In this document: positions 1 to 64,000 of the stretch, in pieces
Numbering within the stretch: the stretch's first letter is position 1
Layout of the letters: every line of letters starts with the position of its first letter
Assembly: GCF_000013725.1 (NCBI RefSeq)
Contig: NC_007955.1
Location: forward strand, 1,271,579 to 1,335,578
Origin: Methanococcoides burtonii DSM 6242
GTDB taxonomy: Archaea; Halobacteriota; Methanosarcinia; Methanosarcinales; Methanosarcinaceae
Direction: 5' to 3'
DNA length: 64,000 nucleotides
Notes under the pieces: generated by a model
Database searches by the model: none
What the model was told of the DNA's origin: nothing
What the model saw: only the letters and a program-made list of their open reading frames with translations
Made by a program: the position numbers and the translations under genes

Positions 1-401
1 ACCTACCACATATAAACATACAAAATATATCCTGAAATAAAGATGAAAGATGTATGGAATAGCCAATAAATATATATGCGATTATTTTTACTTTTTACGA
101 AGTTGGGTCTTTTGTAGCAGGAGGAATTGAGAATGCAGCCTTTATTATGATCAAGCGCAGTTATCAGACAGATAACATGCCAAACTTATCTTTGCAAAAA
201 ATATTCAGCCTGAATAACAACTTACAGAAAAAGTTGCACTAATATTCACAAAGACAGTCAAATGTTGCATCTTAAGGAATTCCATTATATGCATCCACCC
301 ATATAAACATTGACATCAAGAATCACCTGCTAATTACTTGAATATCAAACGCAAATAAATATCAGCTAAAAAAACGACTAAATCAAAAAAATTGCAGGAC
401 A
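1..401. other. Intergenic region without a recognised gene
   Basis: No convincing gene is visible. There are two TATA-like stretches on the plus strand (around 7-16 and 300-309). A very good ribosome binding site, AGGAGG, lies at about 119-124 before an ATG at 133, but that frame stops after five codons (TGA). It could be a leader peptide or the broken start of a lost gene; nothing downstream resembles a known family. The 3' end of ahcY begins at 402. Confidence 0.5.
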
Positions 402-1637
402 TTATGTCCCGCAATCCCATCCTTCCATATATTCGGTCTGATGAGGTTCAAGTTTATCAATTTCAATGCCCATTGATTTTAATTTCAATTCAGCAACATA
501 CATATCAAGATCATGCGGAACAGGATGTACACCATTCTCAAGTTTGGTCTCAGCAATATATTTGACACATAGTGCCTGATTTGCAAAGCTCATATCCATG
601 ACCTCTGCAGGATGACCATCGCCTGCTGCAAGATTAACAAGTCTACCATCTGCAAGAACATTAATCCTCTTACCCGCAACATTGTACTCCTTGATATTTT
701 TCCTGACCGTCCTTACAGAACTGGCCATGGCAGTCAGCTCTTCAAGATTGATCTCCACATTGAAGTGACCTGAATTTGCAAGAATTGCACCATCTTTCAT
801 TACCTCAAAATGCTTCTTTGAAAGGATATCGACATTACCCGTAGTTGTGACGAATATATCACCATACTTTGCAGCCTCGGCCATAGACATAACACGGTGA
901 CCATCCATACGAGCCTCGAGTGCACGTATAGGGTCGATCTCTGTCACAATGACATCCGCACCAAGTCCTGAAGCACGCAGGGAAACACCCTTACCACACC
1001 AACCATATCCACCTATAACAACGGTCTTTCCAGCAACCAGAAGATTGGTGGTCCTCATAATACCATCCCATGATGACTGACCTGTACCATACCTATTATC
1101 GAAAAGGAATTTAGTCATTGCATCGTTTACTGCAACAACAGGCATCTTCAATGCCCCATCCTTTTCCATTGCCTTAAGCCTGTGAATACCAGTAGTTGTT
1201 TCCTCACAACCACCAAAAATATCAGAGAGCAGATCTGTGCGCTCAGTATGGAGTTTGAAGATAAGGTCTGCACCATCATCAATGGTGATATCAGGCTTCA
1301 TATCAAGCACTTTATCGATTGCCTCATAATATTCATCACTGCAGCAATCATACTTTGCATAGCAGTTGATATTATCACGCGTATTGAGAGCTGCTGAAAC
1401 ATCATCCTGTGTGCTCAACGGATTACAACCTGTGATAGTCACTTCAGCACCACCTATGGCAAGTGCCTCAACAAGAGCAGCTGTCTTTGCTTCGACATGC
1501 AAAGCCATTGCGATCTTATGCCCTTTCAAAGGCTGTTCACGTTCGAAATTCTCCCGAATGATAGAAAGAACAGGCATGTGACTGCGCACCCACCCGATCT
1601 TCATGTCACCGGATTCTATCAAATCTTTATCACTCAT
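402..1637 (-). CDS. ahcY: S-adenosylhomocysteine / S-inosylhomocysteine hydrolase
   Basis: 411 aa, close to the short archaeal form of the family. It hydrolyses S-adenosylhomocysteine, or in methanogens probably S-inosylhomocysteine, to homocysteine and the nucleoside, relieving product inhibition of methyltransferases. The NAD-binding segment VVIGGYGWCGKG (about residues 208-219) and the following TEIDPIRALEARMDG motif are clear. The ATG at 1637 has GGAG eight bases upstream. It lies 48 bp downstream of the deaminase gene dadD on the same strand, which favours the inosyl route: deamination first, then hydrolysis. The substrate preference is inferred from methanogen biochemistry, not visible in the sequence. 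Confidence 0.95.
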   Translation of the reverse strand: MSDKDLIESGDMKIGWVRSHMPVLSIIRENFEREQPLKGHKIAMALHVEAKTAALVEALAIGGAEVTITGCNPLSTQDDVSAALNTRDNINCYAKYDCCSDEYYEAIDKVLDMKPDITIDDGADLIFKLHTERTDLLSDIFGGCEETTTGIHRLKAMEKDGALKMPVVAVNDAMTKFLFDNRYGTGQSSWDGIMRTTNLLVAGKTVVIGGYGWCGKGVSLRASGLGADVIVTEIDPIRALEARMDGHRVMSMAEAAKYGDIFVTTTGNVDILSKKHFEVMKDGAILANSGHFNVEINLEELTAMASSVRTVRKNIKEYNVAGKRINVLADGRLVNLAAGDGHPAEVMDMSFANQALCVKYIAETKLENGVHPVPHDLDMYVAELKLKSMGIEIDKLEPHQTEYMEGWDCGT

Positions 1638-1685
1638 CTTTAGATCTCCAGTATAAATTTAAATATTGCATAAGGCGGAAACACA

Positions 1686-2990
1686 TCAATTCTTGGCATC
1701 TACCCTTGAAACCAGATCAGAAGCCGCCTGTTTTGCATCATTGATGACCTGTTGCTCATTCATGCAGAGCACTTTACGCTCATCCATAAGTACAACACCA
1801 TTTACAATAGTGGTCCTCACGTCATTTCCAGTTGCTGAATATACCAATTGAGAAGGCACATCGAACAAAGGAGAAAGGTGTGCTTTATTCATATCAATAA
1901 TAATGACATCAGCATTATAATCTTTCCTTAACACCCCACTATTGATATCAAGTGCTTTTGCACCATTGACAGTAGCCATCTCAAGCACCTGCTTTGCAGG
2001 AAGTGCAGTAGGGTCCATGGTATCCACCTTCTGCAACAATGCAGCAGTCTTCATCTCATCGAACATATCAAGATTATTATTTGAAGCACAACCATCAGTA
2101 CCAAGACAGACATTCGCCCCTTTATCAAGCAACTTCATAACCGGTGCAACACCAGATGCCAGCTTCATATTACTCACCGGATTATGGGCGATATTGACAT
2201 TATTATCAGCCAGAATATCCATATCCCCATCTGAAAGCCAGATACAATGTGCTGCGAGGACACCCGGACCAAAGAAATCAATAGTATCCAGCATATTCAC
2301 AGAGCACATACCATACTGCTCTTTCATCTGATTCAGTTCAGCTTCTGTCTCAAGCACATGAATATGGATCTTTACATTATCCGCAATTGCCTGCTCTTTT
2401 ACTTTTGAAAGGAATTCTTTTGAACAGGTATTCGGCGCATGAGGCCCATACATAACAGATATTCTACCCTCTGCTTTACCATTCCACTCTTTTACAAATT
2501 CCCTTCCCTTTTTAAGTTCGTTTGTTCCCTTCTCATCATCCCAAAGCTCGATCATACCGTAGGAAAGAGCTGCCCGCAGGCCACATTCTTCCACGGCCTT
2601 ACCGACCTCTTCCATAAAGAAATACATATCAGCAAAAGCAATAGTTCCACTCTTTATCATTTCCAGACATGCAAGACGGGTACCGGCAAGTACATCAGAA
2701 GCAGTAAGTTCTGCCTCAGCAGGCCAAATGTGTTCTTGGAGCCATTGCGCAAGCGGGAGATCATCTGCATAACCTCTGAAAAGCGTCATGCCTGCATGAG
2801 TATGTGTATTCACAAAACCCGGCATAACAACGCCACCTTGTGCATCGATAACAGTATTCGCCGTTGCAGACGTAGTTTCTGCGACTTCAACGATCTTTCC
2901 ACCCTCTATAACCACGACACCATTTGGAATATCATCAACCTCAGGGTCCATTGTCAGGACATAACCGTTCTTAATTATGATATCAGCCAT
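1686..2990 (-). CDS. dadD: 5'-deoxyadenosine/S-adenosylhomocysteine deaminase (amidohydrolase)
   Basis: 434 aa from the ATG at 2990, which begins MADIIIKNGYVLTMDPE. An upstream in-frame start at 3044 would overlap the preceding HD gene and is less likely. Amidohydrolase metal ligands are visible: NTHTHAGMTLFRG near the N-terminus, GPHAPNTCS in the middle, AAHCIW, and LGTDGCASNNNLDMFDEM in the C-terminal half. The family (MTA/SAH deaminase, DadD in Methanocaldococcus) deaminates 5'-deoxyadenosine, methylthioadenosine and S-adenosylhomocysteine, by-products of SAM enzymes. Pairing with ahcY supports SAH salvage via S-inosylhomocysteine. The gene starts 16 bp after the HD hydrolase stop, so the two are probably cotranscribed. 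Confidence 0.9.
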   Translation of the reverse strand: MADIIIKNGYVLTMDPEVDDIPNGVVVIEGGKIVEVAETTSATANTVIDAQGGVVMPGFVNTHTHAGMTLFRGYADDLPLAQWLQEHIWPAEAELTASDVLAGTRLACLEMIKSGTIAFADMYFFMEEVGKAVEECGLRAALSYGMIELWDDEKGTNELKKGREFVKEWNGKAEGRISVMYGPHAPNTCSKEFLSKVKEQAIADNVKIHIHVLETEAELNQMKEQYGMCSVNMLDTIDFFGPGVLAAHCIWLSDGDMDILADNNVNIAHNPVSNMKLASGVAPVMKLLDKGANVCLGTDGCASNNNLDMFDEMKTAALLQKVDTMDPTALPAKQVLEMATVNGAKALDINSGVLRKDYNADVIIIDMNKAHLSPLFDVPSQLVYSATGNDVRTTIVNGVVLMDERKVLCMNEQQVINDAKQAASDLVSRVDAKN

Positions 2991-3006
2991 ATGATCACTA
3001 TACCTA

Positions 3007-3645
3007 TTATTTGTACGATGTTTCGGACCTAAGTGCATCAACATATTGATGCATCACCTTAATCCGGCCCTCTGCAATCCTCTTTGCAGCCATAGTATTT
3101 AAGCCATTCATTATCTTAAAAGGTTTCATTTGCATATATTCAGCAAACCCATCCAGAGGATCTGTCGCATAAGCATTCCGTGATGAACTTTTCTCGATCC
3201 CACTGGAATGTTTCAAACTACGCAGAGCGCCCATCGACATTACCGCTCTGAATATCCCGATAGCTCCAAGAGCATCGATACGATCAGCATCCTGCAATAT
3301 CTGCCCCTCCAGCGATCCTGCCATATTCCCGCGACTGAACCTGTGCGTGCAAATACATGAAACAACATGATCAACAACAGAAGGATCAAGGCCTTCCTTC
3401 ATGAGAAGGTCATGCGCTATCTCAGCACTATGCACAGCATGATCGCCACCTTCACGATGCTCTTTCACCACACCCACATCATGAAGCAAAGCTGCAAGAC
3501 GTATAACCTGAAGGTCACCACCTTCTTCAGCCTGTATGAGCATACAAGTGGACTCAACGCGTTCGATATGAGACATCTCGTGAGAGCTCGGCTCATCAGC
3601 AAGCACATCTGCAACGAATTGACGTGTCTTTTCAATAAGGGTCAT
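3007..3645 (-). CDS. HD superfamily hydrolase
   Basis: 212 aa from the ATG at 3645, preceded by GTGAGGT five to ten bases upstream; the gene overlaps the 3' end of the PPS gene by 14 bp. The HD-domain signature is clear: H in SSHEMSHIERV, the LAALLHDVGVV doublet, GGDHAVHSAEIA and DADRIDALGAIGIFRA. Such proteins are metal-dependent phosphohydrolases of nucleotides or similar compounds; the substrate cannot be read from sequence. It sits between CoA synthesis and SAH salvage genes and is probably translated by coupling to the upstream gene. Confidence 0.8.
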   Translation of the reverse strand: MTLIEKTRQFVADVLADEPSSHEMSHIERVESTCMLIQAEEGGDLQVIRLAALLHDVGVVKEHREGGDHAVHSAEIAHDLLMKEGLDPSVVDHVVSCICTHRFSRGNMAGSLEGQILQDADRIDALGAIGIFRAVMSMGALRSLKHSSGIEKSSSRNAYATDPLDGFAEYMQMKPFKIMNGLNTMAAKRIAEGRIKVMHQYVDALRSETSYK

Positions 3646-4417
3646 GCCTAACCTCACTATCCATAATAATAGTATCAAGCCCATCGCGGATCTCACGAAC
3701 AGCTTCTGACAATGTCCTTTCATTGTCATATTCTTTTATAATATTTTTAATTTCAAAAGGAGTAAGCTCTTTTAGTTCAGTTGCAAGCCCAACCATATTT
3801 CCAAGAGCTCTGACAACATTATCAACAATTGTTACACTTGCAGTTCGGGACGTACGTGACATCGGGTTCAGATCTATGGCAATAACGGTCTTGCCCATAT
3901 CAACAAGCTTCTGACACCTATCACCGTCCTCAAGAGGAACAAGAACGACATCAGCTTTGTAAATACCATCCGAGTCCACGATCGCTCTGCCATGATCCAG
4001 AGAAAGCCTTGCATCCCCCTTTCCACCAAGCACCTCAGAAGCACCCTTTTGCTTAAGATGAGAAATGATACGAGCTACACGTTCATCACTGCGGTGGAAC
4101 AGATTCACTTCAAGCGGAGCACCGACCATTTCAGAAAGTTCCACAAGGGACTCCGGCACAAGGGCCGCAGCATTTCCATTAACAGAAAGAATAGGATATT
4201 CAGCAAGCAGCAGCATACATACCGCCACTTTTTCTGCAAAAAAAGCAGAGGTAGTGGTCCTCTCACCAACAAGGTAATCGAAACACTCCCCTCTGCCCTG
4301 TGCAACCAGTCCCTGCTGACTGGTAATTCCAATATCCACACCCTCGACGATCCGCTCCCTTGTCATAAGGGAAGCGTAGCGAGGGTGATCTTTAGGAATA
4401 TCACTCATATTTACCAC
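3632..4417 (-). CDS. 4-phosphopantoate--beta-alanine ligase (archaeal PPS)
   Basis: 261 aa. Archaea replace bacterial PanC/PanK with pantoate kinase followed by this ATP-dependent ligase, which joins 4-phosphopantoate and beta-alanine to 4'-phosphopantothenate. The family pattern is seen in IPKDHPRYASLMTRERIVEG at the N-terminus, LSVNGNAAALVPE around residue 80, LFHRSDERV, and IAIDLNPMSRTSRTASVTIVDN in the C-terminal third. Pantoate kinase and coaBC lie just upstream on the same strand, with an SPFH gene between. It starts 5 bp after the SPFH stop codon and overlaps the HD gene by 14 bp. Confidence 0.92.
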   Translation of the reverse strand: MVNMSDIPKDHPRYASLMTRERIVEGVDIGITSQQGLVAQGRGECFDYLVGERTTTSAFFAEKVAVCMLLLAEYPILSVNGNAAALVPESLVELSEMVGAPLEVNLFHRSDERVARIISHLKQKGASEVLGGKGDARLSLDHGRAIVDSDGIYKADVVLVPLEDGDRCQKLVDMGKTVIAIDLNPMSRTSRTASVTIVDNVVRALGNMVGLATELKELTPFEIKNIIKEYDNERTLSEAVREIRDGLDTIIMDSEVRHDPY

Positions 4418-4422
4418 ATATC

Positions 4423-5373
4423 TTACGCGGTAGCATCAAGGATAATTCCCTGATCCGAAGGCACTATCAAAGTCTGCACTTCCTGACTCTCAAGCATCTG
4501 GATGTACTTGTAGTTGATAAGTTTCGGGTTCTTTGAAAGTTCTTGATTGACCAGACGCAAAGCCTCTGCCTCACCTGTTGCCTCAACGATCGTAGCATTT
4601 GCAATACCATTAGCTTCGATGATCCTTCTTTCAGCTTCGAGCTGCTCTTTCTGTTTCACGAAGATCATCCTCTGAGCATCCTGATCCGCCTGAAGCTTGG
4701 ATTCAATAGCATCAGCGATCTTTGTTGGAAGCTGGACATTCCTGAGCAGAACCTCTTCAACTATTATACCATCGCCAACAAGAGCCTTTTCCATCTCCAA
4801 CTGCATTTCAGTAGCCACAAGGTCCCTTTGCTCACCATATATAGCCATGGCAGTTTGACCGGAAACAACTTCCCTTATAACTGATTTGATAGTAGGTCTG
4901 ATGATCTTCTGTGCATAAGAAGTACCCAGTTTTGAATGAACAACGCTTGCATCATCTGCAACAAGCCTGTACCTGACAGAGATATCAAGCCCTAGCGTCA
5001 AGCCCTCATTGGTCAATGCGTTTATCTGGTCATCTCCGACAACTTCACCTTCTGCAGCTCTGCCACTCATTGTATACATCTCGCTCCTGACAGAATACTT
5101 TGTAACGCTTATCCAGGGAGGTACAATATGCAAACCTTCGCCAAGTTCATCATCCATTACACCACCGAACTGACTGAACTTCACTCCGACCTGTCCTGCA
5201 CCAACTGAAACGAATATAGATCCGAACACTGCCGAAAAGATCAGCAATATCACAAGAACTATTGCACCACCACGAAGGATGTTTGCCACCATTGGAGGGA
5301 TATTAATCTCCGGCATCTGTGGGTCTTTAGTACGTTTTGGGCCTTTAGGATCCCAATCATCTTCCATTACCAT
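4423..5373 (-). CDS. SPFH/prohibitin-family membrane protein
   Basis: 316 aa. One membrane segment (about residues 32-54) is followed by a prohibitin-like SPFH domain (GAGQVGVKFSQFGGVMDDEL onward) and a charged helical region rich in E, K and R (about 215-270). Such proteins oligomerise at membranes and often act with membrane proteases; nothing here gives a specific role. GGAG lies eight bases before the ATG at 5373, and a TATA box lies further upstream. Its position between pantoate kinase and PPS is probably only shared transcription with PPS, not evidence of a CoA function. Confidence 0.85.
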   Translation of the reverse strand: MVMEDDWDPKGPKRTKDPQMPEINIPPMVANILRGGAIVLVILLIFSAVFGSIFVSVGAGQVGVKFSQFGGVMDDELGEGLHIVPPWISVTKYSVRSEMYTMSGRAAEGEVVGDDQINALTNEGLTLGLDISVRYRLVADDASVVHSKLGTSYAQKIIRPTIKSVIREVVSGQTAMAIYGEQRDLVATEMQLEMEKALVGDGIIVEEVLLRNVQLPTKIADAIESKLQADQDAQRMIFVKQKEQLEAERRIIEANGIANATIVEATGEAEALRLVNQELSKNPKLINYKYIQMLESQEVQTLIVPSDQGIILDATA

Positions 5374-5410
5374 AATCTTTGCTCCTTTTTTATAAAATAA
5401 AACTGAATTC

Positions 5411-5425
5411 GAATATATATATAGT
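5411..5425 (-). promoter_or_regulatory. TATA box of the SPFH-PPS-HD-dadD-ahcY unit
   Basis: On the minus strand this reads CTATATATATATTC, about 40 bp upstream of the SPFH ATG and in the 93-bp gap after pantoate kinase. It is the only sizeable gap in the block and is therefore the likely start of the second transcript. Confidence 0.5.
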
Positions 5426-5466
5426 TGTTAGGTATTCTTCAATGTTGCGAACAAAATACCCTGAGA

Positions 5467-6348
5467 TCAAACATCCAAAGGAAGGAGATTGCAAGAGCCA
5501 ACATTGTAGGTAAGGACATCACCGAACTCCTTAAGGGATAACATAATATCCATTTTAGAAGCCGCTCCTGAAATCGCAAAAATTGTGTCACCCAGCATTG
5601 CCTGAGAAGACATACCACCAATAGCATTCACAGATTCGATAGCATCCAACAGATGCTCACTTGCAAGCCCACATCTTAATGTGAACTGTTTAGAAAGTTG
5701 CATGAAATTCTCCAGCGTAGGCCTTGAAAGCAATGAATGCAAAGCTTCCCTGCCAGCAGAATTTATCTCACGCATAATAGCACTGTCCTCAAGAATAGAA
5801 CCGGTGGAGAGTTCACCCAACACAACACAGAAGATCTCGAAAGGAGGAGATGGGACCCTGTCAAGCTTACCATACGGAGGGCAGCCTGCAGACAGACGGA
5901 TGGGTATCCCACCCTGTGACTGACCTTCAACATCACCCATCCCACTTCCATTCGTGACCTCTGCAATATGAGCGGTCTCTAACAACTGATTGGAAGTAAG
6001 ATCCAGAGAGAAGGCTTCGTTCAATGCATATGCCACGCTCAGTGCACCAGCTGCTGAAGCACCAAAACCACAGCCTATCGGAATAGAGGAAGTGCAACTT
6101 ACCCTGACCGGGAAATCAACTAATTTATCTACAACAGCCCTTGTGGTCTCTGCTAACACAGGGATACCATCAAGGATGATCTCCGTCCTACCCATACTTT
6201 CAGAAACGGTGGTCTCAATACCCCCATCAAGAACAAGACCGCAGCCGGTAGAACCTCGCTTTTGAGGCAGAGGGTCATCGTGGATCTCAAAAAAACCGGT
6301 AATGTGTCCCGGAGCAAAAGCCCTGCCTACATGACCCTTAGTTGACAT
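5467..6348 (-). CDS. Pantoate kinase (GHMP family)
   Basis: 293 aa. It phosphorylates pantoate to 4-phosphopantoate in the archaeal CoA pathway. The GHMP ATP-binding loop is visible as PIGCGFGASAAGALSVAYAL (about residues 88-107), preceded by the family N-terminus RAFAPGHITGFFEIHDDP. The start ATG at 6348 has AAGGGA upstream and overlaps the end of coaBC by 11 bp, so coaBC and this gene are translationally coupled. With coaBC and PPS it supplies three consecutive steps of CoA synthesis. Confidence 0.92.
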   Translation of the reverse strand: MSTKGHVGRAFAPGHITGFFEIHDDPLPQKRGSTGCGLVLDGGIETTVSESMGRTEIILDGIPVLAETTRAVVDKLVDFPVRVSCTSSIPIGCGFGASAAGALSVAYALNEAFSLDLTSNQLLETAHIAEVTNGSGMGDVEGQSQGGIPIRLSAGCPPYGKLDRVPSPPFEIFCVVLGELSTGSILEDSAIMREINSAGREALHSLLSRPTLENFMQLSKQFTLRCGLASEHLLDAIESVNAIGGMSSQAMLGDTIFAISGAASKMDIMLSLKEFGDVLTYNVGSCNLLPLDV

Positions 6349-7582
6349 TTAATTCCCTTTTAGTCAACATATCTTCTATGTTATCCGCCAATGCTTCAGC
6401 GATCAGCCTTTTGTTCCCACTGACATGAGTTATCTCACCATTCTCAGCTGGTATTATGTAGACATCGTTATCAATTGTACCCATACCGCTGGTACCTACC
6501 TCATTGGCCACGACCATATCCAGATCCGCATCCTTCATCGAATCTTTTGCCCGGGCAATAAGCTCATCTTCAGAAATGTATGCCTCTGCCTTGAAACCTA
6601 TTAAAGAGATGTAAGGATAAGCATCACGCACCTCACGTATCAGTTTGCGGGTACTTCTGAACTTCAATGAGATGTCGCCGCCGGACTTGATCTTATCGTC
6701 CATGGCATCAATGGTATAATCAGAAATTGCTGCCGCACTTATAAGCATGTCATAATCGTGTTCGAGTTCCTTTAATGTGGCATCCACCATCTGACCGGCA
6801 CTTTCCACAAGTATCTCCCTGATACCATCGAGATCGAGCTTCCCCTTGTGGACCACAGTAACATCTGCGCCCCTCCGATAAAATTCCAGTGCTATCTCCC
6901 TGCCAGTAGTGCCTGAAGAACGATTGGTGATTATTCTTATAGGGTCAATGGATTCTGCGGTCGCCCCACTTGTAATAAGCACTTTTTTACCAAAAAGGAC
7001 ACTACTCCCAAGAACACGCTCCACAGCAAGTACTATCTGCTCGTTCGATGCGATCTTCGCAATACCCTCACTAAGATGAGGGCCAACAAATGAAATATCC
7101 CAGCCCTTTAGCTTATCGATGTTTTCCATCACTGCCGGATGTTCATACATGGAATTATGCATAGCAGGTACAATTATTACCGGAATGCCGGAACCTATGG
7201 CGGTAGTCGCAAAAGTAGTTACAGGAGTGTCATCAACCCCAACTGCCATCTTACCAATAGTGTTAGCAGTTGCCGGTGCTATCAGTAGAAGATCGGCACA
7301 ACCTTCAGCACCACAGAACTTCACATGTTCGACCTCACCGGCAAGGTCAGTGATCACTTCATGCCCTGTTGCATAATGAAGTGCATCCTTATGGATTATA
7401 TGCTGTGCAGCCTCGCTCATCACGCCATATACATCTGCACCATTACGGATCAGTTCACGTGCAAGTTCTATGACCCGTACTGCACCTATACTGCCTGTTA
7501 CTGCAAGAACTATCGTCTTTCCGGAAAGAGAGGCACTTTTCTGCCCCTTTATCCACATGGTAGGATGGTGTGAAGTATTCAT
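6338..7582 (-). CDS. coaBC: Bifunctional phosphopantothenoylcysteine decarboxylase / phosphopantothenate-cysteine ligase
   Basis: 414 aa, the usual length. The N-terminal flavoprotein decarboxylase domain carries LAVTGSIGAVRVIELAREL and the PATANTIGKMAVGVDDTP substrate loop; the C-terminal ligase domain begins near KKVLITSGATAESIDPIR (about residue 200). It makes 4'-phosphopantetheine from 4'-phosphopantothenate and cysteine. No Shine-Dalgarno precedes the ATG at 7582, and an AT-rich TATA-like element lies about 25 bp upstream, so the transcript may be leaderless. An alternative ATG at 7558 also lacks a binding site. The gene is divergent from the release-factor-like gene at 7669. Confidence 0.93.
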   Translation of the reverse strand: MNTSHHPTMWIKGQKSASLSGKTIVLAVTGSIGAVRVIELARELIRNGADVYGVMSEAAQHIIHKDALHYATGHEVITDLAGEVEHVKFCGAEGCADLLLIAPATANTIGKMAVGVDDTPVTTFATTAIGSGIPVIIVPAMHNSMYEHPAVMENIDKLKGWDISFVGPHLSEGIAKIASNEQIVLAVERVLGSSVLFGKKVLITSGATAESIDPIRIITNRSSGTTGREIALEFYRRGADVTVVHKGKLDLDGIREILVESAGQMVDATLKELEHDYDMLISAAAISDYTIDAMDDKIKSGGDISLKFRSTRKLIREVRDAYPYISLIGFKAEAYISEDELIARAKDSMKDADLDMVVANEVGTSGMGTIDNDVYIIPAENGEITHVSGNKRLIAEALADNIEDMLTKRELNVN

Positions 7583-7668
7583 CAGATGGAGTTTGTATTC
7601 TAATAATAAGTACCTTACTGAATGTTTAAAGAATATATGACAGATTTTTTATTTATGGAGAACTTAAC

Positions 7669-8688
7669 TTGAGTCAAATGGACAATAAGAAAAAAGTGGT
7701 AGAGAACCTGAACTCGATATTCAACCGTTATTCAGGAAAAGAAAAGTTAGAAAATGAGATAGAGAAGCTGCAGTCACATCTACTTGAGATGGAGATAGAC
7801 AAAACGCGACTTGAAAAGAACGAAAATAACACTAAAAAGGCCATTGCTGCAAAACAGGAAGCTGAACAGAAACTGAATGAGGCTACTGTCCGTGTAGAAA
7901 CGCTTTCATACCAACTTGAAGAGCTAAAGAACAAAGGAACGAATGAGAACTCATTTACCCTTATTGAAGAGATATCACCAACAATTTTTGAACCTTACAT
8001 CGAAAGATTAGCATCCATAAATTCCGGCAACGATTCATTCATCACTGCATACATTACACATAAGCAGATGCAGACCAACGAGATACAGACAAAACTTGCA
8101 AACCATCTCGACCAGGATACATTGCAGTTGCTCAAAAAGATAAATACCAATACTGGATATGTGTTATTCTACGATAATATGAAACTGGTCTGCGAGGTAA
8201 TAGTACCACCCATCCCCATAACCAAAAGTTCATTGGAGATCGCAGGATCGTTCAATGTAGAACCACTTACAAAGCTGTTAGCCCGGGAAATGACCGTCTG
8301 TGTACTTGCGACACATGCAGGAGAATCACTTATAGGAATATCATCAGATAAGAACATCTTTGACGAAGATATGGTCATCAGAAGCAGCGTCAAGGCAAAA
8401 CACACAAAGGGCGGATTTAGCCAAAGACGTTTTGAGAGACTTCGGGATGAAGATATTTCACACCACGCAGATAAAGTCAGAAGTGCACTAAAAGATCTGC
8501 TTTCAAACTCGATAGCGGAAATCGACATGATGTTCCTTTGCGGCGATATTGTCCTTGCTGAACATATAGTAGATGAGATGAATCTAGAGATACCGTTGAT
8601 GGTAAGGAATATTGACGCAAGGATAGAAAAACATGATACTGACAATATTCTGAGAAGTATTTTTAGTTGCCGTCGTTATAGATTATGA
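7669..8688 (+). CDS. Vms1-like peptidyl-tRNA release factor (VLRF1-type)
   Basis: 339 aa from a TTG at 7669, which has GGAG eight bases upstream; the ATG at 7678 is too far from that site. An N-terminal coiled coil (about residues 5-90, heptads of L/E/K) precedes an eRF1-fold domain. The segment KHTKGGFSQRRFERLRDEDI (about 245-264) matches the GGxxQ-type catalytic loop of the Vms1/ANKZF1-like release factors, which cleave peptidyl-tRNA on stalled ribosomes. The function is inferred from this motif and the fold order. It overlaps the next gene by 4 bp (ATGA). Confidence 0.72.
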   Translation: MSQMDNKKKVVENLNSIFNRYSGKEKLENEIEKLQSHLLEMEIDKTRLEKNENNTKKAIAAKQEAEQKLNEATVRVETLSYQLEELKNKGTNENSFTLIEEISPTIFEPYIERLASINSGNDSFITAYITHKQMQTNEIQTKLANHLDQDTLQLLKKINTNTGYVLFYDNMKLVCEVIVPPIPITKSSLEIAGSFNVEPLTKLLAREMTVCVLATHAGESLIGISSDKNIFDEDMVIRSSVKAKHTKGGFSQRRFERLRDEDISHHADKVRSALKDLLSNSIAEIDMMFLCGDIVLAEHIVDEMNLEIPLMVRNIDARIEKHDTDNILRSIFSCRRYRL

Positions 8689-9275
8689 GAGATGTTCACA
8701 TGATAGAGCCGGAAGAACTCGAAGGGATAGTAGATGCCCTTGGTGCAGCAACTCATGAAGAAGTGATCAGCATTGTAAAAGAGCTTGCTTATGAAAGGGA
8801 TGAAGATGAGCCTTTAAACGAAGAAATTGAAAAAATGTGTGAAAAAGCTGTTTCCGAGAATCTTCTTGAGACCATTTCTTCAGAAGAGCTAAGTGTAGAA
8901 TGTGAGACATGTGAAGAGTGTATGGAATTCTATATCCTTGGACCAAATGCATTTCCTGAGTATCCATTCGAACTCAGCGAAGTAATAGATATATTAAAGC
9001 TGGACAGACGTGAAGTCGATTCGGAAAAGCTCAAGCAGATATATTCCGAAAGACTAAAGACAAGACTCACTGAACTCAGGTACAATATAGACAAATATTC
9101 GAAAAATGTGGAAGGTATTCTGGACATTCCGACACTTGAACGTCAATACAGCGAGCTTCTGAATGTTTACTACGATTATGATTCATGGCTCGAAGGCGGT
9201 ATTGCAGATATGGAGAACGACATATTAGCTCTTAGTAAACAGATTGATTCCCTTGGTAAAGCACAAGATATTTGA
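8685..9275 (+). CDS. Conserved acidic protein with CxxCxxC motif, function unknown
   Basis: 196 aa. I do not recognise a named family. The protein is acidic, with a cysteine cluster CETCEECMEF (about residues 74-83) that could bind a metal, and a C-terminal helical region (about 110-190) with coiled-coil character. The start ATG overlaps the stop of the release-factor-like gene (ATGA), so translation is coupled and a role near ribosome rescue is a reasonable guess but only a guess. The RlmE-like gene follows 30 bp later. Confidence 0.7.
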   Translation: MRDVHMIEPEELEGIVDALGAATHEEVISIVKELAYERDEDEPLNEEIEKMCEKAVSENLLETISSEELSVECETCEECMEFYILGPNAFPEYPFELSEVIDILKLDRREVDSEKLKQIYSERLKTRLTELRYNIDKYSKNVEGILDIPTLERQYSELLNVYYDYDSWLEGGIADMENDILALSKQIDSLGKAQDI

Positions 9276-9305
9276 TGTTTGCATGCGATGAAAGGTCAGA
9301 TAGAC

Positions 9306-10109
9306 ATGGCAAGGGATAGAAGAGATACTTATTATTGGAGAGCAAAGGATGAAGGCTACCGCTCAAGGGCAGCCTACAAGCTTTTCCAGATCAATGAAAA
9401 ACATGAAGTGATCAAAGAAGACGATACTATCGTGGACCTGGGTGCCGCCCCGGGAGGATGGTTGGAAGTCGCCAAGAAGATATCCGGCGGAAAGATAGTA
9501 GGAGTTGACCTTCGCCGCATAAAAGAGATCGAAGGTGTGGAGACCATCAAAGGGGATATCACATCTGATGAAACGATCAAAAAGATAATAGAACTGGTAG
9601 GTGAAGGAGGCGCTGATGTAGTTATATGTGATGCTGCACCAAACCTTTCAGGTAACTGGAGCCTTGACCATGCACGTTCCATCGACCTTACCACATCTGC
9701 CCTTGAATGTGCAAAGAAGATCCTTAAACCAAAGGGACATTTTATTGTGAAAGTATTTCAAGGTGATATGTTCAAAGAATACATGGACAAAGTTCGCGAA
9801 AGTTTCACGTACACTCGTGCATTCTCGCCAAAAGCCTCAAGACCAGAGAGTGCAGAGATCTATGTCATCGGGAAGAAATTGCTAACAGCACCCTTAAAGA
9901 TCGATGATAAGTTCGATGTCACTATCAAAAAGATAGGAGCTAAAGGGAACGGTATAGCCTTTGTTGAAGACTTTGTCGTATTTATGCAGGACGAAGTTAA
10001 AAAAGGAGAGAACGTCCGTATAAAGATAGTAGACGTTAAACCAGAATTTGCTTTTGCAATCGTCATTGGACGTTATGATGAAGAATTAAATGAAAAAAAT
10101 GAAGAATAA
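9306..10109 (+). CDS. rlmE: RlmE/FtsJ-like 2'-O-ribose rRNA methyltransferase with C-terminal TRAM domain
   Basis: 267 aa from the ATG at 9306 (MARDRRDTYYWRAKDEGYRS), with AAAGGTC nine bases upstream; in-frame TTG 9279 and ATG 9288 have no better site. The SAM-binding motif VDLGAAPGGWLEVAKK and the D in CDAAPNLSG fit the FtsJ fold, and GHFIVKVFQGD carries the catalytic lysine. About 60 C-terminal residues (from roughly 200) look like a TRAM RNA-binding domain, usual for archaeal homologs. It probably methylates the ribose of a universally conserved uridine in the 23S rRNA A-loop. Confidence 0.92.
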   Translation: MARDRRDTYYWRAKDEGYRSRAAYKLFQINEKHEVIKEDDTIVDLGAAPGGWLEVAKKISGGKIVGVDLRRIKEIEGVETIKGDITSDETIKKIIELVGEGGADVVICDAAPNLSGNWSLDHARSIDLTTSALECAKKILKPKGHFIVKVFQGDMFKEYMDKVRESFTYTRAFSPKASRPESAEIYVIGKKLLTAPLKIDDKFDVTIKKIGAKGNGIAFVEDFVVFMQDEVKKGENVRIKIVDVKPEFAFAIVIGRYDEELNEKNEE

Positions 10110-10120
10110 AGGGATATCCT

Positions 10121-10411
10121 TCAGCGATCCTGAAGGGTTTCCACTTCTTCCACAAGGAGCGAGCCAGCAGCAACCTCATCTATGCTGTGAATGACCGCTC
10201 CAAGCTTTTCGAGCTCCTGTTTTACCACATCATATTCAATATTATCACCTTCAATGGTGATCTTGATGTTCTCTGTCCTCTGGTCAACCTCATACAGACC
10301 GATATTCACACCCATAACACCATCAACACCACTCAACTTTCCAGCCAGTTCGATAGTAGATGGATGATGGGGTTTTAATACATCCAGAACCAATCTTCGA
10401 ATTCTTGTCAA
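10121..10411 (-). CDS. DUF211 family protein
   Basis: 96 aa from a TTG at 10411, which has AAGG nine bases upstream; a second in-frame TTG at 10429 lacks a site. The sequence [20 protein letters not shown] followed by [20 protein letters not shown] is typical of the archaeal DUF211 family, a small ferredoxin-like fold of unknown function. It is convergent with rlmE, with 11 bp between the two stops. Confidence 0.82.
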
Positions 10412-10507
10412 TTTGTTCAGCCTTCCCAAAAACTTCTGGTCAATCCGGAGAATATAGAAATATAGATAATTTTCTGATAATTAACAATTTAAGTTTTGTC
10501 AGCAAAC

Positions 10508-10517
10508 CTTATATAAA
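10508..10517 (+). promoter_or_regulatory. TATA box for the PHP hydrolase gene
   Basis: CTTATATAAA on the plus strand, about 110 bp upstream of the ATG at 10627. It predicts transcription starting near 10540 and an 85-base leader. The leader contains three near-tandem copies of TAATTCA at about 10580-10602. GGTGA at 10618-10622 is the ribosome binding site. Confidence 0.55.
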
Positions 10518-10626
10518 CATTGATAAGAATACTGTTCGTACACAAACGATTAATATGAACAGGACATTAAAAACAAAAATTAATTCATAATTCATAATTC
10601 ATACAATAAAAATTATAGGTGAGTAC

Positions 10627-11265
10627 ATGATCGACCTACACACACACACTATTTTCAGTGACGGGGAACTTATTCCAAGTGAACTTGTACGAAGAGCTGT
10701 TACTTTTGGATACAGAGGGATCGGGATTACAGACCATGCGGATTTTACCAACGTGGAACACATACTCCCATGCATCAAGAAAGCAAAATACATGGAAGAG
10801 GTCATGGACATCAGAATAATCCCCGGAGTTGAGATAACACACGTACACCCTGAAAAGATAGCATCTTTTGCAAAGATGGCAAGGGAGCTTGGAGCAGAGA
10901 TAATTGTCGTTCACGGAGAAAGCCCGGTGGAACCTGTTGCACCTGGTACGAACGCTGCAGCAATTGCCTGTGAGGATGTTGATATTCTTGCACACCCCGG
11001 TTTCATAACCGAAGAAGAAGCACAGATGGCTGCCGACAATGGGACCTGCCTCGAGATAACCGCAAGGAGCGGTCACAACAGAACTAACGGACACGTTGCA
11101 AGGCTCGGAACAGAAGTTGGTGCGACCATGGTGGTCAATACAGACACTCACAGTCCGGAAAATCTCATCACAAAGGAGACTGCACTCAAGATCGCCATGG
11201 GTGCAGGACTAACTGATTCACAGGCAAAGAAAGTGCTTGAGAACTCTGTGCGCTTTATCGAGTAA
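10627..11265 (+). CDS. PHP-domain metal-dependent phosphoesterase
   Basis: 212 aa. Polymerase/histidinol-phosphatase metal ligands are in order: DLHTHTIFSDG at the N-terminus, ITDHADFTN, VVHGES, LAHPGF and NTDTHSPENL near the C-terminus. It could be the archaeal histidinol-phosphate phosphatase or another phosphoesterase; there are no histidine genes nearby to decide. GGTGA lies four bases before the ATG. Confidence 0.85.
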   Translation: MIDLHTHTIFSDGELIPSELVRRAVTFGYRGIGITDHADFTNVEHILPCIKKAKYMEEVMDIRIIPGVEITHVHPEKIASFAKMARELGAEIIVVHGESPVEPVAPGTNAAAIACEDVDILAHPGFITEEEAQMAADNGTCLEITARSGHNRTNGHVARLGTEVGATMVVNTDTHSPENLITKETALKIAMGAGLTDSQAKKVLENSVRFIE

Positions 11266-11273
11266 AACGATTT

Positions 11274-11867
11274 TTAAAAATGGCTGAGGGTATATTTGCC
11301 CTCACCTTCTACGAACACAAGTTCAAATACGAATTCTCCTGAGATCGGCCCTTCGAGCACTACGCCTTTGTCATATCCTAAAGCAGAACTATTATCATCA
11401 ACGATCCAATCATCCCCAACATTGGACATTCCTTTCCTGAACTCTATCAGCTCACCATCAATAAGAACACGTGATTTGAATCCTTCGGAATAACTACAAA
11501 TGATCGTGTTATTTTCCACAGACCATGCTGTATCGGTCAGATCACCATTCGTGTCTGGATCAGGATCTACACCAAATGATATGTATTTCACATGTTCCGG
11601 CAACGAAAGGTCAAAGACAGCCATACTACCTTCAATATAATTACGTGATATGTGCCTGACATATCCATTCTGAATAGATGATATCTCAAGTGCAACATCC
11701 TCGAGTTGTTTGTCCACATGAGCATCATCGACTACAGGAGAAATATTGTTCCACGAAAACGCGGTCATCAGGATTATTATTCCTGCAATTGAGAGATAGA
11801 ACACCATCTTCAACGGTATAGTGTCAACACCCCGAGTATCAGCTAAGAAGCGTTGAAGGAAGTTCAT
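11274..11867 (-). CDS. Archaeal pilin-like secreted/membrane protein
   Basis: 197 aa from the ATG at 11867, preceded by AAGGTGG; the GTG at 11876 lies inside that site. The N-terminus has TRGVDTIPLKMVFYLSIAG followed by a hydrophobic stretch, the charged-then-hydrophobic arrangement of archaeal type IV pilin-like proteins, and an extracellular beta-rich remainder of about 150 residues. The exact family is uncertain. It is the last gene of the kae1-bud32-rdgB transcription unit, 39 bp after rdgB, an association I cannot explain functionally. Confidence 0.65.
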   Translation of the reverse strand: MNFLQRFLADTRGVDTIPLKMVFYLSIAGIIILMTAFSWNNISPVVDDAHVDKQLEDVALEISSIQNGYVRHISRNYIEGSMAVFDLSLPEHVKYISFGVDPDPDTNGDLTDTAWSVENNTIICSYSEGFKSRVLIDGELIEFRKGMSNVGDDWIVDDNSSALGYDKGVVLEGPISGEFVFELVFVEGEGKYTLSHF

Positions 11868-11906
11868 ATCATCCACCTTAAATTTAGTAATAAAACGATC
11901 TTATGT

Positions 11907-12452
11907 TCAGTCAAGCCAGTCGAAGAACTTATCCAGCGCTCTTTTGCGATGAGACATCTTATTTTTCTCCTCGGCACCAAGCTCACCGAATGTATTTCCA
12001 TTATATTCGAAGATAGGATCATAGCCAAATCCACCACTTCCACGCTCCTCATGAGCTATCTCGCCTTCGACTGTACCAGTAAATGTCACAGGTTCCCCTC
12101 CGGGTTCGCAATAGCCTATGACCGACTTGAAAACAGCAGCCCGGTCAGACTCATCCCCCATGAGCTTTAAGACCTTCTGATTCCCAAGGTACTCTTCCAC
12201 GAATGCGGAATAAGGACCCGGAAAACCATTCAGTGCATTTATGAAAAGACCCGAGTCATCCACCATCACAGGATGTTTTAACTTTTCAGCACAGTATTTT
12301 GCACCATATGCAGCTATAGGTTCAAGTTCGTCTTCCTGAAGTTCAGGATAGCCATCCTTATTCTGAATAAGTTCAATGTCCTTGGCTGCAAGGATCTCTT
12401 TTGCCTCACCGAACTTACCTTTATTTCCTGTCACAAATACCATTTCACGCAT
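11907..12452 (-). CDS. rdgB: XTP/dITP diphosphatase (RdgB/HAM1)
   Basis: 181 aa from the ATG at 12452, preceded by GAGGGG; longer frames run into bud32. It removes deaminated purine nucleotides (ITP, XTP) from the pool. Signatures: FVTGNKGKFGEAKEIL at the N-terminus, VDDSGLFINALNGFPGPYSA, and RGSGGFGYDPIFEY. It overlaps bud32 by 8 bp. Confidence 0.94.
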   Translation of the reverse strand: MREMVFVTGNKGKFGEAKEILAAKDIELIQNKDGYPELQEDELEPIAAYGAKYCAEKLKHPVMVDDSGLFINALNGFPGPYSAFVEEYLGNQKVLKLMGDESDRAAVFKSVIGYCEPGGEPVTFTGTVEGEIAHEERGSGGFGYDPIFEYNGNTFGELGAEEKNKMSHRKRALDKFFDWLD

Positions 12453-13017
12453 AACGACCCCTCTTTTCAATCTCTTTAACTCTATCCAGCACTTCATCCG
12501 CCATATCAAGGGTTATCCTGTAACCACGACTGAATGCCTTTATCAATTCCTCATGATCCGAATGTGTGCTCTCAAGTGTCTGGAACAGAACATGGATGTC
12601 AACACCTCTCGATTCGACCGAACCATCCACATATGAAAGCCCGAAATCGATAAGGTAGATACGATCCCCGCTGTAAAGCATATTGGAAGTTGTCAGATCT
12701 CCATGGATGATACCACCACTGTGAAGCCTTCCGATAAGCTTGCCCATAAGTTTACAGATAGTTTCATCAATAACATATTTTACAGGCTTGCCATCAATAT
12801 ATTCCATTTCGATGGTAAAATCATAAATATCATGTATTATCGGAGTAGGTACTCCACAACGCCTCGCATCGGACATCAAGCGGGCTTCTGCACGCGTCCT
12901 TTCCTTGCGTATCCTCTCATCCAGTTCCGCAACCCTGTATCTTTTAGGGATACGGTCCTTGATGATATAACCATCTTTAAGGGAAACCACCGCTTCAGCT
13001 CCGCTTTGAAGATACAT
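12445..13017 (-). CDS. bud32: Bud32 (PRPK) kinase/ATPase of the KEOPS complex
   Basis: 190 aa. A small atypical kinase of the KEOPS complex, which makes N6-threonylcarbamoyladenosine in tRNA. Key motifs are IIHGDLTTSNMLYSGDRIY (catalytic loop) and LIDFGLSYVDGSVESRGVD. The ATG at 13017 shares its A with the kae1 TGA (TGATG) and has AGGAGGT six bases upstream; a GTG at 13020 is also in frame. In several archaea this domain is fused to Kae1; here a strong binding site and separate frames show two genes. Confidence 0.95.
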   Translation of the reverse strand: MYLQSGAEAVVSLKDGYIIKDRIPKRYRVAELDERIRKERTRAEARLMSDARRCGVPTPIIHDIYDFTIEMEYIDGKPVKYVIDETICKLMGKLIGRLHSGGIIHGDLTTSNMLYSGDRIYLIDFGLSYVDGSVESRGVDIHVLFQTLESTHSDHEELIKAFSRGYRITLDMADEVLDRVKEIEKRGRYA

Positions 13018-14024
13018 CACAGAACCTCCTTTTCATCAGCTATCCAGGTCACATCGACAGTATCCGGCCTGAAGCTCGGGTCCACATGAGAATTTTCAAT
13101 CGGTAAAGTGGTCCCTGAATTGAACATCAACAGACCTGTATAAGCTATCATGGCACCATTGTCACCCATGAAACGTCTTTCAGGCACATAGAAGCTCGCA
13201 CCTCTGTCCTCACACATGAGATCAAGCATTTCACGAAGTCGCATGTTCGCACCCACCCCTCCTGCAAGAAGCACTTCGCTCTTACCTGTATGGGCCAGTG
13301 CACGCTCCGTAACCTCCACAAGCATTGCAAAAGCATTCTCCTGGAAAGAATAACAGACATCTTCAAGGGAATTGTCCTTCAGCGCATCTGTGGCAGCCGT
13401 GGATAGCCCTGAAAATGAGAAATCCATACCCTTTACAACATATGGCATTTTCACATAATTCGTAGCTTTTCTGGCATACTCTTCCACCTTGGGACCACCG
13501 GGATGGGTCAGCCCTGCACCCCTTGCAAATTTATCAAGGGCATTCCCTATGCCGATATCAAGGGTTTCCCCGAATATCCTATACTTTCCAGCCCTGTGAG
13601 CAAGCACCTGCGAGTTCCCACCACTGACATACAGCACCACAGGATCAACTGCCGGTGTTTTCCAGCGTCCTATCTCAACATGTCCGATACAGTGGTTCAC
13701 ACCCACAAGCGGAATATCCAGCGACAATGCCAGTGCCCTTGCAGATGTCGCGACCGTCCTCAGACATGCCCCCAAACCCGGGCCCTGCGAAAACGCAATA
13801 GCATCGATATTTTCAGGGGAATGACCCTTATCCCTATATTCCTTCAGCAATCTTTCAATAACATCGGATGCATGCAAAGCATGATGTTGCGCAGCTTCCC
13901 TTGGATGAATACCTCCGGTTTTTGGCCGATATGTCTCAGTCACCTCTGCGATAACATCATCTTCGTCAACAATTGCTGCGCTTAAATTCCAGGCTGTGCC
14001 TTCTATACCGAGAACAGTTGTCAA
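13017..14024 (-). CDS. kae1: Kae1 / TsaD, catalytic subunit of KEOPS tRNA t6A synthesis
   Basis: 335 aa. It transfers the threonylcarbamoyl group to A37 of ANN-decoding tRNAs. The metal-binding AAQHHALHASDV motif (about residues 104-115), the nucleotide-binding LYVSGGNSQVLAHR and AGGVGANMRLREML segments, and the C-terminal MGDNGAMIAYTG are present. The start is a TTG at 14024 with GGAG nine bases upstream; no ATG is available. Other KEOPS subunits (Cgi121, Pcc1) are not in the window. Confidence 0.95.
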   Translation of the reverse strand: MTTVLGIEGTAWNLSAAIVDEDDVIAEVTETYRPKTGGIHPREAAQHHALHASDVIERLLKEYRDKGHSPENIDAIAFSQGPGLGACLRTVATSARALALSLDIPLVGVNHCIGHVEIGRWKTPAVDPVVLYVSGGNSQVLAHRAGKYRIFGETLDIGIGNALDKFARGAGLTHPGGPKVEEYARKATNYVKMPYVVKGMDFSFSGLSTAATDALKDNSLEDVCYSFQENAFAMLVEVTERALAHTGKSEVLLAGGVGANMRLREMLDLMCEDRGASFYVPERRFMGDNGAMIAYTGLLMFNSGTTLPIENSHVDPSFRPDTVDVTWIADEKEVL

Positions 14025-14140
14025 TAAATTAGTCTCCTTTTGAGAATAATGGTTTTTGTTTGTATTAGATTTAATGGATTACATATAACTTGTCATCCCA
14101 TTGAGAAACGTTTTAGTACTTAGCAAACCAATCCACACCC

Positions 14141-14404
14141 ATGGAAGAAAAGGAATCAACAGCAAAAAACCCTGACATAAAATCCAGGGAAATGCTCCAC
14201 ACTGTCGGGGAAACGAGCTTTGGAATTCACACACCACCATCCTTAAGCAATGAAATGCCTGCCCTTGATGGTATCGAATATATGCCACACAAGTCAGCAG
14301 GATTACAGTCCGCTTCTGACATGTGGATAGACAAAGCAAGGTTGACAAACAGCCTTCAGAACAAGCCTGTCATAGAGAAGATCCTGAAAGGCAGGACACT
14401 CTAA
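14141..14404 (+). CDS. Small hydrophilic protein, function unknown
   Basis: 87 aa, no recognised domain. The composition is protein-like (hydrophilic, with few cysteines and no long hydrophobic stretch), and the C-terminus is basic (EKILKGRTL). There is no Shine-Dalgarno, but ACATATAA at 14081-14088 could be a TATA box that gives a short leader. The antisense frame across the same stretch encodes a cysteine- and leucine-rich product that looks non-coding. T-rich sequence follows at 14410. Confidence 0.5.
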   Translation: MEEKESTAKNPDIKSREMLHTVGETSFGIHTPPSLSNEMPALDGIEYMPHKSAGLQSASDMWIDKARLTNSLQNKPVIEKILKGRTL

Positions 14405-14566
14405 AACCCCTACTTTTTTCTGATATATTCTTTGTTACATCTTTTTTAAGGGAAACTCATGCGGTAATAATACCGACAGAATAAGTTAGCTCTTCCTGAT
14501 CAGCATATATAAATGAAGTATAAGTGGATGAAAGCATAGAATTTCATCCAGTTAATATTACATCGA

Positions 14567-15643
14567 TCAGATAGTCTCCAGAAGTTCGTCCAAGGCAAGG
14601 GATGTATCGAACTGACTAACTCGCCCATCATCTGTCAGCGTAAATTTGCCCTGTGAAGCACCAGTAACCACAAAGTGTTCCGGACCAAGATCTTTGGTAT
14701 CAGTCCATGTGTCATTATTCAGATAAAGGAAAACCCTTTCCCCGAGAGAAAAAGAAGATTCATCCTCCACATCTATGGTAACATAATCGTCACTGCCACC
14801 CTGTATTCTAACTATGACTTCTTTTTTGGGTAATGGATTTTTGAGATAGCCATCCACACTGATAATGACATCAGTATAGAGAACATCATGCCAACCCAGA
14901 TCATAGATATCATCAGTTGGCCTCGTTCCATCAGCAGTGTTCCATTTACTTGGAAGTATCTCCTTGACCGTACCTATTAAAATTACATCAGACCGATCGC
15001 TCAGATCTTCATAGCTTAAGAATTCAAGAAGGGCACTGACCATGATGGTCTCTCCCACAAAAGCACCATCCATCTGTTCGGTTTCCTCAATGGGTAATTC
15101 CTTTTCTTTCACGACATCTATGGTGAAGTTATTGGATTCTGCCATGCCAATCCAATAAGGTTTTGTAATTGATTCACCCCTTGAAGTGTGATATACAGCA
15201 CTAAGTATATACTCACCATTATCCAAATTCCAACACTTTGAATTAAAGGTAGCATTAAGAGATTGACCAGGATGGAGTTCAACAAGAACATCATTATTTA
15301 ACCGCACTCTTGAATTAACTCCACATATATATGGCACATTAGAACCATTTGGAAATAAGAAATTAATATCATAACTCACTTGTTCTTCCATCTTCCACAC
15401 ATTGATAGTTTTGTTACCAACGTTTGTTAACATCAAGTGAATGTTGAAAGTTTCACCTTCCTGCACCTGTGTCTTTTCAGGCACCAGAATAAAATTCAAT
15501 TCACCGAATTCACCGATCTGTCGATCGGGTTCTTTTGAATCTACACATCCCCCTGCAAGCAACATTGAGCTAATTAAGAACAGTACGAGTATTATTTTGC
15601 TAATTTCTATATTGCTGAGATTTTTGATGTATTTAATTTTCAT
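14567..15643 (-). CDS. Secreted lipoprotein with N-terminal immunoglobulin-like domain
   Basis: 358 aa from the ATG at 15643 (TTAGGTGGGG immediately upstream; the GTG at 15649 lies inside the site). A signal peptide with lipobox MLLAGGC is followed by a beta-rich domain (about 40-170, LNFILVPEKTQVQEGETFNI) of the kind that mediates protein contacts outside the cell, and a second beta-rich region (about 200-350). The specific function is unknown. It is transcribed divergently from the HTH-regulator operon. Confidence 0.75.
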   Translation of the reverse strand: MKIKYIKNLSNIEISKIILVLFLISSMLLAGGCVDSKEPDRQIGEFGELNFILVPEKTQVQEGETFNIHLMLTNVGNKTINVWKMEEQVSYDINFLFPNGSNVPYICGVNSRVRLNNDVLVELHPGQSLNATFNSKCWNLDNGEYILSAVYHTSRGESITKPYWIGMAESNNFTIDVVKEKELPIEETEQMDGAFVGETIMVSALLEFLSYEDLSDRSDVILIGTVKEILPSKWNTADGTRPTDDIYDLGWHDVLYTDVIISVDGYLKNPLPKKEVIVRIQGGSDDYVTIDVEDESSFSLGERVFLYLNNDTWTDTKDLGPEHFVVTGASQGKFTLTDDGRVSQFDTSLALDELLETI

Positions 15644-16028
15644 CCCCACCTAAACAATAAACTATGCACAAGTATTATATTATTATTCCTTTCCACAGTT
15701 TTCTGTGTTGTCATACAACATTAACAATATGTCAAAATAGTGTATTAGTAAATTTGGGAACTTACCCATACCCCTAATTATTTTGGTTCTTTGTAAGTTT
15801 AAAGCATTTCTAATTCACCCATTTTTTAATTTATTGATGATCAAGACCATACTAAATGGCAACAAGTTAAAATATTATTATGAAGTGAACTCTTGTACGA
15901 AAATTGATTTTCAATATCAACAAGCAATGGTCTTACAAATATGAGACGTTTCAACTTCCAGTCAAAGTCAAATTATATCATTCGTTTCACACTTAGTATA
16001 ATTTATAGAAAGTGAGATGGTGTAATTG
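15644..16028. promoter_or_regulatory. Divergent promoter region with palindromic operator candidate
   Basis: The 385-bp space between two divergent envelope genes contains a 15-bp perfect palindrome, TGTTGT-CAT-ACAACA, at 15706-15720. Its first 13 bases recur exactly at 16118-16130 inside the HTH-regulator gene. A TATA-like AATTATATC at 15971-15979 fits the plus-strand operon, with GGTG at 16019-16022 as its ribosome binding site. AT-rich blocks at 15675-15690 may serve the lipoprotein gene. Autoregulation by the downstream HTH protein is an inference. Confidence 0.5.
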
Positions 16029-16574
16029 ATGAAGTCCAAAATCAGAACAACCGTGACAATAGGAATCTTCATAATATCAAGTATAGTTGTGATCAACGTA
16101 CTTCTGGTAAATACTCCTGTTGTCATACAAATCGAAGGCGATGCTTTCAAAATAGTAGATATTCCTTACAAATATACGATCAATGAAGCATACCTGCTAC
16201 TGTCCTCTGCCTTCCTCTGTGGATTTTGCCTCGCTTTGATACTTCTTGATAATGGTATCTTTCAAACCATTCCCCATGAGCCTGAATCCGGAGAGAACAA
16301 TCCATTAGAGAACTCTCAAGGATTAGAGAAAAGGGACATTTCAGGAATCATATTAAAAGCCCTTACAGGGGATGAAAGGAAAACCGTTGAAATTATCCTG
16401 AATAAAGGCGGTCGTATCCTTCAAAATGAACTTGTAAATTCCCTTGATTTTTCAAAAGCCAAGGTATCAAGGATCCTCATCAATCTTGAAAAGCGTGGAA
16501 TTGTCAAGAAAAGTAAATATGGACTTACAAATTGTATCTCACTTGCTGATGACATAAGGGGTGAAACGAAATGA
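16029..16574 (+). CDS. Membrane-anchored winged-helix transcription regulator
   Basis: 181 aa from the ATG at 16029 (GGTG seven bases upstream; the TTG at 16026 is also possible). Two membrane segments (about residues 7-29 and 55-75) enclose a short outside loop, then a linker and a C-terminal winged helix (about 105-170: LTGDERKTVEIILNKGGRIL, then LVNSLDFSKAKVSRILINLEKRGIV). The layout suggests a one-component sensor that reads the envelope and acts on DNA. It is the first gene of a three-gene operon with 4-bp overlaps; the neighbouring palindrome may be its operator. Confidence 0.75.
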   Translation: MKSKIRTTVTIGIFIISSIVVINVLLVNTPVVIQIEGDAFKIVDIPYKYTINEAYLLLSSAFLCGFCLALILLDNGIFQTIPHEPESGENNPLENSQGLEKRDISGIILKALTGDERKTVEIILNKGGRILQNELVNSLDFSKAKVSRILINLEKRGIVKKSKYGLTNCISLADDIRGETK

Positions 16575-17437
16575 GAAAAGAATTTCTAATCATTGCATTG
16601 GTCATTTTCATACTGATATTTGCAGGAATATTTCTGCATAAAGGGGAAAATGATGATGTTAGTATTGCTGCTTTAAACACTCCCCCTGCAATGGGTTTAG
16701 ATGTAGTTGGTCAGTTAGAGGTTGTTATTCAGAACAATGAAAGTCACATGGTTGATATCAGCCTCGATGTGAAAAATGCTTTTGTGGATGATGATGGAAG
16801 AAGTATATCGACTTCCAGAATGATGATCTCAGGTATATCTGGTGAAAACCAGGATAAATATGACCATAACGCCATATCCGGAAAGGTACCTTTGTCGCCA
16901 GGGGAAAATAGGGTACTGGTACTTATTGGATATGAAGCAACCGGAACTTATGACGTGGAAGTTAAACTTTACCAAAATGAACAGGTCATTGATGAAAAAG
17001 TGACATCGATTAGGGTTCTACCACCTAAATTGTCGCTGGAACTGGAGTACACGGAAAAGCGATCAGATGATGTGCTGATCTATATGATCGAAGGCTACAT
17101 TTTAAATGAAGGCCCGGGTAGAGCAGAAGATGTCGATACAACTATCACAATATCTGACCTTGAATCCAGAGAAGTCCTATCCTCGGAAAACTATCAGTAT
17201 GATGTGGGTGGAAATTCGAAAACTTCATTAAGGGATTGGAGGGATCTGCCTGCAGCAATTATTGAACTATCGAATACCGGAGTTTCCGACGAATCATACA
17301 TGCCCCTGAAAAGTGTTGTTAAAGGGAAAACGGGAGAAGCATACCTTGTGACTGTGGAAGTAAACTGGAACGAGCAAGATATTTCGTCAGAATTGATCAT
17401 TCCAGATAGTAATGATCTGGCGGAGGAATCACTATGA
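16571..17437 (+). CDS. Membrane-anchored surface protein (CARDB/DUF7490-like)
   Basis: 288 aa. An N-terminal signal or anchor (LIIALVIFILIFAGIFL) is followed by two beta-sandwich-like domains. Sequences such as LEVVIQNNESHMVDISLDVK, LSPGENRVLVLIGY and ILNEGPGRAEDVDTTITISD resemble cell-adhesion-type (CARDB) repeats of archaeal surface proteins. It overlaps both neighbours by 4 bp. The precise role is unknown; the context suggests the sensed or regulated part of an envelope system. Confidence 0.65.
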   Translation: MRKEFLIIALVIFILIFAGIFLHKGENDDVSIAALNTPPAMGLDVVGQLEVVIQNNESHMVDISLDVKNAFVDDDGRSISTSRMMISGISGENQDKYDHNAISGKVPLSPGENRVLVLIGYEATGTYDVEVKLYQNEQVIDEKVTSIRVLPPKLSLELEYTEKRSDDVLIYMIEGYILNEGPGRAEDVDTTITISDLESREVLSSENYQYDVGGNSKTSLRDWRDLPAAIIELSNTGVSDESYMPLKSVVKGKTGEAYLVTVEVNWNEQDISSELIIPDSNDLAEESL

Positions 17438-19368
17438 GTATAGTATCAGGAATTTTAGTTAAATATTCATTAAACTGCAGAAGGATCATAAACTTTTGTC
17501 TGCTGATAATATTGGTAACCGGTTTTTCTATTGGTTGCATTGATACGGACAAGACTCCAGATAAAGAACTTGCCCTTGAGGATATTAAAAATGAGAACGA
17601 ATCTATCCGTCAGGAAGCGATCGGGAACCTGACAAAGATTGGTGATGAGGATTCCACAGATATTCTGACAGGAATACTTATGGACAAAAATGAATCCAAT
17701 AGCATTCGCATCAGTGCGGCGGATGCTCTTGCAGAGATAGGAAAAGGAGGATCAATATCACCCCTTATTTCAGTCCTGCAAGAGAATAATTCTGCGCTCG
17801 TAATAGAAGTATCAGAAAACCTTGTACAATTTGGTGACCCTGCAACAGAAATGCTCATTTACACATTCCTGGATAACGGCAAACCCGAATTCCGGGCAAA
17901 CCTGATGTATGTACTTTGCATGATCGCAGACGAGGACATTGAATATTTTATTGAGAAACTGAACAGCGAGGATGCAACCACTCGAATAAATATGGCATTC
18001 ATTCTCGCTGAGATGGCAGATGAAAGAACAGTGGATGCCCTGATCGTTGCTCTTGAGGACGAAAATCGGTATGTCAGGAGACATGCAGCCAGAGGTCTTG
18101 GGAATATTGGAAACAAAAATGCCATCCCCTCCCTTATTCAAGTCATGAGCAATACAAGTGAACCTCGGGAAGTTCGCAGTAATGCTGCAATTGCTCTTGG
18201 ACAGATTGGAGATGATGATGCAGTGGAGCCCCTGATACAGATGTTAAAAGATGAAGATTGGTCGGTCCCAAGCAGTGCCGCAATCGCCCTTGGGGAACTG
18301 GGCAATAGTGAAGCAATACCCGCTCTTACTGCTGCATTAAGAAGAGATGAAGAGTTCGTTGTAAAGGAATCCGCCATAGCTCTTGAAAAACTGGATGGTA
18401 GTGGAATCGACAAATTAATTGATCTGTTGGATGACAATGACAAATCTGTACAGAAAAATGCAGCATATGCTCTGAGAGGGATCGGAGGTGAAAAAGCAAT
18501 AGTTCCACTGATCGATCTGCTAGAGGATTCTTACGAGCATGAAGATGCAAGGGCAGCCGCAGCAAGTTCATTAGGAACAATAGGTAATAAGGATGCTGTC
18601 CTACCCCTAATCCAAATACTTGAGGATAAAAATGAACCCGAAACTCTCAGGATAAGAACAACACGTGCATTAAGGCGGATAGGGGACGAAAGAGCAACAA
18701 AACCATTAATAGAGAGCCTTAAAGATGAAAATCCGGATATCCGGGAAGCTGCGGCAAATGCTCTCGGAGAAATGGGTGATGAGAGTGCACTGGATGCACT
18801 TATCCTGTCACTGGAAGATGAGAACTGGAGAGTTCGGTACTCTGTAGTAGATGCTCTTCAAAAATATGATAACAAAACAGTTGTGCTGCCTATTAGCAAT
18901 ATGCTGGACGATGAATATTGGTCCGTCAGGAAAACAGCAGCCCAATCCCTCGGCACAATTGGGAACCAGCAGGCAATACCCCCACTTGTTGAAGCTATCA
19001 GTGTGGAAAAAGAAAAGGATGTAAAGACTACCATGGTCAGGAGCCTTGAGGACATTGATAATGGTTCATCCACGGATCTGTTTATCCGGCTATTGCAGGA
19101 CAAAACCGAATTCCTGAGTGTCCGGGAAGCTGCAGCCATATCCCTTGCAAAACCCGGGAATGAACAGGCAGTAGATCCGCTAATTCAGGTAATGCTGGAC
19201 GAAACGCAAGCATATAATCTAAGGATAGAAGCTGCAATTGCTCTTGGAAGGATCGGAGATTATGATGCATTCGATGCACTTTCCCGGATATCCAAGGATC
19301 CGAATGAGCATTTCGCCTTAAGAACAGCAGCTGAAGAAGCCATTGCGAATATAGAAAATATTCTGTAA
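17434..19368 (+). CDS. HEAT-repeat lipoprotein
   Basis: 644 aa. A signal peptide with lipobox-like TGFSIGC (about residues 28-34) is followed by roughly 18 PBS-lyase/HEAT repeats of about 31 residues to the C-terminus, for example RYVRRHAARGLGNIGNKNAI and DIREAAANALGEMGDESALD. Such solenoids are protein-interaction scaffolds; in bacteria and archaea they often accompany regulators or phycobiliprotein-like lyases. Here it is exported and operonic with a membrane HTH regulator. A strong stem-loop terminator follows at 19400. Confidence 0.85.
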   Translation: MSIVSGILVKYSLNCRRIINFCLLIILVTGFSIGCIDTDKTPDKELALEDIKNENESIRQEAIGNLTKIGDEDSTDILTGILMDKNESNSIRISAADALAEIGKGGSISPLISVLQENNSALVIEVSENLVQFGDPATEMLIYTFLDNGKPEFRANLMYVLCMIADEDIEYFIEKLNSEDATTRINMAFILAEMADERTVDALIVALEDENRYVRRHAARGLGNIGNKNAIPSLIQVMSNTSEPREVRSNAAIALGQIGDDDAVEPLIQMLKDEDWSVPSSAAIALGELGNSEAIPALTAALRRDEEFVVKESAIALEKLDGSGIDKLIDLLDDNDKSVQKNAAYALRGIGGEKAIVPLIDLLEDSYEHEDARAAAASSLGTIGNKDAVLPLIQILEDKNEPETLRIRTTRALRRIGDERATKPLIESLKDENPDIREAAANALGEMGDESALDALILSLEDENWRVRYSVVDALQKYDNKTVVLPISNMLDDEYWSVRKTAAQSLGTIGNQQAIPPLVEAISVEKEKDVKTTMVRSLEDIDNGSSTDLFIRLLQDKTEFLSVREAAAISLAKPGNEQAVDPLIQVMLDETQAYNLRIEAAIALGRIGDYDAFDALSRISKDPNEHFALRTAAEEAIANIENIL

Positions 19369-19399
19369 GCAACCCTGACTAGTTAAAGTAAATAGGAAC

Positions 19400-19459
19400 G
19401 TTCTTAGTTGTATTTGAATCGACCAAAATTCAAAAGCAACTAAGAACAAGCATTTTTTT
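19400..19459 (+). terminator. Stem-loop terminator between convergent genes
   Basis: GTTCTTAGTTG at 19400-19410 pairs perfectly with CAACTAAGAAC at 19437-19447. Inside, TTTGAAT pairs with ATTCAAA, giving an 18-pair stem with one internal mismatch. A run of seven T follows at 19453-19459 for the plus strand. It sits between the HEAT lipoprotein and top6A stop codons and can serve both directions structurally. Confidence 0.7.
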
Positions 19460-19483
19460 AACGATACAACGAAAGAGTATGGA

Positions 19484-20605
19484 TCATATAATATCCATCT
19501 CACTCAACCTGTTCGGCAGGTACGTATCAGTTACAAAGTCCAGACCTTTTCCGGCAAAAGCTTGTTGTTCCGCTTTTTTCTTGATGCTGAGCTGTAAGCT
19601 TATCTGCTCTTTCCAGTAATCGTTTGCGAACCTCGGGTCCGTAAGCTCACTTCTAAGCGCATCCACATCCTTGTCGGTCAGCTTATCGGTTGAAAGTTCA
19701 TACTCAACGATATCCGTTGGCTGAACACCAATGAACTTTGCAGCCGGTGTCGCCATGAACTCCGAAAGGTGGGCACTCTTGATAGCACCGTATGCGACTG
19801 AAGCGAAGATCCTGTAGGACCAGGGATCGCCATCAGTGAAGACAACGACAGGGATACCAAGCTCCTCGTTCATCCTCTTGATAAGACGGCGTGTTGACCT
19901 TGCAGGCTGTCCTTTAAGGTGCACAAGGATAGCATTGTACTTCTCATCAAAGCCGTTCTCAATAAGCCTTGCATACATACCACCAGTCTCTATGGCAATG
20001 ATGAACTTGGCATCGTGGTCAAGGAACTCGATGTTCTCCACATTGAAAGGGATCTGATAGCCACTTTCACCGATATCTTCCTGACAGTGTATGATACGGG
20101 AGCCACGTTTGGTCTCCTCACGTATCCTGATCGGACCGAACATGGTAGCACCATCTTCTTCAGGACGCATATGGAAATATTCCCTCTGAAGGGACGTGAT
20201 GATCTCAAGATCTTCAATGAGACGATTGCTCTCCGCCTGCTCACGGAATTTCGCAATATCCCAGTTCTCTGAGATATAATACAACTCCCTCAAGGTCGAA
20301 CCACGGTCCTGTGCCAGATGGTTCTTCACAAGAAAATCAATGGAATGTACGGTCTTAAGTAACTGGAAAGCCCCTTTTACCGTTTTTGCGGTCCTTTGGG
20401 TCTCCTTATCACCATATACCCAAACATCACTCTCATTACTATATTCGATATTGTTCTTGGTACGACTGGAAATAGACACGTTTGGAACGGTCTCATCAAT
20501 GAACTGGTCATATAGACCTTCTGCAAGTCCCATCAGCCTGTTCTTTGCCAGATGGTCGTTCTGTTTTTTCTGCTCTGTGTAATTGGAATTAATAGTATCT
20601 ACCAT
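19484..20605 (-). CDS. top6A: DNA topoisomerase VI subunit A
   Basis: 373 aa. The cleaving subunit (Spo11-like) of the archaeal type IIB topoisomerase. The catalytic tyrosine lies in [15 protein letters not shown] (about residues 102-116). The Toprim metal site is in [19 protein letters not shown] and [20 protein letters not shown]. It begins one base after the top6B stop, as usual for the pair. It relaxes and decatenates DNA by double-strand passage. Confidence 0.97.
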
Positions 20606-20606
20606 T

Positions 20607-22475
20607 TCAGATCAACCCTTTGATAGCTTTCGCACCTGTGACCAATTCTTCATCCAGCCCTTCGACGATCAATTGAGGTAGCCTCTTTATCTCATCCTCG
20701 CTCATGGAACTCAACGAATATGTTACCGCTTTAGAGCCTTCAGGTGAAACCTTCATAGTCCATACATAATCAAAATCACTGCCCATGGAGATCACTTTTG
20801 GTTCTGGCGATACATCACTTATCTCATAAGGAAGCATATCGTGCAGTTTGAACTCCGTAAGCTTACTACCAAAATTCTTCACCTTTATTGTGACCGCTGC
20901 ATCCCCATTAGCCCCATGTTCCACATGACGCATAACAAGAAGATTACCCATTACCTTTGCGACTACCGGATTTATGTCCGGGAGATCACGCTCAAGTGTA
21001 TCCGCAAGTTTCTGGGCCATCTTAGGCAATACCTTAGTTATGATTATCTCCTTCTCACGCCTTTTCTTAAGTGAGACCTGTCGATTCAGATAACGGTTCA
21101 GCTTCCTCGAGACCTCTTTAATTGCAAGCTCCACCTCATCCCTGATCTCAGGAATATCAGCAATAGCATCCTTGGATTCTGATGTGAACGGTACGTTCGT
21201 AGAAGCCACATGCACAAGCAAAACTACCGGACCTGTTGGCATTCCACCTCCGGGCTGGTTCAATCCATACTGTTTCCACTTGATCCCTTCGACAGCATGA
21301 GTTGTCGCACATCCACCCTGCTGATACAGCAATGGAACACGGTTTGCAAATCTCATGATATCAATGCGGTCATCTTTCTGAAGAACACCACCGTATGCGA
21401 TACCAACCTCCACAACGAAAGGATTGCCTGAAAAGACAGAAGGACTACGAGTAGTTGTGGCAATAAAATCTACATTAAACTCCTTTTCGAGACCTTTGTA
21501 GATGAGTTCTTCACCAATCGGAGAAAGACAATCCGTTGGTGGCGCCATTATTTTCACTTTTTTGAAGGCATCCAGCAATTTTTTCGTCTGGTCCCTTGTA
21601 AGCTTCGAAGGCAACATCTCCGTATCAAGTCCCGCTGCCTTGCAGATCTCCTCGGCTGTAAGCAGACCTATCTTGGAGAATGAATAGCGTAGGAATGGAG
21701 CTAATTTCTGGCGATCGGTATAACGCAGCATCTTCATGAGAGTACCAAGCTCAATTCCATGAGGATGCGGCAATATTTCCTTTGCAGGTATTGGAAGCTT
21801 GTCGGTAGCCCTGTCAAATATGACCTCATTGCCATCCGGCTCTATCAAAGTGAGCCGTGCATGAGGATTAACGATAGCAGTTGCCTTCAGATATTCATAG
21901 ATGGACTGTCTGCGTCCCTTTACATAAGACGCTTCCATTTCCAGCTCCACACGAGTACCATGCGGCCTATCCCAGTCGATCACCTCATCAAGAAGGATCT
22001 CAGGGTCATTGGTACTGGTGTTTATCATTACTTCATAGTGATGTGCAGGAGAGTCTGGACCGATCTTGGAAATGACACTTGTTGGATGACCTGCTGTCAA
22101 CTGTGCATAGAGGACAGAAGCTGAAATACCAATACCCTGTTGACCCCGGCTTTGTTTCAGTGCATGGAAACGTGAGCCGTAGAGCAACTTGGCAAATACC
22201 TTTGGTATTTGTTCTTTAACGATACCAGGACCATTGTCCTCTACTATAACACTTACATTATCCTTTCCGACACGCTCGATATGAAGCAATATATCAGGAA
22301 GGATCTCTGCTTCCTCACATGCATCAAGGGAATTGTCCACTGCTTCTTTTACGGTAGTTATCAGACTACGCGGAGCAGAGTCAAAACCAAGTATCTGCCG
22401 GTTCTTCTCAAAGAATTCTGCAACACTTATTGCTTGCTGCTTTTTTGCAAGTTCTTCTGCAATTGGGGCTGCCAT
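20607..22475 (-). CDS. top6B: DNA topoisomerase VI subunit B
   Basis: 622 aa. The ATPase subunit with a GHKL fold: [19 protein letters not shown] (N box), [12 protein letters not shown] (G1) and [20 protein letters not shown] (G2), followed by helix-two-turn-helix, transducer and C-terminal Ig-like domains. The ATG at 22475 has GGATGAG seven bases upstream. It is the first gene of the top6B-top6A pair. Confidence 0.97.
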
Positions 22476-22713
22476 ATAATACTCATCCTACATTACTAAA
22501 AAATTGGTTGAAACAACGACTATACATTTTCTGATAGAAATATCAGGAGCTATTGACTGTGATCATTAAAAAATAGAAGGCAAGATATTTATTCGTTTGC
22601 AGCCATTTTAAATTTCAGCATGATCACTGCGATAGATCCCTGCGAACCAGATCCACGAAATGACATACCGGAGCAGGATACTACACCGAACGCCATAGCA
22701 GATCATTTTAGGA

Positions 22714-23145
22714 TTATTTACCAATATCTTCATTCCAGAGTTCCGGTTCTTTACTAATAAAATCATCCATCATTGCCACACATTCGTCAAGGTCAAGGTC
22801 GACCACTTCAACTCCATGGGATTCCATAAATTCCCTTGCTCCTGAGAAGGTCCTGGATTCGCCAACAATTACTTTTTTTATTCCAAATTGTACCACAGCA
22901 CCGGCACAAAGATAGCAGGGCATCAAAGTGGAATAAAGAATTGAATCACGATAACTCCCAACCCGTCCGGCATCCCTGAGACATGAAATTTCAGCATGTG
23001 CCATTGGATCATCCTGTTGAACACGTAAATTGTGACCCTTACCGATAATTAGATCGTCCCTTACAAGAACCGAACCAATGGGAATGCCACCACTATTAAG
23101 TCCCGATCTCGCTTCATCTATTGCTACCTGCATAAATTCATCCAT
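22714..23145 (-). CDS. Cytosine deaminase of the yeast (FCY1) type
   Basis: 143 aa. The zinc site is HAEISCL plus PCYLCAG, the cytidine/deoxycytidylate deaminase fold. Several positions match what I recall of yeast cytosine deaminase rather than bacterial CodA or tRNA adenosine deaminase: GGIPIGSVLV, GKGHNLR, TLMPCYLCAGAVVQFGI, and a C-terminus ending in LWNEDIG, which in the yeast enzyme packs over the active site. It would deaminate cytosine to uracil for pyrimidine salvage. GGGGTG lies eight bases before the ATG. It is apparently monocistronic. Confidence 0.8.
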   Translation of the reverse strand: MDEFMQVAIDEARSGLNSGGIPIGSVLVRDDLIIGKGHNLRVQQDDPMAHAEISCLRDAGRVGSYRDSILYSTLMPCYLCAGAVVQFGIKKVIVGESRTFSGAREFMESHGVEVVDLDLDECVAMMDDFISKEPELWNEDIGK

Positions 23146-23227
23146 ATCTTTACACCCCGATAATTCAAATGGAAATATTAATAAGTATAAATATATTAAA
23201 GATTATAAATGTTTTGAAAAAAAGGAT

Positions 23228-24448
23228 TCAGTCCGGGATCTCCAACCTGTATACCCTGTCATTTTCACGCACCTTATCCTTGACAGCAATTCCCACGATA
23301 TCCCCTGAGGATGCAGATAGGACAGGACCTTCATCCGACCTTATTTCAGTGATATCCTGTTCAAAGTATGTACTTTTGCCTTCGATGATAATGTGGTCTC
23401 CAACAGCGATACCCGTTTCGAGAAGCTTTACTTCCGCCGCCCCGCTCTTCCTGTAATAATTGGTAACCACCCCTACAGCGTGTCTTTTGGTAGTTGATAC
23501 GTTCATATCAGATTCGATGGAAATACCATCCGGACCGGGTACCCCGAAGTAGAACCCCGTGGAAAAGCCACGATTAAATACCGAAGCCAGCTCGTCTTTC
23601 CATGACCTCGCTTTTTCAAGTGTATATGAACCATCACAATAGGAATTGAGGGCTTCACGATAACAGCGGGATACAATAGATGTGTATCTAGCATCCTTCA
23701 ACCTGCCTTCGACCTTGAATGCATTCACACCAGTATCTATCAGCTCAGGGATGTGTTCGATCATGCACAGGTCCCTCGCACTTAACAGATATTTCCCTTC
23801 AAGGTCGACCTCGCTGCCATCCTCACCAACAAGTTTCCAACCCCATCGGCACGGTTGGGAACACTCACCACAATTACCGGACTTGCCCAGAATATAAGCG
23901 GAAAGGTAGCACCTGCCAGAGATAGCCTGACACATGGCACCATGAATGAAAACCTCAAGCTCAACATCAGTGTTCCAGCGGATCTCCTTTATATTCTCCA
24001 TACTGAGTTCCCTTGCCAGAACGACCCGGGAAGCCCCCAAAGAACCATAGAATTCTACTGTCTGCCAGTTCGATACATTCGCCTGAGTAGATATATGAAC
24101 CCTCAGTCCGGCATCTACTGCTTTTGTTATTACTGCCGGATCCCATGCAATGACAGCATCAACATCCGAGGATGCGACTGAATCGATAACAACATCAAGA
24201 TCATCAAGGTCATCGGGATAGATCACCGTATTCAGCGCAAGATAAGCATTGAGATCATTCTCTTTGATATCCCCTACAAAATCGTTGAGACCATCAAGTG
24301 TAATATCACATGCTCTTGCTCTGAGACTGAATCTGTCGATGGAGAAGTAGACCCCGTCTGCATAGTCCCTGCACGCAGCCAGAGATGCACGATTCTTGAC
24401 ACCCATCATAAGTTCAGGGATCTTTACAGATGATCCAGAGCAGTTCAT
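23228..24448 (-). CDS. Peptidase U32 family protein (likely RNA hydroxylation/collagenase-like)
   Basis: 406 aa from the ATG at 24448. The family core is clear: LRVHISTQANVSNWQTVEFY, then LEVFIHGAMCQAISGRCYLS and SGNCGECSQPCRW with its four cysteines, and INAFKVEGRLKDARYTSIV-like sequence. U32 proteins include the tRNA/rRNA hydroxylation factors TrhP and RlhA as well as putative collagenases; the target here is unknown. There is no Shine-Dalgarno, and TTTAAA lies about 25 bases before the ATG, so the message is probably leaderless. Confidence 0.85.
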   Translation of the reverse strand: MNCSGSSVKIPELMMGVKNRASLAACRDYADGVYFSIDRFSLRARACDITLDGLNDFVGDIKENDLNAYLALNTVIYPDDLDDLDVVIDSVASSDVDAVIAWDPAVITKAVDAGLRVHISTQANVSNWQTVEFYGSLGASRVVLARELSMENIKEIRWNTDVELEVFIHGAMCQAISGRCYLSAYILGKSGNCGECSQPCRWGWKLVGEDGSEVDLEGKYLLSARDLCMIEHIPELIDTGVNAFKVEGRLKDARYTSIVSRCYREALNSYCDGSYTLEKARSWKDELASVFNRGFSTGFYFGVPGPDGISIESDMNVSTTKRHAVGVVTNYYRKSGAAEVKLLETGIAVGDHIIIEGKSTYFEQDITEIRSDEGPVLSASSGDIVGIAVKDKVRENDRVYRLEIPD

Positions 24449-24528
24449 GGAGTAGCATCGTAAATGATGGTTTAAATCAGTTATTGTTGGAAACGAAAAA
24501 GAGAGAATGTAAGTGAGTGATCGAGATA

Positions 24529-24999
24529 TCACTTGATAGGAACATATATCTCAGTAAGGATATCTTCAGGAGGAACGTCATGAGGATCGTTAAGATATGC
24601 TTCTCTCTTAAGACCGGTAATTTTTAAACCATTCACATCTATCCATGCAAAAAGTTCCTGATAAGTAGGACCGGTATCTTCATAAGGACCATTGTGAACC
24701 ACCTTCACCATATTCCCACCGGGAAGTTCGTAGCACTTGACATCACCGACACCCTCGATCTTTTCAGATACAGGAATGACAGCTTCCAAATCTGCATTGC
24801 CTTCAGAATTGGCCCTCATGATATCTTCTTTACTGGTCTCATGCGTGACATAAATTGGCGGACCGGCGATCTCAATATTATTTTTGACAGCAAACTGGCT
24901 TATTTCAGTGAACAAGATAGGAAGCAAACCGTACTACCCGGTCCGCCTGACCCCGATGACTACCTGCGGCTCAATTTCAACTATGCATATATCAGACAT
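24529..24999 (-). CDS. GyrI-like / effector-binding domain protein with in-frame amber codon (possible pyrrolysine)
   Basis: Reading from the ATG at 24999 gives MSDICIVEIEPQVVIGVRRTG, then TAG at 24934-24936, then YGLLPILFTEISQFAVKNN and an intact domain to the TGA at 24529, 156 aa in all, the usual size for this family. Downstream hallmarks are IEIAGPPIYVTHE, GDVKCYELPGGNMVKVVHNG and PYEDTGPTYQELFAWID. A TATA box, GGTGG eight bases before the ATG and the start codon all precede the TAG, so the gene looks expressed. In pyrrolysine-using archaea the TAG may be read through. Alternatives: a TTG start at 24927 gives a 132-aa form, or this is a recent nonsense mutation. The domain binds small hydrophobic effectors or gyrase-type partners. 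Confidence 0.7.
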
Positions 25000-25020
25000 T
25001 CCAACAACCACCACAATTAT

Positions 25021-25033
25021 TGTATAATATAAC
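25021..25033 (-). promoter_or_regulatory. TATA box of the amber-containing GyrI-like gene
   Basis: GTTATATTATACA on the minus strand, about 25-35 bp before the ATG at 24999. With GGTGGTT just before the start it shows that translation begins upstream of the amber codon. Confidence 0.55.
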
Positions 25034-25117
25034 TCGTACCCAGAATCTTAGTTATTGATATCAATGATATATTCAGGTATAAATATTTCGCATGAACGTT
25101 CAATAGCTCTCCAGAGA

Positions 25118-25444
25118 TCATTCCCCGACAAATGGACGGGATACCCTGATAATAATAACTGACACCAGACCCCAGGCAAACGGAAGCCAGAGTGGTATGT
25201 TAAAGAAAAAAGGAGCTGCGTATGTCCAGACCCCGAGATAAGTGCCGATGAACTCTGCACTACATCCAATAATGACACCGGATACAAAAACGATATTATC
25301 CCCTTTCTCAGACCAGAAATATTCCCGTATGCCATATATCGATAATATCAGAAAGGTTAGTAAAAGGTTGTTTTCCCAGAAAAGTACTGCTACTATCAGT
25401 GCAAGTGCAAAGATAAGCAAGTCCCTGAAAATTGCTTTTTTCAT
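25118..25444 (-). CDS. Small multi-pass membrane protein, function unknown
   Basis: 108 aa from the ATG at 25444, which has GGAG six bases upstream; the ATG at 25456 has none. It has four hydrophobic segments: DLLIFALALIVAVLFW, LLLTFLILSIYGI, IVFVSGVIIGCSAEFIGTYL and FNIPLWLPFAWGLVSVIIIR. The motif EFIGTYLGVWTYAAP around the third helix looks conserved-family-like, but I cannot name the family. It is monocistronic, next to the decayed region. Confidence 0.6.
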   Translation of the reverse strand: MKKAIFRDLLIFALALIVAVLFWENNLLLTFLILSIYGIREYFWSEKGDNIVFVSGVIIGCSAEFIGTYLGVWTYAAPFFFNIPLWLPFAWGLVSVIIIRVSRPFVGE

Positions 25445-25508
25445 GTAGTTCTCCATGCAGCACTAGAAATCATAATTATATAAATAAAATTTGGGGCTTA
25501 TAGTGGTC

Positions 25509-25535
25509 AAGGTTATGGAGTTTGGCCATAATCTT
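25509..25535. other. Hairpin, possible terminator
   Basis: AAGGTTATGG and CCATAATCTT pair over ten positions (one G-U) around a seven-base loop. It lies between the membrane-protein start and the CcdA-like pseudogene end, so it may be a terminator relic for the latter on the minus strand. Confidence 0.4.
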
Positions 25536-25597
25536 GTTGAGAAGAAAACAAACGGTTGATGATATGTCAAGCAGATTTAGCCATCTCCACCGCTTTT

Positions 25598-26669
25598 TCA
25601 AATCATATTGAAATACAACAGCAGAGCAAGTAATAACAATACGACACCTGTAACGAACCTTATCGAAGAACGTCTTTTTTCCGGAATTGCATTGCAGATT
25701 CAGGACTCAAACCGAACGCCAGAAATACACCCAACACTAACACCGGAAGCACAACTCCAAAATTGTAGATGAAGATATACACAGCAACCTCCAGCAGATC
25801 GGTTCTTGCTATTAACATATCCAGGATAGAAAGATAACAGCACCTACGCAAGGAGCTTTGACAAATGAGAATAAGCCGTCTGCAAAGAACGATAGAACAA
25901 GAGCATTCTTCCCGTGTATGTTGTCCATAAAAGATACTATTGAACCTGGTGTTTAAAGGTCAATCTTGAATGGCGCTTGAGGTGATATGGATCATAGATA
26001 TGCCAGATACCGGGAACTCCTATCAATACCATCATGAATAATTTGATAGATCGCCTTGATCCGGGGAAGATAGTGACAGCTTTCAGGAAACTTATTCCGA
26101 ATATCATGTCAGTGGTGAATATACCGGCGCAGAAGCCACCGATGACCACCAGCATTTCTTTCTTCCCACCGTTGGAGGATATCGTGACCGAAGCCAGAAA
26201 TGTCATCACTGCGAGAAGGCAGGAATTGAAGCCGGTGAGCAGACCTGTGATCAGTACAATTAGAGGAGATAGTTCAAAGGGAGTGACGTTTTCGCCATAT
26301 TCTTCAACTCAGGGGAGAGTACCATTGACCGAAATTACCGGTGCATTCTCAATAGCTTCTATCAGCATTTTTCTAGTAATACAGCATCCCCATAGTAATC
26401 GGAATAGGCGATAACCGTACTCTTGTTTATGACAATAGCAGGAACAGTGTAGACCCATATCCTTTCATGATGTTATAGGAGGTAGCTATGTTGTGATTTA
26501 TGTAATTGATACTGTCATAACTGCCGATAACGGAATCTATGACAGGGGATGTTTGCTGGCATTTCAAACAGCCGTCCTCGTAAAAATATTCTACCAGAAC
26601 TTCGTCTGACAGGGCTGTTGAAGCAAGGCTCATGCTTGAGATCGCAAGCATAAGGAGGAGTAAGATCAC
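25598..26669 (-). pseudogene. Decayed thioredoxin-CcdA-type membrane protein gene
   Basis: Fragments in different frames join into one protein. A signal peptide and thioredoxin-like part with EYFYEDGCLKCQQTSPVID comes first, then VPAIVINKSTVIAYSDYYGD, and after a shift MLIEAIENAPVISVNGTLP with a TGA at 26309-26311. A CcdA-like membrane part follows: GFNSCLLAVMTFLASVTISS, GGFCAGIFTTDMIFG, then LFSFVKAPCVGAV and YNFGVVLPVLVLG, ending at a TGA at 25598. I count about five frameshifts and one internal stop. Two shifts fall in A-runs, so sequencing error could explain part but not all. The intact family moves reducing power across the membrane. Confidence 0.8.
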
Positions 26670-26705
26670 TACAGATTTAGTGGCATACTATCGTAGCACA
26701 TATCT

Positions 26706-26899
26706 GTTAATCATATTTTCTCTCTGAAACCTTGAAATTTGATATTTCCAGCAATTCGCCTGTATCTGCTGAGACATAGCCTTCTACAACATACAGATCG
26801 CTTATCTCTTCTGGCAAGCACAACTGCGTTCCATGATCTCAACTCCCATGATCAGTGTCAATGAACTCTGCGACTTTTGTGGGTTTCTTATTTTAGGAC
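26706..26899 (-). pseudogene. Relic of a secreted/cell-surface protein C-terminus
   Basis: The minus strand encodes, in one frame, KPTKVAEFIDTDHGS, a TGA, then CLPEEISDLYVVEGYVSADT and a short tail ending FKVSERKYD and TAA at 26706-26708. The reading is protein-like but interrupted, with no start. It is 37 bp upstream of the CcdA-like pseudogene and may be part of the same decayed operon. Family not identified. Confidence 0.45.
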
Positions 26900-26956
26900 A
26901 ACACAACAAAAAATGCAAATATAATCGAGAGGACAAAATTCACATATTTGCACATG

Positions 26957-27016
26957 TGTTATATTTCTAACAAATTCGGAAGTTTTAAATAGTTTAGATG
27001 TTAGATATATGTAACA
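26957..27016 (+). promoter_or_regulatory. Promoter with two inverted repeats for the DUF2178-XRE pair
   Basis: TGTTA-TATTTC-TAACA (26957-26972) and TGTTA-GATATATG-TAACA (26999-27016) share the same half-sites. Between them lies TTTTAAATA (26982-26990), a TATA-like element 62 bp before the ATG at 27052. Sites that flank a TATA box are typical of repression by a dimeric HTH protein; the XRE gene two genes down is the obvious candidate. The binding is inferred. Confidence 0.5.
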
Positions 27017-27051
27017 TGTGCCCAGAGGCACTTAAACAGGGGAGAATAATA

Positions 27052-27438
27052 ATGGAAAGATCTAACAGGATATATTTGATATTGAATATGATTTTTGGAA
27101 TTGCTGCCATTGCCCTATATTCTTATGGCGATATAATTGGGGGAAATATGATGGCTAGTGTTGTAATTGGATTATCTATAAGTTACATTATACGAAAAGC
27201 AATGTTAAAAGATGAAGTTAAAAAAGACGAAATGGTCAAGAGAATTTCCGGGATGTCTTCGGATATTACACTATATATTTCAATAATCTCAATTGGATTA
27301 TTGACAGTAGTATTGCATTTTTTTCCAACACTTTTTGATGTGTTCGAAATATTAGCGATTTTACTGGCTGTCATGTTATTATCAAAGATCGCACTTCAAA
27401 TGTATTATACGAAAATGAAAGATGAAATTGGTTTCTAA
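27052..27438 (+). CDS. DUF2178-like membrane protein
   Basis: 128 aa from the ATG at 27052 (GGAG seven bases upstream). It has four hydrophobic segments: IYLILNMIFGIAAIALYSYG, MMASVVIGLSISYII, ITLYISIISIGLLTVVLHFF and VFEILAILLAVMLLSKIALQ, with a charged loop MLKDEVKKDEMVKRISG between the second and third. Size, charged loop and the XRE gene that follows fit the DUF2178 family, which is commonly paired with a small HTH repressor. Function unknown. Confidence 0.65.
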   Translation: MERSNRIYLILNMIFGIAAIALYSYGDIIGGNMMASVVIGLSISYIIRKAMLKDEVKKDEMVKRISGMSSDITLYISIISIGLLTVVLHFFPTLFDVFEILAILLAVMLLSKIALQMYYTKMKDEIGF

Positions 27439-27507
27439 CTGAAATGGAGATATAGGTTATCGGATTGTACGCATTCCTGATCCTTAAATGGCACTATAAT
27501 AAGACGG

Positions 27508-27711
27508 GTGAGTAAACTGAGAACTAAAATTAAAGAATTAAGAGCAAAGTATGACCTGACTCAAAAGGATCTTGCAGAAAAAATAGGGGTGAGAAGGGAA
27601 ACCATTGTCTTTTTGGAAAAGGGAAAATATAATCCTTCATTAAAACTTGCATATGATATAGCACAAGTGTTCGAATCAAAAATAGAAGAGATATTTTTGT
27701 TCGATGATTAA
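27508..27711 (+). CDS. XRE-family HTH repressor (Cro/CI type)
   Basis: 67 aa, a bare HTH domain: [20 protein letters not shown], then [20 protein letters not shown] and [19 protein letters not shown]. The start is a GTG at 27508; no clear Shine-Dalgarno is seen and CTATAATAAG at 27494-27503 could be a close TATA box. It probably regulates the membrane-protein gene 69 bp upstream. Confidence 0.85.
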
Positions 27712-28106
27712 GTTTTGGTGAAGGGCTGTGAATATGTGATCTCTTGCTCTTAAGATTAAAAATTAAGCAGTATCCTTTGGATTGTTAAAGGATAAGCTTA
27801 TTCATTCTCAAAGACCACGGCAGCGGCAATTAGAGTCTCTTTTTTTCTTTAGCTTCAACTAAAATATATGAAACATTTTTGTTTCTAAATAATGCAGTGA
27901 TTCTGGTGGCAACCTTTCACAAAATCCTAAGTAAAAATAATGCTGAATTAGCAAGCATTTGCTACCGTATTAAAGTATGATCGCAATGCCAATGTTCTTC
28001 TGCAATTAAAACATGGATGAGAAAAAATTGTTCCAGAAAATGCATATAATTATATAAAGGTGCATAGTACTAACGAAGTCTTCAAAAACGAAAATGAGTG
28101 AATCAA
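27712..28106. other. Intergenic region with terminator hairpin and J-protein promoter
   Basis: No gene is seen. TATCCTTT (27771-27778) pairs perfectly with AAAGGATA (27787-27794), a likely terminator after the XRE gene, and a T-rich run follows at 27838-27847. An AT-rich TATA candidate TATAATTATATAAAG lies at about 28047-28061, about 50 bp before the J-domain gene. Confidence 0.5.
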
Positions 28107-28640
28107 ATGATAAAAATAAAAGGACATGAAATTGATCCAGTAATTGTTAAGAACGCCGGCAATCGCAGAGCCATGCAATTCAAGAATAATATTATTACGG
28201 CGTTAAGAAGGATCGGAATTAATGAAAATGACATTGAGGTCCCTCTTGAGCGTTTAGCAATGAAAAAAACTCATGCTTCTGCAACCTGGTACCAGGATGG
28301 ACATAGGATGCATTACACCCACGGTCTACAAAATAAATATGTAGAAAACCTTCATATCCTATCCAAGGTAATTGAGATCGAAGCAAATAGGGTCATTTCC
28401 GGGGAAAAACCATTGTCCGATTTTATTTTAGAGTTCAAGGAAGATAAAGACATTCATGACAAGCGCAAAGAGGCACGAGAGTTTTTCGACTGTGCCCATG
28501 ATGAGAACGATTTTGAGGCCATAAATAAGAAATACAAGGAAATGGCAAAAGAACTGCATCCAGATAAGCCAACCGGTGATACTGAAAAGTTCAAACAGTT
28601 AAATGTTGCACATAAGATACTGAAGAGAGAATTGACATAA
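28107..28640 (+). CDS. Protein with C-terminal J-domain
   Basis: 177 aa from the ATG at 28107 (GTGA eight bases upstream; an in-frame GTG lies at 28098). The N-terminal 115 residues match nothing I know. The C-terminus (about 125-175) is a J-domain: INKKYKEMAKELHPDKPTGD, then EKFKQLNVAHKILKREL, with the HPD motif that stimulates DnaK-type chaperones. The order, J-domain last, is unlike DnaJ. It stands alone in the accessory region. Confidence 0.7.
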   Translation: MIKIKGHEIDPVIVKNAGNRRAMQFKNNIITALRRIGINENDIEVPLERLAMKKTHASATWYQDGHRMHYTHGLQNKYVENLHILSKVIEIEANRVISGEKPLSDFILEFKEDKDIHDKRKEAREFFDCAHDENDFEAINKKYKEMAKELHPDKPTGDTEKFKQLNVAHKILKRELT

Positions 28641-29169
28641 ACTCACTTCAAATCTCAAGGCATTAAAAATCATTTCAATTTTTCATTGTTTAATTATGCG
28701 GTATAAATTAGGGTAGGACCTAATATTCCATTCCGTCTATTTATTCAGACAACGAGGAGGCATATGCTCCCCCATTTCTAATTATTTTGATTATGGTGGT
28801 TAGCGTTAGTCTTCTGAATATTCTTACAAATAGTATTGATCAGCTTGTTGATGAGACACTTCAACAAAGTAGCCTATAGCTAATAATATCTCTATGTATA
28901 TCACACTACAGGATGTATCCTACCTTTTTGTGATATACCGCCTTTTTATGTCATCGAGGACATCCCTTGGGATCATCACAATCCTTGTTGGCGGAATGTA
29001 TCCTGTATTGGAAGCTTTGCAGATGAAATTTTTGGATGTGCTGAGGTATGAGTGAGTAAGGGGGGTGTCAAAGTATGCCATCACGAACTCCGTGTTAGAA
29101 TATTGGCGTATCCCAATGCGGGTACATGAGAATTATTCCTCATTACTAAAGTACCCGTCATTTGATCGA
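28641..29169. other. 529-bp gap with decayed sequence and an inverted repeat
   Basis: On the plus strand an open frame at about 28715-28879 (ends TAG) encodes DNEEAYAPPFLIILIMVVSV and a short tail; it lacks a good start and may be a pilin-like relic. TATATCACA (28897-28905) pairs with TGTGATATA (28929-28937), and AGGATGTATCCT sits in between. On the minus strand about 28925-29130 reads RIGIRQYSNTEFVMAYFDTP and onward to IPRDVLDDIKRRYITKR and a TAG, without a start, another relic I cannot name. This is the left edge of the R-M island. Confidence 0.45.
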
Positions 29170-32100
29170 TCAAACACCCTTTGTTATTTCATCGGTGATC
29201 AATTCCGCCTGCTTAAGCACTGTTTCTGTAGCGAGTGCTTGTAGATCCGGCGGATAGCCATATTGTCTTAATGTCCGTTTTACAATTACTTTTAATTTGG
29301 CCCTGACGCTTTCTTTAATCGTCCAGTCTATAGACGCGTTTTGTTTGATTTTATCAAATAAAACAACCGCTAGTTCCCGTAACTTCTCTTTTTGCATCAA
29401 TTCTCTTGCACTGTCATTATCTGCGATTGCTGTGTAAAACGCATATTCAAATTCAGACAAACCCATCTCTAAAGGTTCTTTGTCCATCCGTTTTATCTCT
29501 TTACTGAGTTCAATCAATTCTTCAATGACTTCAGCCGCAGTTATAACTTTGTTATGATATTTCTTGATGGAATCTTCCAGCATTTCCATTAATGATTTGC
29601 TTTGAACGAGGTTCTTCTTTACCCGGGCTTTTATTTCATCGTTGAGCAACTTTTTTAGAACTTCCAGAGCTATATTTTTGTGTTCCATGTTCTGGACTTC
29701 TAAAAGAAAATCTTCTGATAATATGGAAATGTCCGGTTTTTTAATTCCTGCGGCATCAAACACGTCTATCACTTGTTCAGTAACAAGGGCCTGATCGATA
29801 ACCTGTCTGATTGCAGTTTCAATCTCCTCGTCTGTTTTACCTGTTCCAGTGCTGTCAAATTTAACAAGTCTGGCTTTTATCGCTTGATAAAACGAGATTT
29901 CATCCTTCACATCCATTGCCTCCTCGTGTGGAATGGCTATGGAAAATGCTCTTGATAATGCAGTTACTTCATCGATGTACCTTTTTTTACCGTTTTCGAG
30001 ACCCAGAATATGTTCTTCTGCTGCAAGTATTATTGACAACTTCGTAGAAGTATCCGCTGCAAAGTAATGTTCGTAGGAAAATCCATGAAACATCTGGGAT
30101 ACGATCTCCAGTTTCTCCAGCATCAATTGAACTGCACTCTCCTGAAGGACAGCAGGATCGCCTTTCCCGCCGCTGTCAGAATAGAAAGACAAGGCTTCTT
30201 TCAGGTCAGAAGCTATTCCCAGATAATCAACAACCAGACTACCTGGTTTGTCTTTATAGACTCTGTTCACCCGCGCAATTGCCTGCATAAGGGTATGCCC
30301 TTTCATTGGCTTGTCAATGTACATCGTATGCAGACATGGAACATCAAAACCCGTTAGCCACATGTCCCGAACGATGACCAGTTTCAATTCGTCTTCCGGG
30401 TCTTTCATCCGTTCTGCTAAAGCTCTTCTCTGCTCTTTTGTCGTATGATGTTTTGATATTTTGGGCCCGTCAGAAGATGCAGAGGTCATCACAATCTTGA
30501 TTTCGCCTTTTTTAAAGTCATCGTTGTGCCATTGCGGCTTGATCTTGATAATTTCATCGTACAGGTCAGCGGCTATCCTTCGTGACATTGCAACGATCAT
30601 TCCCTTGCCTTCGAACACTTCCTTTCTTTGCTCGAAATGAGTTACAATATCCTGTGCGATCTGCCTTATTCGGCCTTCACTGCCGATCAAGGCTTCCAGT
30701 TGTGTCCATTTAGCTTTGGCTTTCTGGGTTTCTGCAAGATTTTCTTTTTCCAGTTCTTCATCCAGTTCTGAGACCAGTTTTTTACCTTCCTTGCTGAGAA
30801 TGATTTTTGCCAACCTGCTTTCGTAATAGATTTTTACCGTGGCGCCGTCCTCAACAGCCTGGGATATATCATAAATGTCAACATAATTGCCAAAAACAGC
30901 AGGCGTGTTCACGTCTGTTTTTTCTATTGGCGTACCGGTGAAACCCAGGTAAGTTGCGTTGGGCAGGGCGTCGCGTGTGTATTTCGCAAAACCGTAAACG
31001 ATCTTTTGACCGATTACGTTTCCCTGTTCATCCTTGATATCAATGGTTTTTGCCTTGAAGCCGTATTGTGTCCGGTGGGCTTCGTCAGCTATCACAATGA
31101 TATTTCTCCTGTCCGATAGTTTCGGGTAAACGTTCCCTTCTTCGGGCTGGAATTTCTGGATGGTGGTAAATACCACGCCACCCGATGCAACGTTTAGCAG
31201 TTCTTTCAAATGCCCCCTGTTTTCTGCCTGCACAGGTTCCTGCCTGAGAAGTTGCTTTGAAGCGGCAAAGGTATCAAAAAGCTGGTCGTCCAGGTCGTTT
31301 CTGTCAGTGATCACAACTACGGTGGGGTTATCCATTGCCAGGACGATCTTACCGGTGTAGAAAACCATGGAAAGGGATTTACCACTTCCCTGTGTATGCC
31401 AGACCACGCCGCCTTTTCTGTCTCCAATGGGTTGTTCTGTCACCCCGGGCAAGCCATAACTTTCGGGACTCTCATGATGTAGACCGAAAATTTGCCAGTC
31501 TTTCGCCGCAGCATAACCCGATGCCCTGAGTGTCGATTCTACCGCCCGGTTAACGGCATAGTACTGATGATAGGTAGCGAGTTTCTTTACAGTCTGAATA
31601 GTTATAATGCCGGTTGTCCTGTCTTCCTTTTTCGATTTTTCAAATACAATGAAATGCCGGACAAGATCCAAGAGAGTTGTTTTATTCAGCATCCCGTTAA
31701 TGAGTGTTTCCAACTGACCAATTAAAGGCGAGGCTTCAACCGTGCCGTCTGAGCTTTTCCATGCCATAAAACGGCTGAAACCAGCGGAAAGAGAACCTGA
31801 TTTTGCCTCCAGACCATCGGAGATGACCATGAAACCATTATAGGCAAACAAAGATGAAATTGCCTGTTTGTAGGTCTGCAACTGTCTGAATGCAGATCTT
31901 ACGGTTGCGTTCTCGTCAGCAGGGTTTTTCAGCTCGATAACCACCAGGGGCAGACCGTTAACAAAAAGGATGATATCAGGCCGTTTGTTCACATTATTTT
32001 CAATGACAGTGAATTGATTGGTGACAAGAAATTCGTTGTTTTCAGGATCGTTAAAATCTACGAGCCAGACCAGATCGCCCCTGTCGGCTCCGTCTTTCTG

Positions 32101-32394
32101 ATAACTTACCTTTATGCCCTCGGTAAGCATCCTGTGAAATGCCTCGTTGTTGGCGATAAGTTCAGGCGAATTAAGGCGCTGTATCTGCCTGATGGCGTCC
32201 TCCCGCGCATCTGCCGGAATAGTGGGATTGATCCTGCCAATGGATTTTCGCAGGCGCTCTGATAATAGTACATCTTCAAACCGTTCCCGTTCCGGAGTGT
32301 CGCTATCCGGGGTAATGTCCGGGGCATAGATATACTGGTAGCCCTGATGTTCGAGGAGTTCGATGGCGAATTCCTCAATGGCGGATTCGGTCAT
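29170..32394 (-). CDS. hsdR: Type I restriction enzyme, R subunit
   Basis: 1074 aa from the ATG at 32394 (MTESAIEEFAIELLEHQGYQ), with GGGTGA eleven bases upstream; an in-frame extension to 32562 overlaps the 3' end of rhuM in another frame and is not protein-like. The nuclease motif is PDIILFVNGLPLVVIELKNP (about residues 136-155). Translocase motifs are VWHTQGSGKSLSMVF, VVVITDRNDLDDQLF, IIVIADEAHRTQYG, LGFTGTPIEK and MQAIARVNRVYKDKPG. The C-terminal helical region binds the methylase complex. With HsdM and HsdS it cuts unmodified foreign DNA after ATP-driven translocation. Confidence 0.95.
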   Translation of the reverse strand: MTESAIEEFAIELLEHQGYQYIYAPDITPDSDTPERERFEDVLLSERLRKSIGRINPTIPADAREDAIRQIQRLNSPELIANNEAFHRMLTEGIKVSYQKDGADRGDLVWLVDFNDPENNEFLVTNQFTVIENNVNKRPDIILFVNGLPLVVIELKNPADENATVRSAFRQLQTYKQAISSLFAYNGFMVISDGLEAKSGSLSAGFSRFMAWKSSDGTVEASPLIGQLETLINGMLNKTTLLDLVRHFIVFEKSKKEDRTTGIITIQTVKKLATYHQYYAVNRAVESTLRASGYAAAKDWQIFGLHHESPESYGLPGVTEQPIGDRKGGVVWHTQGSGKSLSMVFYTGKIVLAMDNPTVVVITDRNDLDDQLFDTFAASKQLLRQEPVQAENRGHLKELLNVASGGVVFTTIQKFQPEEGNVYPKLSDRRNIIVIADEAHRTQYGFKAKTIDIKDEQGNVIGQKIVYGFAKYTRDALPNATYLGFTGTPIEKTDVNTPAVFGNYVDIYDISQAVEDGATVKIYYESRLAKIILSKEGKKLVSELDEELEKENLAETQKAKAKWTQLEALIGSEGRIRQIAQDIVTHFEQRKEVFEGKGMIVAMSRRIAADLYDEIIKIKPQWHNDDFKKGEIKIVMTSASSDGPKISKHHTTKEQRRALAERMKDPEDELKLVIVRDMWLTGFDVPCLHTMYIDKPMKGHTLMQAIARVNRVYKDKPGSLVVDYLGIASDLKEALSFYSDSGGKGDPAVLQESAVQLMLEKLEIVSQMFHGFSYEHYFAADTSTKLSIILAAEEHILGLENGKKRYIDEVTALSRAFSIAIPHEEAMDVKDEISFYQAIKARLVKFDSTGTGKTDEEIETAIRQVIDQALVTEQVIDVFDAAGIKKPDISILSEDFLLEVQNMEHKNIALEVLKKLLNDEIKARVKKNLVQSKSLMEMLEDSIKKYHNKVITAAEVIEELIELSKEIKRMDKEPLEMGLSEFEYAFYTAIADNDSARELMQKEKLRELAVVLFDKIKQNASIDWTIKESVRAKLKVIVKRTLRQYGYPPDLQALATETVLKQAELITDEITKGV

Positions 32395-32395
32395 T

Positions 32396-33424
32396 TTATT
32401 TGTAGTCACCCTTAGCCTCCATAATGCGCCGTACCTCTTTGTCAAAATCAGAAATATAATTTTTATCCTGAATTTTCTTGAATACTTCATATTCTTTGCT
32501 GACCAGAGCCAGAGCAACTTCATGACTGATCTGCCCGGCATTGGTAAGTATTTCGTATTCACTGAACTTCAGGAAGGCATTCAGTTTTCCAATCCAGTCT
32601 TTCATGTACATTGGCTTATTACGAATCGCCTGTAATTCCGCATGATCAAGGTACATGGTGACTATGCGATTCAAATGATCAAGTTCTGTTTTATCCAGAT
32701 AGTTTTTTGCTATGGCAACATCACCTGGCATGATTTTACCGTCAGGTCCCTTTCGCCATGATGTCAATCCCATATTTTGCTTATCACTTCTGGCTCGCGT
32801 GTTTATAATTTCCGCGGCGGTCTGTCCGGTAATGGCAAAGTGGAGTTTGTTCTGTACCACTGCAAAGAATTTTTGTGTGTCCTGTGCTTTTGGGGAATAG
32901 TCAATGGAAGTGGCATAAATATCGGTAATTTTCTGATACAACATCCGCTCACTGGAACGGATATCCCGAATTTCTTCGAGTAAGTCATCAAAATAGCGTG
33001 TGCTGAAACGGGAACCATACTTGAAACGGTCGCTGTCTATTGCAAAGCCTTTGTGGATATATTGCTGAAGAATTGAAATTGCCCATTGCCTGAACTGTAT
33101 GCCGCGTTCTGAGTTAACCCTATAACCCACCGCTATAATGGCTTCAAGCGAATAGCACTTTACGGTACGTGTAACTTCGCGATCACCTTCAATTTGAACT
33201 ACCGAGAGATCCTCGGCAGTTGCCGATTCATCAAGTTCCTTCTCTTTGTAGATATTTTTAAGGTGCAAAGAGATATTATCCGCGCTGCATCCGAATAGCT
33301 CTGCTATTCGTTTTTGTGGCAGCCAGATGTTTTCATCGGCATAGAGTACTTCAATATTGATTTTCCCATCCGATGTTTGATAGACTGTAATTTGGTTGTC
33401 GGGTATTTTTTTATTTGTAGTCAT
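32396..33424 (-). CDS. RhuM-family protein, copy 1
   Basis: 342 aa from the ATG at 33424, preceded by AAGGAGG; overlaps the other copy by 14 bp. The N-terminal half contains DENIWLPQKRIAELFGCSAD, an HTH-like segment, followed by VGYRVNSERGIQFRQWAISI; a C-terminal DUF-like region follows. RhuM proteins commonly accompany type I R-M genes; their biochemical role is not established. It stops 1 bp before hsdR. The last 49 bp of shared sequence (32422-32470) are identical to copy 2. Confidence 0.85.
   Translation of the reverse strand: MTTNKKIPDNQITVYQTSDGKINIEVLYADENIWLPQKRIAELFGCSADNISLHLKNIYKEKELDESATAEDLSVVQIEGDREVTRTVKCYSLEAIIAVGYRVNSERGIQFRQWAISILQQYIHKGFAIDSDRFKYGSRFSTRYFDDLLEEIRDIRSSERMLYQKITDIYATSIDYSPKAQDTQKFFAVVQNKLHFAITGQTAAEIINTRARSDKQNMGLTSWRKGPDGKIMPGDVAIAKNYLDKTELDHLNRIVTMYLDHAELQAIRNKPMYMKDWIGKLNAFLKFSEYEILTNAGQISHEVALALVSKEYEVFKKIQDKNYISDFDKEVRRIMEAKGDYK
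32422..32470 (-). repeat. 49-bp perfect direct repeat, copy A
   Basis: Identical to 33437-33485. It encodes the shared tail KNYISDFDKEVRRI of the two RhuM paralogs. The genes are otherwise clearly diverged, so the block suggests recent recombination or gene conversion at the 3' end. Confidence 0.9.
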
Positions 33425-34445
33425 GTTTACCCTCCTTAATGCGCCGTACCTCTTTGTCAAAATCAGAAATATAATTTTTATCCTGGGTTACACGATATTC
33501 TTCGTATTCCTGCTCAGCTTTCAGCTTTGCTTCCAGTCCACTGACTTTACCTTTGTCATTTAGTATCGGGTAGCTGGATAATTCCAGAAAGCTATGGAGA
33601 AATTTACTCCAGTCCTGCATTTTCATAAGGATATGGCGTTGTGCCCGGTTTTCCGCCAGATCGAGATATGCGGAGATAATCTGGTTCAGTTCCCTGATAT
33701 GGGCTTCTCCCAGGTAATTCTTAGCAATTGAAACATCGGATTTCATTATTTTCCCGTCAGGTGCTTGTTTCCAGTTTGTCAAACCCATGTGGATCTTTGT
33801 TGCATCTGCGGAATCATAAATAATCTCTGCCGCCGTTTTCCCGGTGATTGCCCAGTGGAGTTTGTTCTGAACCGAAGCAAAGAACTCCTTTGTTACCGGT
33901 GCGTTTTTATCATAATCTGCGGAAAGGGCGTAGATGTCAGTGATCTTCTGGTAAAAACGCCGCTCGCTTGCACGGATTTCCCTGATCCGCTCAAGCAGTT
34001 CCTCGAAATAATCTTTGCCAAAAACCTGATTGCCCTGTTTCAGTCGCTCATCATCCAAAACAAAACCCTTGATGATGTATTCTTTCAGTATTTTGGTTGC
34101 CCAGATGCGAAATTGGGTTGCCTGATAGGAGTTTACGCGGTAGCCAACTGAAATGACGGCATCGAGGTTGTAGTATTCTAAATCTCTTTCTACTTGCCTC
34201 GATCCTTCCGCTTGAACTGTTCGGAAATTCCGAACAGTTGAATCCATCTGCAATTCCTCTTCTGCATATATTTTTTTAATATGCTCGCTAATTGTCGCTT
34301 TTGACTTTCCAAACAGCTTACCGATTGCTTTCTGTGTCAGCCAGATGTTTTCATCCTTCAATACAACTTCTACCTTTACGTTCCCGTCATTTGAAGTGTA
34401 GAGAATAAAATCGGATTGGTTTTCGGAAAGGTGGTTGTTATTCAT
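33411..34445 (-). CDS. RhuM-family protein, copy 2
   Basis: 344 aa. Its architecture is the same as the neighbour's: DENIWLTQKAIGKLFGKSKA (HTH-like), VGYRVNSYQATQFRIWATKI, IREIRASERRFYQKITDIYA and a tail KNYISDFDKEVRRIKEGK. The two copies are diverged but alignable over their whole length. The ATG at 34445 has GGAG ten bases upstream. Directly upstream lies a relic of an hsdR 5' end, so this gene seems to have been inserted, with its paralog, at the start of an ancestral hsdR. Confidence 0.85.
   Translation of the reverse strand: MNNNHLSENQSDFILYTSNDGNVKVEVVLKDENIWLTQKAIGKLFGKSKATISEHIKKIYAEEELQMDSTVRNFRTVQAEGSRQVERDLEYYNLDAVISVGYRVNSYQATQFRIWATKILKEYIIKGFVLDDERLKQGNQVFGKDYFEELLERIREIRASERRFYQKITDIYALSADYDKNAPVTKEFFASVQNKLHWAITGKTAAEIIYDSADATKIHMGLTNWKQAPDGKIMKSDVSIAKNYLGEAHIRELNQIISAYLDLAENRAQRHILMKMQDWSKFLHSFLELSSYPILNDKGKVSGLEAKLKAEQEYEEYRVTQDKNYISDFDKEVRRIKEGKHDYK
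33437..33485 (-). repeat. 49-bp perfect direct repeat, copy B
   Basis: Second copy of the repeat at 32422-32470, spaced 1015 bp, i.e. about one gene length. Confidence 0.9.
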
Positions 34446-34478
34446 GACCGGTTAGCTCCGCATAGTTTGATGGGGAAA

Positions 34479-34548
34479 GTGTGGATGTATTGGTAGCCTG
34501 ATTTTTGTGGAGTTCGATGGCGAACTTTTTTATTTGGTTTTCGGTAAT
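34479..34548 (-). pseudogene. Relic of an hsdR 5' end
   Basis: The minus strand reads ITENQIKKFAIELHKN and, after a frame change, SGYQYIHTFP. This matches the true HsdR N-terminus MTESAIEEFAIELLEHQGYQYIYAPD in order and spacing. The start codon is ATT and the frame is broken, so it is not functional. It lies between the soluble Kiwa-like partner gene and rhuM copy 2. Confidence 0.75.
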
Positions 34549-34551
34549 AGA

Positions 34552-35376
34552 TTAGTCATTGGGTAGTTTCAATATAGAGTTTGCCAGCCTTTTTTCATTG
34601 CCTAGCGGGGTTGTGTAATATCTCTGCTCAATACCGTACAATATTTTTTTAAGATGGTCCTCTGTGCTAACAAAAAAAGTGTCACCATCAACCGGAACAT
34701 CTTCGCAATAGGATCGTATATATTGAAAAATTTGCTGTTTGTCATCTTGTGTGAATTGGTTTATTGTATCGATTACCATTGCTATTCGTTTTCGATTGGC
34801 TGTTTTCACATTGTTGCTAGTAAATGTTTCCTCAAGAGAAATGAAGCCATGCTCCAGAAAAGCATCAACTTCGGCTTGAGTGGCTTCTCGGTAGAGCACC
34901 TCAATACCTTTGAACATTGACTTAACTGTGGCAATATTCCTAAAATAAAGACTGTCGCCGTTTATGTCGTAAACAGCATCAACAAAACTATTGAGAATTA
35001 TAATAGGCTTATCGATTTCAAGTTTTGGTGCGCCTGAAATGTAAAACCATTTTTTATTTAATAAACGAGTTGGAGACATCTTCTGAAAAAGATAGAAATC
35101 ACCTTGTTTACTACATAAGTAATTGATTTTAGAATACTGTTGTTCAGTTATTTGATTATAATCTGTGCTATTGAAGGTTTTTCCTATCAAGATATTCTCA
35201 TAACCACGACTTAAAAACTTGTCTAATTTATACCATTCGCCATCTTCCAACTTATACGATGGCGAATATGCTTGGCTATCGGAGAAGTCAGGCATATCAA
35301 ATACACCTCTTTTATCGGACATGACTTTGAAGAAACCTGCATTCCGATCTTTTGTTTTTGCTAGTAAATGATTCAT
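34552..35376 (-). CDS. Soluble partner of the membrane protein upstream; resembles KwaB (DUF4868)
   Basis: 274 aa, no membrane segment. N-terminal mixed alpha/beta part, a central QGDFYLFQKMSPTRLLNKKW and IIILNSFVDAVYDINGDSLY followed by FRNIATVKSMFKGIEVLYRE, and a helical C-terminus. This succession (protein reports on itself as a strand, aspartate, strand, then a helix beginning near F) resembles what I know of DUF4868, the KwaB component of the Kiwa anti-phage system, but I cannot align it here. It overlaps the membrane-protein gene by 4 bp (ATGA). Alternative: an unrelated R-M accessory protein. Confidence 0.5.
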   Translation of the reverse strand: MNHLLAKTKDRNAGFFKVMSDKRGVFDMPDFSDSQAYSPSYKLEDGEWYKLDKFLSRGYENILIGKTFNSTDYNQITEQQYSKINYLCSKQGDFYLFQKMSPTRLLNKKWFYISGAPKLEIDKPIIILNSFVDAVYDINGDSLYFRNIATVKSMFKGIEVLYREATQAEVDAFLEHGFISLEETFTSNNVKTANRKRIAMVIDTINQFTQDDKQQIFQYIRSYCEDVPVDGDTFFVSTEDHLKKILYGIEQRYYTTPLGNEKRLANSILKLPND

Positions 35377-35927
35377 GGTACCTGCCTTTCCATATCCATA
35401 AATGTATAATTATTGATGCGTCTTAGATTATTAAATACCACATTATTAGGCTCTTTAAGTTGCCTTCGTGTTATTAATAAAACTTTGATATTCTTATTAT
35501 TTACGATGTAATAAAAGTTGAATCCAAACAAGAAAAATATCGGATTAAAATAAGAAATTCGAGAATAGAAAATAAAAACGCAGATTATCGTGAAAACATA
35601 AAAAAACACCTCAATGTTTGGTACGCTTAACGCAACAAAAAAATAACCTAAATAACTTGGTAAAAATGCGTCATTGGCAGGTTCAATAACAGATATTGAA
35701 CCTTCGTCTATCTCGTCTGTGTCTAACGTGTTAGTAAGCTGCATACTTAGCCACGTGAAAATTAAAATTACTAAAAAATATAAAATATAAGTGATGATAT
35801 TTGGCAAGTTTGAGATGTAAGGATGTAAAGAGTTTATGACAATCTCTTCTTTAACAAGAAACACCATCAATGAAAGTAATAGTGAGTTTAATGTCAAAAC
35901 AAATTTGAAAATATGTTCCATCACCAT
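35373..35927 (-). CDS. Four-helix membrane protein; resembles KwaA
   Basis: 184 aa with hydrophobic segments at about residues 5-25 (FKFVLTLNSLLLSLMVFLV), 40-62 (PNIITYILYFLVILIFTWLS), 90-105, and 106-145 (VFFYVFTIICVFIFYSRISY and FNPIFFLFGFNFYYIV). An acidic loop DTDEIDEGS lies after the second segment, and a basic tail follows the fourth. The start overlaps the hsdS stop, with GGTGG upstream. Topology, size and coupling to the next gene fit KwaA of Kiwa; sequence identity is not verified. Confidence 0.55.
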   Translation of the reverse strand: MVMEHIFKFVLTLNSLLLSLMVFLVKEEIVINSLHPYISNLPNIITYILYFLVILIFTWLSMQLTNTLDTDEIDEGSISVIEPANDAFLPSYLGYFFVALSVPNIEVFFYVFTIICVFIFYSRISYFNPIFFLFGFNFYYIVNNKNIKVLLITRRQLKEPNNVVFNNLRRINNYTFMDMERQVP

Positions 35928-36976
35928 TCCACCACCCCATATTCAACTCTGGCTTCTCCACTCATTAATTTAGACAACAGTGTATCCCGCAGTTTTTCGA
36001 GGGTGCGGATTTGTTTATTGTTCTTATCAATTTTATTAAACCAGGTATCTGCTTGATAAACAAACGGTTCAATTCGATGTTCCGGTGGTAGGATAATCTG
36101 TATAGATTTAAGTAAATTTTGTGTTAACAGTGGATGGCTTGATCCTTCTGCGATTTCATTTAGTTGCAAGCTTTTCAACAGGAAGAACAAAAAGCTTGAA
36201 TGTTCTTTGTTGATTGGTTTTGCAACCAAAGCATTATCAGATATCCATACTGGATTGCGCTCTATGTATAAACTTCCGCAATACGCCCCGACTCTTCCAA
36301 TGATAACTGTAACACCTTCATTGTTTGATTTGTCAGAATATCCTAAAATGCCGTTTCCACCATAAATAGGAATATTTCCTTCGATGATGTCATCAGGTCT
36401 TTTTTTGCCATTATGAAAAGAAGCAACATCGCCCAGTGTGCCTTCCTCCCACCCCTCATCCGCCTCCTCCTCAAACCACTGCCTGAACAGCGTTTCTGCC
36501 ATGGCTTCGAGGGTCTTGTTCTGACGGTGGAGCAGGTCTATCTTGTCGTCGAGGCTGGAAAGGACTGAGGCGATAGCGCGCTGTTCGGGGAGAGGGGGAA
36601 GGAGGATGTCCTGTGAGTAAGCAGTATTGCGATTTAATCTAGGAACTGCACTATCCTCATTAAGTTCTTCAAGCCCAATTGTTTTTAATAAATAATAAAT
36701 AAAATTTAAATAATATTTCGTTTCTTCAGGTAAAATATAATAAGCGGTATCAATGCAAAAAAAAGGGGTTTTTGAATAATATATTTTACCAACAGTTCCC
36801 TTTCGCCCAATAATTAATCCTTCAGAATTTACTAATGTTTCATTATGATAACCTGTTAAGCCAGCAGAACTATAAACAGGGATTTTACCTTCAACTCTTT
36901 TTCGTTCCGGTAAGCTTTTCCCATAATTCAAAACCAACACATCCCCCAATTTACATTTCTTCCACTTACCTGTCAC
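35921..36976 (-). CDS. hsdS: Type I restriction-modification specificity subunit
   Basis: 351 aa. Two target-recognition domains: the first about 5-130 (CKLGDVLVLNYGKSLPERKR), the second about 178-310 (GTLGDVASFHNGKKRPDDII). Each is followed by a conserved helix: PLPEQRAIASVLSSLDDKID and later IRTLEKLRDTLLSKLMSGEA. It recognises a bipartite DNA sequence and docks two HsdM subunits. The start is a GTG at 36976, whose GGAGG binding site belongs to the ORF6N relic upstream, the same context as at the DUF1016 gene start. Confidence 0.95.
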   Translation of the reverse strand: MTGKWKKCKLGDVLVLNYGKSLPERKRVEGKIPVYSSAGLTGYHNETLVNSEGLIIGRKGTVGKIYYSKTPFFCIDTAYYILPEETKYYLNFIYYLLKTIGLEELNEDSAVPRLNRNTAYSQDILLPPLPEQRAIASVLSSLDDKIDLLHRQNKTLEAMAETLFRQWFEEEADEGWEEGTLGDVASFHNGKKRPDDIIEGNIPIYGGNGILGYSDKSNNEGVTVIIGRVGAYCGSLYIERNPVWISDNALVAKPINKEHSSFLFFLLKSLQLNEIAEGSSHPLLTQNLLKSIQIILPPEHRIEPFVYQADTWFNKIDKNNKQIRTLEKLRDTLLSKLMSGEARVEYGVVEW

Positions 36977-37060
36977 TCACATCCCCTCCAGCCTTATGAG
37001 CATCTCAATCGTCCCGATATCCATTTTTGAGAACGCGACCACTCCTTTTTGACCCGTCAC
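36977..37060 (-). pseudogene. Relic of an ORF6N-gene 3' end
   Basis: A 27-codon frame starts at a GTG that overlaps the DUF1016 stop (GTGA) and reads through VVAFSKMDIGTIEMLIRLEG. It is a close copy of the tail WFAFSKMDIGAVEMLTRLEG of the ORF6N-type gene at 38199. It supplies the ribosome binding site of hsdS, which may be why it persists. It suggests a lost gene between DUF1016 and hsdS, or a duplication of the junction. Confidence 0.75.
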
Positions 37061-38202
37061 GATTCCTCCAATCCACTCAATTCCGCCTCAATCTCTTCAA
37101 TGCTTGGCAGAGAAGATTTGAACTCATCCGGCAGGTTTTTGGTGATTATGTATTCACTCACCCCGATCGGTTTATGAACATCCTTCAGGGAATATTCCAC
37201 CACCGTATCATTTTTTGATTTACAAATGAGAATGCCGATAGTAGTGTCATCCTGTTCTGATTTTAAAATTTCATCCACGGCTGATATATAAAAATTAAGT
37301 TTACCGGCAAATTCCGGTTTAAATTTGACCGCCTTTAGTTCCACCACCACATAACAATGCAGTTTGACATGGTAAAACAGCAGATCAATAAAAAACTCAT
37401 CCCCGGAAACTTCGAGCTTGTATTGTTTTCCCAGGTAAGAAAAACCAGCTCCCAATTCTAATAGAAAATGGGTTACATGGTTTATCAGAGCATCTTCCAG
37501 CTCTTTTTCATTGTGCTTTTCTGTTAATGTCAGAAAATCAAAATTGTAGGGGTCTTTCAAGGTTTCTATTGCTAAGTCTGACTGAGGTTCGGGTAATGTT
37601 GCCTTAAAATTGGTTATAGCTTTACCTTCACGCTTGAACAGATTACTTTCAATATGATGGGTCAGAACAGATCTTGACCAGTTGTTTTGAATGGTTTTTT
37701 GGATATAGAATAAAGCTTCATTCAAGTTTTTGCACTTGGAGATAATGACAATATTGTGCCCCCATGGAACCTGTGTTAATTGGGCAACAGCTTGTTGCTC
37801 AAATGACTTTTCTGACTGCAAAAGAGATTTTGATGAATTTTGGCCAACAGCCTGTTGGCTTTTTTCAAATTCTCGGGAATAAAACAAATACCACTGTTTG
37901 ATATACTTTAGATTACTTAACGAAAATCCTTTCGTATCAGGGAACTCTGACGATAAATCTATACTAAGCTGCTTTAGAAAACCAGCGCCCCATTTAGTAT
38001 TCTTTTGTTTATTTACAATATCCTGCCCCAACTCCCAATAAAACTGCAATAACTCGGAATTAACTTTAACTGCCGCTTTTATCTGAACCAATCTAACTTT
38101 ATTCTTCAGCTCATTTAACCAGACAGAATAATCCTTATCTTTGATTAAGGAGGGATTCATACCAGTTTCAGCTTCTTCAAGTTTTCTTAAATCATTCGTC
38201 AC
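37057..38202 (-). CDS. DUF1016 (YhcG-type) PD-(D/E)XK nuclease-like protein
   Basis: 381 aa. The N-terminal DUF1016 region (LVQIKAAVKVNSELLQFYWE, then LGQDIVNKQKNTKWGAGFL) precedes a C-terminal PD-(D/E)XK fold: GDEFFIDLLFYHVKLHCYVV, then VELKAVKFKPEFAGKLNFY. The D and E-x-K of the active site are in place. Such proteins are frequent in R-M loci and are thought to be nucleases with a defence role. The start is a GTG at 38202 that overlaps the ORF6N stop, with GGAGG upstream. Confidence 0.88.
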   Translation of the reverse strand: MTNDLRKLEEAETGMNPSLIKDKDYSVWLNELKNKVRLVQIKAAVKVNSELLQFYWELGQDIVNKQKNTKWGAGFLKQLSIDLSSEFPDTKGFSLSNLKYIKQWYLFYSREFEKSQQAVGQNSSKSLLQSEKSFEQQAVAQLTQVPWGHNIVIISKCKNLNEALFYIQKTIQNNWSRSVLTHHIESNLFKREGKAITNFKATLPEPQSDLAIETLKDPYNFDFLTLTEKHNEKELEDALINHVTHFLLELGAGFSYLGKQYKLEVSGDEFFIDLLFYHVKLHCYVVVELKAVKFKPEFAGKLNFYISAVDEILKSEQDDTTIGILICKSKNDTVVEYSLKDVHKPIGVSEYIITKNLPDEFKSSLPSIEEIEAELSGLEES

Positions 38203-38633
38203 TTCATCCCCTCCAGCCTCGTAAGCATCTCAACCGCTCCGATATCCATCTTCGAGAACGCAAACCATTTCTTTCCGAGGTCCTTCAGGGAAGCACCGAA
38301 ATGATAGACTGTGGTATTGTCAATGATTATAAATCGGTCATGGGAGTTCCTGAATTGCTTAATCTCTATGGCGTTCAATATCTTGTCCATCTTTGTATCG
38401 GTTTCCAGTTGTTCTATTTCAAGAGCCTCAAGCCGTTGAAAGACCTGTGCGTTTGAGGCGATAAAGCGACGCATGGCGACAAAGGCGTTGATTATCTGAA
38501 TGCTCATCTTTACAGCGGTTTCGTTTCGAAAACCAGCTGACAGCATTGCAACTCCCTGTTCCGTGAATACACAGGGTTTCGTTCGTCTTCCACTCATACC
38601 CGCTTCACCTTTTGGCCTATTGATCGTTTGCAC
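38199..38633 (-). pseudogene. N-terminally truncated ORF6N-type gene
   Basis: Up to 144 aa (a likely start is the ATG at 38597). KPCVFTEQGVAMLSAGFRNE, then VKMSIQIINAFVAMRRFIAS, match the second half of ORF6N DNA-binding proteins. The conserved first half (about 80-90 residues with the motif around DLA..Y.V.TK) is missing. The following coiled region ends in SKMDIGAVEMLTRLEGMK. It may be translated as a short form that keeps coupling to DUF1016, but the DNA-binding part is lost. An in-frame TGA lies just upstream. Confidence 0.7.
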
Positions 38634-38800
38634 AAATATGCCGATATATTGTGCACTTCCGATTCAACTTGCACAACGCCTGTGCATTCTAAACACCAAT
38701 GTGCACAAAATTTCCATCATTTCGTGCACTCCTCTGCATGTATGCATAGAGCATGTGCATTCTCCCTGATAAACGCTCATCTTCTCTTTTACTCTGTGCA
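38629..38800. repeat. Cluster of TGTGCA/TGCACA hexamers
   Basis: TGTGCA or its complement starts at 38629, 38650, 38670, 38681, 38700, 38754 and 38795, with related GTGCAC at 38724 and TGCATGTATGCATA at 38735. Spacings are near multiples of 10-11 bp (21, 20, 11, 19). It fills the space between fic and the truncated ORF6N gene. It may be a helically phased operator. Confidence 0.6.
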
Positions 38801-38805
38801 TTTTG

Positions 38806-39882
38806 TCACTTCTTTAATATGTCATACAGCCCCTTATTTTTGAAGATAAACTCGTTCCCCACCTTCTCTTTTTCAAGTATATCGATTTCTACCAGTCGAT
38901 TCAGATATTTGCTTGCGGTGTTTCTCGATGCTATTCCCTTTTCTACAAGGAAGGCATATTTGCAATAGACCTGCGTGAACAAGGTCTCAAGCAATTCGAA
39001 GCTGTAAATATCCGGCACTTCACCCTGCATCTTCTCTTTCGTATCGTTGAACAATTCGATTATGGTCAATACCTTGTCAAGGGTATATTTTGAAGTTTCT
39101 TCTATGGCTTTAAGCATAAAGAGTATCCACTCTTCCCAGCTGTTGTTTTCGGTTACACCCATTAATAGCCTGTAATAATCGTTCTTGTTTTCATTGATGT
39201 ATTTCGAGAGGTACAGGATAGGATCATCCAGCAGATCGTATGCAGAGAGTAGCAATACATTGATTACCCTGCCCGCTCTCCCGTTGCCGTCTTTAAACGG
39301 ATGGATTACTTCAAACTGGTAGTGCAGGATTGCCATTTTGATAAGCGGGTCTATCTCATCGGATTTAGAGTTGGCAACCGAGATCCAATTATTCAACTTA
39401 TCTAAAATCACATCCCTGCAACATGGAGGCGTGTAAATTCTTCTATAATCATTTCCGATATAAACGGGAAAATCACGAATGCCATCATTTTCCTCCTTTA
39501 TATTTCTATAAATAAGCTCTATGAGTTCAACTGAAAACGTATTTCCGGATTTTATAACTCCAAATCCATCTACCAATGCCTTCCCGTATCTCAACACCTC
39601 TTTTGTATGTGGATCTGCCGTTGAATCGAGGGTGAAGGCTTTGAACAATTTATCATTGGTTGTGAAAACATTCTCAATGGATGAACTGTCCTTCGCCTCC
39701 TGTAAACTCAAAGTATTAATGAATATGTCCGGGTTCGGGATCGCTGAGAGTCTCCCCTTCAATTCCGCCATTGCCCTATTTGCTTTATTGGCCTGCTCAT
39801 AAATACTTAACAGACGCCAATACCTCTCATCAGGTAATATATCTGGTAATTCATTATATGGATTGTCCGGGTTAAATTTCAT
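38806..39882 (-). CDS. Fic-domain protein (AMP transferase-like) with inhibitory helix and C-terminal winged helix
   Basis: 358 aa. The Fic motif [12 protein letters not shown] is complete (about residues 195-206). An N-terminal inhibitory motif [10 protein letters not shown] (about 68-77; S-x-x-x-E-N) indicates a class II, self-inhibited Fic enzyme. About 290-355 is a winged helix ([20 protein letters not shown]). Fic proteins attach AMP to hydroxyl groups of target proteins. It overlaps hsdM by 11 bp with GGAGGGGG upstream. Regulation of R-M or toxin-like activity is possible; the target is unknown. Confidence 0.92.
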
Positions 39883-41431
39883 TATCCCCCTCCATTTTAA
39901 TCTTTGACAAATTCTCCAGAATCTGACTGTTCAGCTGTTCTTCCTCTTTCAACTGCCCCTCAAACTCCGCTTTCAGCCCGGTAAACCGCTCATTAAAATC
40001 GAAATCATCTTCCTCCACAGGCAACCCCACATATCGCCCTGGTGTCACCACATAATCAAGTTCATGCACCCTCTCAATTGAGGTGGAATTGCAGAATCCC
40101 TTCACATCTTCATAATTGCCGTCTGGGTTGCGCCAGTTGTGGTAGGTATCTGCAACCTTTTGTATATCTTCCGGCGAGAATTCACGGGTCCGGCGGTTTA
40201 TCAGGTGCCCCATGTTCCGCGCGTCGATGAACAGAATCTCATCTGTTCTGTTCCTGTATTTGCCATTGGCTTTGTTTCTGCTGAGAAACCAGAGGCTGGC
40301 CGGGATCTGAGTATTCAGGAACAGTTTTGGCGGAAGGTTTACGATACAGTCCACCATTCGAGATTCCACAAGTTCTTTTCTGATATCACCCTCACCGGAC
40401 GATTTAGAGGTCAAAGATCCTTTGGCCAGAACAAAACCTGCCTGACCATTTGGACTTAAATGATAGAGAAAGTGCTGAATCCAGGCATAGTTGGCGTTTC
40501 CGGCAGGCGGAACACCATATTTCCACCTGCCATCCTTGCGCAGCAGATCGCCACTCCAGTCGCTGTCGTTGAACGGAGGATTGGCTATGACATAATCCGC
40601 TTTCAAATCTTTATGGCTATCGTTCAGGAAGGAGCCTTCATTATTCCATTTAACCTGTGAACTATCAATACCACGAATGGCGAGGTTCATTTTTGCCAGC
40701 CGCCAGGTGGTCTGGTTGCTCTCCTGTCCGTAAATCGATATGTCGTTTACTTTGCCTCGATGGTCGGCAACAAACTTCTCTGACTGCACAAACATACCAC
40801 CAGAACCACAGCAGGGGTCAAAGACCCGGCCATTGTAGGGTTCCAGCATCTCTACCAACAATTCAACTACGCTTCTTGGTGTGTAGAACTGTCCTCCCCT
40901 TTTGCCTTCTGCCAGAGCAAATTCACCAAGGAAATACTCGAAAACATGACCGAGAATATCAGCACTTCTGGCTTTGGCATCACCAAGAGCAATGTTACTT
41001 ACCAGATCGATCAAACCGCCAAGACTTGTGGGGTCGAGATTGCCTCGTGCAAAGACTTTTGGCAAAACTCCCTTGAGCAAGGGATTCTCTCTTTCTATTG
41101 CGTCCATAGCCCTATCAACATCTTTACCGATTTCTGGCTGTTTGGCTTTTGATTGCAGATATGACCAGCGGGCAATCGCAGGAACAAAAAAGACATTTTC
41201 AGCTTTGTACTCGTCCCTGTCTTCAGGATCAGCACCGGTATAATCTCCATCTCCTTTTTGCAGTTTTTGATATAATTCCTCAAAGGAATCAGAGATATAT
41301 TTTAGGAAAATCAAGCCCAAGACTATATGTTTGTACTCAGCAGCATCAATGTTTTTTCTGAGTTTATCCGCCGCTTTCCACAATTGCTTTTCAATAGTTT
41401 CATCTTGAGTTTTATTGTTATTCTTTGCCAT
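39872..41431 (-). CDS. hsdM: Type I restriction-modification DNA methylase subunit
   Basis: 519 aa, the first gene of the R-M operon. An N-terminal helical domain ([20 protein letters not shown]) precedes the methylase fold with [20 protein letters not shown] (motif I) and [13 protein letters not shown] (motif IV, adenine-N6). It methylates host sites with HsdS. A TATA-like AAGTATATCG lies about 50 bp upstream on the minus strand. Confidence 0.96.
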
Positions 41432-41657
41432 TATACCAATCTTTCCTGATAATCGTATTAACGCTCATTCAGAGGCGATATACTTTCTAATAGACACTTT
41501 TATGTCATATTCCATAGGCGATGTCGATTAACATAGTTTTTATGTGTAAAATCGTTTCAATATCGTCAGTTGCACAACTCATTGATATTCGAACTTATGT
41601 TCGTCGATGCCATTTTGTTTGAACAGTCATAATTATTACTTATTTTCATTTTCATGA

Positions 41658-41789
41658 TCAAATCAGTGGGTTCTGCATACAACCAAAACTTTTATTGCTT
41701 GTATAAATATATATTTCTGCCGTTTTACTACTCTTATGCCCCAATAGATCATGTATATATCTTAAATACACCCCGTTTCTAACAAATGT
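41658..41789 (-). pseudogene. C-terminal relic of a tyrosine recombinase
   Basis: The minus strand encodes TFVRNGVYLRYIHDLLGHKS, then SKTAEIYIYTSNKSFG, and stops at a TGA at 41658. LGHxSxxTxxxY is box II of phage/XerC-type integrases, with the catalytic tyrosine in EIYIY. Upstream the frame is degenerate and only about 44 codons remain. It marks the right side of the R-M island. Confidence 0.8.
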
Positions 41790-41937
41790 GTGACAAATGT
41801 GTGACAAAACTGTGTCTGAAACTGTGAATGCTTTTGTTACTCCATCACTTCTTACATCATTATTAAATATTTTTCATTTTTGGTGGCACATCACGAATAT
41901 TGATTTTATCTATTAATGTTAGAGAAAAACACGCTTT

Positions 41938-42100
41938 AAGGTAGTGTCACCATTTTGCTGTAACTTTGACCTGTACATCTCTAAGCTTAGCCTTTCATAG
42001 TTAAATATCTATTTTCTGTGACCCAATTTTTATTATAGTCAATCAACACTGCAACCACTAATCTCACCAAAGGTTCATCATTTGGAAACGCTCCAACCAC
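41938..42100 (-). mobile_element. Relic of an IS256-family (mutator-type) transposase and end
   Basis: The minus strand encodes VVGAFPNDEPLVRLVVAVLI, then DYNKNWVTENRYLTMKG and a TAA at 41987. This is the C-terminal pattern of mutator-type transposases (FPN...LLRLV...NEEW...RYL). About 20-45 bp beyond the stop is AAAGTTACAGCAAAATGGTG then ACACTACC, resembling the terminal repeat of such elements. The rest of the element is missing. Confidence 0.65.
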
Positions 42101-42222
42101 CACCAAAATTCCTTCCCAAAGAAAAACATATATATTCTGTGCAAAAGAATGTTAAATAGTACAATTGTCTCTGCAGATATTTCAAATCGTACCTTAAAAT
42201 GCTAAAAATGGTAGTGGTAACC

Positions 42223-42582
42223 ATGATAAAAATTGATGGTATGGAAAGCTCTAGTGAAGCAAAGACCTATGCAATGACATACTTGCACAACTGCAGGATC
42301 TCAAATGAATACAGGAAGCAATTGGTCAATTGGGTAGGCACGTATCTTGATGAGAGTATGCTTGAGAACATTATTGCTTACAAGAATTCAGAACATTGGG
42401 AGCAGCCGTTCGAATCGATAAAGGACGAGGCTGAAAATGATCTGGAAATTGCATCTCTTTATGCATCCGTAAGTGAACACTTCAACATCGACATGATGGT
42501 ATTTGAAGGTAATTTGCTGTCCATTTTCAACATATTGCTTTCCAGAATGAAACATCTTGATAAAAAAGTAATAGCTCACTAA
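42223..42582 (+). CDS. Small conserved helical protein, function unknown
   Basis: 119 aa from the ATG at 42223 (GTAGTGGTAACC just upstream); ATG codons at 42199 and 42208 are also in frame. It is acidic and helical with no membrane segment; LVNWVGTYLDESMLENIIAY and FNIDMMVFEGNLLSIFNILL are its most structured stretches. I do not recognise a family. It lies convergent to pyrK at the island boundary. Confidence 0.6.
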   Translation: MIKIDGMESSSEAKTYAMTYLHNCRISNEYRKQLVNWVGTYLDESMLENIIAYKNSEHWEQPFESIKDEAENDLEIASLYASVSEHFNIDMMVFEGNLLSIFNILLSRMKHLDKKVIAH

Positions 42583-42602
42583 AAAAAAACGAATGAGGTC
42601 TT

Positions 42603-43382
42603 TTAGACCCGTACTCTCTGACTGCTGGAATTCCTTTTGTGGTCGCCCAGTTCAGAATCAATAAGTAAGGAACCGTTTAGTACCGGACCATCCTTGCATA
42701 CTCTCAGACCATCGGGGTCCATACAGCAGGCACCACAAACTCCAATAGCACATTTGAAATACCTGTGCATACTGAACTCTGAGCGGTCAAGTGCATCCTT
42801 TTCCTGTAACGCTTTCATTACATTGGCCATCATTATCTCAGGACCACAAACACATATCCTGTCATAGACAGAAACATCCATGTCCGCAAGTACTGTCGTA
42901 ACAAAACCACAAGTCCCGGCAGAACCGTCATCTGTGGTTATATGAAGTTCACCAGCTGAAGAGAAGCGATCCTCGAAAACCAGTTCGTAACATTCCCTTG
43001 AACCCAGGATAGTAGTTACCTTTGCACCACATTCTGCTGCATAGTCAGCAAGGGGTCCCAGAGGGGCAGCTCCAACACCGCCTGCGATTATCAGTATGTG
43101 CTCATCTTTTTTGGGCAAAGTGAAACCTTTACCGAACGGTCCTCGCAGGCCCACAGAATCGCCCACCTTCATATCGAAAAGCTTGGAAGTAGCATCTCCT
43201 ACATTCTGCACAGTGATCCCATTCAGGTATGAAGAGCCCATTGGAACTTCATCCACACCACGTACCCAGACCATGACGAACTGGCCGGGAAGGGCATCAT
43301 CAAAGGAAATATCGAAACGGAACGTCCTGATGGTAGGGGATTCCTCGACTATCTCAACTATCTTTGCGTTTACTGGTTTCAT
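42603..43382 (-). CDS. pyrK: Dihydroorotate dehydrogenase electron-transfer subunit
   Basis: 259 aa. A ferredoxin-reductase-like protein with FAD and [2Fe-2S] sites that passes electrons from PyrD, classically to NAD. It shows [19 protein letters not shown] (FAD), [18 protein letters not shown] (nucleotide binding) and the cysteine cluster [22 protein letters not shown] near the C-terminus. The start ATG overlaps the pyrD stop (TAATG). Confidence 0.94.
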
Positions 43383-44284
43383 TAGATCACCTCATGAGAA
43401 AGACCAATAATATCCCCGACATCCGAGTATCCTTTGTCCTGAAGGAAAAGCTCTATTCCGGATGCAATATCTGAAAAGATATCCACACTTTCATGGACCG
43501 CTGAGCCTATTTGAACTGCACTTGCTCCTGCCATCATCATTTCCACTGCATCTTCCCATGTGGAAACACCGCCAACTCCTATAACAGGAATGTCGAGGGC
43601 TTCATAAAGGTCATAGACACATTTTATTGCAACCGGTTTTACAGCCGGGCCGGAAAGCCCTCCAAAGCGGTTGCCCAGTATAGGATAACCCGAATTGATA
43701 TCGATGGCCATACCACGAAGAGTATTGATAGCCACCACCGCATCCGCACCACCATTTTGTGCTGCTTTCCCTATGGCTTTGATATCGGTCACGTTGGGAG
43801 TAAGTTTTACCCACACCGGCACGTCCACAGCATCACAAACAGCGGCTGTAATTGATTCCACCATACAGGTATCGGTTCCTATGGTGGCACCATAACCTTC
43901 CGCATGAGGACAGCTCACATTAAGCTCGAAAGCAGCCGGTTCGGAATCTGCAAGGCCTTCTGCTACTTTCACAAAATCCTCGGCATTGCCACCGAAGATG
44001 CTTGCTATCACCGGCACATCAGTGCCGGATCGAACTGTCTTTATCTCATTATCAAATTCAGTATAGGAAGGATTTGGAAGACCCATAGCATTCAAGAAAC
44101 CGCATTCAAGTTTTATCATGCTGGGATTCGGATGACCTGCCTTGGGTTCCGGTCCAATTGATTTGGTCACAACCCCGCCTGCACCACATTCTGCAATGCG
44201 GAGAAGGGATGCACCGGTAGTTCCCATTATACCGGATGCGAGCATGGTCGGATTCTTGAAATCTATACCTGTAATAGTTACCAT
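43382..44284 (-). CDS. pyrD: Dihydroorotate dehydrogenase B, catalytic subunit
   Basis: 300 aa. Class 1B enzyme of pyrimidine synthesis that oxidises dihydroorotate to orotate with FMN. It shows [20 protein letters not shown], the active-site cysteine in [22 protein letters not shown], and the C-terminal phosphate site [20 protein letters not shown]. It forms a complex with PyrK. It sits 23 bp after hemC, the end of the tetrapyrrole operon. Confidence 0.95.
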
Positions 44285-44307
44285 AAGCTTCTACTTCCCA
44301 TCATCAA

Positions 44308-45237
44308 TTATTCATCATCGCAGCCGGACATCTCGCAGACCGCTTCCTGCACAAGCTCTTTACCGCCCATCTCCACAAGCATCCTGCCGATACTCAGAGC
44401 ATGTTCGCGATAGTTCTTAACAGGAATATCATCCTCGATGCGTATCTCACGTGTACCATCCACTGCGAGCACTTCCACAAGCACATGGATCTCATCGCCG
44501 TCCTCGTTCATCTGTGCAAAGGAACCAATAGGAACGATACAACCGCCTTCAACATCCGTAATAAGAAGACGTTCCACTTCTGTTTCCATCCTTGAGCGTT
44601 CATGGTTCAGAACAGAACATGCCCTCTCCGCTTCATCGTCCGCCCTTGTGACAACCACAATGGTACCCTGATTCGCAGATGGACAGAATGCTTCTGCAGG
44701 AAGGCGTTGTACATCCATATCCCAACCCATACGCTGAAGTCCTGCTTCAGCGAGCAGGATGCCGTCGTACTGACCTGCTTTAAGCTTCTGTATGCGTGTA
44801 TTGATGTTACCCCGAAGGTCCTCTACGTTGAGATCAGGGCGATACCTGAGAAGTTGTGCCCTTCTGCGCATAGATGTGGTTCCGATGATAGCACCATCTG
44901 GAAGTTCATCCAGAGTAGAACCGTCTGCTGTTAAAAGCACATCATATGGAGAATCACGTTTAAGCACCGCAGCAATAGCAAGTTCAGGCGGTCTTACGGT
45001 CGGAAGGTCTTTCATGGAGTGAACCGCGATATCCACTTCTCCTTCGATCATCCTGTCATCGAGCTCACGTACGAAAACACCTACTCCGGCAACTTCATGG
45101 AGCGGCCGGTCCGTGAACACATCGCCGGATGTCTTGATAACATTCCTTGTAAGTTCATGGCCTTTCTCTTCAAGCATTTTTGTAACAAGGTCAGCCTGAG
45201 CGATGGCCAGAGCACTTCCGCGGGTTCCGAGTATCAT
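44308..45237 (-). CDS. hemC: Hydroxymethylbilane synthase (porphobilinogen deaminase)
   Basis: 309 aa from the ATG at 45237 (MILGTRGSALAIAQ), with AAGGAG nine bases upstream; the ATG at 45246 abuts that site. Condenses four porphobilinogens. The dipyrromethane cofactor cysteine is in VEGGCIVPIGSFAQ (about residues 235-248). It also shows HSMKDLPT and GTSSMRRRAQLL-like sequence. It lies 13 bp downstream of hemL. Confidence 0.96.
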   Translation of the reverse strand: MILGTRGSALAIAQADLVTKMLEEKGHELTRNVIKTSGDVFTDRPLHEVAGVGVFVRELDDRMIEGEVDIAVHSMKDLPTVRPPELAIAAVLKRDSPYDVLLTADGSTLDELPDGAIIGTTSMRRRAQLLRYRPDLNVEDLRGNINTRIQKLKAGQYDGILLAEAGLQRMGWDMDVQRLPAEAFCPSANQGTIVVVTRADDEAERACSVLNHERSRMETEVERLLITDVEGGCIVPIGSFAQMNEDGDEIHVLVEVLAVDGTREIRIEDDIPVKNYREHALSIGRMLVEMGGKELVQEAVCEMSGCDDE

Positions 45238-45250
45238 CTTAAGCATCTCC

Positions 45251-46519
45251 TTACTTCAAGTTAACTGCATAAGCTTCGAGTGTTGTCTCAAGATCAGCTT
45301 CTGTATGTGCAGTTGACAAAAAGTTTGTCTCGAACTGGGATGGTGGAAGGAAGACATTGCTGTCAAGCATGTCGTGGAAGAACTGAAGGTAACCTTCCTT
45401 ATCGCATTTCAGTACATCCTGATAGTTCAGAGGTTTGTCACCGAAGAACACCTTGAACATGGATGCAATGCCACCAACATGGAAATCAAGTCTTTTGTCA
45501 GCGATTATGTCATTAAGACCGGCACGAAGCATATTCCCAGTAGCTTCGAGCTTCTCATGGACCTTCTCCTTTTCCAGCACATCCACCGCTGCAATACCTG
45601 CTGCAACGGATGCCGGACTACCACTGAACGTACCTGCCTGATAAACTGAACCTGAAGGAGAGATCATCTCGAGGATCTCACGTTTACCACCAAAAACACC
45701 GATAGGCAAGCCGCCTCCGACTATCTTTCCAAGAGTGGTCATATCAGGTGTAACACCGAAATATTCCTGTGCTCCGCCCATTGCAAGCCTGAAACCGGTG
45801 ATGACCTCATCGAATATAAGAACAACATCGTTCTCTTCCGTTACCTTCCTCACTTCCTTGAGATAATCACCCTCTGGAAGTATAGGACCAATGTTACCCA
45901 GAACAGGCTCCATGATAACAGCAGCCATATCATCCTGATTCGATTCGATGACCTCTGTCATTGCCTCGATATCATTGTAAGCCACTTGGAGGGTGTTCTT
46001 TGTGAAATCTTCCGGTATGCCAAGGGAATCCGGTTTGCCGTGTGTCGTTGCACCTGAACCTGCCTTGACCAGGACAGCGTCATGAGCTCCATGGAAACCA
46101 CCCTCGATCTTAACGAACTTGTTCTTACAGGTAAACCCGCGGGCAGCCCTGAGAGCGCTCATTGTAGCTTCGGTACCTGTGGAAACAAATCTGAGCATAT
46201 CAATGCTTGGATAAAGGGAAGCTATCTTTTCACCAAGGGTCACTTCAAGACCTGTTGGTGTTCCGTAAAGCCAGCCTTTATCAAGCTGGTCGATAATGGC
46301 CTGTTTGATGACAGGATTTGCATGTCCCAGAATATTAGGGCCGTATGCCAGACAATAATCAATGTACTCGTTCCCGTCAACATCCTTTATGCGGCAACCG
46401 TTTGCAGATTCCGTATAGAACGGATATGGTTTGATAGCACGAACCGGACTGCTGACCCCACCTGGAAGGATCTTTCTTGCTTTGTCGAATAGGTCTTTGG
46501 ACTTGTCTAAAGTAACCAT
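45251..46519 (-). CDS. hemL: Glutamate-1-semialdehyde 2,1-aminomutase
   Basis: 422 aa, PLP enzyme making 5-aminolevulinate. It shows the N-terminal [60 protein letters not shown] and [20 protein letters not shown] with the PLP-binding lysine. GGTG lies seven bases before the ATG. The 70-bp gap from hemB has a TATA-like GATATATTTC, so an internal promoter is possible. Confidence 0.97.
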
Positions 46520-46589
46520 GATAACACCATTTGATATTTAATTGTAAATTTTGTATTTCTTAGAAATATATCGTTGTTGCCCTCAAAGC

Positions 46590-47564
46590 TCATTTAAGCA
46601 TACGAGCGAGATCTTTTGCGAAATACGTCAGTATCATATCAGCACCTGCACGCTTGATGGAAAGGAGGGATTCATACATGACCAACTTCTCGTCAAGCCA
46701 GCCTTTTTCAGCTGCCGCCTTTAGCATGGAATATTCCCCACTGACATTGTACGCAGCAGTAGGCATCTTGAACTCATTCTTAATGCGATAGATTATATCA
46801 AGATAAGGAAGAGCAGGCTTCACCATTATTATATCTGCACCTTCCAGAATATCCAGTTCCGCTTCACGGATAGCCTCATTTGAATTTGCAGGGTCCATCT
46901 GATACGTTGAACGGTCACCGAACTGGAAACCGGAATCAGCAGCCTCTCTGAATGGACCGTAAAATGCCGAAGTGTATTTTGCAGCATAGGACATGATAGG
47001 AGTGTTCTCAAAATGGTTTTCATCGAGAGAATTACGGATAGCACCTATCATACCATCCATCATGCCTGACGGTGCAACTATGTCCGCTCCGGCTTCAACA
47101 TGACTTGTGGCGATCTTGCCGAGAATATCAAGAGTAGGGTCATTCAGTACGTCCTCAGTGTCCATATCGACAATACCACAGTGACCGTGATCGGTATATT
47201 CACACATACAGACATCGGTGATGACCACCATATCTTTACCAAGGTCTTCCTTGATGCTTCGGACCGCCTGTTGTACGATGTCATCCTCGCCATGAGAACA
47301 GGTCCCGACAGCATCTTTGTGCTTAGGAATACCAAACAGTACCAATGCAGGAATACCTAGATCCGCTGCTTCCTTTGCATCATCTACCACTTTGTCCAGT
47401 GGCAAGCGCTGTATTCCGGGCATAGAGGATATATCCACGGAAGAATCAGTGGTCTCATCTACGAACATCGGATATATCAGGTCATCTACGCCAAGTGAGG
47501 TCTCCCGCACCAGATCGCGTATCTTACCACTTCTTAACCTTCGCATTCTAACCTGTGGGAACAT
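46590..47564 (-). CDS. hemB: Porphobilinogen synthase (delta-aminolevulinate dehydratase)
   Basis: 324 aa from the ATG at 47564; a TTG at 47573 is also in frame. It joins two 5-aminolevulinates. The zinc site is [14 protein letters not shown] (three cysteines), the Schiff-base lysine is in [20 protein letters not shown], and [14 protein letters not shown] is also conserved. It starts 12 bp after the hemA stop. Confidence 0.97.
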
Positions 47565-47576
47565 TAGTATCAACTC

Positions 47577-48845
47577 TTATTTTGTAATTCCATCGTTCTT
47601 CTTAATCGGTCGTATATCAAACAAACGAGATACGGAATCAAGGAACTTATCGTCATCATATTCCGCTGCGTTGCGTAATTTCTTGGTGGGTTCTGCAAGG
47701 ATCTTATTAGTGATCGCATGCGTGAGATCTTCAAGCACCTTGCGTTCAATTTCCCCAATAGTATGGTAGGCACTCAGTTTATTGATGGCATGCTCCATTT
47801 CGTTATGCCTGAGGCCATGTGATTGGCTATAAAGATTCGATATGATAGCATCAGCCTTTTGACGTTTGTACTGAGCTTTCACCATATCCAGTTCATCATC
47901 AATGATGATCTCGGCCTTCTTGGCCTCCACCATCCTCATCTGAAGGTTCTTTTCATTAATAACACGTAAACCATCGATATTACGGAGAATCACATGTGGA
48001 ATTTCTTCGACCGCAGGATCGATATCTCTCGGGCTTGCAATATCTATTAGAAGGAGTTCGTTCTCGCGGCCTTCCATAACTTTAGCCACAAGATCACCTT
48101 TCAATACATAATGAGGAGCAGAAGTAGCACTGATAACCACATCGGCAGCACGGACATATTTTTCCAGCTGGTCGAACATGACGGCTTCCCCGCCAAGTTC
48201 TTCAGCCAGGTCCCTTGCCTTCTCGTAAGTACGATTTGCAAGATAGATAACATGCATATCCCGGTGTGAAAGTGCTCTCGTGACCAATGTGCCCATTTCA
48301 CCGGTGCCGATCACAAGAATGTGCTTGTCATTCAGACCGTCAAGGATATCCTCTGCAAGATCGACCGCGGCCGAAGCAATGGAAACTGCACCCCTGTTGA
48401 TGAAGGTCTCTGTACGGACCCTCTTGCCCACCTGGATCGCCTTGCTGAATGCGGTACTAAGCACTTTACCAACAGTTCCTGCCCCTTTGGCCATCAGGAA
48501 AAAGTCCTTGATCTGACCGAGGATCTGGTCTTCCCCGATTATCATCGATTCGAGACCGCATGCAAGCCTGAGCAGATGTCTTAACGATTCATCATGGTCA
48601 TAGAACTCCACGATCTTTGCGGAAACGCCCATCTCTTTTGCATAGTGGAAAAGTACACTGCTACCTTTTGAAGATACCACATATATCTCTACACGATTAC
48701 AGGTCTTGAGGACTGCACACTCATAAACAAGCTCATTTGAGTAAAGCTGGCTCAGGACAAGGTCGATGTCGCCGTGCCAGGAGTCTTCCATTTCCTCAAC
48801 AGTAGCCTTTGCGTGCGTGATTACCATACTGGATATTTCTGTCAC
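47577..48845 (-). CDS. hemA: Glutamyl-tRNA reductase
   Basis: 422 aa from a GTG at 48845 with GGAGG six bases upstream. First committed step of tetrapyrrole synthesis, reducing glutamyl-tRNA to glutamate-1-semialdehyde. The catalytic cysteine is in AVLKTCNRVEIYVV (about residue 48), the NADPH site in HILVIGTGEMGTLVTRALSH, and a C-terminal dimerisation helix region closes it. The dehydrogenase-like gene precedes it by about 90 bp. Confidence 0.97.
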   Translation of the reverse strand: MTEISSMVITHAKATVEEMEDSWHGDIDLVLSQLYSNELVYECAVLKTCNRVEIYVVSSKGSSVLFHYAKEMGVSAKIVEFYDHDESLRHLLRLACGLESMIIGEDQILGQIKDFFLMAKGAGTVGKVLSTAFSKAIQVGKRVRTETFINRGAVSIASAAVDLAEDILDGLNDKHILVIGTGEMGTLVTRALSHRDMHVIYLANRTYEKARDLAEELGGEAVMFDQLEKYVRAADVVISATSAPHYVLKGDLVAKVMEGRENELLLIDIASPRDIDPAVEEIPHVILRNIDGLRVINEKNLQMRMVEAKKAEIIIDDELDMVKAQYKRQKADAIISNLYSQSHGLRHNEMEHAINKLSAYHTIGEIERKVLEDLTHAITNKILAEPTKKLRNAAEYDDDKFLDSVSRLFDIRPIKKNDGITK

Positions 48846-48938
48846 TCCAAGCCTCCACGGACGGCGTGTGATAAGTGTAACATGTCCTCATGAATACGAG
48901 CATTGAACTTAAACCTAATGTAATATTTCATGATAACA

Positions 48939-49619
48939 TCAACCTTTCTTGTCCAGGTGCTCCTGAACTATATTGTATGCTACATTATACCCTTTTTCAT
49001 ACGAAACTTCCAGGGCATCCCATATAGCCTTGTCCTCAAGTATCTTCCAGAGAAGGGCTTTACGCTCTTTCTGCAAGTCCACTTTACTTTTGAGCAAGGT
49101 TCGCATCTCATCCTGCAAGCGTATCATCTCCCCATATTGAGGAGTGATTATAGCTTCCAGTTTCCTGCGAGTATATTTTGAGACCGCAGGACTTGAACCA
49201 AAGGTAGATATGCCTATGGAAAGTCCATTCCGTTGTATAACAGAAGGAATTACGACCTCCCCTGCCATATCAATGCGGTTTACAAGGATCCCACACCCTT
49301 GTGCAAGCTCCCTTATCCTGTCATTCAATGAAGGAACGTTCGTTGCAGGAATTACAAGAAAAGCATCTTCCATCAGGTCAAGTATAGATTCATCGGAAAC
49401 AGAGGAAAGGTCTGATTTTATCAATTCAACTTTTGAAGAGGAAGCAAGCTCTTCAAGCTCAGGAGATAGATCAATGCTTATTACAACAGTTTCTGCGTAT
49501 TCTGCAAAGAGGGAGGCTTTTCGAAATCCCACAGAACCTCCACCGAAAACCACCACTTTTCGACCTTCCATATCAATGAAAAGAGGCAGATATTTCCGAC
49601 CAAGGGCCCTCCCTGTCAT
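48939..49619 (-). CDS. Precorrin-2 dehydrogenase (siroheme synthase N-terminal / Met8p-like)
   Basis: 226 aa. NAD-dependent oxidation of precorrin-2 to sirohydrochlorin. It shows LPLFIDMEGRKVVVFGGGSV (Rossmann), AFLVIPATNVPSLNDRI, GILVNRIDMAGEVVIPSVIQ and IGISTFGSSPAVSKYTRRKL, the CysG N-terminal pattern. The C-terminus is a helical extension; whether it also chelates iron is not decided. It begins one base before the ahbB stop region and lies in the heme operon. Confidence 0.9.
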   Translation of the reverse strand: MTGRALGRKYLPLFIDMEGRKVVVFGGGSVGFRKASLFAEYAETVVISIDLSPELEELASSSKVELIKSDLSSVSDESILDLMEDAFLVIPATNVPSLNDRIRELAQGCGILVNRIDMAGEVVIPSVIQRNGLSIGISTFGSSPAVSKYTRRKLEAIITPQYGEMIRLQDEMRTLLKSKVDLQKERKALLWKILEDKAIWDALEVSYEKGYNVAYNIVQEHLDKKG

Positions 49620-50099
49620 TTACAGCCTCACGCCAGTCTTTTTAAATTCACGTACACTGTACAGAAGATTGTAATCAGAGATCCCCGTTGCAATGGATAT
49701 CTCTTTAGCAACATGCTCACAATCTTCACGAGTATATGAATGCACCATTGTGAAGAGGTTGTAAGGCCAATCCGGATATCGAGGTCTTTCGTAGCAATGT
49801 GTCACTTCAGAAAAACCTGCCATGACCGCACCTACCTCTTCGACAAGCTCATCTGGAACGTTCCAGGTGCACATTGCATTTGCGGTTATGCCAATCGCAC
49901 GATGTCCGATAGATGCACCGAACCTTCGAATAAAACCATTCACCTGAAGATGCTTGATCCTATCGACCACATCCTCTTCGGTCATGCCAAGTTCCTTTGC
50001 CACATCAGCAAAAGGAGAATGAGTAAACGGGATCCCATCCTGGGTCAATTTGAGAAGACGTGTATCAAGCTCATCCATTTGAATATTATTATCTGACAT
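49620..50099 (-). CDS. ahbB: Siroheme decarboxylase subunit (AhbB-like)
   Basis: 159 aa. Lrp/AsnC-type fold: N-terminal HTH ([20 protein letters not shown], then [20 protein letters not shown]) and a ferredoxin-like domain with [20 protein letters not shown]. In the alternative heme pathway AhbA and AhbB together remove two acetate-derived carboxyls from siroheme to give 12,18-didecarboxysiroheme. The ATG overlaps ahbA by 11 bp with GGGGTGA upstream. The A/B naming is by convention and could be swapped. Confidence 0.88.
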
Positions 50100-50544
50100 C
50101 GAATTTCACCCCGATCTTAAAGAGGCGTTTTGTCGGAAGATCGATCAGTGGACAACCGGTCTCATCCTTGAGGTCGTATATTATCTGCTCCAGACGTTCC
50201 CGGTTCGCAGCGGAAACTGTGAACCAGATGTTATAATCCGCCTGACGCAAATAGTTGTGAGAAACTTCCTGATGACTATTGATCAATTCTGCGACCTCAT
50301 CGATGCGGGATTCCGGCACCTCCATTGCAACAAGTGTACTGATGCCACCAACCCTTTTCGTGTTGATGACCGGACCTATACGCCTTATTGCGCCTTTCCT
50401 GCTAAGTCGTTCCATGCGTACCAGCAAGTCCTCTTCAGAAATACCAAGCTGCTGGCTTAATTTCTCAAATGGGTGAGGATCAAGAGGAAAATCCAGCTGT
50501 ATCAGGTTCAGGATCGACTTATCGACCTCATCAAGTTGTATCAT
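50089..50544 (-). CDS. ahbA: Siroheme decarboxylase subunit (AhbA-like)
   Basis: 151 aa from the ATG at 50544 (GGTG nine bases upstream); a TTG at 50571 is in frame. Same Lrp-like architecture as its neighbour: [40 protein letters not shown], then [20 protein letters not shown] with the conserved H-N-Y-x-R. It pairs with the next gene as siroheme decarboxylase. It is likely an enzyme, not a regulator, since it lies in a complete Ahb cluster. Confidence 0.88.
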
Positions 50545-50636
50545 GTAAATTAACACCATTTTTATTTGCAATCGATCTGGATGCTAGGCAGAGTTCATGC
50601 TATCATTAGATTATTAATATTTCCCATAACCAGAGT

Positions 50637-51677
50637 TCATCTGGGATTATATATACAGTATGGCTCTTCCGCCATGTAGTCACCAGTGGCTGCATAAGCA
50701 CGGGCACGACAGCCGCCACATACATTTTTGTAGCTACATCTTCCGCATTTACCACCGAGCTTATCATAATCGCGAAGATCGTTGAAAAGTACTGAATCTT
50801 CCCAGATCTCCTTGAAGCTCTTTTCCTTTATATTGCCTGCGATAACTGGAAGATATCCACAGGGCTGGACATCCCCTGTACTGGAAACAAAGCAAAAGCT
50901 TATGCCTCCGAGACAGCCACGAGTCATTGCTTCATAACCATGTGTCTTAACAGTGACCTCAGTGCCTTCTCTTTTCGCACGCTGTCGCATTATTCTGAAA
51001 TAGTGAGGAGCGCATGTGGCCTTCAACTGGATCTTGACGTGCTTCTGCTGATCATAGAACCAGTTCAGCACGCGTTCATATTCAGCAGGAGGGATCTCTT
51101 CGTTCTCGAGTTCCTTACCTCTGCCTGTTGGCACAAGAAGGAAGATATGATGGGCTTCCGCTCCAATATTGGTTGCAATTTCAAGAATGGCAGGGATCTC
51201 ATCGATGTTCCTTTTTGTTATGGTCGTATTTATCTGGAAACCAAGGCCGCCTGCTTTCAGGTACTCGATACCACGCATCGAGCTCTCGAATGCACCGGGA
51301 ACTCCGCGGAAGTCGTCATGTGTCTGTGCAGTTGAACCATCGATGCTTATACTGACACGCTGCACTCCTGCATCTTTCAGTTTTTTCACAACACCGTCAT
51401 TGAGAAGGGTGCCGTTGGTCGCAAGAGCCACACGCAGACCTTTGTCAGTAGCGTATCTTGCGATCTCATAGACATCCTTGCGAACAAGAGGTTCGCCTCC
51501 TGTCAGAATGAGAATGGGATCCCCCATCTCTACGATCTCATCGACAAAATGTTTTGCTTCAGACGTGGAAAGTTCACCCTCAGGTATCTCCGATGTAGAT
51601 GAACCTCTGCAATGAACACATGCAAGATTACATCCCCATGTCAATTCCCATGCTATAAGTCGTGGAGGTTTTACCAT
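50637..51677 (-). CDS. ahbD: AhbD heme synthase (radical SAM, SPASM domain)
   Basis: 346 aa. Converts Fe-coproporphyrin III to heme b by oxidative decarboxylation of two propionates. The radical SAM cluster is WGCNLACVHCRGSS near the N-terminus, the SAM-binding LTGGEPLVRKDVYE follows, and the C-terminal auxiliary cluster includes CGRCSYKNVCGGCRARAYAA. It is the first gene of the minus-strand tetrapyrrole operon with AGGAG eleven bases before the ATG and a TATA box at 51701. Confidence 0.9.
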   Translation of the reverse strand: MVKPPRLIAWELTWGCNLACVHCRGSSTSEIPEGELSTSEAKHFVDEIVEMGDPILILTGGEPLVRKDVYEIARYATDKGLRVALATNGTLLNDGVVKKLKDAGVQRVSISIDGSTAQTHDDFRGVPGAFESSMRGIEYLKAGGLGFQINTTITKRNIDEIPAILEIATNIGAEAHHIFLLVPTGRGKELENEEIPPAEYERVLNWFYDQQKHVKIQLKATCAPHYFRIMRQRAKREGTEVTVKTHGYEAMTRGCLGGISFCFVSSTGDVQPCGYLPVIAGNIKEKSFKEIWEDSVLFNDLRDYDKLGGKCGRCSYKNVCGGCRARAYAATGDYMAEEPYCIYNPR

Positions 51678-51700
51678 GTATGATCATACTCCTATTTACT

Positions 51701-51710
51701 TAATATAATG
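51701..51710 (-). promoter_or_regulatory. TATA box of the heme operon
   Basis: CATTATATTA on the minus strand, about 25-33 bp before the ahbD ATG at 51677. The divergent plus-strand TATA box at 51777 is about 70 bp away, so both heme units share one control region. Confidence 0.5.
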
Positions 51711-51776
51711 TAAGCTATTATCAAAGGCAATTCTTTCAATTTGCTTAAATAGTATGGAACTATACTACACAGAACC

Positions 51777-51784
51777 CATATAAA
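51777..51784 (+). promoter_or_regulatory. TATA box of the CcmD-like/ccmE/ahbC unit
   Basis: CATATAAA on the plus strand, about 70 bp before the ATG at 51851. It predicts transcription starting near 51808. Confidence 0.5.
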
Positions 51785-51850
51785 TCGTATCGTCAAGATA
51801 CATAAAATAACAACATATAATGCTCTTTTTGGAGCTAAGGATGATAAGAT

Positions 51851-51979
51851 ATGGCAATGGGATATCAGGCATTTCAGACTGCATTCGCAATTACATGGAT
51901 AATAATACTTTCCTACATTGTTTATCTGATACGCACACGCTTACGTCTTGCATCCCTGATCCGAAAACTTAAAGATTGA
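51851..51979 (+). CDS. CcmD-like small membrane protein
   Basis: 42 aa: MAMGYQAFQTAFAITWIIIL, then SYIVYLIRTRLRLASLIRKL. One hydrophobic helix followed by a basic tail is the classic CcmD layout. CcmD anchors heme trafficking to CcmE during cytochrome c maturation; the directly following gene is ccmE. AAGG lies ten bases before the ATG; an ATG at 51857 is also possible. Too short for most automatic gene finders. Confidence 0.7.
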   Translation: MAMGYQAFQTAFAITWIIILSYIVYLIRTRLRLASLIRKLKD

Positions 51980-51991
51980 TGGTGTTTGCAA

Positions 51992-52372
51992 ATGAATAAA
52001 AAACGAAAGGCGATCCTCACCATTCTTGCAATAGTAGCAGTTATGGTGATCGGACTTTGGGGCGTTGATGTCGAACAGGGATATTTGATGGTCTCAGATA
52101 TCACAACCAGCCCGCAGGACCATGTCGGGCAGAAAGTCAGTACAATGGGACTTGTCAAAAATGGGACATTGAGCATCTCACCGGAAATGGTCTCATTCAC
52201 CCTCGTGGATGCTGAAGACAAGGAACATGAGATAGATATTGAATACACAGCTGACCTCCCTGCAAATATAGTAGAAGGGAATAGCATTAGTCTTACAGGG
52301 ACCATGATATCAGAATCAAAGATAGAGGCAGAACAAATTGTTATTGGCTGCCCTTCAAAGTATTCCGAATGA
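51992..52372 (+). CDS. ccmE: Cytochrome c maturation heme chaperone CcmE (CxxxY type)
   Basis: 126 aa from the ATG at 51992 (GGTG seven bases upstream; a TTG at 51986 is in frame). An N-terminal membrane anchor (AILTILAIVAVMVIGLW) precedes an OB-fold domain. The C-terminus is IVIGCPSKYSE: a C-x-x-x-Y motif in place of the bacterial H-x-x-x-Y. This variant is known from archaea and some deltaproteobacteria and binds heme through cysteine. It indicates that the organism makes c-type cytochromes. Confidence 0.92.
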   Translation: MNKKRKAILTILAIVAVMVIGLWGVDVEQGYLMVSDITTSPQDHVGQKVSTMGLVKNGTLSISPEMVSFTLVDAEDKEHEIDIEYTADLPANIVEGNSISLTGTMISESKIEAEQIVIGCPSKYSE

Positions 52373-52411
52373 AAAATGAAACATATTAAATTCACATTAT
52401 GAGGACATGCG

Positions 52412-53314
52412 ATGAATATCGAACAATGGGATGAATACCGGCAGATCACCGATGCCATGAACGAAATGATAAGCGACATGGATGATTCACCCCAGATGAA
52501 GAAAGTTGTCGGACATATATGCAGGTCGGGCGGAAAGAAGGTCAGACCTATAATATTACTACTGGCTTCCAGAATATGCGGAAAAGGATCCGAGAATTGC
52601 ACCAATGCAGCACTTGCTATTGAGCTTATCCACTCAGCATCCCTTATACACGATGATATCCTGGACGAAGGGGTCATGCGAAGAGGAGTAGAGTCCGCAC
52701 ATAAAAAGTTCGGACCAGCAGCTGCCATGCTTGCTGGAGATTATATGATCTCAAAGTCCATTGAACTTATTTCAATATACAGTACACCAGTAGTACAAGA
52801 GTTCGGACGTGCAGGAATGGCAATGGCAGAGGGAGAGACCATTGACATAAAAAGCACATCCGAGGATTTTGCAGAGATGAACTATTTTGATTGCATCGAT
52901 AAGAAAACCGCATCCCTCTTTGCGGCTAGTGCGGTCATGGGTGCATATATAGCAGGTGCTGATGAGAAGACTGCAAGTAAATTGAAGAATTATGGGAGAA
53001 AGCTCGGAAGAGCATATCAGATCGTTGACGACCTTCTGGAATATACGCAGAATATCGATAACAAGAAGTCTGACAATAAGTCCATATCGATCTTGCAGAT
53101 ATATAGAAGGACCATGCCATATGAGAGCGCAGTAGAGAAGGCGATCTTGCTGGCAATGGAGAACGTGAGAATGGCAAAAGACATATTGGAAGAGTTCGAT
53201 CCTTCCGATTCAAGAAGCAAGCTCATGACAGTTACAGACCATATTACAATGGAAATGCTTCCAAAAACATTGAAAAATCTATCAGATCCAGGTGAACAAT
53301 ATGCGGGTATATGA
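52412..53314 (+). CDS. Polyprenyl diphosphate synthase
   Basis: 300 aa. Trans-prenyl transferase fold with GGKKVRPIILLLASRICG, the first aspartate-rich motif ALIHDDILDEG-type (LIHDDILDEGVMRRG), and a second motif AYQIVDDLLEY in which the last aspartate is replaced by glutamate. It makes a long isoprenoid diphosphate, possibly the side chain of methanophenazine; its place between ccmE and ahbC suggests a link with membrane electron transport. Product length cannot be read. Confidence 0.85.
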   Translation: MNIEQWDEYRQITDAMNEMISDMDDSPQMKKVVGHICRSGGKKVRPIILLLASRICGKGSENCTNAALAIELIHSASLIHDDILDEGVMRRGVESAHKKFGPAAAMLAGDYMISKSIELISIYSTPVVQEFGRAGMAMAEGETIDIKSTSEDFAEMNYFDCIDKKTASLFAASAVMGAYIAGADEKTASKLKNYGRKLGRAYQIVDDLLEYTQNIDNKKSDNKSISILQIYRRTMPYESAVEKAILLAMENVRMAKDILEEFDPSDSRSKLMTVTDHITMEMLPKTLKNLSDPGEQYAGI

Positions 53315-54494
53315 CAAATCAGTTATCAAAGTAAATGCCAGTACGGAGAATGGAAAGGTCGTTCTCGATACAGAAGGACCACTATCAGTTGTATCAAAAC
53401 CTGTGATAAAACGCATTAATAAGATATTTCGGGAAGAGAAGCCAATATTAGTGGACGATGAGAATATCATTTTTTCCACATGGGTGCCACCCGTCCCAAG
53501 TCCCGCATTCAATAGGGTCATAAGTGCACAGATCGGCGCAGTTATGAAAAAACGTATCCCTGACCAGTTCTCGATCGGGATAACAGACAGATGCCCATAC
53601 AATTGCATACACTGTGGTGCTGCCGGCATTGTTGCAGACCCCGAACTTACACTTGAAGAGGTAAACAGGGTGGTCAATGAAGCAATAGACCTTGGAGCAT
53701 ACCTGATATCTTTCGATGGTGGTGAGACCATGCTTCGAAGCGATATTGCAGACATGGTCGCCAGTGTTGATAAAACAAAGGCAATAGCCACATGTTTTAC
53801 ATCAGGCTTCAAGTTGACACCCGAACGGGCACAGGACCTTAAGACTGCAGGCCTTTATTCAGCACACATCAGCGTAGATAGTCCGGATGAGAAAGAGCAT
53901 GACCGTGTAAGGGGCCGTGAAGGGGCATTCCAGAACAGTATGACAGGCATAAGGAATACGCTGAATGCAGGGATCATGGCAGATATGTTCGTTGTGGTAT
54001 CACCGGATAATATTGATGACCTTGAGGAATTCTATACTCTAGCAGATAATCTTAGTATGCAGGAAATGTCTATCTATGAGATAATTGCTGTAGGAAGATG
54101 GCTCGACCATGAGGACGAGACCATTACCCAGAAAGATGTAGTAAGGCTCGAAAGGTTCCAGAAGAGTAAAAATAAGGAAACGGACGGGCCCAGAGTCACT
54201 GCATTCCCTTATTTCAACGGACCTGAACAGTTCGGTTGTTTTGCAGGCAGGAGATGGGTGCATGTTGCTGCGGGTGGAGATGTTATGCCATGCGCTTATA
54301 CACCGCTCTCTTTCGGGAACGTTAGAGAAAATGGCCTTGAAGAGATATGGAAACGTATGGGAAAACATGCGGCTTACAAAGGTTCTGCGGATTATTGTAT
54401 GATGCGCAACCCGGAGTTCAGGCAGAAATATATACACACCATACCAAAGGATGCTCAAATTCCATTGCGAGTTGATTTACCTCAGAAGAGCTGA
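53301..54494 (+). CDS. ahbC: AhbC 12,18-didecarboxysiroheme deacetylase (radical SAM)
   Basis: 397 aa from the ATG at 53301, with AGGTGA six bases upstream; overlaps the prenyl synthase by 14 bp. Removes two acetate side chains to give Fe-coproporphyrin III. It shows ITDRCPYNCIHCGAAGIVAD (radical SAM cluster), SFDGGETMLRSDIADM, and an auxiliary-cluster region with QFGCFAGRRWVHVAAGGDVM, PCAYTPLSFGNVRENGLEEI and a late cysteine. Its placement away from ahbABD is like that known for Methanosarcina. Confidence 0.88.
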   Translation: MRVYDKSVIKVNASTENGKVVLDTEGPLSVVSKPVIKRINKIFREEKPILVDDENIIFSTWVPPVPSPAFNRVISAQIGAVMKKRIPDQFSIGITDRCPYNCIHCGAAGIVADPELTLEEVNRVVNEAIDLGAYLISFDGGETMLRSDIADMVASVDKTKAIATCFTSGFKLTPERAQDLKTAGLYSAHISVDSPDEKEHDRVRGREGAFQNSMTGIRNTLNAGIMADMFVVVSPDNIDDLEEFYTLADNLSMQEMSIYEIIAVGRWLDHEDETITQKDVVRLERFQKSKNKETDGPRVTAFPYFNGPEQFGCFAGRRWVHVAAGGDVMPCAYTPLSFGNVRENGLEEIWKRMGKHAAYKGSADYCMMRNPEFRQKYIHTIPKDAQIPLRVDLPQKS

Positions 54495-54651
54495 GACATA
54501 AATAGACGATCAAGAGAGATATTTGAATATTTACTATTTATTTGTTCTGACAACTATGGACAAAGTTTGCAGTTAGTCAGAATTTAAGATTTTTCGCATA
54601 ATTCCCATGATAAATTATTAACATTTCCGCAGACAGAAAGGCATAACCGAT

Positions 54652-54661
54652 TAATTTATAT
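54652..54661 (+). promoter_or_regulatory. TATA box of the ATP synthase operon
   Basis: AATTTATATG about 70 bp before the ahaH ATG at 54729, in an AT-rich 234-bp gap after ahbC. A leader of about 45 bases is expected. Confidence 0.5.
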
Positions 54662-54728
54662 GCAAGTTTGATATAGGGAGTGTAAATTACGCCAAGTTAA
54701 CATAATTATAGATGTATCGAGGATTTAT

Positions 54729-55055
54729 ATGGCCAAAGACAAAATCTTATCCGAAATCAAGGAAGCAGAACAAAGTGCGGCCAAAATGGTGGAAGAAGGG
54801 CTTAAGAACAAGAACGAGCGCAATTTAGCAGCTCGTAATGAAGCCAGAGAGATCATCAAGCAGGCGGAAAATGATGCAGCAAAATCTGCCCAGAATGCAC
54901 TAAAGTCAGCTGAAGAAACTATTAAACAAGAATCTGAAGATATTATCTCCAACGGAGTGAACGAAGCCAAAAGGATCAGTGTTAAAGCTGAAGCAAACGT
55001 TGACAAAGCCGTTGAAAACCTGATAACAGAGTTTGAGAGGGCAATACATGCTTAA
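54729..55055 (+). CDS. ahaH: A1AO ATP synthase subunit H
   Basis: 108 aa. Almost entirely alpha-helical and alanine/glutamate/lysine-rich (AKMVEEGLKNKNERNLAARN), forming a coiled coil that is the peripheral stalk with subunit E. GAGGAT lies six bases before the ATG. First gene of the operon; overlaps ahaI by 8 bp. Confidence 0.93.
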   Translation: MAKDKILSEIKEAEQSAAKMVEEGLKNKNERNLAARNEAREIIKQAENDAAKSAQNALKSAEETIKQESEDIISNGVNEAKRISVKAEANVDKAVENLITEFERAIHA

Positions 55056-56988
55056 GCCAAAACAAATGTGTCGTGCCATCATTGTAGGACACAAGGACAT
55101 AATGGAAGCGACCGTGGAAGCACTTCACGGTAGTAACTTGTTCCACCTTGAGAATTACAATGAAGACGGTTCCGGACTTAAGCTAGGCAGACCATTCAAA
55201 AATGCAGGCGATGTTTCTAAGAAACTTATCCAATTAAGATCAATATCATCATTCCTTGGTATTAAAAATGAAATAATACCAAAACAGAAGGATACAACTA
55301 TTTCCAATGAGCTTGATTCAATGCTGGATCAGCTTGATATCGAGGTTACTGTTAAAACAGAGAAACGGTCTGAATTGGATTCACGTCTTAAGGAACTCGA
55401 AGCACTGAAGAAAGATCTTACCCCATTTATGGCAATTCCTATAGATATGGAATTATACCGTAACTATGAGAGCATTAAGGTCTTTGCAGGTTCTGTCAAA
55501 GAGAACGTTGGCTCTGCTATCTCACAGGTGACATCCACCTACGAGATGGAATATGACCAGAATACCGGGACATTAGTATTGTTTATTAAGAAAGACGATG
55601 AAGCAAATATCTCAGAGATCCTTTCTAATTTCGAATTCAGAGAATTAAGGATACCAGAGATAAGCGGAACCCCTTCAACCCTGATAGCAGATATTGCAAA
55701 GGAAGAAGAAGGTATAAAGCAACAGATGGTTTTACTGGAAACAGATATAATCTCCATTAAGGAGAAGTATTTTGAATTCATACTTGCCAGTGAAGAATTG
55801 CTTACTATCGAAGCCGAGAAGGCAGAGGCTCCAGTAAAGATTGCAACATCAGAACACACATTCATCATTGATGGGTGGATACCTGACGATCAGTTCCCAA
55901 TTCTTGAAAAAACAATTGAATCTGCTACAAGCGGACGAGCTTTTGTTTCAAAACAGGAAATTGAGAACGCTGATACAGATATCATACCGATCAAATATGA
56001 TAATCCAAAGGTCTCCCAACCATTTCAGGAGATCATGGATCTTTATGCACGTCCAAAGTACAAGGAGATCGACCCCACTTCCCTAATCTTCATATCATTC
56101 CCACTTTTCTATGGAATGATCCTGGGAGACATCGGATATGCAGCGATCCTTTTAGCACTTGCATTTGGCATCAAGAAAATGGTTAAGTCTGATGCAATAA
56201 AGCCTTTGATGAACGTACTTATCTATTGTCAGATATCAACATTGATCTTTGGTGTTCTTTATGGTGAGTTCCTTGGGTTCTCACTTGCAAGTTTACATAC
56301 CGATCACGGTGTTGTGCCTGGATTGATAGCGGGATTTGAAACCATAACTCTATTTAACTCCCCCCTTGGCGGAGAAGTTATTACATATCCAATACACCGT
56401 ACACACATTGTTATGACGATGATCGCTGCAACAGCACTTATCGGTCTGCTTCATATCAATTTTGGATATGTACTCGGATTCATAAACGAGAATAGAAAAC
56501 ACGGATTTGCCACAGCTATGTTCGAAAAAGGCAGCTGGTTTGTGGTAGAACTTGGACTTATTCTGGGAGTACTTGGTTACACAGGTATCGCTCCTACGGA
56601 AATAGTAGGGACCATAGTGTTCCTTATGGGATTCGTCATGCTCGTAAAAGGAGAAGGCGTAAAAGGACCTATTGAATTACCTAGCTTGTTAAGTAATGCA
56701 CTTTCCTACACTCGTTTAATAGCAGTAGGATTGTCATCAATCTATATTGCATCAACTGTCAATCTCATAGCATTTGATATGATCCTTCCACAGGGTGGGA
56801 TCTTGGCAGTGATAGGTGCAATAATCGTATTCATATTCGGACATGCTTTAAACACAGTCCTGAGTATAATAGCCCCTGGATTACATGCACTTAGATTGCA
56901 GTATGTAGAGTTTTTCGGTAAATTCTACGAAGGTGGCGGAAGAAAATACAACCCATTCGGATATATTAGGAAATACACGGAGGAATAA
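55048..56988 (+). CDS. ahaI: A1AO ATP synthase subunit I (a)
   Basis: 646 aa from the ATG at 55048 (GAGAGG upstream). The N-terminal half is a soluble coiled-coil stator arm (to about residue 340). The C-terminal half has seven or eight membrane helices that form the ion channel half-sites, starting at LIFISFPLFYGMILGDIGYA, and including SLLSNALSYTRLIAVGLSSI with the essential arginine. It carries protons or sodium past the rotor ring. Confidence 0.96.
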   Translation: MLKPKQMCRAIIVGHKDIMEATVEALHGSNLFHLENYNEDGSGLKLGRPFKNAGDVSKKLIQLRSISSFLGIKNEIIPKQKDTTISNELDSMLDQLDIEVTVKTEKRSELDSRLKELEALKKDLTPFMAIPIDMELYRNYESIKVFAGSVKENVGSAISQVTSTYEMEYDQNTGTLVLFIKKDDEANISEILSNFEFRELRIPEISGTPSTLIADIAKEEEGIKQQMVLLETDIISIKEKYFEFILASEELLTIEAEKAEAPVKIATSEHTFIIDGWIPDDQFPILEKTIESATSGRAFVSKQEIENADTDIIPIKYDNPKVSQPFQEIMDLYARPKYKEIDPTSLIFISFPLFYGMILGDIGYAAILLALAFGIKKMVKSDAIKPLMNVLIYCQISTLIFGVLYGEFLGFSLASLHTDHGVVPGLIAGFETITLFNSPLGGEVITYPIHRTHIVMTMIAATALIGLLHINFGYVLGFINENRKHGFATAMFEKGSWFVVELGLILGVLGYTGIAPTEIVGTIVFLMGFVMLVKGEGVKGPIELPSLLSNALSYTRLIAVGLSSIYIASTVNLIAFDMILPQGGILAVIGAIIVFIFGHALNTVLSIIAPGLHALRLQYVEFFGKFYEGGGRKYNPFGYIRKYTEE

Positions 56989-56992
56989 ATAA

Positions 56993-57232
<240 letters not shown>

Positions 57233-57236
57233 GTAG

Positions 57237-57263
57237 ATTTAAGAGCTATTTTTGCTCTTAAAT
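57237..57263 (+). other. Intercistronic stem-loop between ahaK and ahaE
   Basis: ATTTAAGAGC (57237-57246) pairs perfectly with GCTCTTAAAT (57254-57263) around a seven-base U-rich loop. It begins just after the ahaK stop and lies before the ahaE binding site GGAGGTG. It could stabilise the upstream message or partly stop transcription to favour the c subunit. Confidence 0.65.
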
Positions 57264-57282
57264 TCTTTGGAGGTGTCAGAGC

Positions 57283-57834
57283 ATGGGACTCGAGACAGTT
57301 ATAAAAGATATCATGAGTGCTGCACAGACAGAAGTAAACGTGATTAATGCAGATGCTGATGCGGAAGTATCACAGATACTTGATGATGCAAGGCAGACTG
57401 CAAAGAAGATCATGGGAGACCGCCTGGCAAAAGCCGAGGATGATATCAAGCGATTACGCCAACAAGAGATATCCAGTGCAAATCTGGAAGTCAAACGTGC
57501 AATGCTTAATGCTCGCAAAGAAGTCCTCGACAAGGTATACAACAATGCAATAGATTCTATTGTATCACTTCCTGGATCAAAGCAGGAAGAACTGTTAAAA
57601 GCGATCATTGATGAAAATGATAGCAATGGCAGTAACATATACTCTAACAAGGACTCAGAAAAACTTGTAAGAAAGTTGTCCTCTCTTGAATACGCTGGCA
57701 ATATAGATTGTATTGGCGGATTGACCATAGAAAACAGTGATGGAACAGTTCGTTTAGATTATACATACGATATGATCTTGAAGAATGTTAATGAGCAATC
57801 ATTGAAACAGACATCTGATATCTTGTTCGGGTGA
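57283..57834 (+). CDS. ahaE: A1AO ATP synthase subunit E
   Basis: 183 aa. An N-terminal coiled coil (about 1-95, VIKDIMSAAQTEVNVINADA onward) and a C-terminal globular domain (LDKVYNNAIDSIVSLPGSKQ, GGLTIENSDGTVRLDYTYDM). Forms the peripheral stalk with AhaH and caps the A1 head. GGAGGTG precedes the ATG. Confidence 0.94.
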   Translation: MGLETVIKDIMSAAQTEVNVINADADAEVSQILDDARQTAKKIMGDRLAKAEDDIKRLRQQEISSANLEVKRAMLNARKEVLDKVYNNAIDSIVSLPGSKQEELLKAIIDENDSNGSNIYSNKDSEKLVRKLSSLEYAGNIDCIGGLTIENSDGTVRLDYTYDMILKNVNEQSLKQTSDILFG

Positions 57835-57841
57835 TATCCAA

Positions 57842-58915
57842 ATGCGGCTTTTGCAAAAATTCACAAGAAAAAGTAGTCTGAAGCAGAGCGGAAGTAGCTC
57901 CAATTACGCTTATGTGACTGCACGCGTTCGCGCGATGAAAAGCAATCTTCTTCCTAGAGAAGTGTATCCTAGATTAATGAATATGGGAATCGACGAGATC
58001 ACCCGTTTTATCGAAGAGTCACAGTATAAGCAGGATGTCGATGAACTGGCAAGAACATATGACGGTGTGGATCTATTTGAACACGCATTGAACAGGAATC
58101 TTGCGGTCACTTTTACAAAACTGATCAATATCTCCGAAGGAGAGTTGAACTATCTGATCTCTGAATATCTTAGAAAATATGATATATGGAGCATCAAGAC
58201 CATTCTGCGTGGAAAGTACTGTGGTGCATCTGTAGAAGAGATCAATGATAGCATAGTCTCCGCCGGACAACTGTCTTATCCGTTTTTGTTAAGCCTTTCA
58301 GAAAAAGAATCATATGAAAGCATCATCGATGCTCTCAGTGGAACCGATTATTACCCAACATTAAAAGAATATGATGGGACAAACCTCTCTGATATCGAAA
58401 ACAAACTTGATAAGATGTACTATACCGGACTGTCCACTACAGTAAACAATCCAAAATCCAATGATAGTAAACTGTTCTCAAAGTTTATCCGTACTGAGAT
58501 CGACATAAAGAACCTGAGTACCCTTTTCAGGTTGAAGAATGCCGGTGTGGAAAAGGATGAAATTGCAGACCTGATTCTAGAAGGCGGTCTTCATTTAAGT
58601 ATTAAAGAGATTGAAAAGCTATTACCACTTCCATTCAGTGAATTTGTTCAGTCACTTGAGAAGTATCCTTATTGGGAAGATATATCTGGAATAGTAAAAA
58701 CTGAAATGGATTCACTGATAGAACTGGAAACTCAACTCACGAGGTCCAACATCAAATCCGCTTCAAGCTTTTCACATGTGTACCCATTATCCATTGTTCC
58801 GATCATGGATTACATACTGAACAAGACGAACGAAGTACACAATTTGCGTATCATTCTGCGCGGAAAAGCAGCAAATCTTGATGAAGAAATAATCAGGAAC
58901 CAGTTGGTGATCTAA
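57842..58915 (+). CDS. ahaC: A1AO ATP synthase subunit C
   Basis: 357 aa, the funnel-shaped subunit joining the central stalk to the membrane ring. Shows [20 protein letters not shown] near the N-terminus and the repeated helical modules ending [20 protein letters not shown]. The start is 8 bp after ahaE; the stop overlaps the ahaF start (TAATG). Confidence 0.94.
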
Positions 58916-59214
58916 TGGAATTAGCAGTAGTAGGTAGCAGCGAGTTTGTAACAGGATTCAGACTAGCTGGTATTAAAAAGATATACGAAGCTAAAAGTGA
59001 TGAGTTGGAATCTGTTGTCACAAAAGTGCTTAAAGATTCAGATGTAGGTATCTTTGTGATACATGAAGATGACTTTAATAAACTACCGGAAATTCTGAGA
59101 GATACTCTTAGTGAGTCTGTTGACCCAACCGTGGTCACTCTCGGAGGAACTGGTGAAAGTTCGAACTTAAGGGAAAAGATAAAACAATCGGTAGGTGTAG
59201 ATCTGTGGAAGTAA
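58915..59214 (+). CDS. ahaF: A1AO ATP synthase subunit F
   Basis: 99 aa, a small Rossmann-like subunit of the central stalk: [20 protein letters not shown] at the N-terminus and a C-terminal helix. Start shared with the ahaC stop; overlaps ahaA by 10 bp. Confidence 0.94.
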
Positions 59215-60941
59215 ATGGTGAAATTTATCGTGTGGCAGGACCTGTTGTTACGGTTATAGGAATTAAGCCGAGAATGTACGACGTGGTCAAAGTAGGTCAC
59301 GAGGGACTGATGGGAGAAGTCATCAGGATCAAAGGCGAACAGGCTACTGTTCAGGTATACGAAGATACTTCCGGTCTCAAACCGGGAGAACCTGTAATGA
59401 ACACCGGATTGCCTTTGTCCGTTGAACTTGGACCCGGATTATTAGAAAGTATTTATGATGGTATTCAGAGACCTCTGCCTGTGTTGCAGGAAAAGATGGG
59501 CAACTTCATTCAGAGAGGAGTTACCGCAAACGGACTGGACCGTGAAAGGGTCTGGGAGTTCAAACCAACAGTAAGCAAAGGCGATGAGGTAAAAGGTGGT
59601 AACATACTCGGTTTGGTCCAGGAGACCAAAAATATCGAGCACAAGATCATGGTCCCACCATCGATCTCTGGTACTATCAAAGAGATAAAAGCAGGTAGCT
59701 TCAAGGTCGATGAGACCATCTGTGTTCTCACAGATGGAACAGAGATCTCAATGATGCAGAAGTGGCCAGTACGAGGACCACGCCCTGTAGCAAAGAAACT
59801 CATGCCAACCAAGCCTCTTATTACAGGACAGAGAATCCTTGATGGTATGTTCCCTATAGCAAAAGGCGGAACAGCTGCAATCCCAGGTCCATTCGGATCA
59901 GGAAAGACAGTTACTCAGCAGCAGCTTGCTAAGTGGAGTGACACTGATATTGTGGTTTACATCGGTTGCGGAGAACGCGGCAATGAAATGGCTGATGTAT
60001 TGAACGAGTTCCCGGAACTCGAGGATCCAAAGACAGGTCGTCCACTCATGGAGAGGACAGTTCTTATCGCAAATACATCCAACATGCCTGTAGCTGCTCG
60101 TGAAGCATCTGTATACACTGGAATCACAATTGCAGAGTATTACAGAGACATGGGATACGATGTATCACTTATGGCAGACTCAAGTTCAAGATGGGCAGAA
60201 GCAATGAGAGAAATTTCTTCAAGGCTTGAAGAAATGCCTGGAGAAGAAGGTTATCCAGCATACCTCTCTGCAAGACTCTCTGAATTCTATGAGCGTGCAG
60301 GAGCAGTTAACTCCCTTGCAGGACTTGATGGTTCAATTACTGTAATTGGTGCAGTATCACCACCTGGTGGTGACTTCTCAGAGCCTGTAACACAGAACAC
60401 CCTTCGTATCGTAAAGGTATTCTGGGCACTTGATGCAAAGCTCTCACAGAGGAGACACTTCCCATCCATTAACTGGCTTACAAGTTACAGCCTGTACACC
60501 CAGGGACTTGCTGACTGGTACAGCGAGAACGTCGGAGCTGACTGGACACAGCTCAGGGATGATGCAATGGACCTTCTCCAGCAGGAATCCGAACTTCAGG
60601 AGATCGTGCAGCTCGTAGGTTCCGATGCACTTCCGGAAGATCAGCAACTCACACTTGAAGTTGCACGTATGGTAAGGGAATATTTCCTCCAGCAGAACGC
60701 ATTCCACCCAGTTGACACATACTGTCCGTTCGACAAGCAGTACAAGCTCCTCAAATCTATCACCAGATATGGAGAGTTGGCAACAGCTGCACTTGAATCA
60801 GGAGTTCCAATGAACAAGATCATCACCATCAAATCAAAGGATGAACTCGCAAAAGTGAAATTCGAAGAAAACTTCGATGCAGCGCTTGACGTAGTCATGA
60901 AGAAGATGGATGAAGAATTTGCACAGATCGGAGGCAACTGA
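59205..60941 (+). CDS. ahaA: A1AO ATP synthase catalytic subunit A
   Basis: 578 aa from a GTG at 59205 (AGGTG seven bases upstream). The P-loop is [17 protein letters not shown] (about residues 228-244), in the archaeal/vacuolar A-type form. An additional non-homologous region (about 110-200) is typical of catalytic A subunits. [20 protein letters not shown] is also conserved. Hydrolyses or makes ATP at three A/B interfaces. Confidence 0.98.
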
Positions 60942-60943
60942 AC

Positions 60944-62326
60944 ATGACCAAAGAATACAAAACGATTGTAGAGGTCTCCGGACCACTTATTTTCCTTGAG
61001 AAGACCGAGCCTGTAGGATATGGTGAACTTGTCCAGATCAACCTTCCTGATGGAACCACCAAGAGAGGACAGGTACTCGATACCTCTGCAGATATGGTAG
61101 TCGTACAGGTCTTCGAAGGTACAGTAGGACTCAACGAGGAATCAGGTGTAGTATTCAGTGGTGAGACCATCAAACTCCCTGTATCAAAGGATATGCTTGG
61201 CAGGATCCTTTCAGGAGCTGGTGAACCACTGGATGGCGGACCAAGGATCATACCTGACAAGAGAGTAGACATCAATGGTGCATCAATGAACCCATATTCC
61301 AGGATGCCACCAGAAGATTTCATTCAGACAGGTATTTCCACCATCGACGGTACAAACACCCTTGTGAGAGGACAGAAACTTCCTATCTTCTCCGGATCAG
61401 GTCTCCCACATAACGAGATTGCACTTCAGATCGCAAGGCAGGCTAAAGTTCCTGGTAGCGATGAACCTTTTGCGGTAGTTTTCGCTGCAATGGGTATCAC
61501 TAACGAAGAAGCACAGTACTTCATGGACGATTTCGAAAAGACCGGCGCTCTTGAGAGAGCTGTTGTTTTCCTGAACCTTGCAGATGACCCTGCTGTTGAG
61601 CGTATCGTTACTCCAAGGATGGCTCTTACAGCTGCAGAGTACCTTGCATACGAACATGATATGCACGTACTCGTAATTCTGACAGATATCACAAACTACT
61701 GTGAAGCACTCCGTCAGATGGGAGCAGCAAGAGAAGAGGTACCAGGTAGACGTGGTTACCCAGGTTACATGTACACTGACCTTGCATCACTGTATGAAAG
61801 GGCAGGAGTTATCAAAGGAATTAAGGGATCTGTTACTCAGTTCTCCATCCTTACAATGCCTGGTGACGATATTACCCACCCGATCCCTGATCTTTCCGGC
61901 TACATCACCGAAGGACAGATCGTGGTATCCCGTGAACTTCACAGGAAGGGTATCTACCCACCGATCAATGTATTGCCATCACTCTCACGTCTTATGAACT
62001 CCGGTATCGGAGAAGGGAAGACAAGGGACGATCACAAAGCAGTGTCTGACCAGATGTATGCAGCATACGCAGAAGGCCGTGACCTTCGTGGACTTGTTGC
62101 TATCGTTGGTAAAGAAGCACTGTCCGAAAGAGACAGGAAGATGTTGGAATTTGCTGACTTGTTCGAAGACAGGTTTGTACGCCAGAGCAGAGACGAGGAC
62201 CGTACCATCGACGATACACTAAGAATCGCATGGGAGATCCTTGCAGAGCTGCCTGAAGCACAGCTTACCAGGATCGATAACAAGTACCTTGACAAGTACC
62301 ACCCTGCTCACCAGAAAAGCGAGTGA
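60944..62326 (+). CDS. ahaB: A1AO ATP synthase subunit B (regulatory)
   Basis: 460 aa. The A-like fold lacks a functional P-loop: the corresponding stretch reads [20 protein letters not shown]. Also [20 protein letters not shown] and [20 protein letters not shown]. Alternates with A in the A3B3 head. Starts 2 bp after ahaA. Confidence 0.98.
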
Positions 62327-62346
62327 ATCAGTATTGAGGGATCACA

Positions 62347-62967
62347 ATGGGCGCAAAAGAAGTAAAACCGACTCGTTCAGAACTCATTGAGCTGAAGAAA
62401 AAGATCAAACTTTCAGAAGGCGGCCACAAGCTGCTTAAAATGAAAAGGGACGGTCTTATCCTTGAGTTCTTTGACATTCTTAGCAAAGCAAAGGATGTTC
62501 GCTCCGAGTTGGATGCTGCCTATGAAAAGGCCAATGTGAAGATCGGCATCGCAGAATCAGTGGAAGGCAGAATAACCATAAAATCCACTGCATTTGCAAT
62601 GAAGGATGCACCACAGATCGTGCTCGAAAGCCACAACATCATGGGCGTAGTAGTGCCAAAGATCGAATCCTCAAGTGTGCGTAAACCCATAAACAAGCGT
62701 GGATACGGACTTCTCGGAACAAGCTCTTACATTGATGAAGCAGTCGATTCATATGAAGAACTGGTTGAAAAGATAATTCTGGCAGCAGAGATCGAAACAA
62801 CCATGAAGAAGCTTCTTGATGACATCGAAAAGACAAAGAGGCGTGTCAATGCTCTTGAGTTCAAGGTCATTCCTGAACTCACAGAAGCAATGGTATTCAT
62901 TCGCCTGCGTCTTGAAGAAATGGAAAGAGAAAATACATTCCGCTTGAAGAGAATCAAAAAAGCATAA
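62347..62967 (+). CDS. ahaD: A1AO ATP synthase subunit D
   Basis: 206 aa. Long antiparallel coiled coil of the central rotor: VKPTRSELIELKKKIKLSEG at the N-terminus, KRRVNALEFKVIPELTEAMV and FIRLRLEEMERENTFRLKRI at the C-terminus. TTGAGGGATC lies upstream of the ATG. Confidence 0.96.
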   Translation: MGAKEVKPTRSELIELKKKIKLSEGGHKLLKMKRDGLILEFFDILSKAKDVRSELDAAYEKANVKIGIAESVEGRITIKSTAFAMKDAPQIVLESHNIMGVVVPKIESSSVRKPINKRGYGLLGTSSYIDEAVDSYEELVEKIILAAEIETTMKKLLDDIEKTKRRVNALEFKVIPELTEAMVFIRLRLEEMERENTFRLKRIKKA

Positions 62968-62976
62968 GGCTTTCTC

Positions 62977-63156
62977 ATGCAACAAAACTCATCTGATCGG
63001 CCAAATCTGGCCGACAGAGCTTTTTCTTTATTAACTCGACCTGAAAATCTAGCACGCATATTAAGATGGGCGTGGTTAGTTTCACTTGGGATGTTGGTCT
63101 TAGGGTATCTTATTATTTACTTCAAAGTAAAATCGCACATCAACTTCTTACCATAA
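62977..63156 (+). CDS. ahaG: Small membrane protein AhaG downstream of ahaD
   Basis: 59 aa: a hydrophilic N-terminus and one membrane helix (AWLVSLGMLVLGYLIIYFKV, about residues 32-51). AAGG lies before the ATG. In Methanosarcina the ATP synthase operon ends with a small hydrophobic protein named AhaG of unknown function; position and size fit. Too short for most gene finders. Confidence 0.7.
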   Translation: MQQNSSDRPNLADRAFSLLTRPENLARILRWAWLVSLGMLVLGYLIIYFKVKSHINFLP

Positions 63157-63251
63157 AAAGCTCTTTTCTAATTATTCAGCTTTTGCGTCAAGCAAATGTA
63201 TTTCTGATAAGAAACTGAAATATATTCAGTAATACTTAAATAAATATCAGA

Positions 63252-63260
63252 CATATATAA
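63252..63260 (+). promoter_or_regulatory. TATA box for the repeat-containing gene at the window end
   Basis: CATATATAA, about 107 bp before the ATG at 63367, in the 210-bp gap after ahaG. It implies a leader of about 80 bases. Confidence 0.45.
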
Positions 63261-63366
63261 GATGAAATATAGAAATACTTTCGATCTGTGGAGTGAATCC
63301 ATTTTCAATAATATATACTATTTACTCACATATCATGAATTCATCGAACTCAAAAGTTGATCCACA

Positions 63367-64000
63367 ATGAGTGAACTACCATGGGAAAATAAAAAAGGAA
63401 ATGCAAATACCTCTAATGAGCATTCGCCTGAACCCAACCTACCTTGGGAATCTGAAAAGAAGAACGACATATCTGTTGATGTGGACTCTGAAATCGCCCC
63501 GGATATTTTTGCAAATGCCATCAAACCCTCTGAAGCAAAAAATAGTCCAGATAACAAACCGGAAATAACCGTACATCCGGCATTTATTCCAAAGATAACA
63601 TCTGATCCTATCGATAAAGATGAAAATATAACCATGGTCAAGCCCTTTGAAAACGATAATGTCCACATAAATCAAGTAGAGCGGACTGTATCGAATATAG
63701 CAGTCATTGATAGAATTCAAAAAACTAGCCAAAAGGATGATAAAAAAGCATCTTTACCATTATTTGAACCAGACTTTCCTGACAACGATATACCCCCATT
63801 GGTTGAAAATAATAATGATGAAGCTATGTTCCCATCAATTAATGAAGATGAATTTACAGTAGCTGAAGAGCCTGTGTTCCCATCAATTAATGAAGATGAA
63901 TTTACAGCAACTGAGGAACCTGTGTTCCCATCAATTAATGAATTTGAATTTACAGCAACTGAAGAACCTGTGTTCCCATCAATTAATGAAGATGAATTTA
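63367..64000 (+). CDS. Acidic repeat-containing protein, runs off the window (partial)
   Basis: At least 211 codons, no stop before the window end. The N-terminus carries two LPWE motifs (LPWENKKG, LPWESEKK). A proline- and acid-rich, probably disordered region follows, then perfect-to-near-perfect 16-residue repeats of FPSINEDEFTATEEPV from about residue 155. There is no signal peptide or membrane segment in the visible part and no good Shine-Dalgarno (GTTGATCC only). Family unknown; the C-terminal part outside the window may carry the functional domain. Confidence 0.75.
   Translation, partial: MSELPWENKKGNANTSNEHSPEPNLPWESEKKNDISVDVDSEIAPDIFANAIKPSEAKNSPDNKPEITVHPAFIPKITSDPIDKDENITMVKPFENDNVHINQVERTVSNIAVIDRIQKTSQKDDKKASLPLFEPDFPDNDIPPLVENNNDEAMFPSINEDEFTVAEEPVFPSINEDEFTATEEPVFPSINEFEFTATEEPVFPSINEDEF
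63829..64000 (+). repeat. 48-bp in-frame tandem repeat array
   Basis: Units at 63829-63876, 63877-63924, 63925-63972 and a partial one from 63973. Each unit encodes 16 residues; units differ by a few bases only (for example GAAGAT versus GAATTT in the third), so they arose recently. The array continues past the window. Confidence 0.95.

Follow-up and report, generated by a model that had tools for sequence, protein, structure and literature searches.

The GyrI-like gene of Methanococcoides burtonii DSM 6242 carries an in-frame TAG at codon 22, and we put at about 0.68 the probability that this codon is a neutral or mildly harmful gain of pyrrolysine (Pyl) at which UAG is partly read through. 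Codon 22 would ancestrally have been a sense codon, most simply AAG for Lys, that was mutated to TAG in M. burtonii. The UAG would then be contested between release factor and Pyl-tRNA(CUA); a fraction of ribosome passes, which we infer to be a partial one, would give the full 156-residue protein with Pyl, and the remainder would stop after 21 residues. Partial reading as pyrrolysine is expected because the cell has the genes for making pyrrolysine and for charging tRNA-Pyl(CUA). The change may have persisted as a neutral or mildly harmful one because it lies where a strand passes into a helix, at a variable site that accepts many different residues, in an accessory gene.

The window, that is, the whole stretch of 64,000 nucleotides that was analysed, contains the gene on the reverse strand (Table 1). 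The frame consists of ATG, 20 codons, TAG, 134 codons and TGA, and the TAG is its sole internal stop. This bore out the first-pass annotation, which had read the frame from ATG at 24999 through the TAG to a TGA and had described an amber codon inside an otherwise intact GyrI-like gene. The same family is present on both sides of the codon, as had been claimed: PF06445 (GyrI-like) covers residues 4-156 at 95.9 bits (curated cut-off, 26). Since the part after the TAG scores 76.4 bits against PF06445 by itself, the TAG lies inside one domain. The M. burtonii genome is a single contig of 2,575,032 bases, and a search of all of it gave one GyrI-like match, at this gene, with one TAG inside. The protein had no match in NCBIfam, and a scan of genome contigs gave three loci, one of them in a congener. 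Full-length relatives (n = 11) have 156-161 codons, so that the 156 residues are, as proposed, usual for the family. At the matching place, ten of them start with ATG and one with TTG.

Table 1. Positions of the features discussed, in window coordinates unless a locus or residue range is named
Feature	Position	Strand	Remarks
GyrI-like gene	24529..24999	(-)	156 codons with TAG read through; TGA end; PF06445
In-frame TAG	24934..24936	(-)	codon 22; AAG (Lys) in four congeners, AGT (Ser) in two nearest
Predicted tryptic peptide if TAG is read as pyrrolysine	residues 20-39		TG-Pyl-YGLLPILFTEISQFAVK
Putative TATA-like box	25025..25032	(-)	TTATATTA; 26-33 bases 5' of ATG; chosen by eye
Putative ribosome-binding-like GGTGG, G-rich	25008..25012	(-)	9-13 bases 5' of ATG; chosen by eye
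Shorter frame from TTG after TAG	24529..24927	(-)	132 aa; without first strands; disfavoured
Peptidase U32 family, downstream neighbour	23228..24451	(-)	PF01136; start 24451 placed from relatives
Small upstream neighbour	25118..25456	(-)	membrane protein by look; adjoins U32 where GyrI is missing
Decayed thioredoxin/DsbD-like gene	25600..26680	(-)	approximate limits; five single-base gaps versus open G022 copy
TAG histidine kinase, M. burtonii	G000:C1:2425302-2426924 (L118:803-2425)
TAG histidine kinase, ten congeners	L119-L124, L126-L132, L134, L144, L168-L171		19 loci
thiI	L049:4523-5698	(-)	TAG where 10/10 congeners have Tyr (TAT or TAC)
UppS-like gene	L054:5461-6120	(-)	TAG where 10/10 congeners have Glu/Asp; GAG in four nearest

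Stretches resembling a promoter and a ribosome binding site, both picked by eye, lie 5' of the ATG, which agrees with their earlier placement before the TAG. In M. vulcani and some other congeners, TATAAATA-like boxes stand 33-40 bases 5' of the ATG (by eye), and the G-rich counterpart in congeners is GGGGT or GAGGTG, about 6-11 bases 5' of the ATG. The order U32, GyrI and small membrane-like protein is the same in five congeners having the GyrI-like gene. No Pfam match was found for the small upstream neighbour. The decayed DsbD-like gene, 600 bases from the GyrI-like gene, provides a local yardstick for a real pseudogene; it has an end-to-end match in a single piece in G016, G021, G022 and G023.

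The genome has the means to decode UAG. As the first-pass annotation had advised checking, pylS, pylB, pylC and pylD are all present; they pass NCBIfam equivalog cut-offs and stand in a row with tRNA-Pyl (anticodon cta). The two mtmB genes and the full-length mtbB have one in-frame TAG each. A dimethylamine methyltransferase family match in two pieces, with TAG and TAA, was also seen at G000:C1:2414612-2416746 and is probably a broken second mtbB copy. To survey TAG codons, we applied a simple home-made gene caller, which is blind to a TAG near the start such as that of the GyrI-like gene, to 464 kb of sequence, namely the window plus twenty 20-kb stretches. The 430 called genes ended apparently with TAG in 22 cases, TAA in 181 and TGA in 225. 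The frame stayed open for at least 60 codons past the stop in 10 of 22 TAG-ended genes, against 24/181 for TAA and 28/225 for TGA. Seven TAG-ended genes with a continuation below 15 codons were left out, and the other 15 were looked at. By domain or ortholog, 6 of the 22 contain a clear in-frame TAG (two MtmB, ThiI, UppS-like, a GNAT acetyltransferase and a histidine kinase). Outside this clear set fall L058, pylB, a rhodanese-like gene, L056, L044 and the second L047 frame, some of them resembling true ends, and L053, L052 and L039, which had no match in Pfam. In pylB (L055:8250-9362, (-)), 42 further open codons follow the TAG end over pylC; this TAG end has already been described for M. burtonii (PMC2933860, available text). 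The BirA-like gene (L058:18171-19700, (+)) ends with two consecutive TAG codons, and its frame stays open for 187 codons into a separate-looking protein.

For ThiI and the UppS-like protein, codon models were fitted to 8 of 11 sequences each, from one start and with topologies set by hand. ThiI is single-copy, with dN/dS of 0.065-0.073 against the four nearest relatives and a branch omega of 0.057. A null allele of ThiI is thus unlikely, though its TAG too could be young. The branch omega of the UppS-like gene is 0.151, and there is also a distant paralog that has no stop. The TAG codons of the UppS-like, GNAT and kinase genes could be young as well. Since ThiI, UppS-like, GNAT and two histidine kinases have an in-frame TAG, UAG is unlikely to simply abolish genes here. 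The pyl genes, the tRNA-Pyl and the in-frame TAG codons of mtmB and thiI together indicate that UAG is probably read as pyrrolysine in M. burtonii, at least part-time, in line with the earlier supposition that it can be so decoded. A PYLIS-type structure at the GyrI UAG was rejected: the 103-base stretch beginning at the UAG folds less stably than shuffled sequences (z +1.64), with no stem-loop beyond chance expectation.

To place the TAG among relatives, codon 22 was compared in 15 of them, the second G074 copy being left out. The residues are Ala (5), Lys (4, all AAG), Ser (3), Met, Pro and Asn (1 each), and the two nearest relatives, at 71-72% identity, have AGT. Three of the 15 (L014, L015 and L021, all from Methanosarcinaceae) align only piecewise, with the pieces in different frames, and probably have a broken frame. 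TAG was found in 0 of the 15. Conservation of the TAG across the GyrI-like family, proposed earlier as a check, is thus rejected, and retention of UAG in orthologs, the mark of a required Pyl, is not seen. Because no relative has TAG at this variable site, a single-base change of AAG to TAG in the M. burtonii lineage is the simplest origin that the alignment suggests. The earlier statement that the site usually has Lys or Pro holds loosely: five of the 15 have one or the other, and Ala is the commonest.

A different pattern was found for a histidine kinase that lies outside the window. When 111 family genomes were searched with the M. burtonii kinase (with no more than 25 candidates per genome scored), the 20 best-scoring relatives among the matches listed were all from Methanococcoides and represented all 11 genomes of the genus that were examined. 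TAG stands at one identical codon of the ATPase domain in 20/20 copies (LKFTPENGCI-Pyl-IN in M. burtonii); for this set L144 was used and L125 was masked by a longer frame. The copies differ at fourfold sites by a median of 45% (6-69%). Among 231 alignment columns, 88 have the same residue throughout and 9 the same codon, and the TAG column is one of the nine. Kinases of other genera (n = 19, from as many genomes) have Lys, Thr, Trp, Ser, Cys, Glu, Phe or Ala there and none has TAG, and the other Methanococcoides histidine kinases among the matches listed have no internal stop. Judged from these alignments, the clade shows long-term sense use of UAG in Methanococcoides. Its TAG has the pattern expected of a selected pyrrolysine, a pattern that GyrI does not have, and is a candidate for such a residue in a signalling protein; the kinase clade is the stronger case of the two. 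A histidine-kinase cluster with in-frame UAG has been described in M. acetivorans, M. mahii and M. barkeri (PMC3639795, available text).

Further kinases also contain TAG codons. The L135-L137 kinases have TAG two columns earlier in the same domain (GG-Pyl-V/I), and the L103-L105 kinases have a nearby TAG (RG-Pyl-V), so that in-frame TAG recurs in the ATPase domain. In another M. burtonii kinase (L047:18131-19975 (-)) and its counterparts in three close congeners, the TAG stands at different codons: Ser occupies the M. burtonii TAG position in the congeners, and the congeners' TAG position in M. burtonii.

Structure models were computed from a three-row alignment; the best had a pLDDT of 80.7 and the other four 45-54. 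In the best model, strand 12-22 ends with residue 22, and helix 23-39 follows directly. This model has the GyrI-like family fold and matches CtR107 (3e0h, 5kax) and the C-terminal domain of EcmrR (6wl5) in PDB at TM-scores of 0.80-0.86; the sequence match to 3e0h has an E value of 2.5e-9. The protein would thus be a stand-alone GyrI-like domain of the small-molecule-binding type, presumably with a ligand. No DNA-binding domain was found in the 156 residues, whose domain matches are GyrI-like and Cass2 only. The DNA-binding part of an effector-binding transcription regulator of the AraC/MerR type is therefore not seen, and the term regulator is unsupported.

Retention of the gene is patchy. Among 11 genomes of the genus, M. 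burtonii included, the GyrI-like gene is whole in 8, missing in 2 and a fragment in 1. Aligned to the window, G016 and G023 break off at about 24,506 and pick up again at about 25,117, so that the neighbours are there without the gene; the G016 genome is 76% complete, and its contig spans the GyrI place. G024 keeps only residues 123-155. These losses, together with the pieces in L014, L015 and L021, indicate that loss of GyrI is tolerated. The gene is accessory in Methanococcoides.

Constraint on the frame was estimated with a codon model of 9 sequences, from two starts and a hand-set topology, with codon 22 left out. The omega of the M. burtonii branch was 0.268 against a background of 0.144 (2dlnL 2.80 against equal, 8.38 against 1), which is about twice the background and not significant. 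The branch omega was 0.321 after the TAG (2dlnL 3.61 against equal, 4.83 against 1) and 0.064 before it (2dlnL 6.15 against 1), the latter a rough value from 21 codons. The frame thus shows constraint both before and after the TAG, perhaps weaker than that in relatives; since the TAG may be very young, this constraint may all predate it. The TAG is the only pseudogene mark, with no gaps and omega below 1, and a young TAG would look alike. No gap and no second stop were found in the frame, although its DNA identity to G021/G022 is 67-81%; over about 24,450-25,200 the identity to these two falls to 67-82%. Amino-acid changes unique to the lineage number 15-22 in M. burtonii versus 5-12 in the sister (14 overlapping comparisons). 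The dS of the GyrI segment is 0.64-0.89 versus 0.17-0.38 for five neighbours, about two to five times as high. Because silent-site divergence is also high, plain relaxed selection is probably not the whole cause, and it is likely that recombination replaced the allele at window positions 24450-25200 in one of the lineages.

Several other explanations have to be weighed against a neutral or mildly harmful gain of Pyl. The amber codon may be a step in the loss of an expendable gene, with most ribosomes stopping at residue 21 and read-through incidental. The absence of the gene in two congeners and the remnant in G024 agree with this, as do the three frame-broken family relatives, the faster protein change and doubled branch omega in M. 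burtonii, and the neighbouring DsbD-like gene that has already decayed. However, branch omega is below 1 on either side of the TAG, the frame has neither a second stop nor a frameshift, and the pyl machinery renders UAG leaky or sense. We consider gene loss unlikely, although it deserves more weight than the explanations that follow. UAG might also be a standing sense codon in Methanococcoides, the amount or ligand pocket of the GyrI-like protein being dependent on Pyl and the full-length form tracking the methylamine/Pyl state. Such dependence would extend to the histidine kinases with fixed UAG, where the evidence for selection is far better. For GyrI, the absence of TAG from all 15 relatives and the missing or truncated gene in 3 of 11 genus genomes leave a functional role for the Pyl residue unsupported, and we regard this dependence as quite improbable. 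The new Pyl regulator that the first-pass annotation had suggested is partly supported: the pyl genes and the in-frame TAG codons of other genes speak for it, whereas the TAG is not conserved, no DNA-binding domain was found and the gene is not retained throughout the genus.

A sequencing error or a mutation of the laboratory strain, with AAG in wild cells, would need a single base changed relative to the codon that four congeners have, and would fit a TAG known from one genome only. The genome was, however, assembled as a single contig, and since other in-frame TAG codons occur in it, one more is unremarkable; such an error is very improbable. We give least credence to translation from the TTG at 24927 or later, which was rejected as the main account. 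The open frame exists and its product still matches the GyrI-like domain, but the 11 full-length relatives begin upstream, the 21 codons before the TAG seem constrained (omega 0.064, rough), the TATA-like and G-rich signals sit 5' of the ATG, and strands 5-9 and 12-22 of the model would be lost.

The GyrI-like gene is a clear case of UAG turning up in an ordinary gene where the genome also has a pyl cassette, and bears on whether UAG is stop, sense or both in such archaea. Some archaea reportedly read all TAG codons as Pyl, as was argued in 2025. Two testable classes emerge: UAG in one species (GyrI, ThiI, UppS-like) and UAG fixed in the genus (the histidine-kinase clade), and in the latter a role of Pyl outside methyl transfer could be real. 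Gene callers will truncate proteins with an in-frame UAG of the GyrI kind.

Nothing linking pyrrolysine to GyrI-like proteins was found in the open-licence literature searched, and the available portions of PMC1242214, PMC11363022, PMC3941956 and 2026 papers contain nothing on a GyrI-like TAG gene. Pyl in an effector-binding protein had been expected to be new, but proteins of this kind beyond the methyltransferases are already known, namely Thg1, transposases and a TetR-family regulator (PMC2933860, PMC3639795 and PMC8211752, available text).

Among known systems, the CtR107 protein of Chlorobium and the C-terminal domain of EcmrR resemble the GyrI-like protein in predicted fold, although EcmrR is a MerR-family regulator and no DNA-binding domain was found in the M. 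burtonii protein. We know of no Pyl in CtR107 or EcmrR. The GyrI-like cyclopropanoid hydrolases (PMC5684135, available text) are alike by domain-family name alone. MtmB, MtbB and MttB share the in-frame UAG, with TAG in MtmB and MtbB of M. burtonii; there UAG is a conserved trait read as Pyl, whereas in GyrI the site is variable and UAG is seen in a single species. In MtmB, a PYLIS-type element raises Pyl insertion and is not essential, and UAG introduced in M. acetivorans is read at an apparent 20-30% (PMC2933860, available text). The TetR-family regulator and transposases of M. acetivorans are annotated Pyl candidates outside the methyltransferases, and neutral evolution has been discussed for UAG in other genes (PMC3639795, available text). 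These candidates stand in conserved clusters, in contrast to the unconserved TAG of GyrI, for which no DNA-binding part was found. Thg1 (tRNA-His guanylyltransferase) of M. acetivorans is like GyrI in that one species gained the amber codon and the homologs lack it; the codon can be decoded as Pyl, and this Pyl is dispensable for Thg1 activity (PMC2933860, available text). Thg1 is a different protein with physical evidence of Pyl, whereas the GyrI-like case is known from its sequence. A neutral gain of Pyl, as for Thg1, fits the GyrI-like gene best, with ongoing loss of the gene as the main rival.

What the first reader, a model, noticed from the sequence alone, without database searches (positions are those of the whole stretch)
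34552..35927. Kiwa-like two-gene module embedded inside a type I R-M operon
Between hsdS and the rhuM genes lie a four-helix membrane protein and a soluble protein, coupled by 4-bp overlaps to hsdS and to each other. Membrane protein plus DUF4868-like partner is the layout of the Kiwa anti-phage system (KwaA/KwaB). Its insertion into an hsd operon would make a composite defence unit in an archaeon: membrane sensing together with restriction. I could not align the proteins, so it could equally be an undescribed pair.
Basis: inference. Interest (0 to 1): 0.8.

Follow-up and report, generated by a model that had tools for sequence, protein, structure and literature searches.

The report
Kiwa pair inside restriction operon
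In a methane-producing archaeon, a two-gene antiviral system called Kiwa (a membrane protein and its partner) sits inside the operon of a DNA-cutting restriction system, and related microbes carry and swap the same pair at the same spot, so two kinds of antiviral defence are probably made together.

Summary
The two ORFs are real, overlap each other by 4 bp (ATGA) and follow hsdS directly. They are a diverged KwaA/KwaB pair: PADLOC profiles match over most of their length (KwaA E 1e-12, KwaB E 7e-15), and in a PDB fold search the only significant hits of each model are solved KwaA and KwaB chains. The embedding is not a one-off. In all eight archaeal genomes where I found the pair it lies between hsdS and hsdR (seven intact loci, one on a contig edge with hsd scars), in three unrelated type I families. 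Neisseria gonorrhoeae has hsdS-kwaA-kwaB-hsdM, and one IMG/VR contig has hsdMSR-kwaAB. Other bacterial copies are unlinked. The hsdS-hsdR gap is a cargo slot: sister operons carry SIR2, GmrSD, RhuM or nothing there. Synonymous divergence shows kwaAB moved between operons independently of hsdM/hsdR, with a breakpoint in the conserved hsdS tail and an hsdR-start remnant beside kwaB. Best reading: a functional Kiwa carried as exchangeable, co-expressed cargo of a type I R-M operon, akin in position to PrrC. Functional coupling to restriction is plausible but unproven.

The parts
35373..35927 (-). kwaA: 184-aa four-helix membrane protein (sensor subunit of Kiwa)
   Evidence: PADLOC KwaA PDLC00216 E 1.1e-12, residues 4-180 on profile 3-172/173; fold search: the six best PDB hits are all solved KwaA chains (9mrg, 9mrx, 9mrr), E 4.8e-4 to 7.3e-3, next hit E 2.7
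34552..35376 (-). kwaB: 274-aa DUF4868-type effector subunit of Kiwa
   Evidence: PADLOC KwaB PDLC00222 E 6.6e-15, residues 34-267 on profile 46-287/292; fold search: the six best hits are all solved KwaB chains (9nyu, 9mtn, 9mrx_D), E 4.4e-7 to 5.7e-6
35921..36976 (-). hsdS, type I specificity subunit, directly upstream of and overlapping kwaA; its conserved 3' tail is a recombination point in relatives
   Evidence: Pfam Methylase_S E 4.7e-40; breakpoint analysis
34446..34551 (-). remnant of an hsdR 5' end (ITENQIKKFAIELHKNQ, then frameshifted GYQYIHTF) between kwaB and rhuM: scar of an earlier kwaB-hsdR junction
   Evidence: translation and comparison with the hsdR start, and with matching remnants in L002, L034 and L040
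33411..34445 (-). rhuM (second cargo), PDC-S05 / Virulence_RhuM
   Evidence: Pfam PF13310 E 6.4e-115
32396..33460 (-). rhuM, diverged second rhuM (cargo)
   Evidence: Pfam PF13310 E 3.6e-105
29170..32475 (-). hsdR, type I restriction subunit (the listed ORF extends to 32562; likely start near 32475 or a little downstream)
   Evidence: Pfam T1RH-like_C, SWI2_SNF2 and HSDR_N
39872..41431 (-). hsdM, type I methyltransferase subunit
   Evidence: Pfam N6_Mtase E 1.2e-109, HsdM_N
37057..38202 (-). YhcG/DUF1016 PDDEXK nuclease, cargo between hsdM and hsdS
   Evidence: Pfam YhcG_C E 6.5e-66
38806..39882 (-). SoFic-type Fic protein, cargo between hsdM and hsdS
   Evidence: PADLOC SoFic E 4.5e-99

Best explanation
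The pair is a genuine, sequence-diverged Kiwa system (KwaA membrane sensor, KwaB effector) carried as an exchangeable cargo cassette in the hsdS-hsdR slot of an intact type I R-M operon. It has no intergenic promoter space of its own: kwaA overlaps hsdS and kwaB overlaps kwaA, so Kiwa is probably made from the hsd transcript by translational coupling (inferred). It most likely acts as studied Kiwa does: KwaA multimers in the membrane respond to the disturbance caused by an entering virus or plasmid, and KwaB dimers bind the entering DNA and block its replication and late transcription, while HsdRMS cuts the same DNA if unmodified (inferred from homology). The cassette spreads between hsd operons by recombination that uses the conserved hsdS 3' tail on one side and hsdR/rhuM sequence on the other (shown by divergence patterns and scars).
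For: PADLOC profiles. A bridge: the KwaB proteins of G023/G193 match PDLC00222 at 5e-59/4.5e-60 and weakly reach other KwaB models. PDB fold hits exclusively to solved KwaA and KwaB. Recurrence between hsdS and hsdR in G177, G197, G617, G647, G023 and G193, between hsdS and hsdM in N. gonorrhoeae, and after hsdR in a viral contig. Other or no cargo in the same slot of sister operons. Exchange: KwaA/KwaB dS 0.04/0.07 between G177 and G197 against 0.78/0.56 for HsdM/HsdR; 0.38/0.28 between window and G617 while HsdM/HsdR synonymous sites are saturated. Breakpoint about 100 nt upstream of kwaA in the conserved hsdS tail. hsdR-start scars. Purifying selection.
Against: No transcription or virus-challenge data. 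KwaB is far from any solved KwaB in sequence (11-13% identity in the structural alignment) and the low TM (about 0.37) reflects a moderate model (pLDDT 76). RecBCD, a known partner of E. coli Kiwa, is absent here by RecC search, so part of the E. coli mechanism cannot apply. Many bacterial copies of the same subfamily are not linked to hsd (L003, L005, L006, L007, L009, L020, L021, L031), so linkage is not required for function.
Confidence: 0.82

Rival explanations
1. Guard or backup: as with PrrC in EcoprrI, Kiwa is placed with type I R-M because it covers the failure of restriction. A viral DNA-mimic antirestriction protein (Ocr/ArdA type) that blocks HsdMS would be shared with, or would trigger, Kiwa, just as Gam is partitioned between RecBCD and KwaB in E. 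coli (Gam part from memory of Zhang et al. 2025, not held in the library).
For: Same slot logic as prrC embedded in a type I operon and activated when the R-M enzyme is inhibited (PMC3874165, PMC12707154, PMC3506569). Type I enzymes are the main target of DNA mimics (PMC3874165). Several unrelated hsd operons have acquired Kiwa next to hsdS.
Against: PrrC is invariably hsd-linked (PMC3874168), whereas nearly half of the KwaAB loci of this subfamily seen here are not. No direct evidence of contact between KwaB and Hsd subunits.
Confidence: 0.22
2. Physical coupling: KwaA tethers or recruits the HsdMS(R) complex to the membrane at entry sites, so HsdR supplies the DNA degradation that RecBCD supplies alongside Kiwa in E. 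coli.
For: kwaA follows hsdS, not hsdM or hsdR, in both embedded gene orders seen (M-S-AB-R and R-S-AB-M). RecC absent from this genome with E. coli as positive control.
Against: HsdS sequences next to KwaA are highly diverse (29-47% identity among the four related operons) and kwaAB is exchanged freely between them, which argues against a specific HsdS-KwaA interface. One locus has kwaAB after hsdR.
Confidence: 0.1
3. Passive passenger: the hsd slot is merely a tolerant, expressed landing site; Kiwa there has no working relation to restriction and may be non-functional in this archaeon.
For: The slot also holds SIR2, GmrSD, RhuM, PIN, Mrr and unknown genes, or nothing; clustering of defence genes can be non-adaptive (discussed in PMC3506569).
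Against: Non-function is contradicted by dN/dS of 0.12-0.33 and open frames in all eight archaeal genomes. Independence from restriction is not contradicted.
Confidence: 0.35
4. An undescribed membrane/soluble pair unrelated to Kiwa.
For: No Pfam or NCBIfam hit; phmmer and family-profile searches of PDB sequences find nothing.
Against: PADLOC KwaA and KwaB models hit each partner in the right order; fold search returns only KwaA or KwaB as significant.
Confidence: 0.03

Closest known systems
Kiwa (KwaA/KwaB; Doron 2018; Zhang et al., Cell 2025; PDB 9mrr, 9mrg, 9mrx, 9nyu, 9mtn)
   Same: Two genes in the same order, four-helix membrane protein followed by a DUF4868-type protein; profile matches over most of the length; fold hits only to Kiwa structures
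   Different: About 15-22% (KwaA) and 11-13% (KwaB) identity to solved members in structural alignments; archaeal host without RecC; embedded behind and overlapping with hsdS
PrrC in the type IC operon EcoprrI
   Same: A second antiviral gene embedded in a type I R-M operon
   Different: PrrC is one soluble anticodon nuclease held inactive by the Hsd complex; KwaAB is a membrane sensor plus DNA-binding effector and no silencing by Hsd is known
Restriction-linked ORFs (rlo genes) of Campylobacter jejuni type I loci
   Same: Variable cargo genes inserted in hsd loci
   Different: Different gene families (RloC is a PrrC relative); Kiwa is not among those named in the papers read here

Membership tests
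Kiwa | KwaA: small membrane protein of the KwaA family | tested here: met
   PADLOC PDLC00216 1.1e-12, PDLC00221 6.4e-11, PDLC00210 1.7e-6; fold hits 9mrg, 9mrx and 9mrr only
Kiwa | KwaB: DUF4868 domain protein | tested here: met
   PADLOC KwaB 6.6e-15 (four models); fold hits 9nyu, 9mtn and 9mrx_D only. Pfam itself gave no DUF4868 hit
Kiwa | kwaA and kwaB adjacent, same strand, kwaA first | tested here: met
   4-bp overlap in the window; same order and near-contact in all 17 other loci in which both genes were found
Kiwa | KwaA tetramer binding KwaB dimers in a membrane lattice | not testable with these tools
   Needs biochemistry or complex prediction; only monomers were predicted
Kiwa | Protection from phage or plasmid | not testable with these tools
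Kiwa | Functional relation with RecBCD (E. coli Kiwa; a feature of one host's Kiwa rather than of the family) | tested here: not met
   RecC absent from the genome, present in the E. coli control
PrrC-type hsd-embedded guard | Gene inside an intact type I operon next to hsdS | tested here: met
   hsdM, hsdS and hsdR with expected domains; kwaA overlaps hsdS
PrrC-type hsd-embedded guard | Anticodon nuclease held latent by the Hsd complex | tested here: not met
   No PrrC/RloC domain in either protein; so not a PrrC member, though it could work like a guard

The most novel reading that the evidence does not exclude
Kiwa and type I restriction form one functional unit in these operons: Kiwa guards the R-M enzyme against DNA-mimic antirestriction proteins, or brings it to viral entry sites, with HsdR taking the part that RecBCD plays beside Kiwa in E. 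coli. This would explain why unrelated hsd operons in archaea and Neisseria each took up kwaAB directly behind hsdS.
Probability: 0.25. Interest if true: 0.85.

Novelty: new variant of a known kind. Interest (0 to 1): 0.62.

Why it matters
It shows that Kiwa, known as a stand-alone gene pair, is repeatedly plugged into type I R-M operons, the same kind of place that holds PrrC. The cassette carries visible recombination scars, so it gives a concrete route by which defence genes are stacked and swapped inside an operon. It also makes a testable case for cooperation between membrane sensing and restriction in a host without RecBCD, and gives an archaeal Kiwa subfamily for structure work.

Tried and rejected
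Pfam, NCBIfam and PHROGs on the two proteins gave no informative family (only an uncharacterised PHROG for KwaA). phmmer and alignment-profile searches of PDB sequences found nothing, so sequence alone does not reach the solved Kiwa. L002 was first taken as a stand-alone copy; rejected when an hsdR-start remnant and a RhuM start were found behind kwaB and an hsdS-tail-like stretch before kwaA. The idea that the slot is specific for this pair was rejected: it is a general cargo site, and bacterial copies of the pair occur elsewhere. A tree test for clustering of the hsd label on the KwaB tree is not significant (121 of 500 shuffles as low), which fits repeated gain and loss. The Kiwa Cell paper is not held, so a report of hsd linkage there cannot be excluded; paper searches found none.

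Full report
WHAT WAS CLAIMED.

OBSERVATION. The ORFs are there. kwaB starts inside the kwaA stop (ATGA, 35373-35376). The operon is hsdM - SoFic - Rha fragment - YhcG nuclease - hsdS - kwaA - kwaB - rhuM - rhuM - hsdR, all on the minus strand, with hsdM, hsdS and hsdR carrying their expected domains. The window lies in a single-contig 2,575,032-bp genome; G624, which holds the contig of a named Methanoperedenaceae archaeon, is listed as same order, so the host is an archaeon. From memory the size equals that of Methanococcoides burtonii DSM 6242.

IDENTITY. Pfam and NCBIfam are silent, but PADLOC calls the membrane protein KwaA (E 1.1e-12, profile 3-172 of 173) and its partner KwaB (E 6.6e-15, profile 46-287 of 292), in the right order and over most of both models. 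More distant archaeal copies bridge to the rest of the family: KwaB of G023 and G193 scores 5e-59 and 4.5e-60 on the same model and weakly reaches several others, and their KwaA proteins match 13 or more KwaA models. AlphaFold models from 11-row alignments (KwaA pLDDT 83, KwaB 76) were compared with the PDB. For KwaA the six best hits are all cryo-EM KwaA chains (9mrg, 9mrx, 9mrr; E 5e-4 to 7e-3, probability 0.98-1.00; next hit E 2.7). For KwaB the six best are all KwaB chains (9nyu, 9mtn, 9mrx_D; E 4e-7 to 6e-6; next hit E 0.05). TM-scores are modest (0.32-0.54), as expected from a shallow alignment and flexible domains, but nothing else is significant. Two independent proteins each returning only their own Kiwa partner settles the identity.

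RECURRENCE. A KwaB profile found the pair in 5 of 393 Halobacteriota-level (phylum) genomes, 6 of 238 of the window's class and 2 of 232 of the class of G023: eight archaeal genomes in all, so it is rare. Seven of the eight have kwaAB between hsdS and hsdR: the window, G177, G197, G617, G647, G023 and G193 (HsdS and HsdR domains confirmed for divergent ones). These represent three type I families: HsdM 74-94% identical within the window group, about 46% to G647 and about 28% to G023/G193. G647 shows the simplest layout, hsdM-hsdS-kwaA-kwaB-hsdR, with kwaB and hsdR almost touching. The eighth, G624/L002, lies on a contig end, but kwaB is followed by a remnant of an hsdR start and then a rhuM start, and kwaA is preceded by a stretch resembling the end of hsdS. 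In bacteria, Neisseria gonorrhoeae has hsdR - rhuM fragment - hsdS - kwaA (8-bp overlap) - kwaB - hsdM, and an IMG/VR contig has hsdM-hsdS-hsdR-kwaA-kwaB. Other copies (Persicobacter, Sphingobium, Roseivivax, two lactobacilli, E. coli 55989, two prophage-like contigs) show no type I genes in the stretches read. On the KwaB tree the hsd-linked state needs five changes, at least two forced by well supported branches.

THE SLOT. In operons with an HsdR 84-91% identical to the window's, the hsdS-hsdR gap is empty (G631, G120), or holds rhuM (G647 second locus, G406), HATPase + GmrSD + rhuM + PIN pair (G192), an unknown 277-aa gene + rhuM (G422) or an unknown 340-aa gene (G334). Less related operons hold SIR2-like genes (G597, G032) or Mrr/DUF4357 genes (G639). 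So the gap is a general cargo site for defence genes, and Kiwa is one of its cargoes.

HOW THE CASSETTE MOVES. Between G177 and G197, kwaA and kwaB differ at dS 0.04 and 0.07 while hsdM and hsdR differ at 0.78 and 0.56. Between the window and G617, kwaA and kwaB differ at 0.38 and 0.28 while hsdM and hsdR synonymous sites are saturated (pS above 0.8). kwaAB has therefore been exchanged between operons apart from hsdM and hsdR. In the G177/G197 alignment identity rises from about 40-50% to over 90% some 100 nt before kwaA, in the conserved 3' tail of hsdS, and falls again about 1,650-1,700 nt downstream, in the rhuM region. In the window the 106 nt between kwaB and rhuM are a frameshifted hsdR beginning; in G617 the same place holds an hsdR beginning fused to an hsdS end; in G422 a different cargo gene is followed by the same hsdR'/'hsdS fusion and then rhuM. 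The simplest reading is that two cassettes, hsdS-kwaAB-hsdR and hsdS-rhuM-hsdR, were joined by recombination, leaving the scar. dN/dS of 0.12-0.33 for the more diverged pairs shows that both proteins are kept functional (the near-identical pair G177/G197 is too close to use).

HOW IT PROBABLY WORKS. Shown: identity, embedding, overlaps, exchange, purifying selection. Inferred: co-expression from the hsd transcript; a KwaA membrane assembly sensing infection and KwaB binding entering DNA without cutting it (Kiwa mechanism as summarised in PMC12904381); and parallel cutting by HsdR. E. coli Kiwa is linked to RecBCD (PMC11514479 citing Todeschini et al.); RecC is absent here while the E. coli control is positive, so if a nuclease partner is needed it must be another one, and the adjacent type I enzyme is a candidate. 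The precedent for a second defence inside an hsd operon is PrrC (PMC3874165, PMC12707154, PMC3506569), whose activity is released when the R-M enzyme is inhibited; rlo genes of Campylobacter are another (PMC2610378). A guard role for Kiwa is therefore reasonable but not shown; the free exchange of kwaAB between very different HsdS proteins argues against a tight HsdS-KwaA contact.

NOVELTY. Kiwa is known; a diverged archaeal Kiwa is a new member of it. The recurrent embedding directly behind hsdS, the cassette exchange and the scars were not found in any paper searched here, with the caveat that the main Kiwa paper could not be read.

Noticed in passing
L040 (G422:C7) about 5440-5760, and L034 (G617) 9844-9957: Non-coding hsdR-start fused to hsdS-tail scars between two cargo genes; suggests that defence cargo is stacked in type I operons by recombination between whole cassettes.
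   Followed up: partly
L018 (G193) 10288-14820 and L017 (G023) 9013-9697: Between kwaB and hsdR these operons carry further cargo (AlbA-like ORF; in G193 also a P-loop ATPase ORF resembling RloA), named from the sequence only.
   Followed up: no
L008 155-1051 (Shigella flexneri small plasmid; also E. coli 101EVA plasmid): A KwaB relative (about 26% identity) with no annotated KwaA beside it on a 4.2-kb plasmid and no PADLOC hit; possibly a solo KwaB-like protein.
   Followed up: partly
L021 10721-12114 (E. coli 55989; matches in 22 E. coli genomes): An unlinked KwaAB pair of this subfamily inside a T6SS-containing island, annotated as hypothetical proteins (KwaB as 'ATP F0F1 synthase synthase' in some strains).
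   Followed up: partly
window 38199-38633: Truncated Rha/ORF6N-type protein between SoFic and YhcG; sister operons have longer versions (about 294-308 aa), so it looks like a decayed cargo gene.
   Followed up: partly
window 32396-34445: Tandem rhuM genes whose reading frames overlap by about 50 bp, with the end of one rhuM repeated before the next gene; the hsdR ORF likewise extends out of frame into rhuM.
   Followed up: partly
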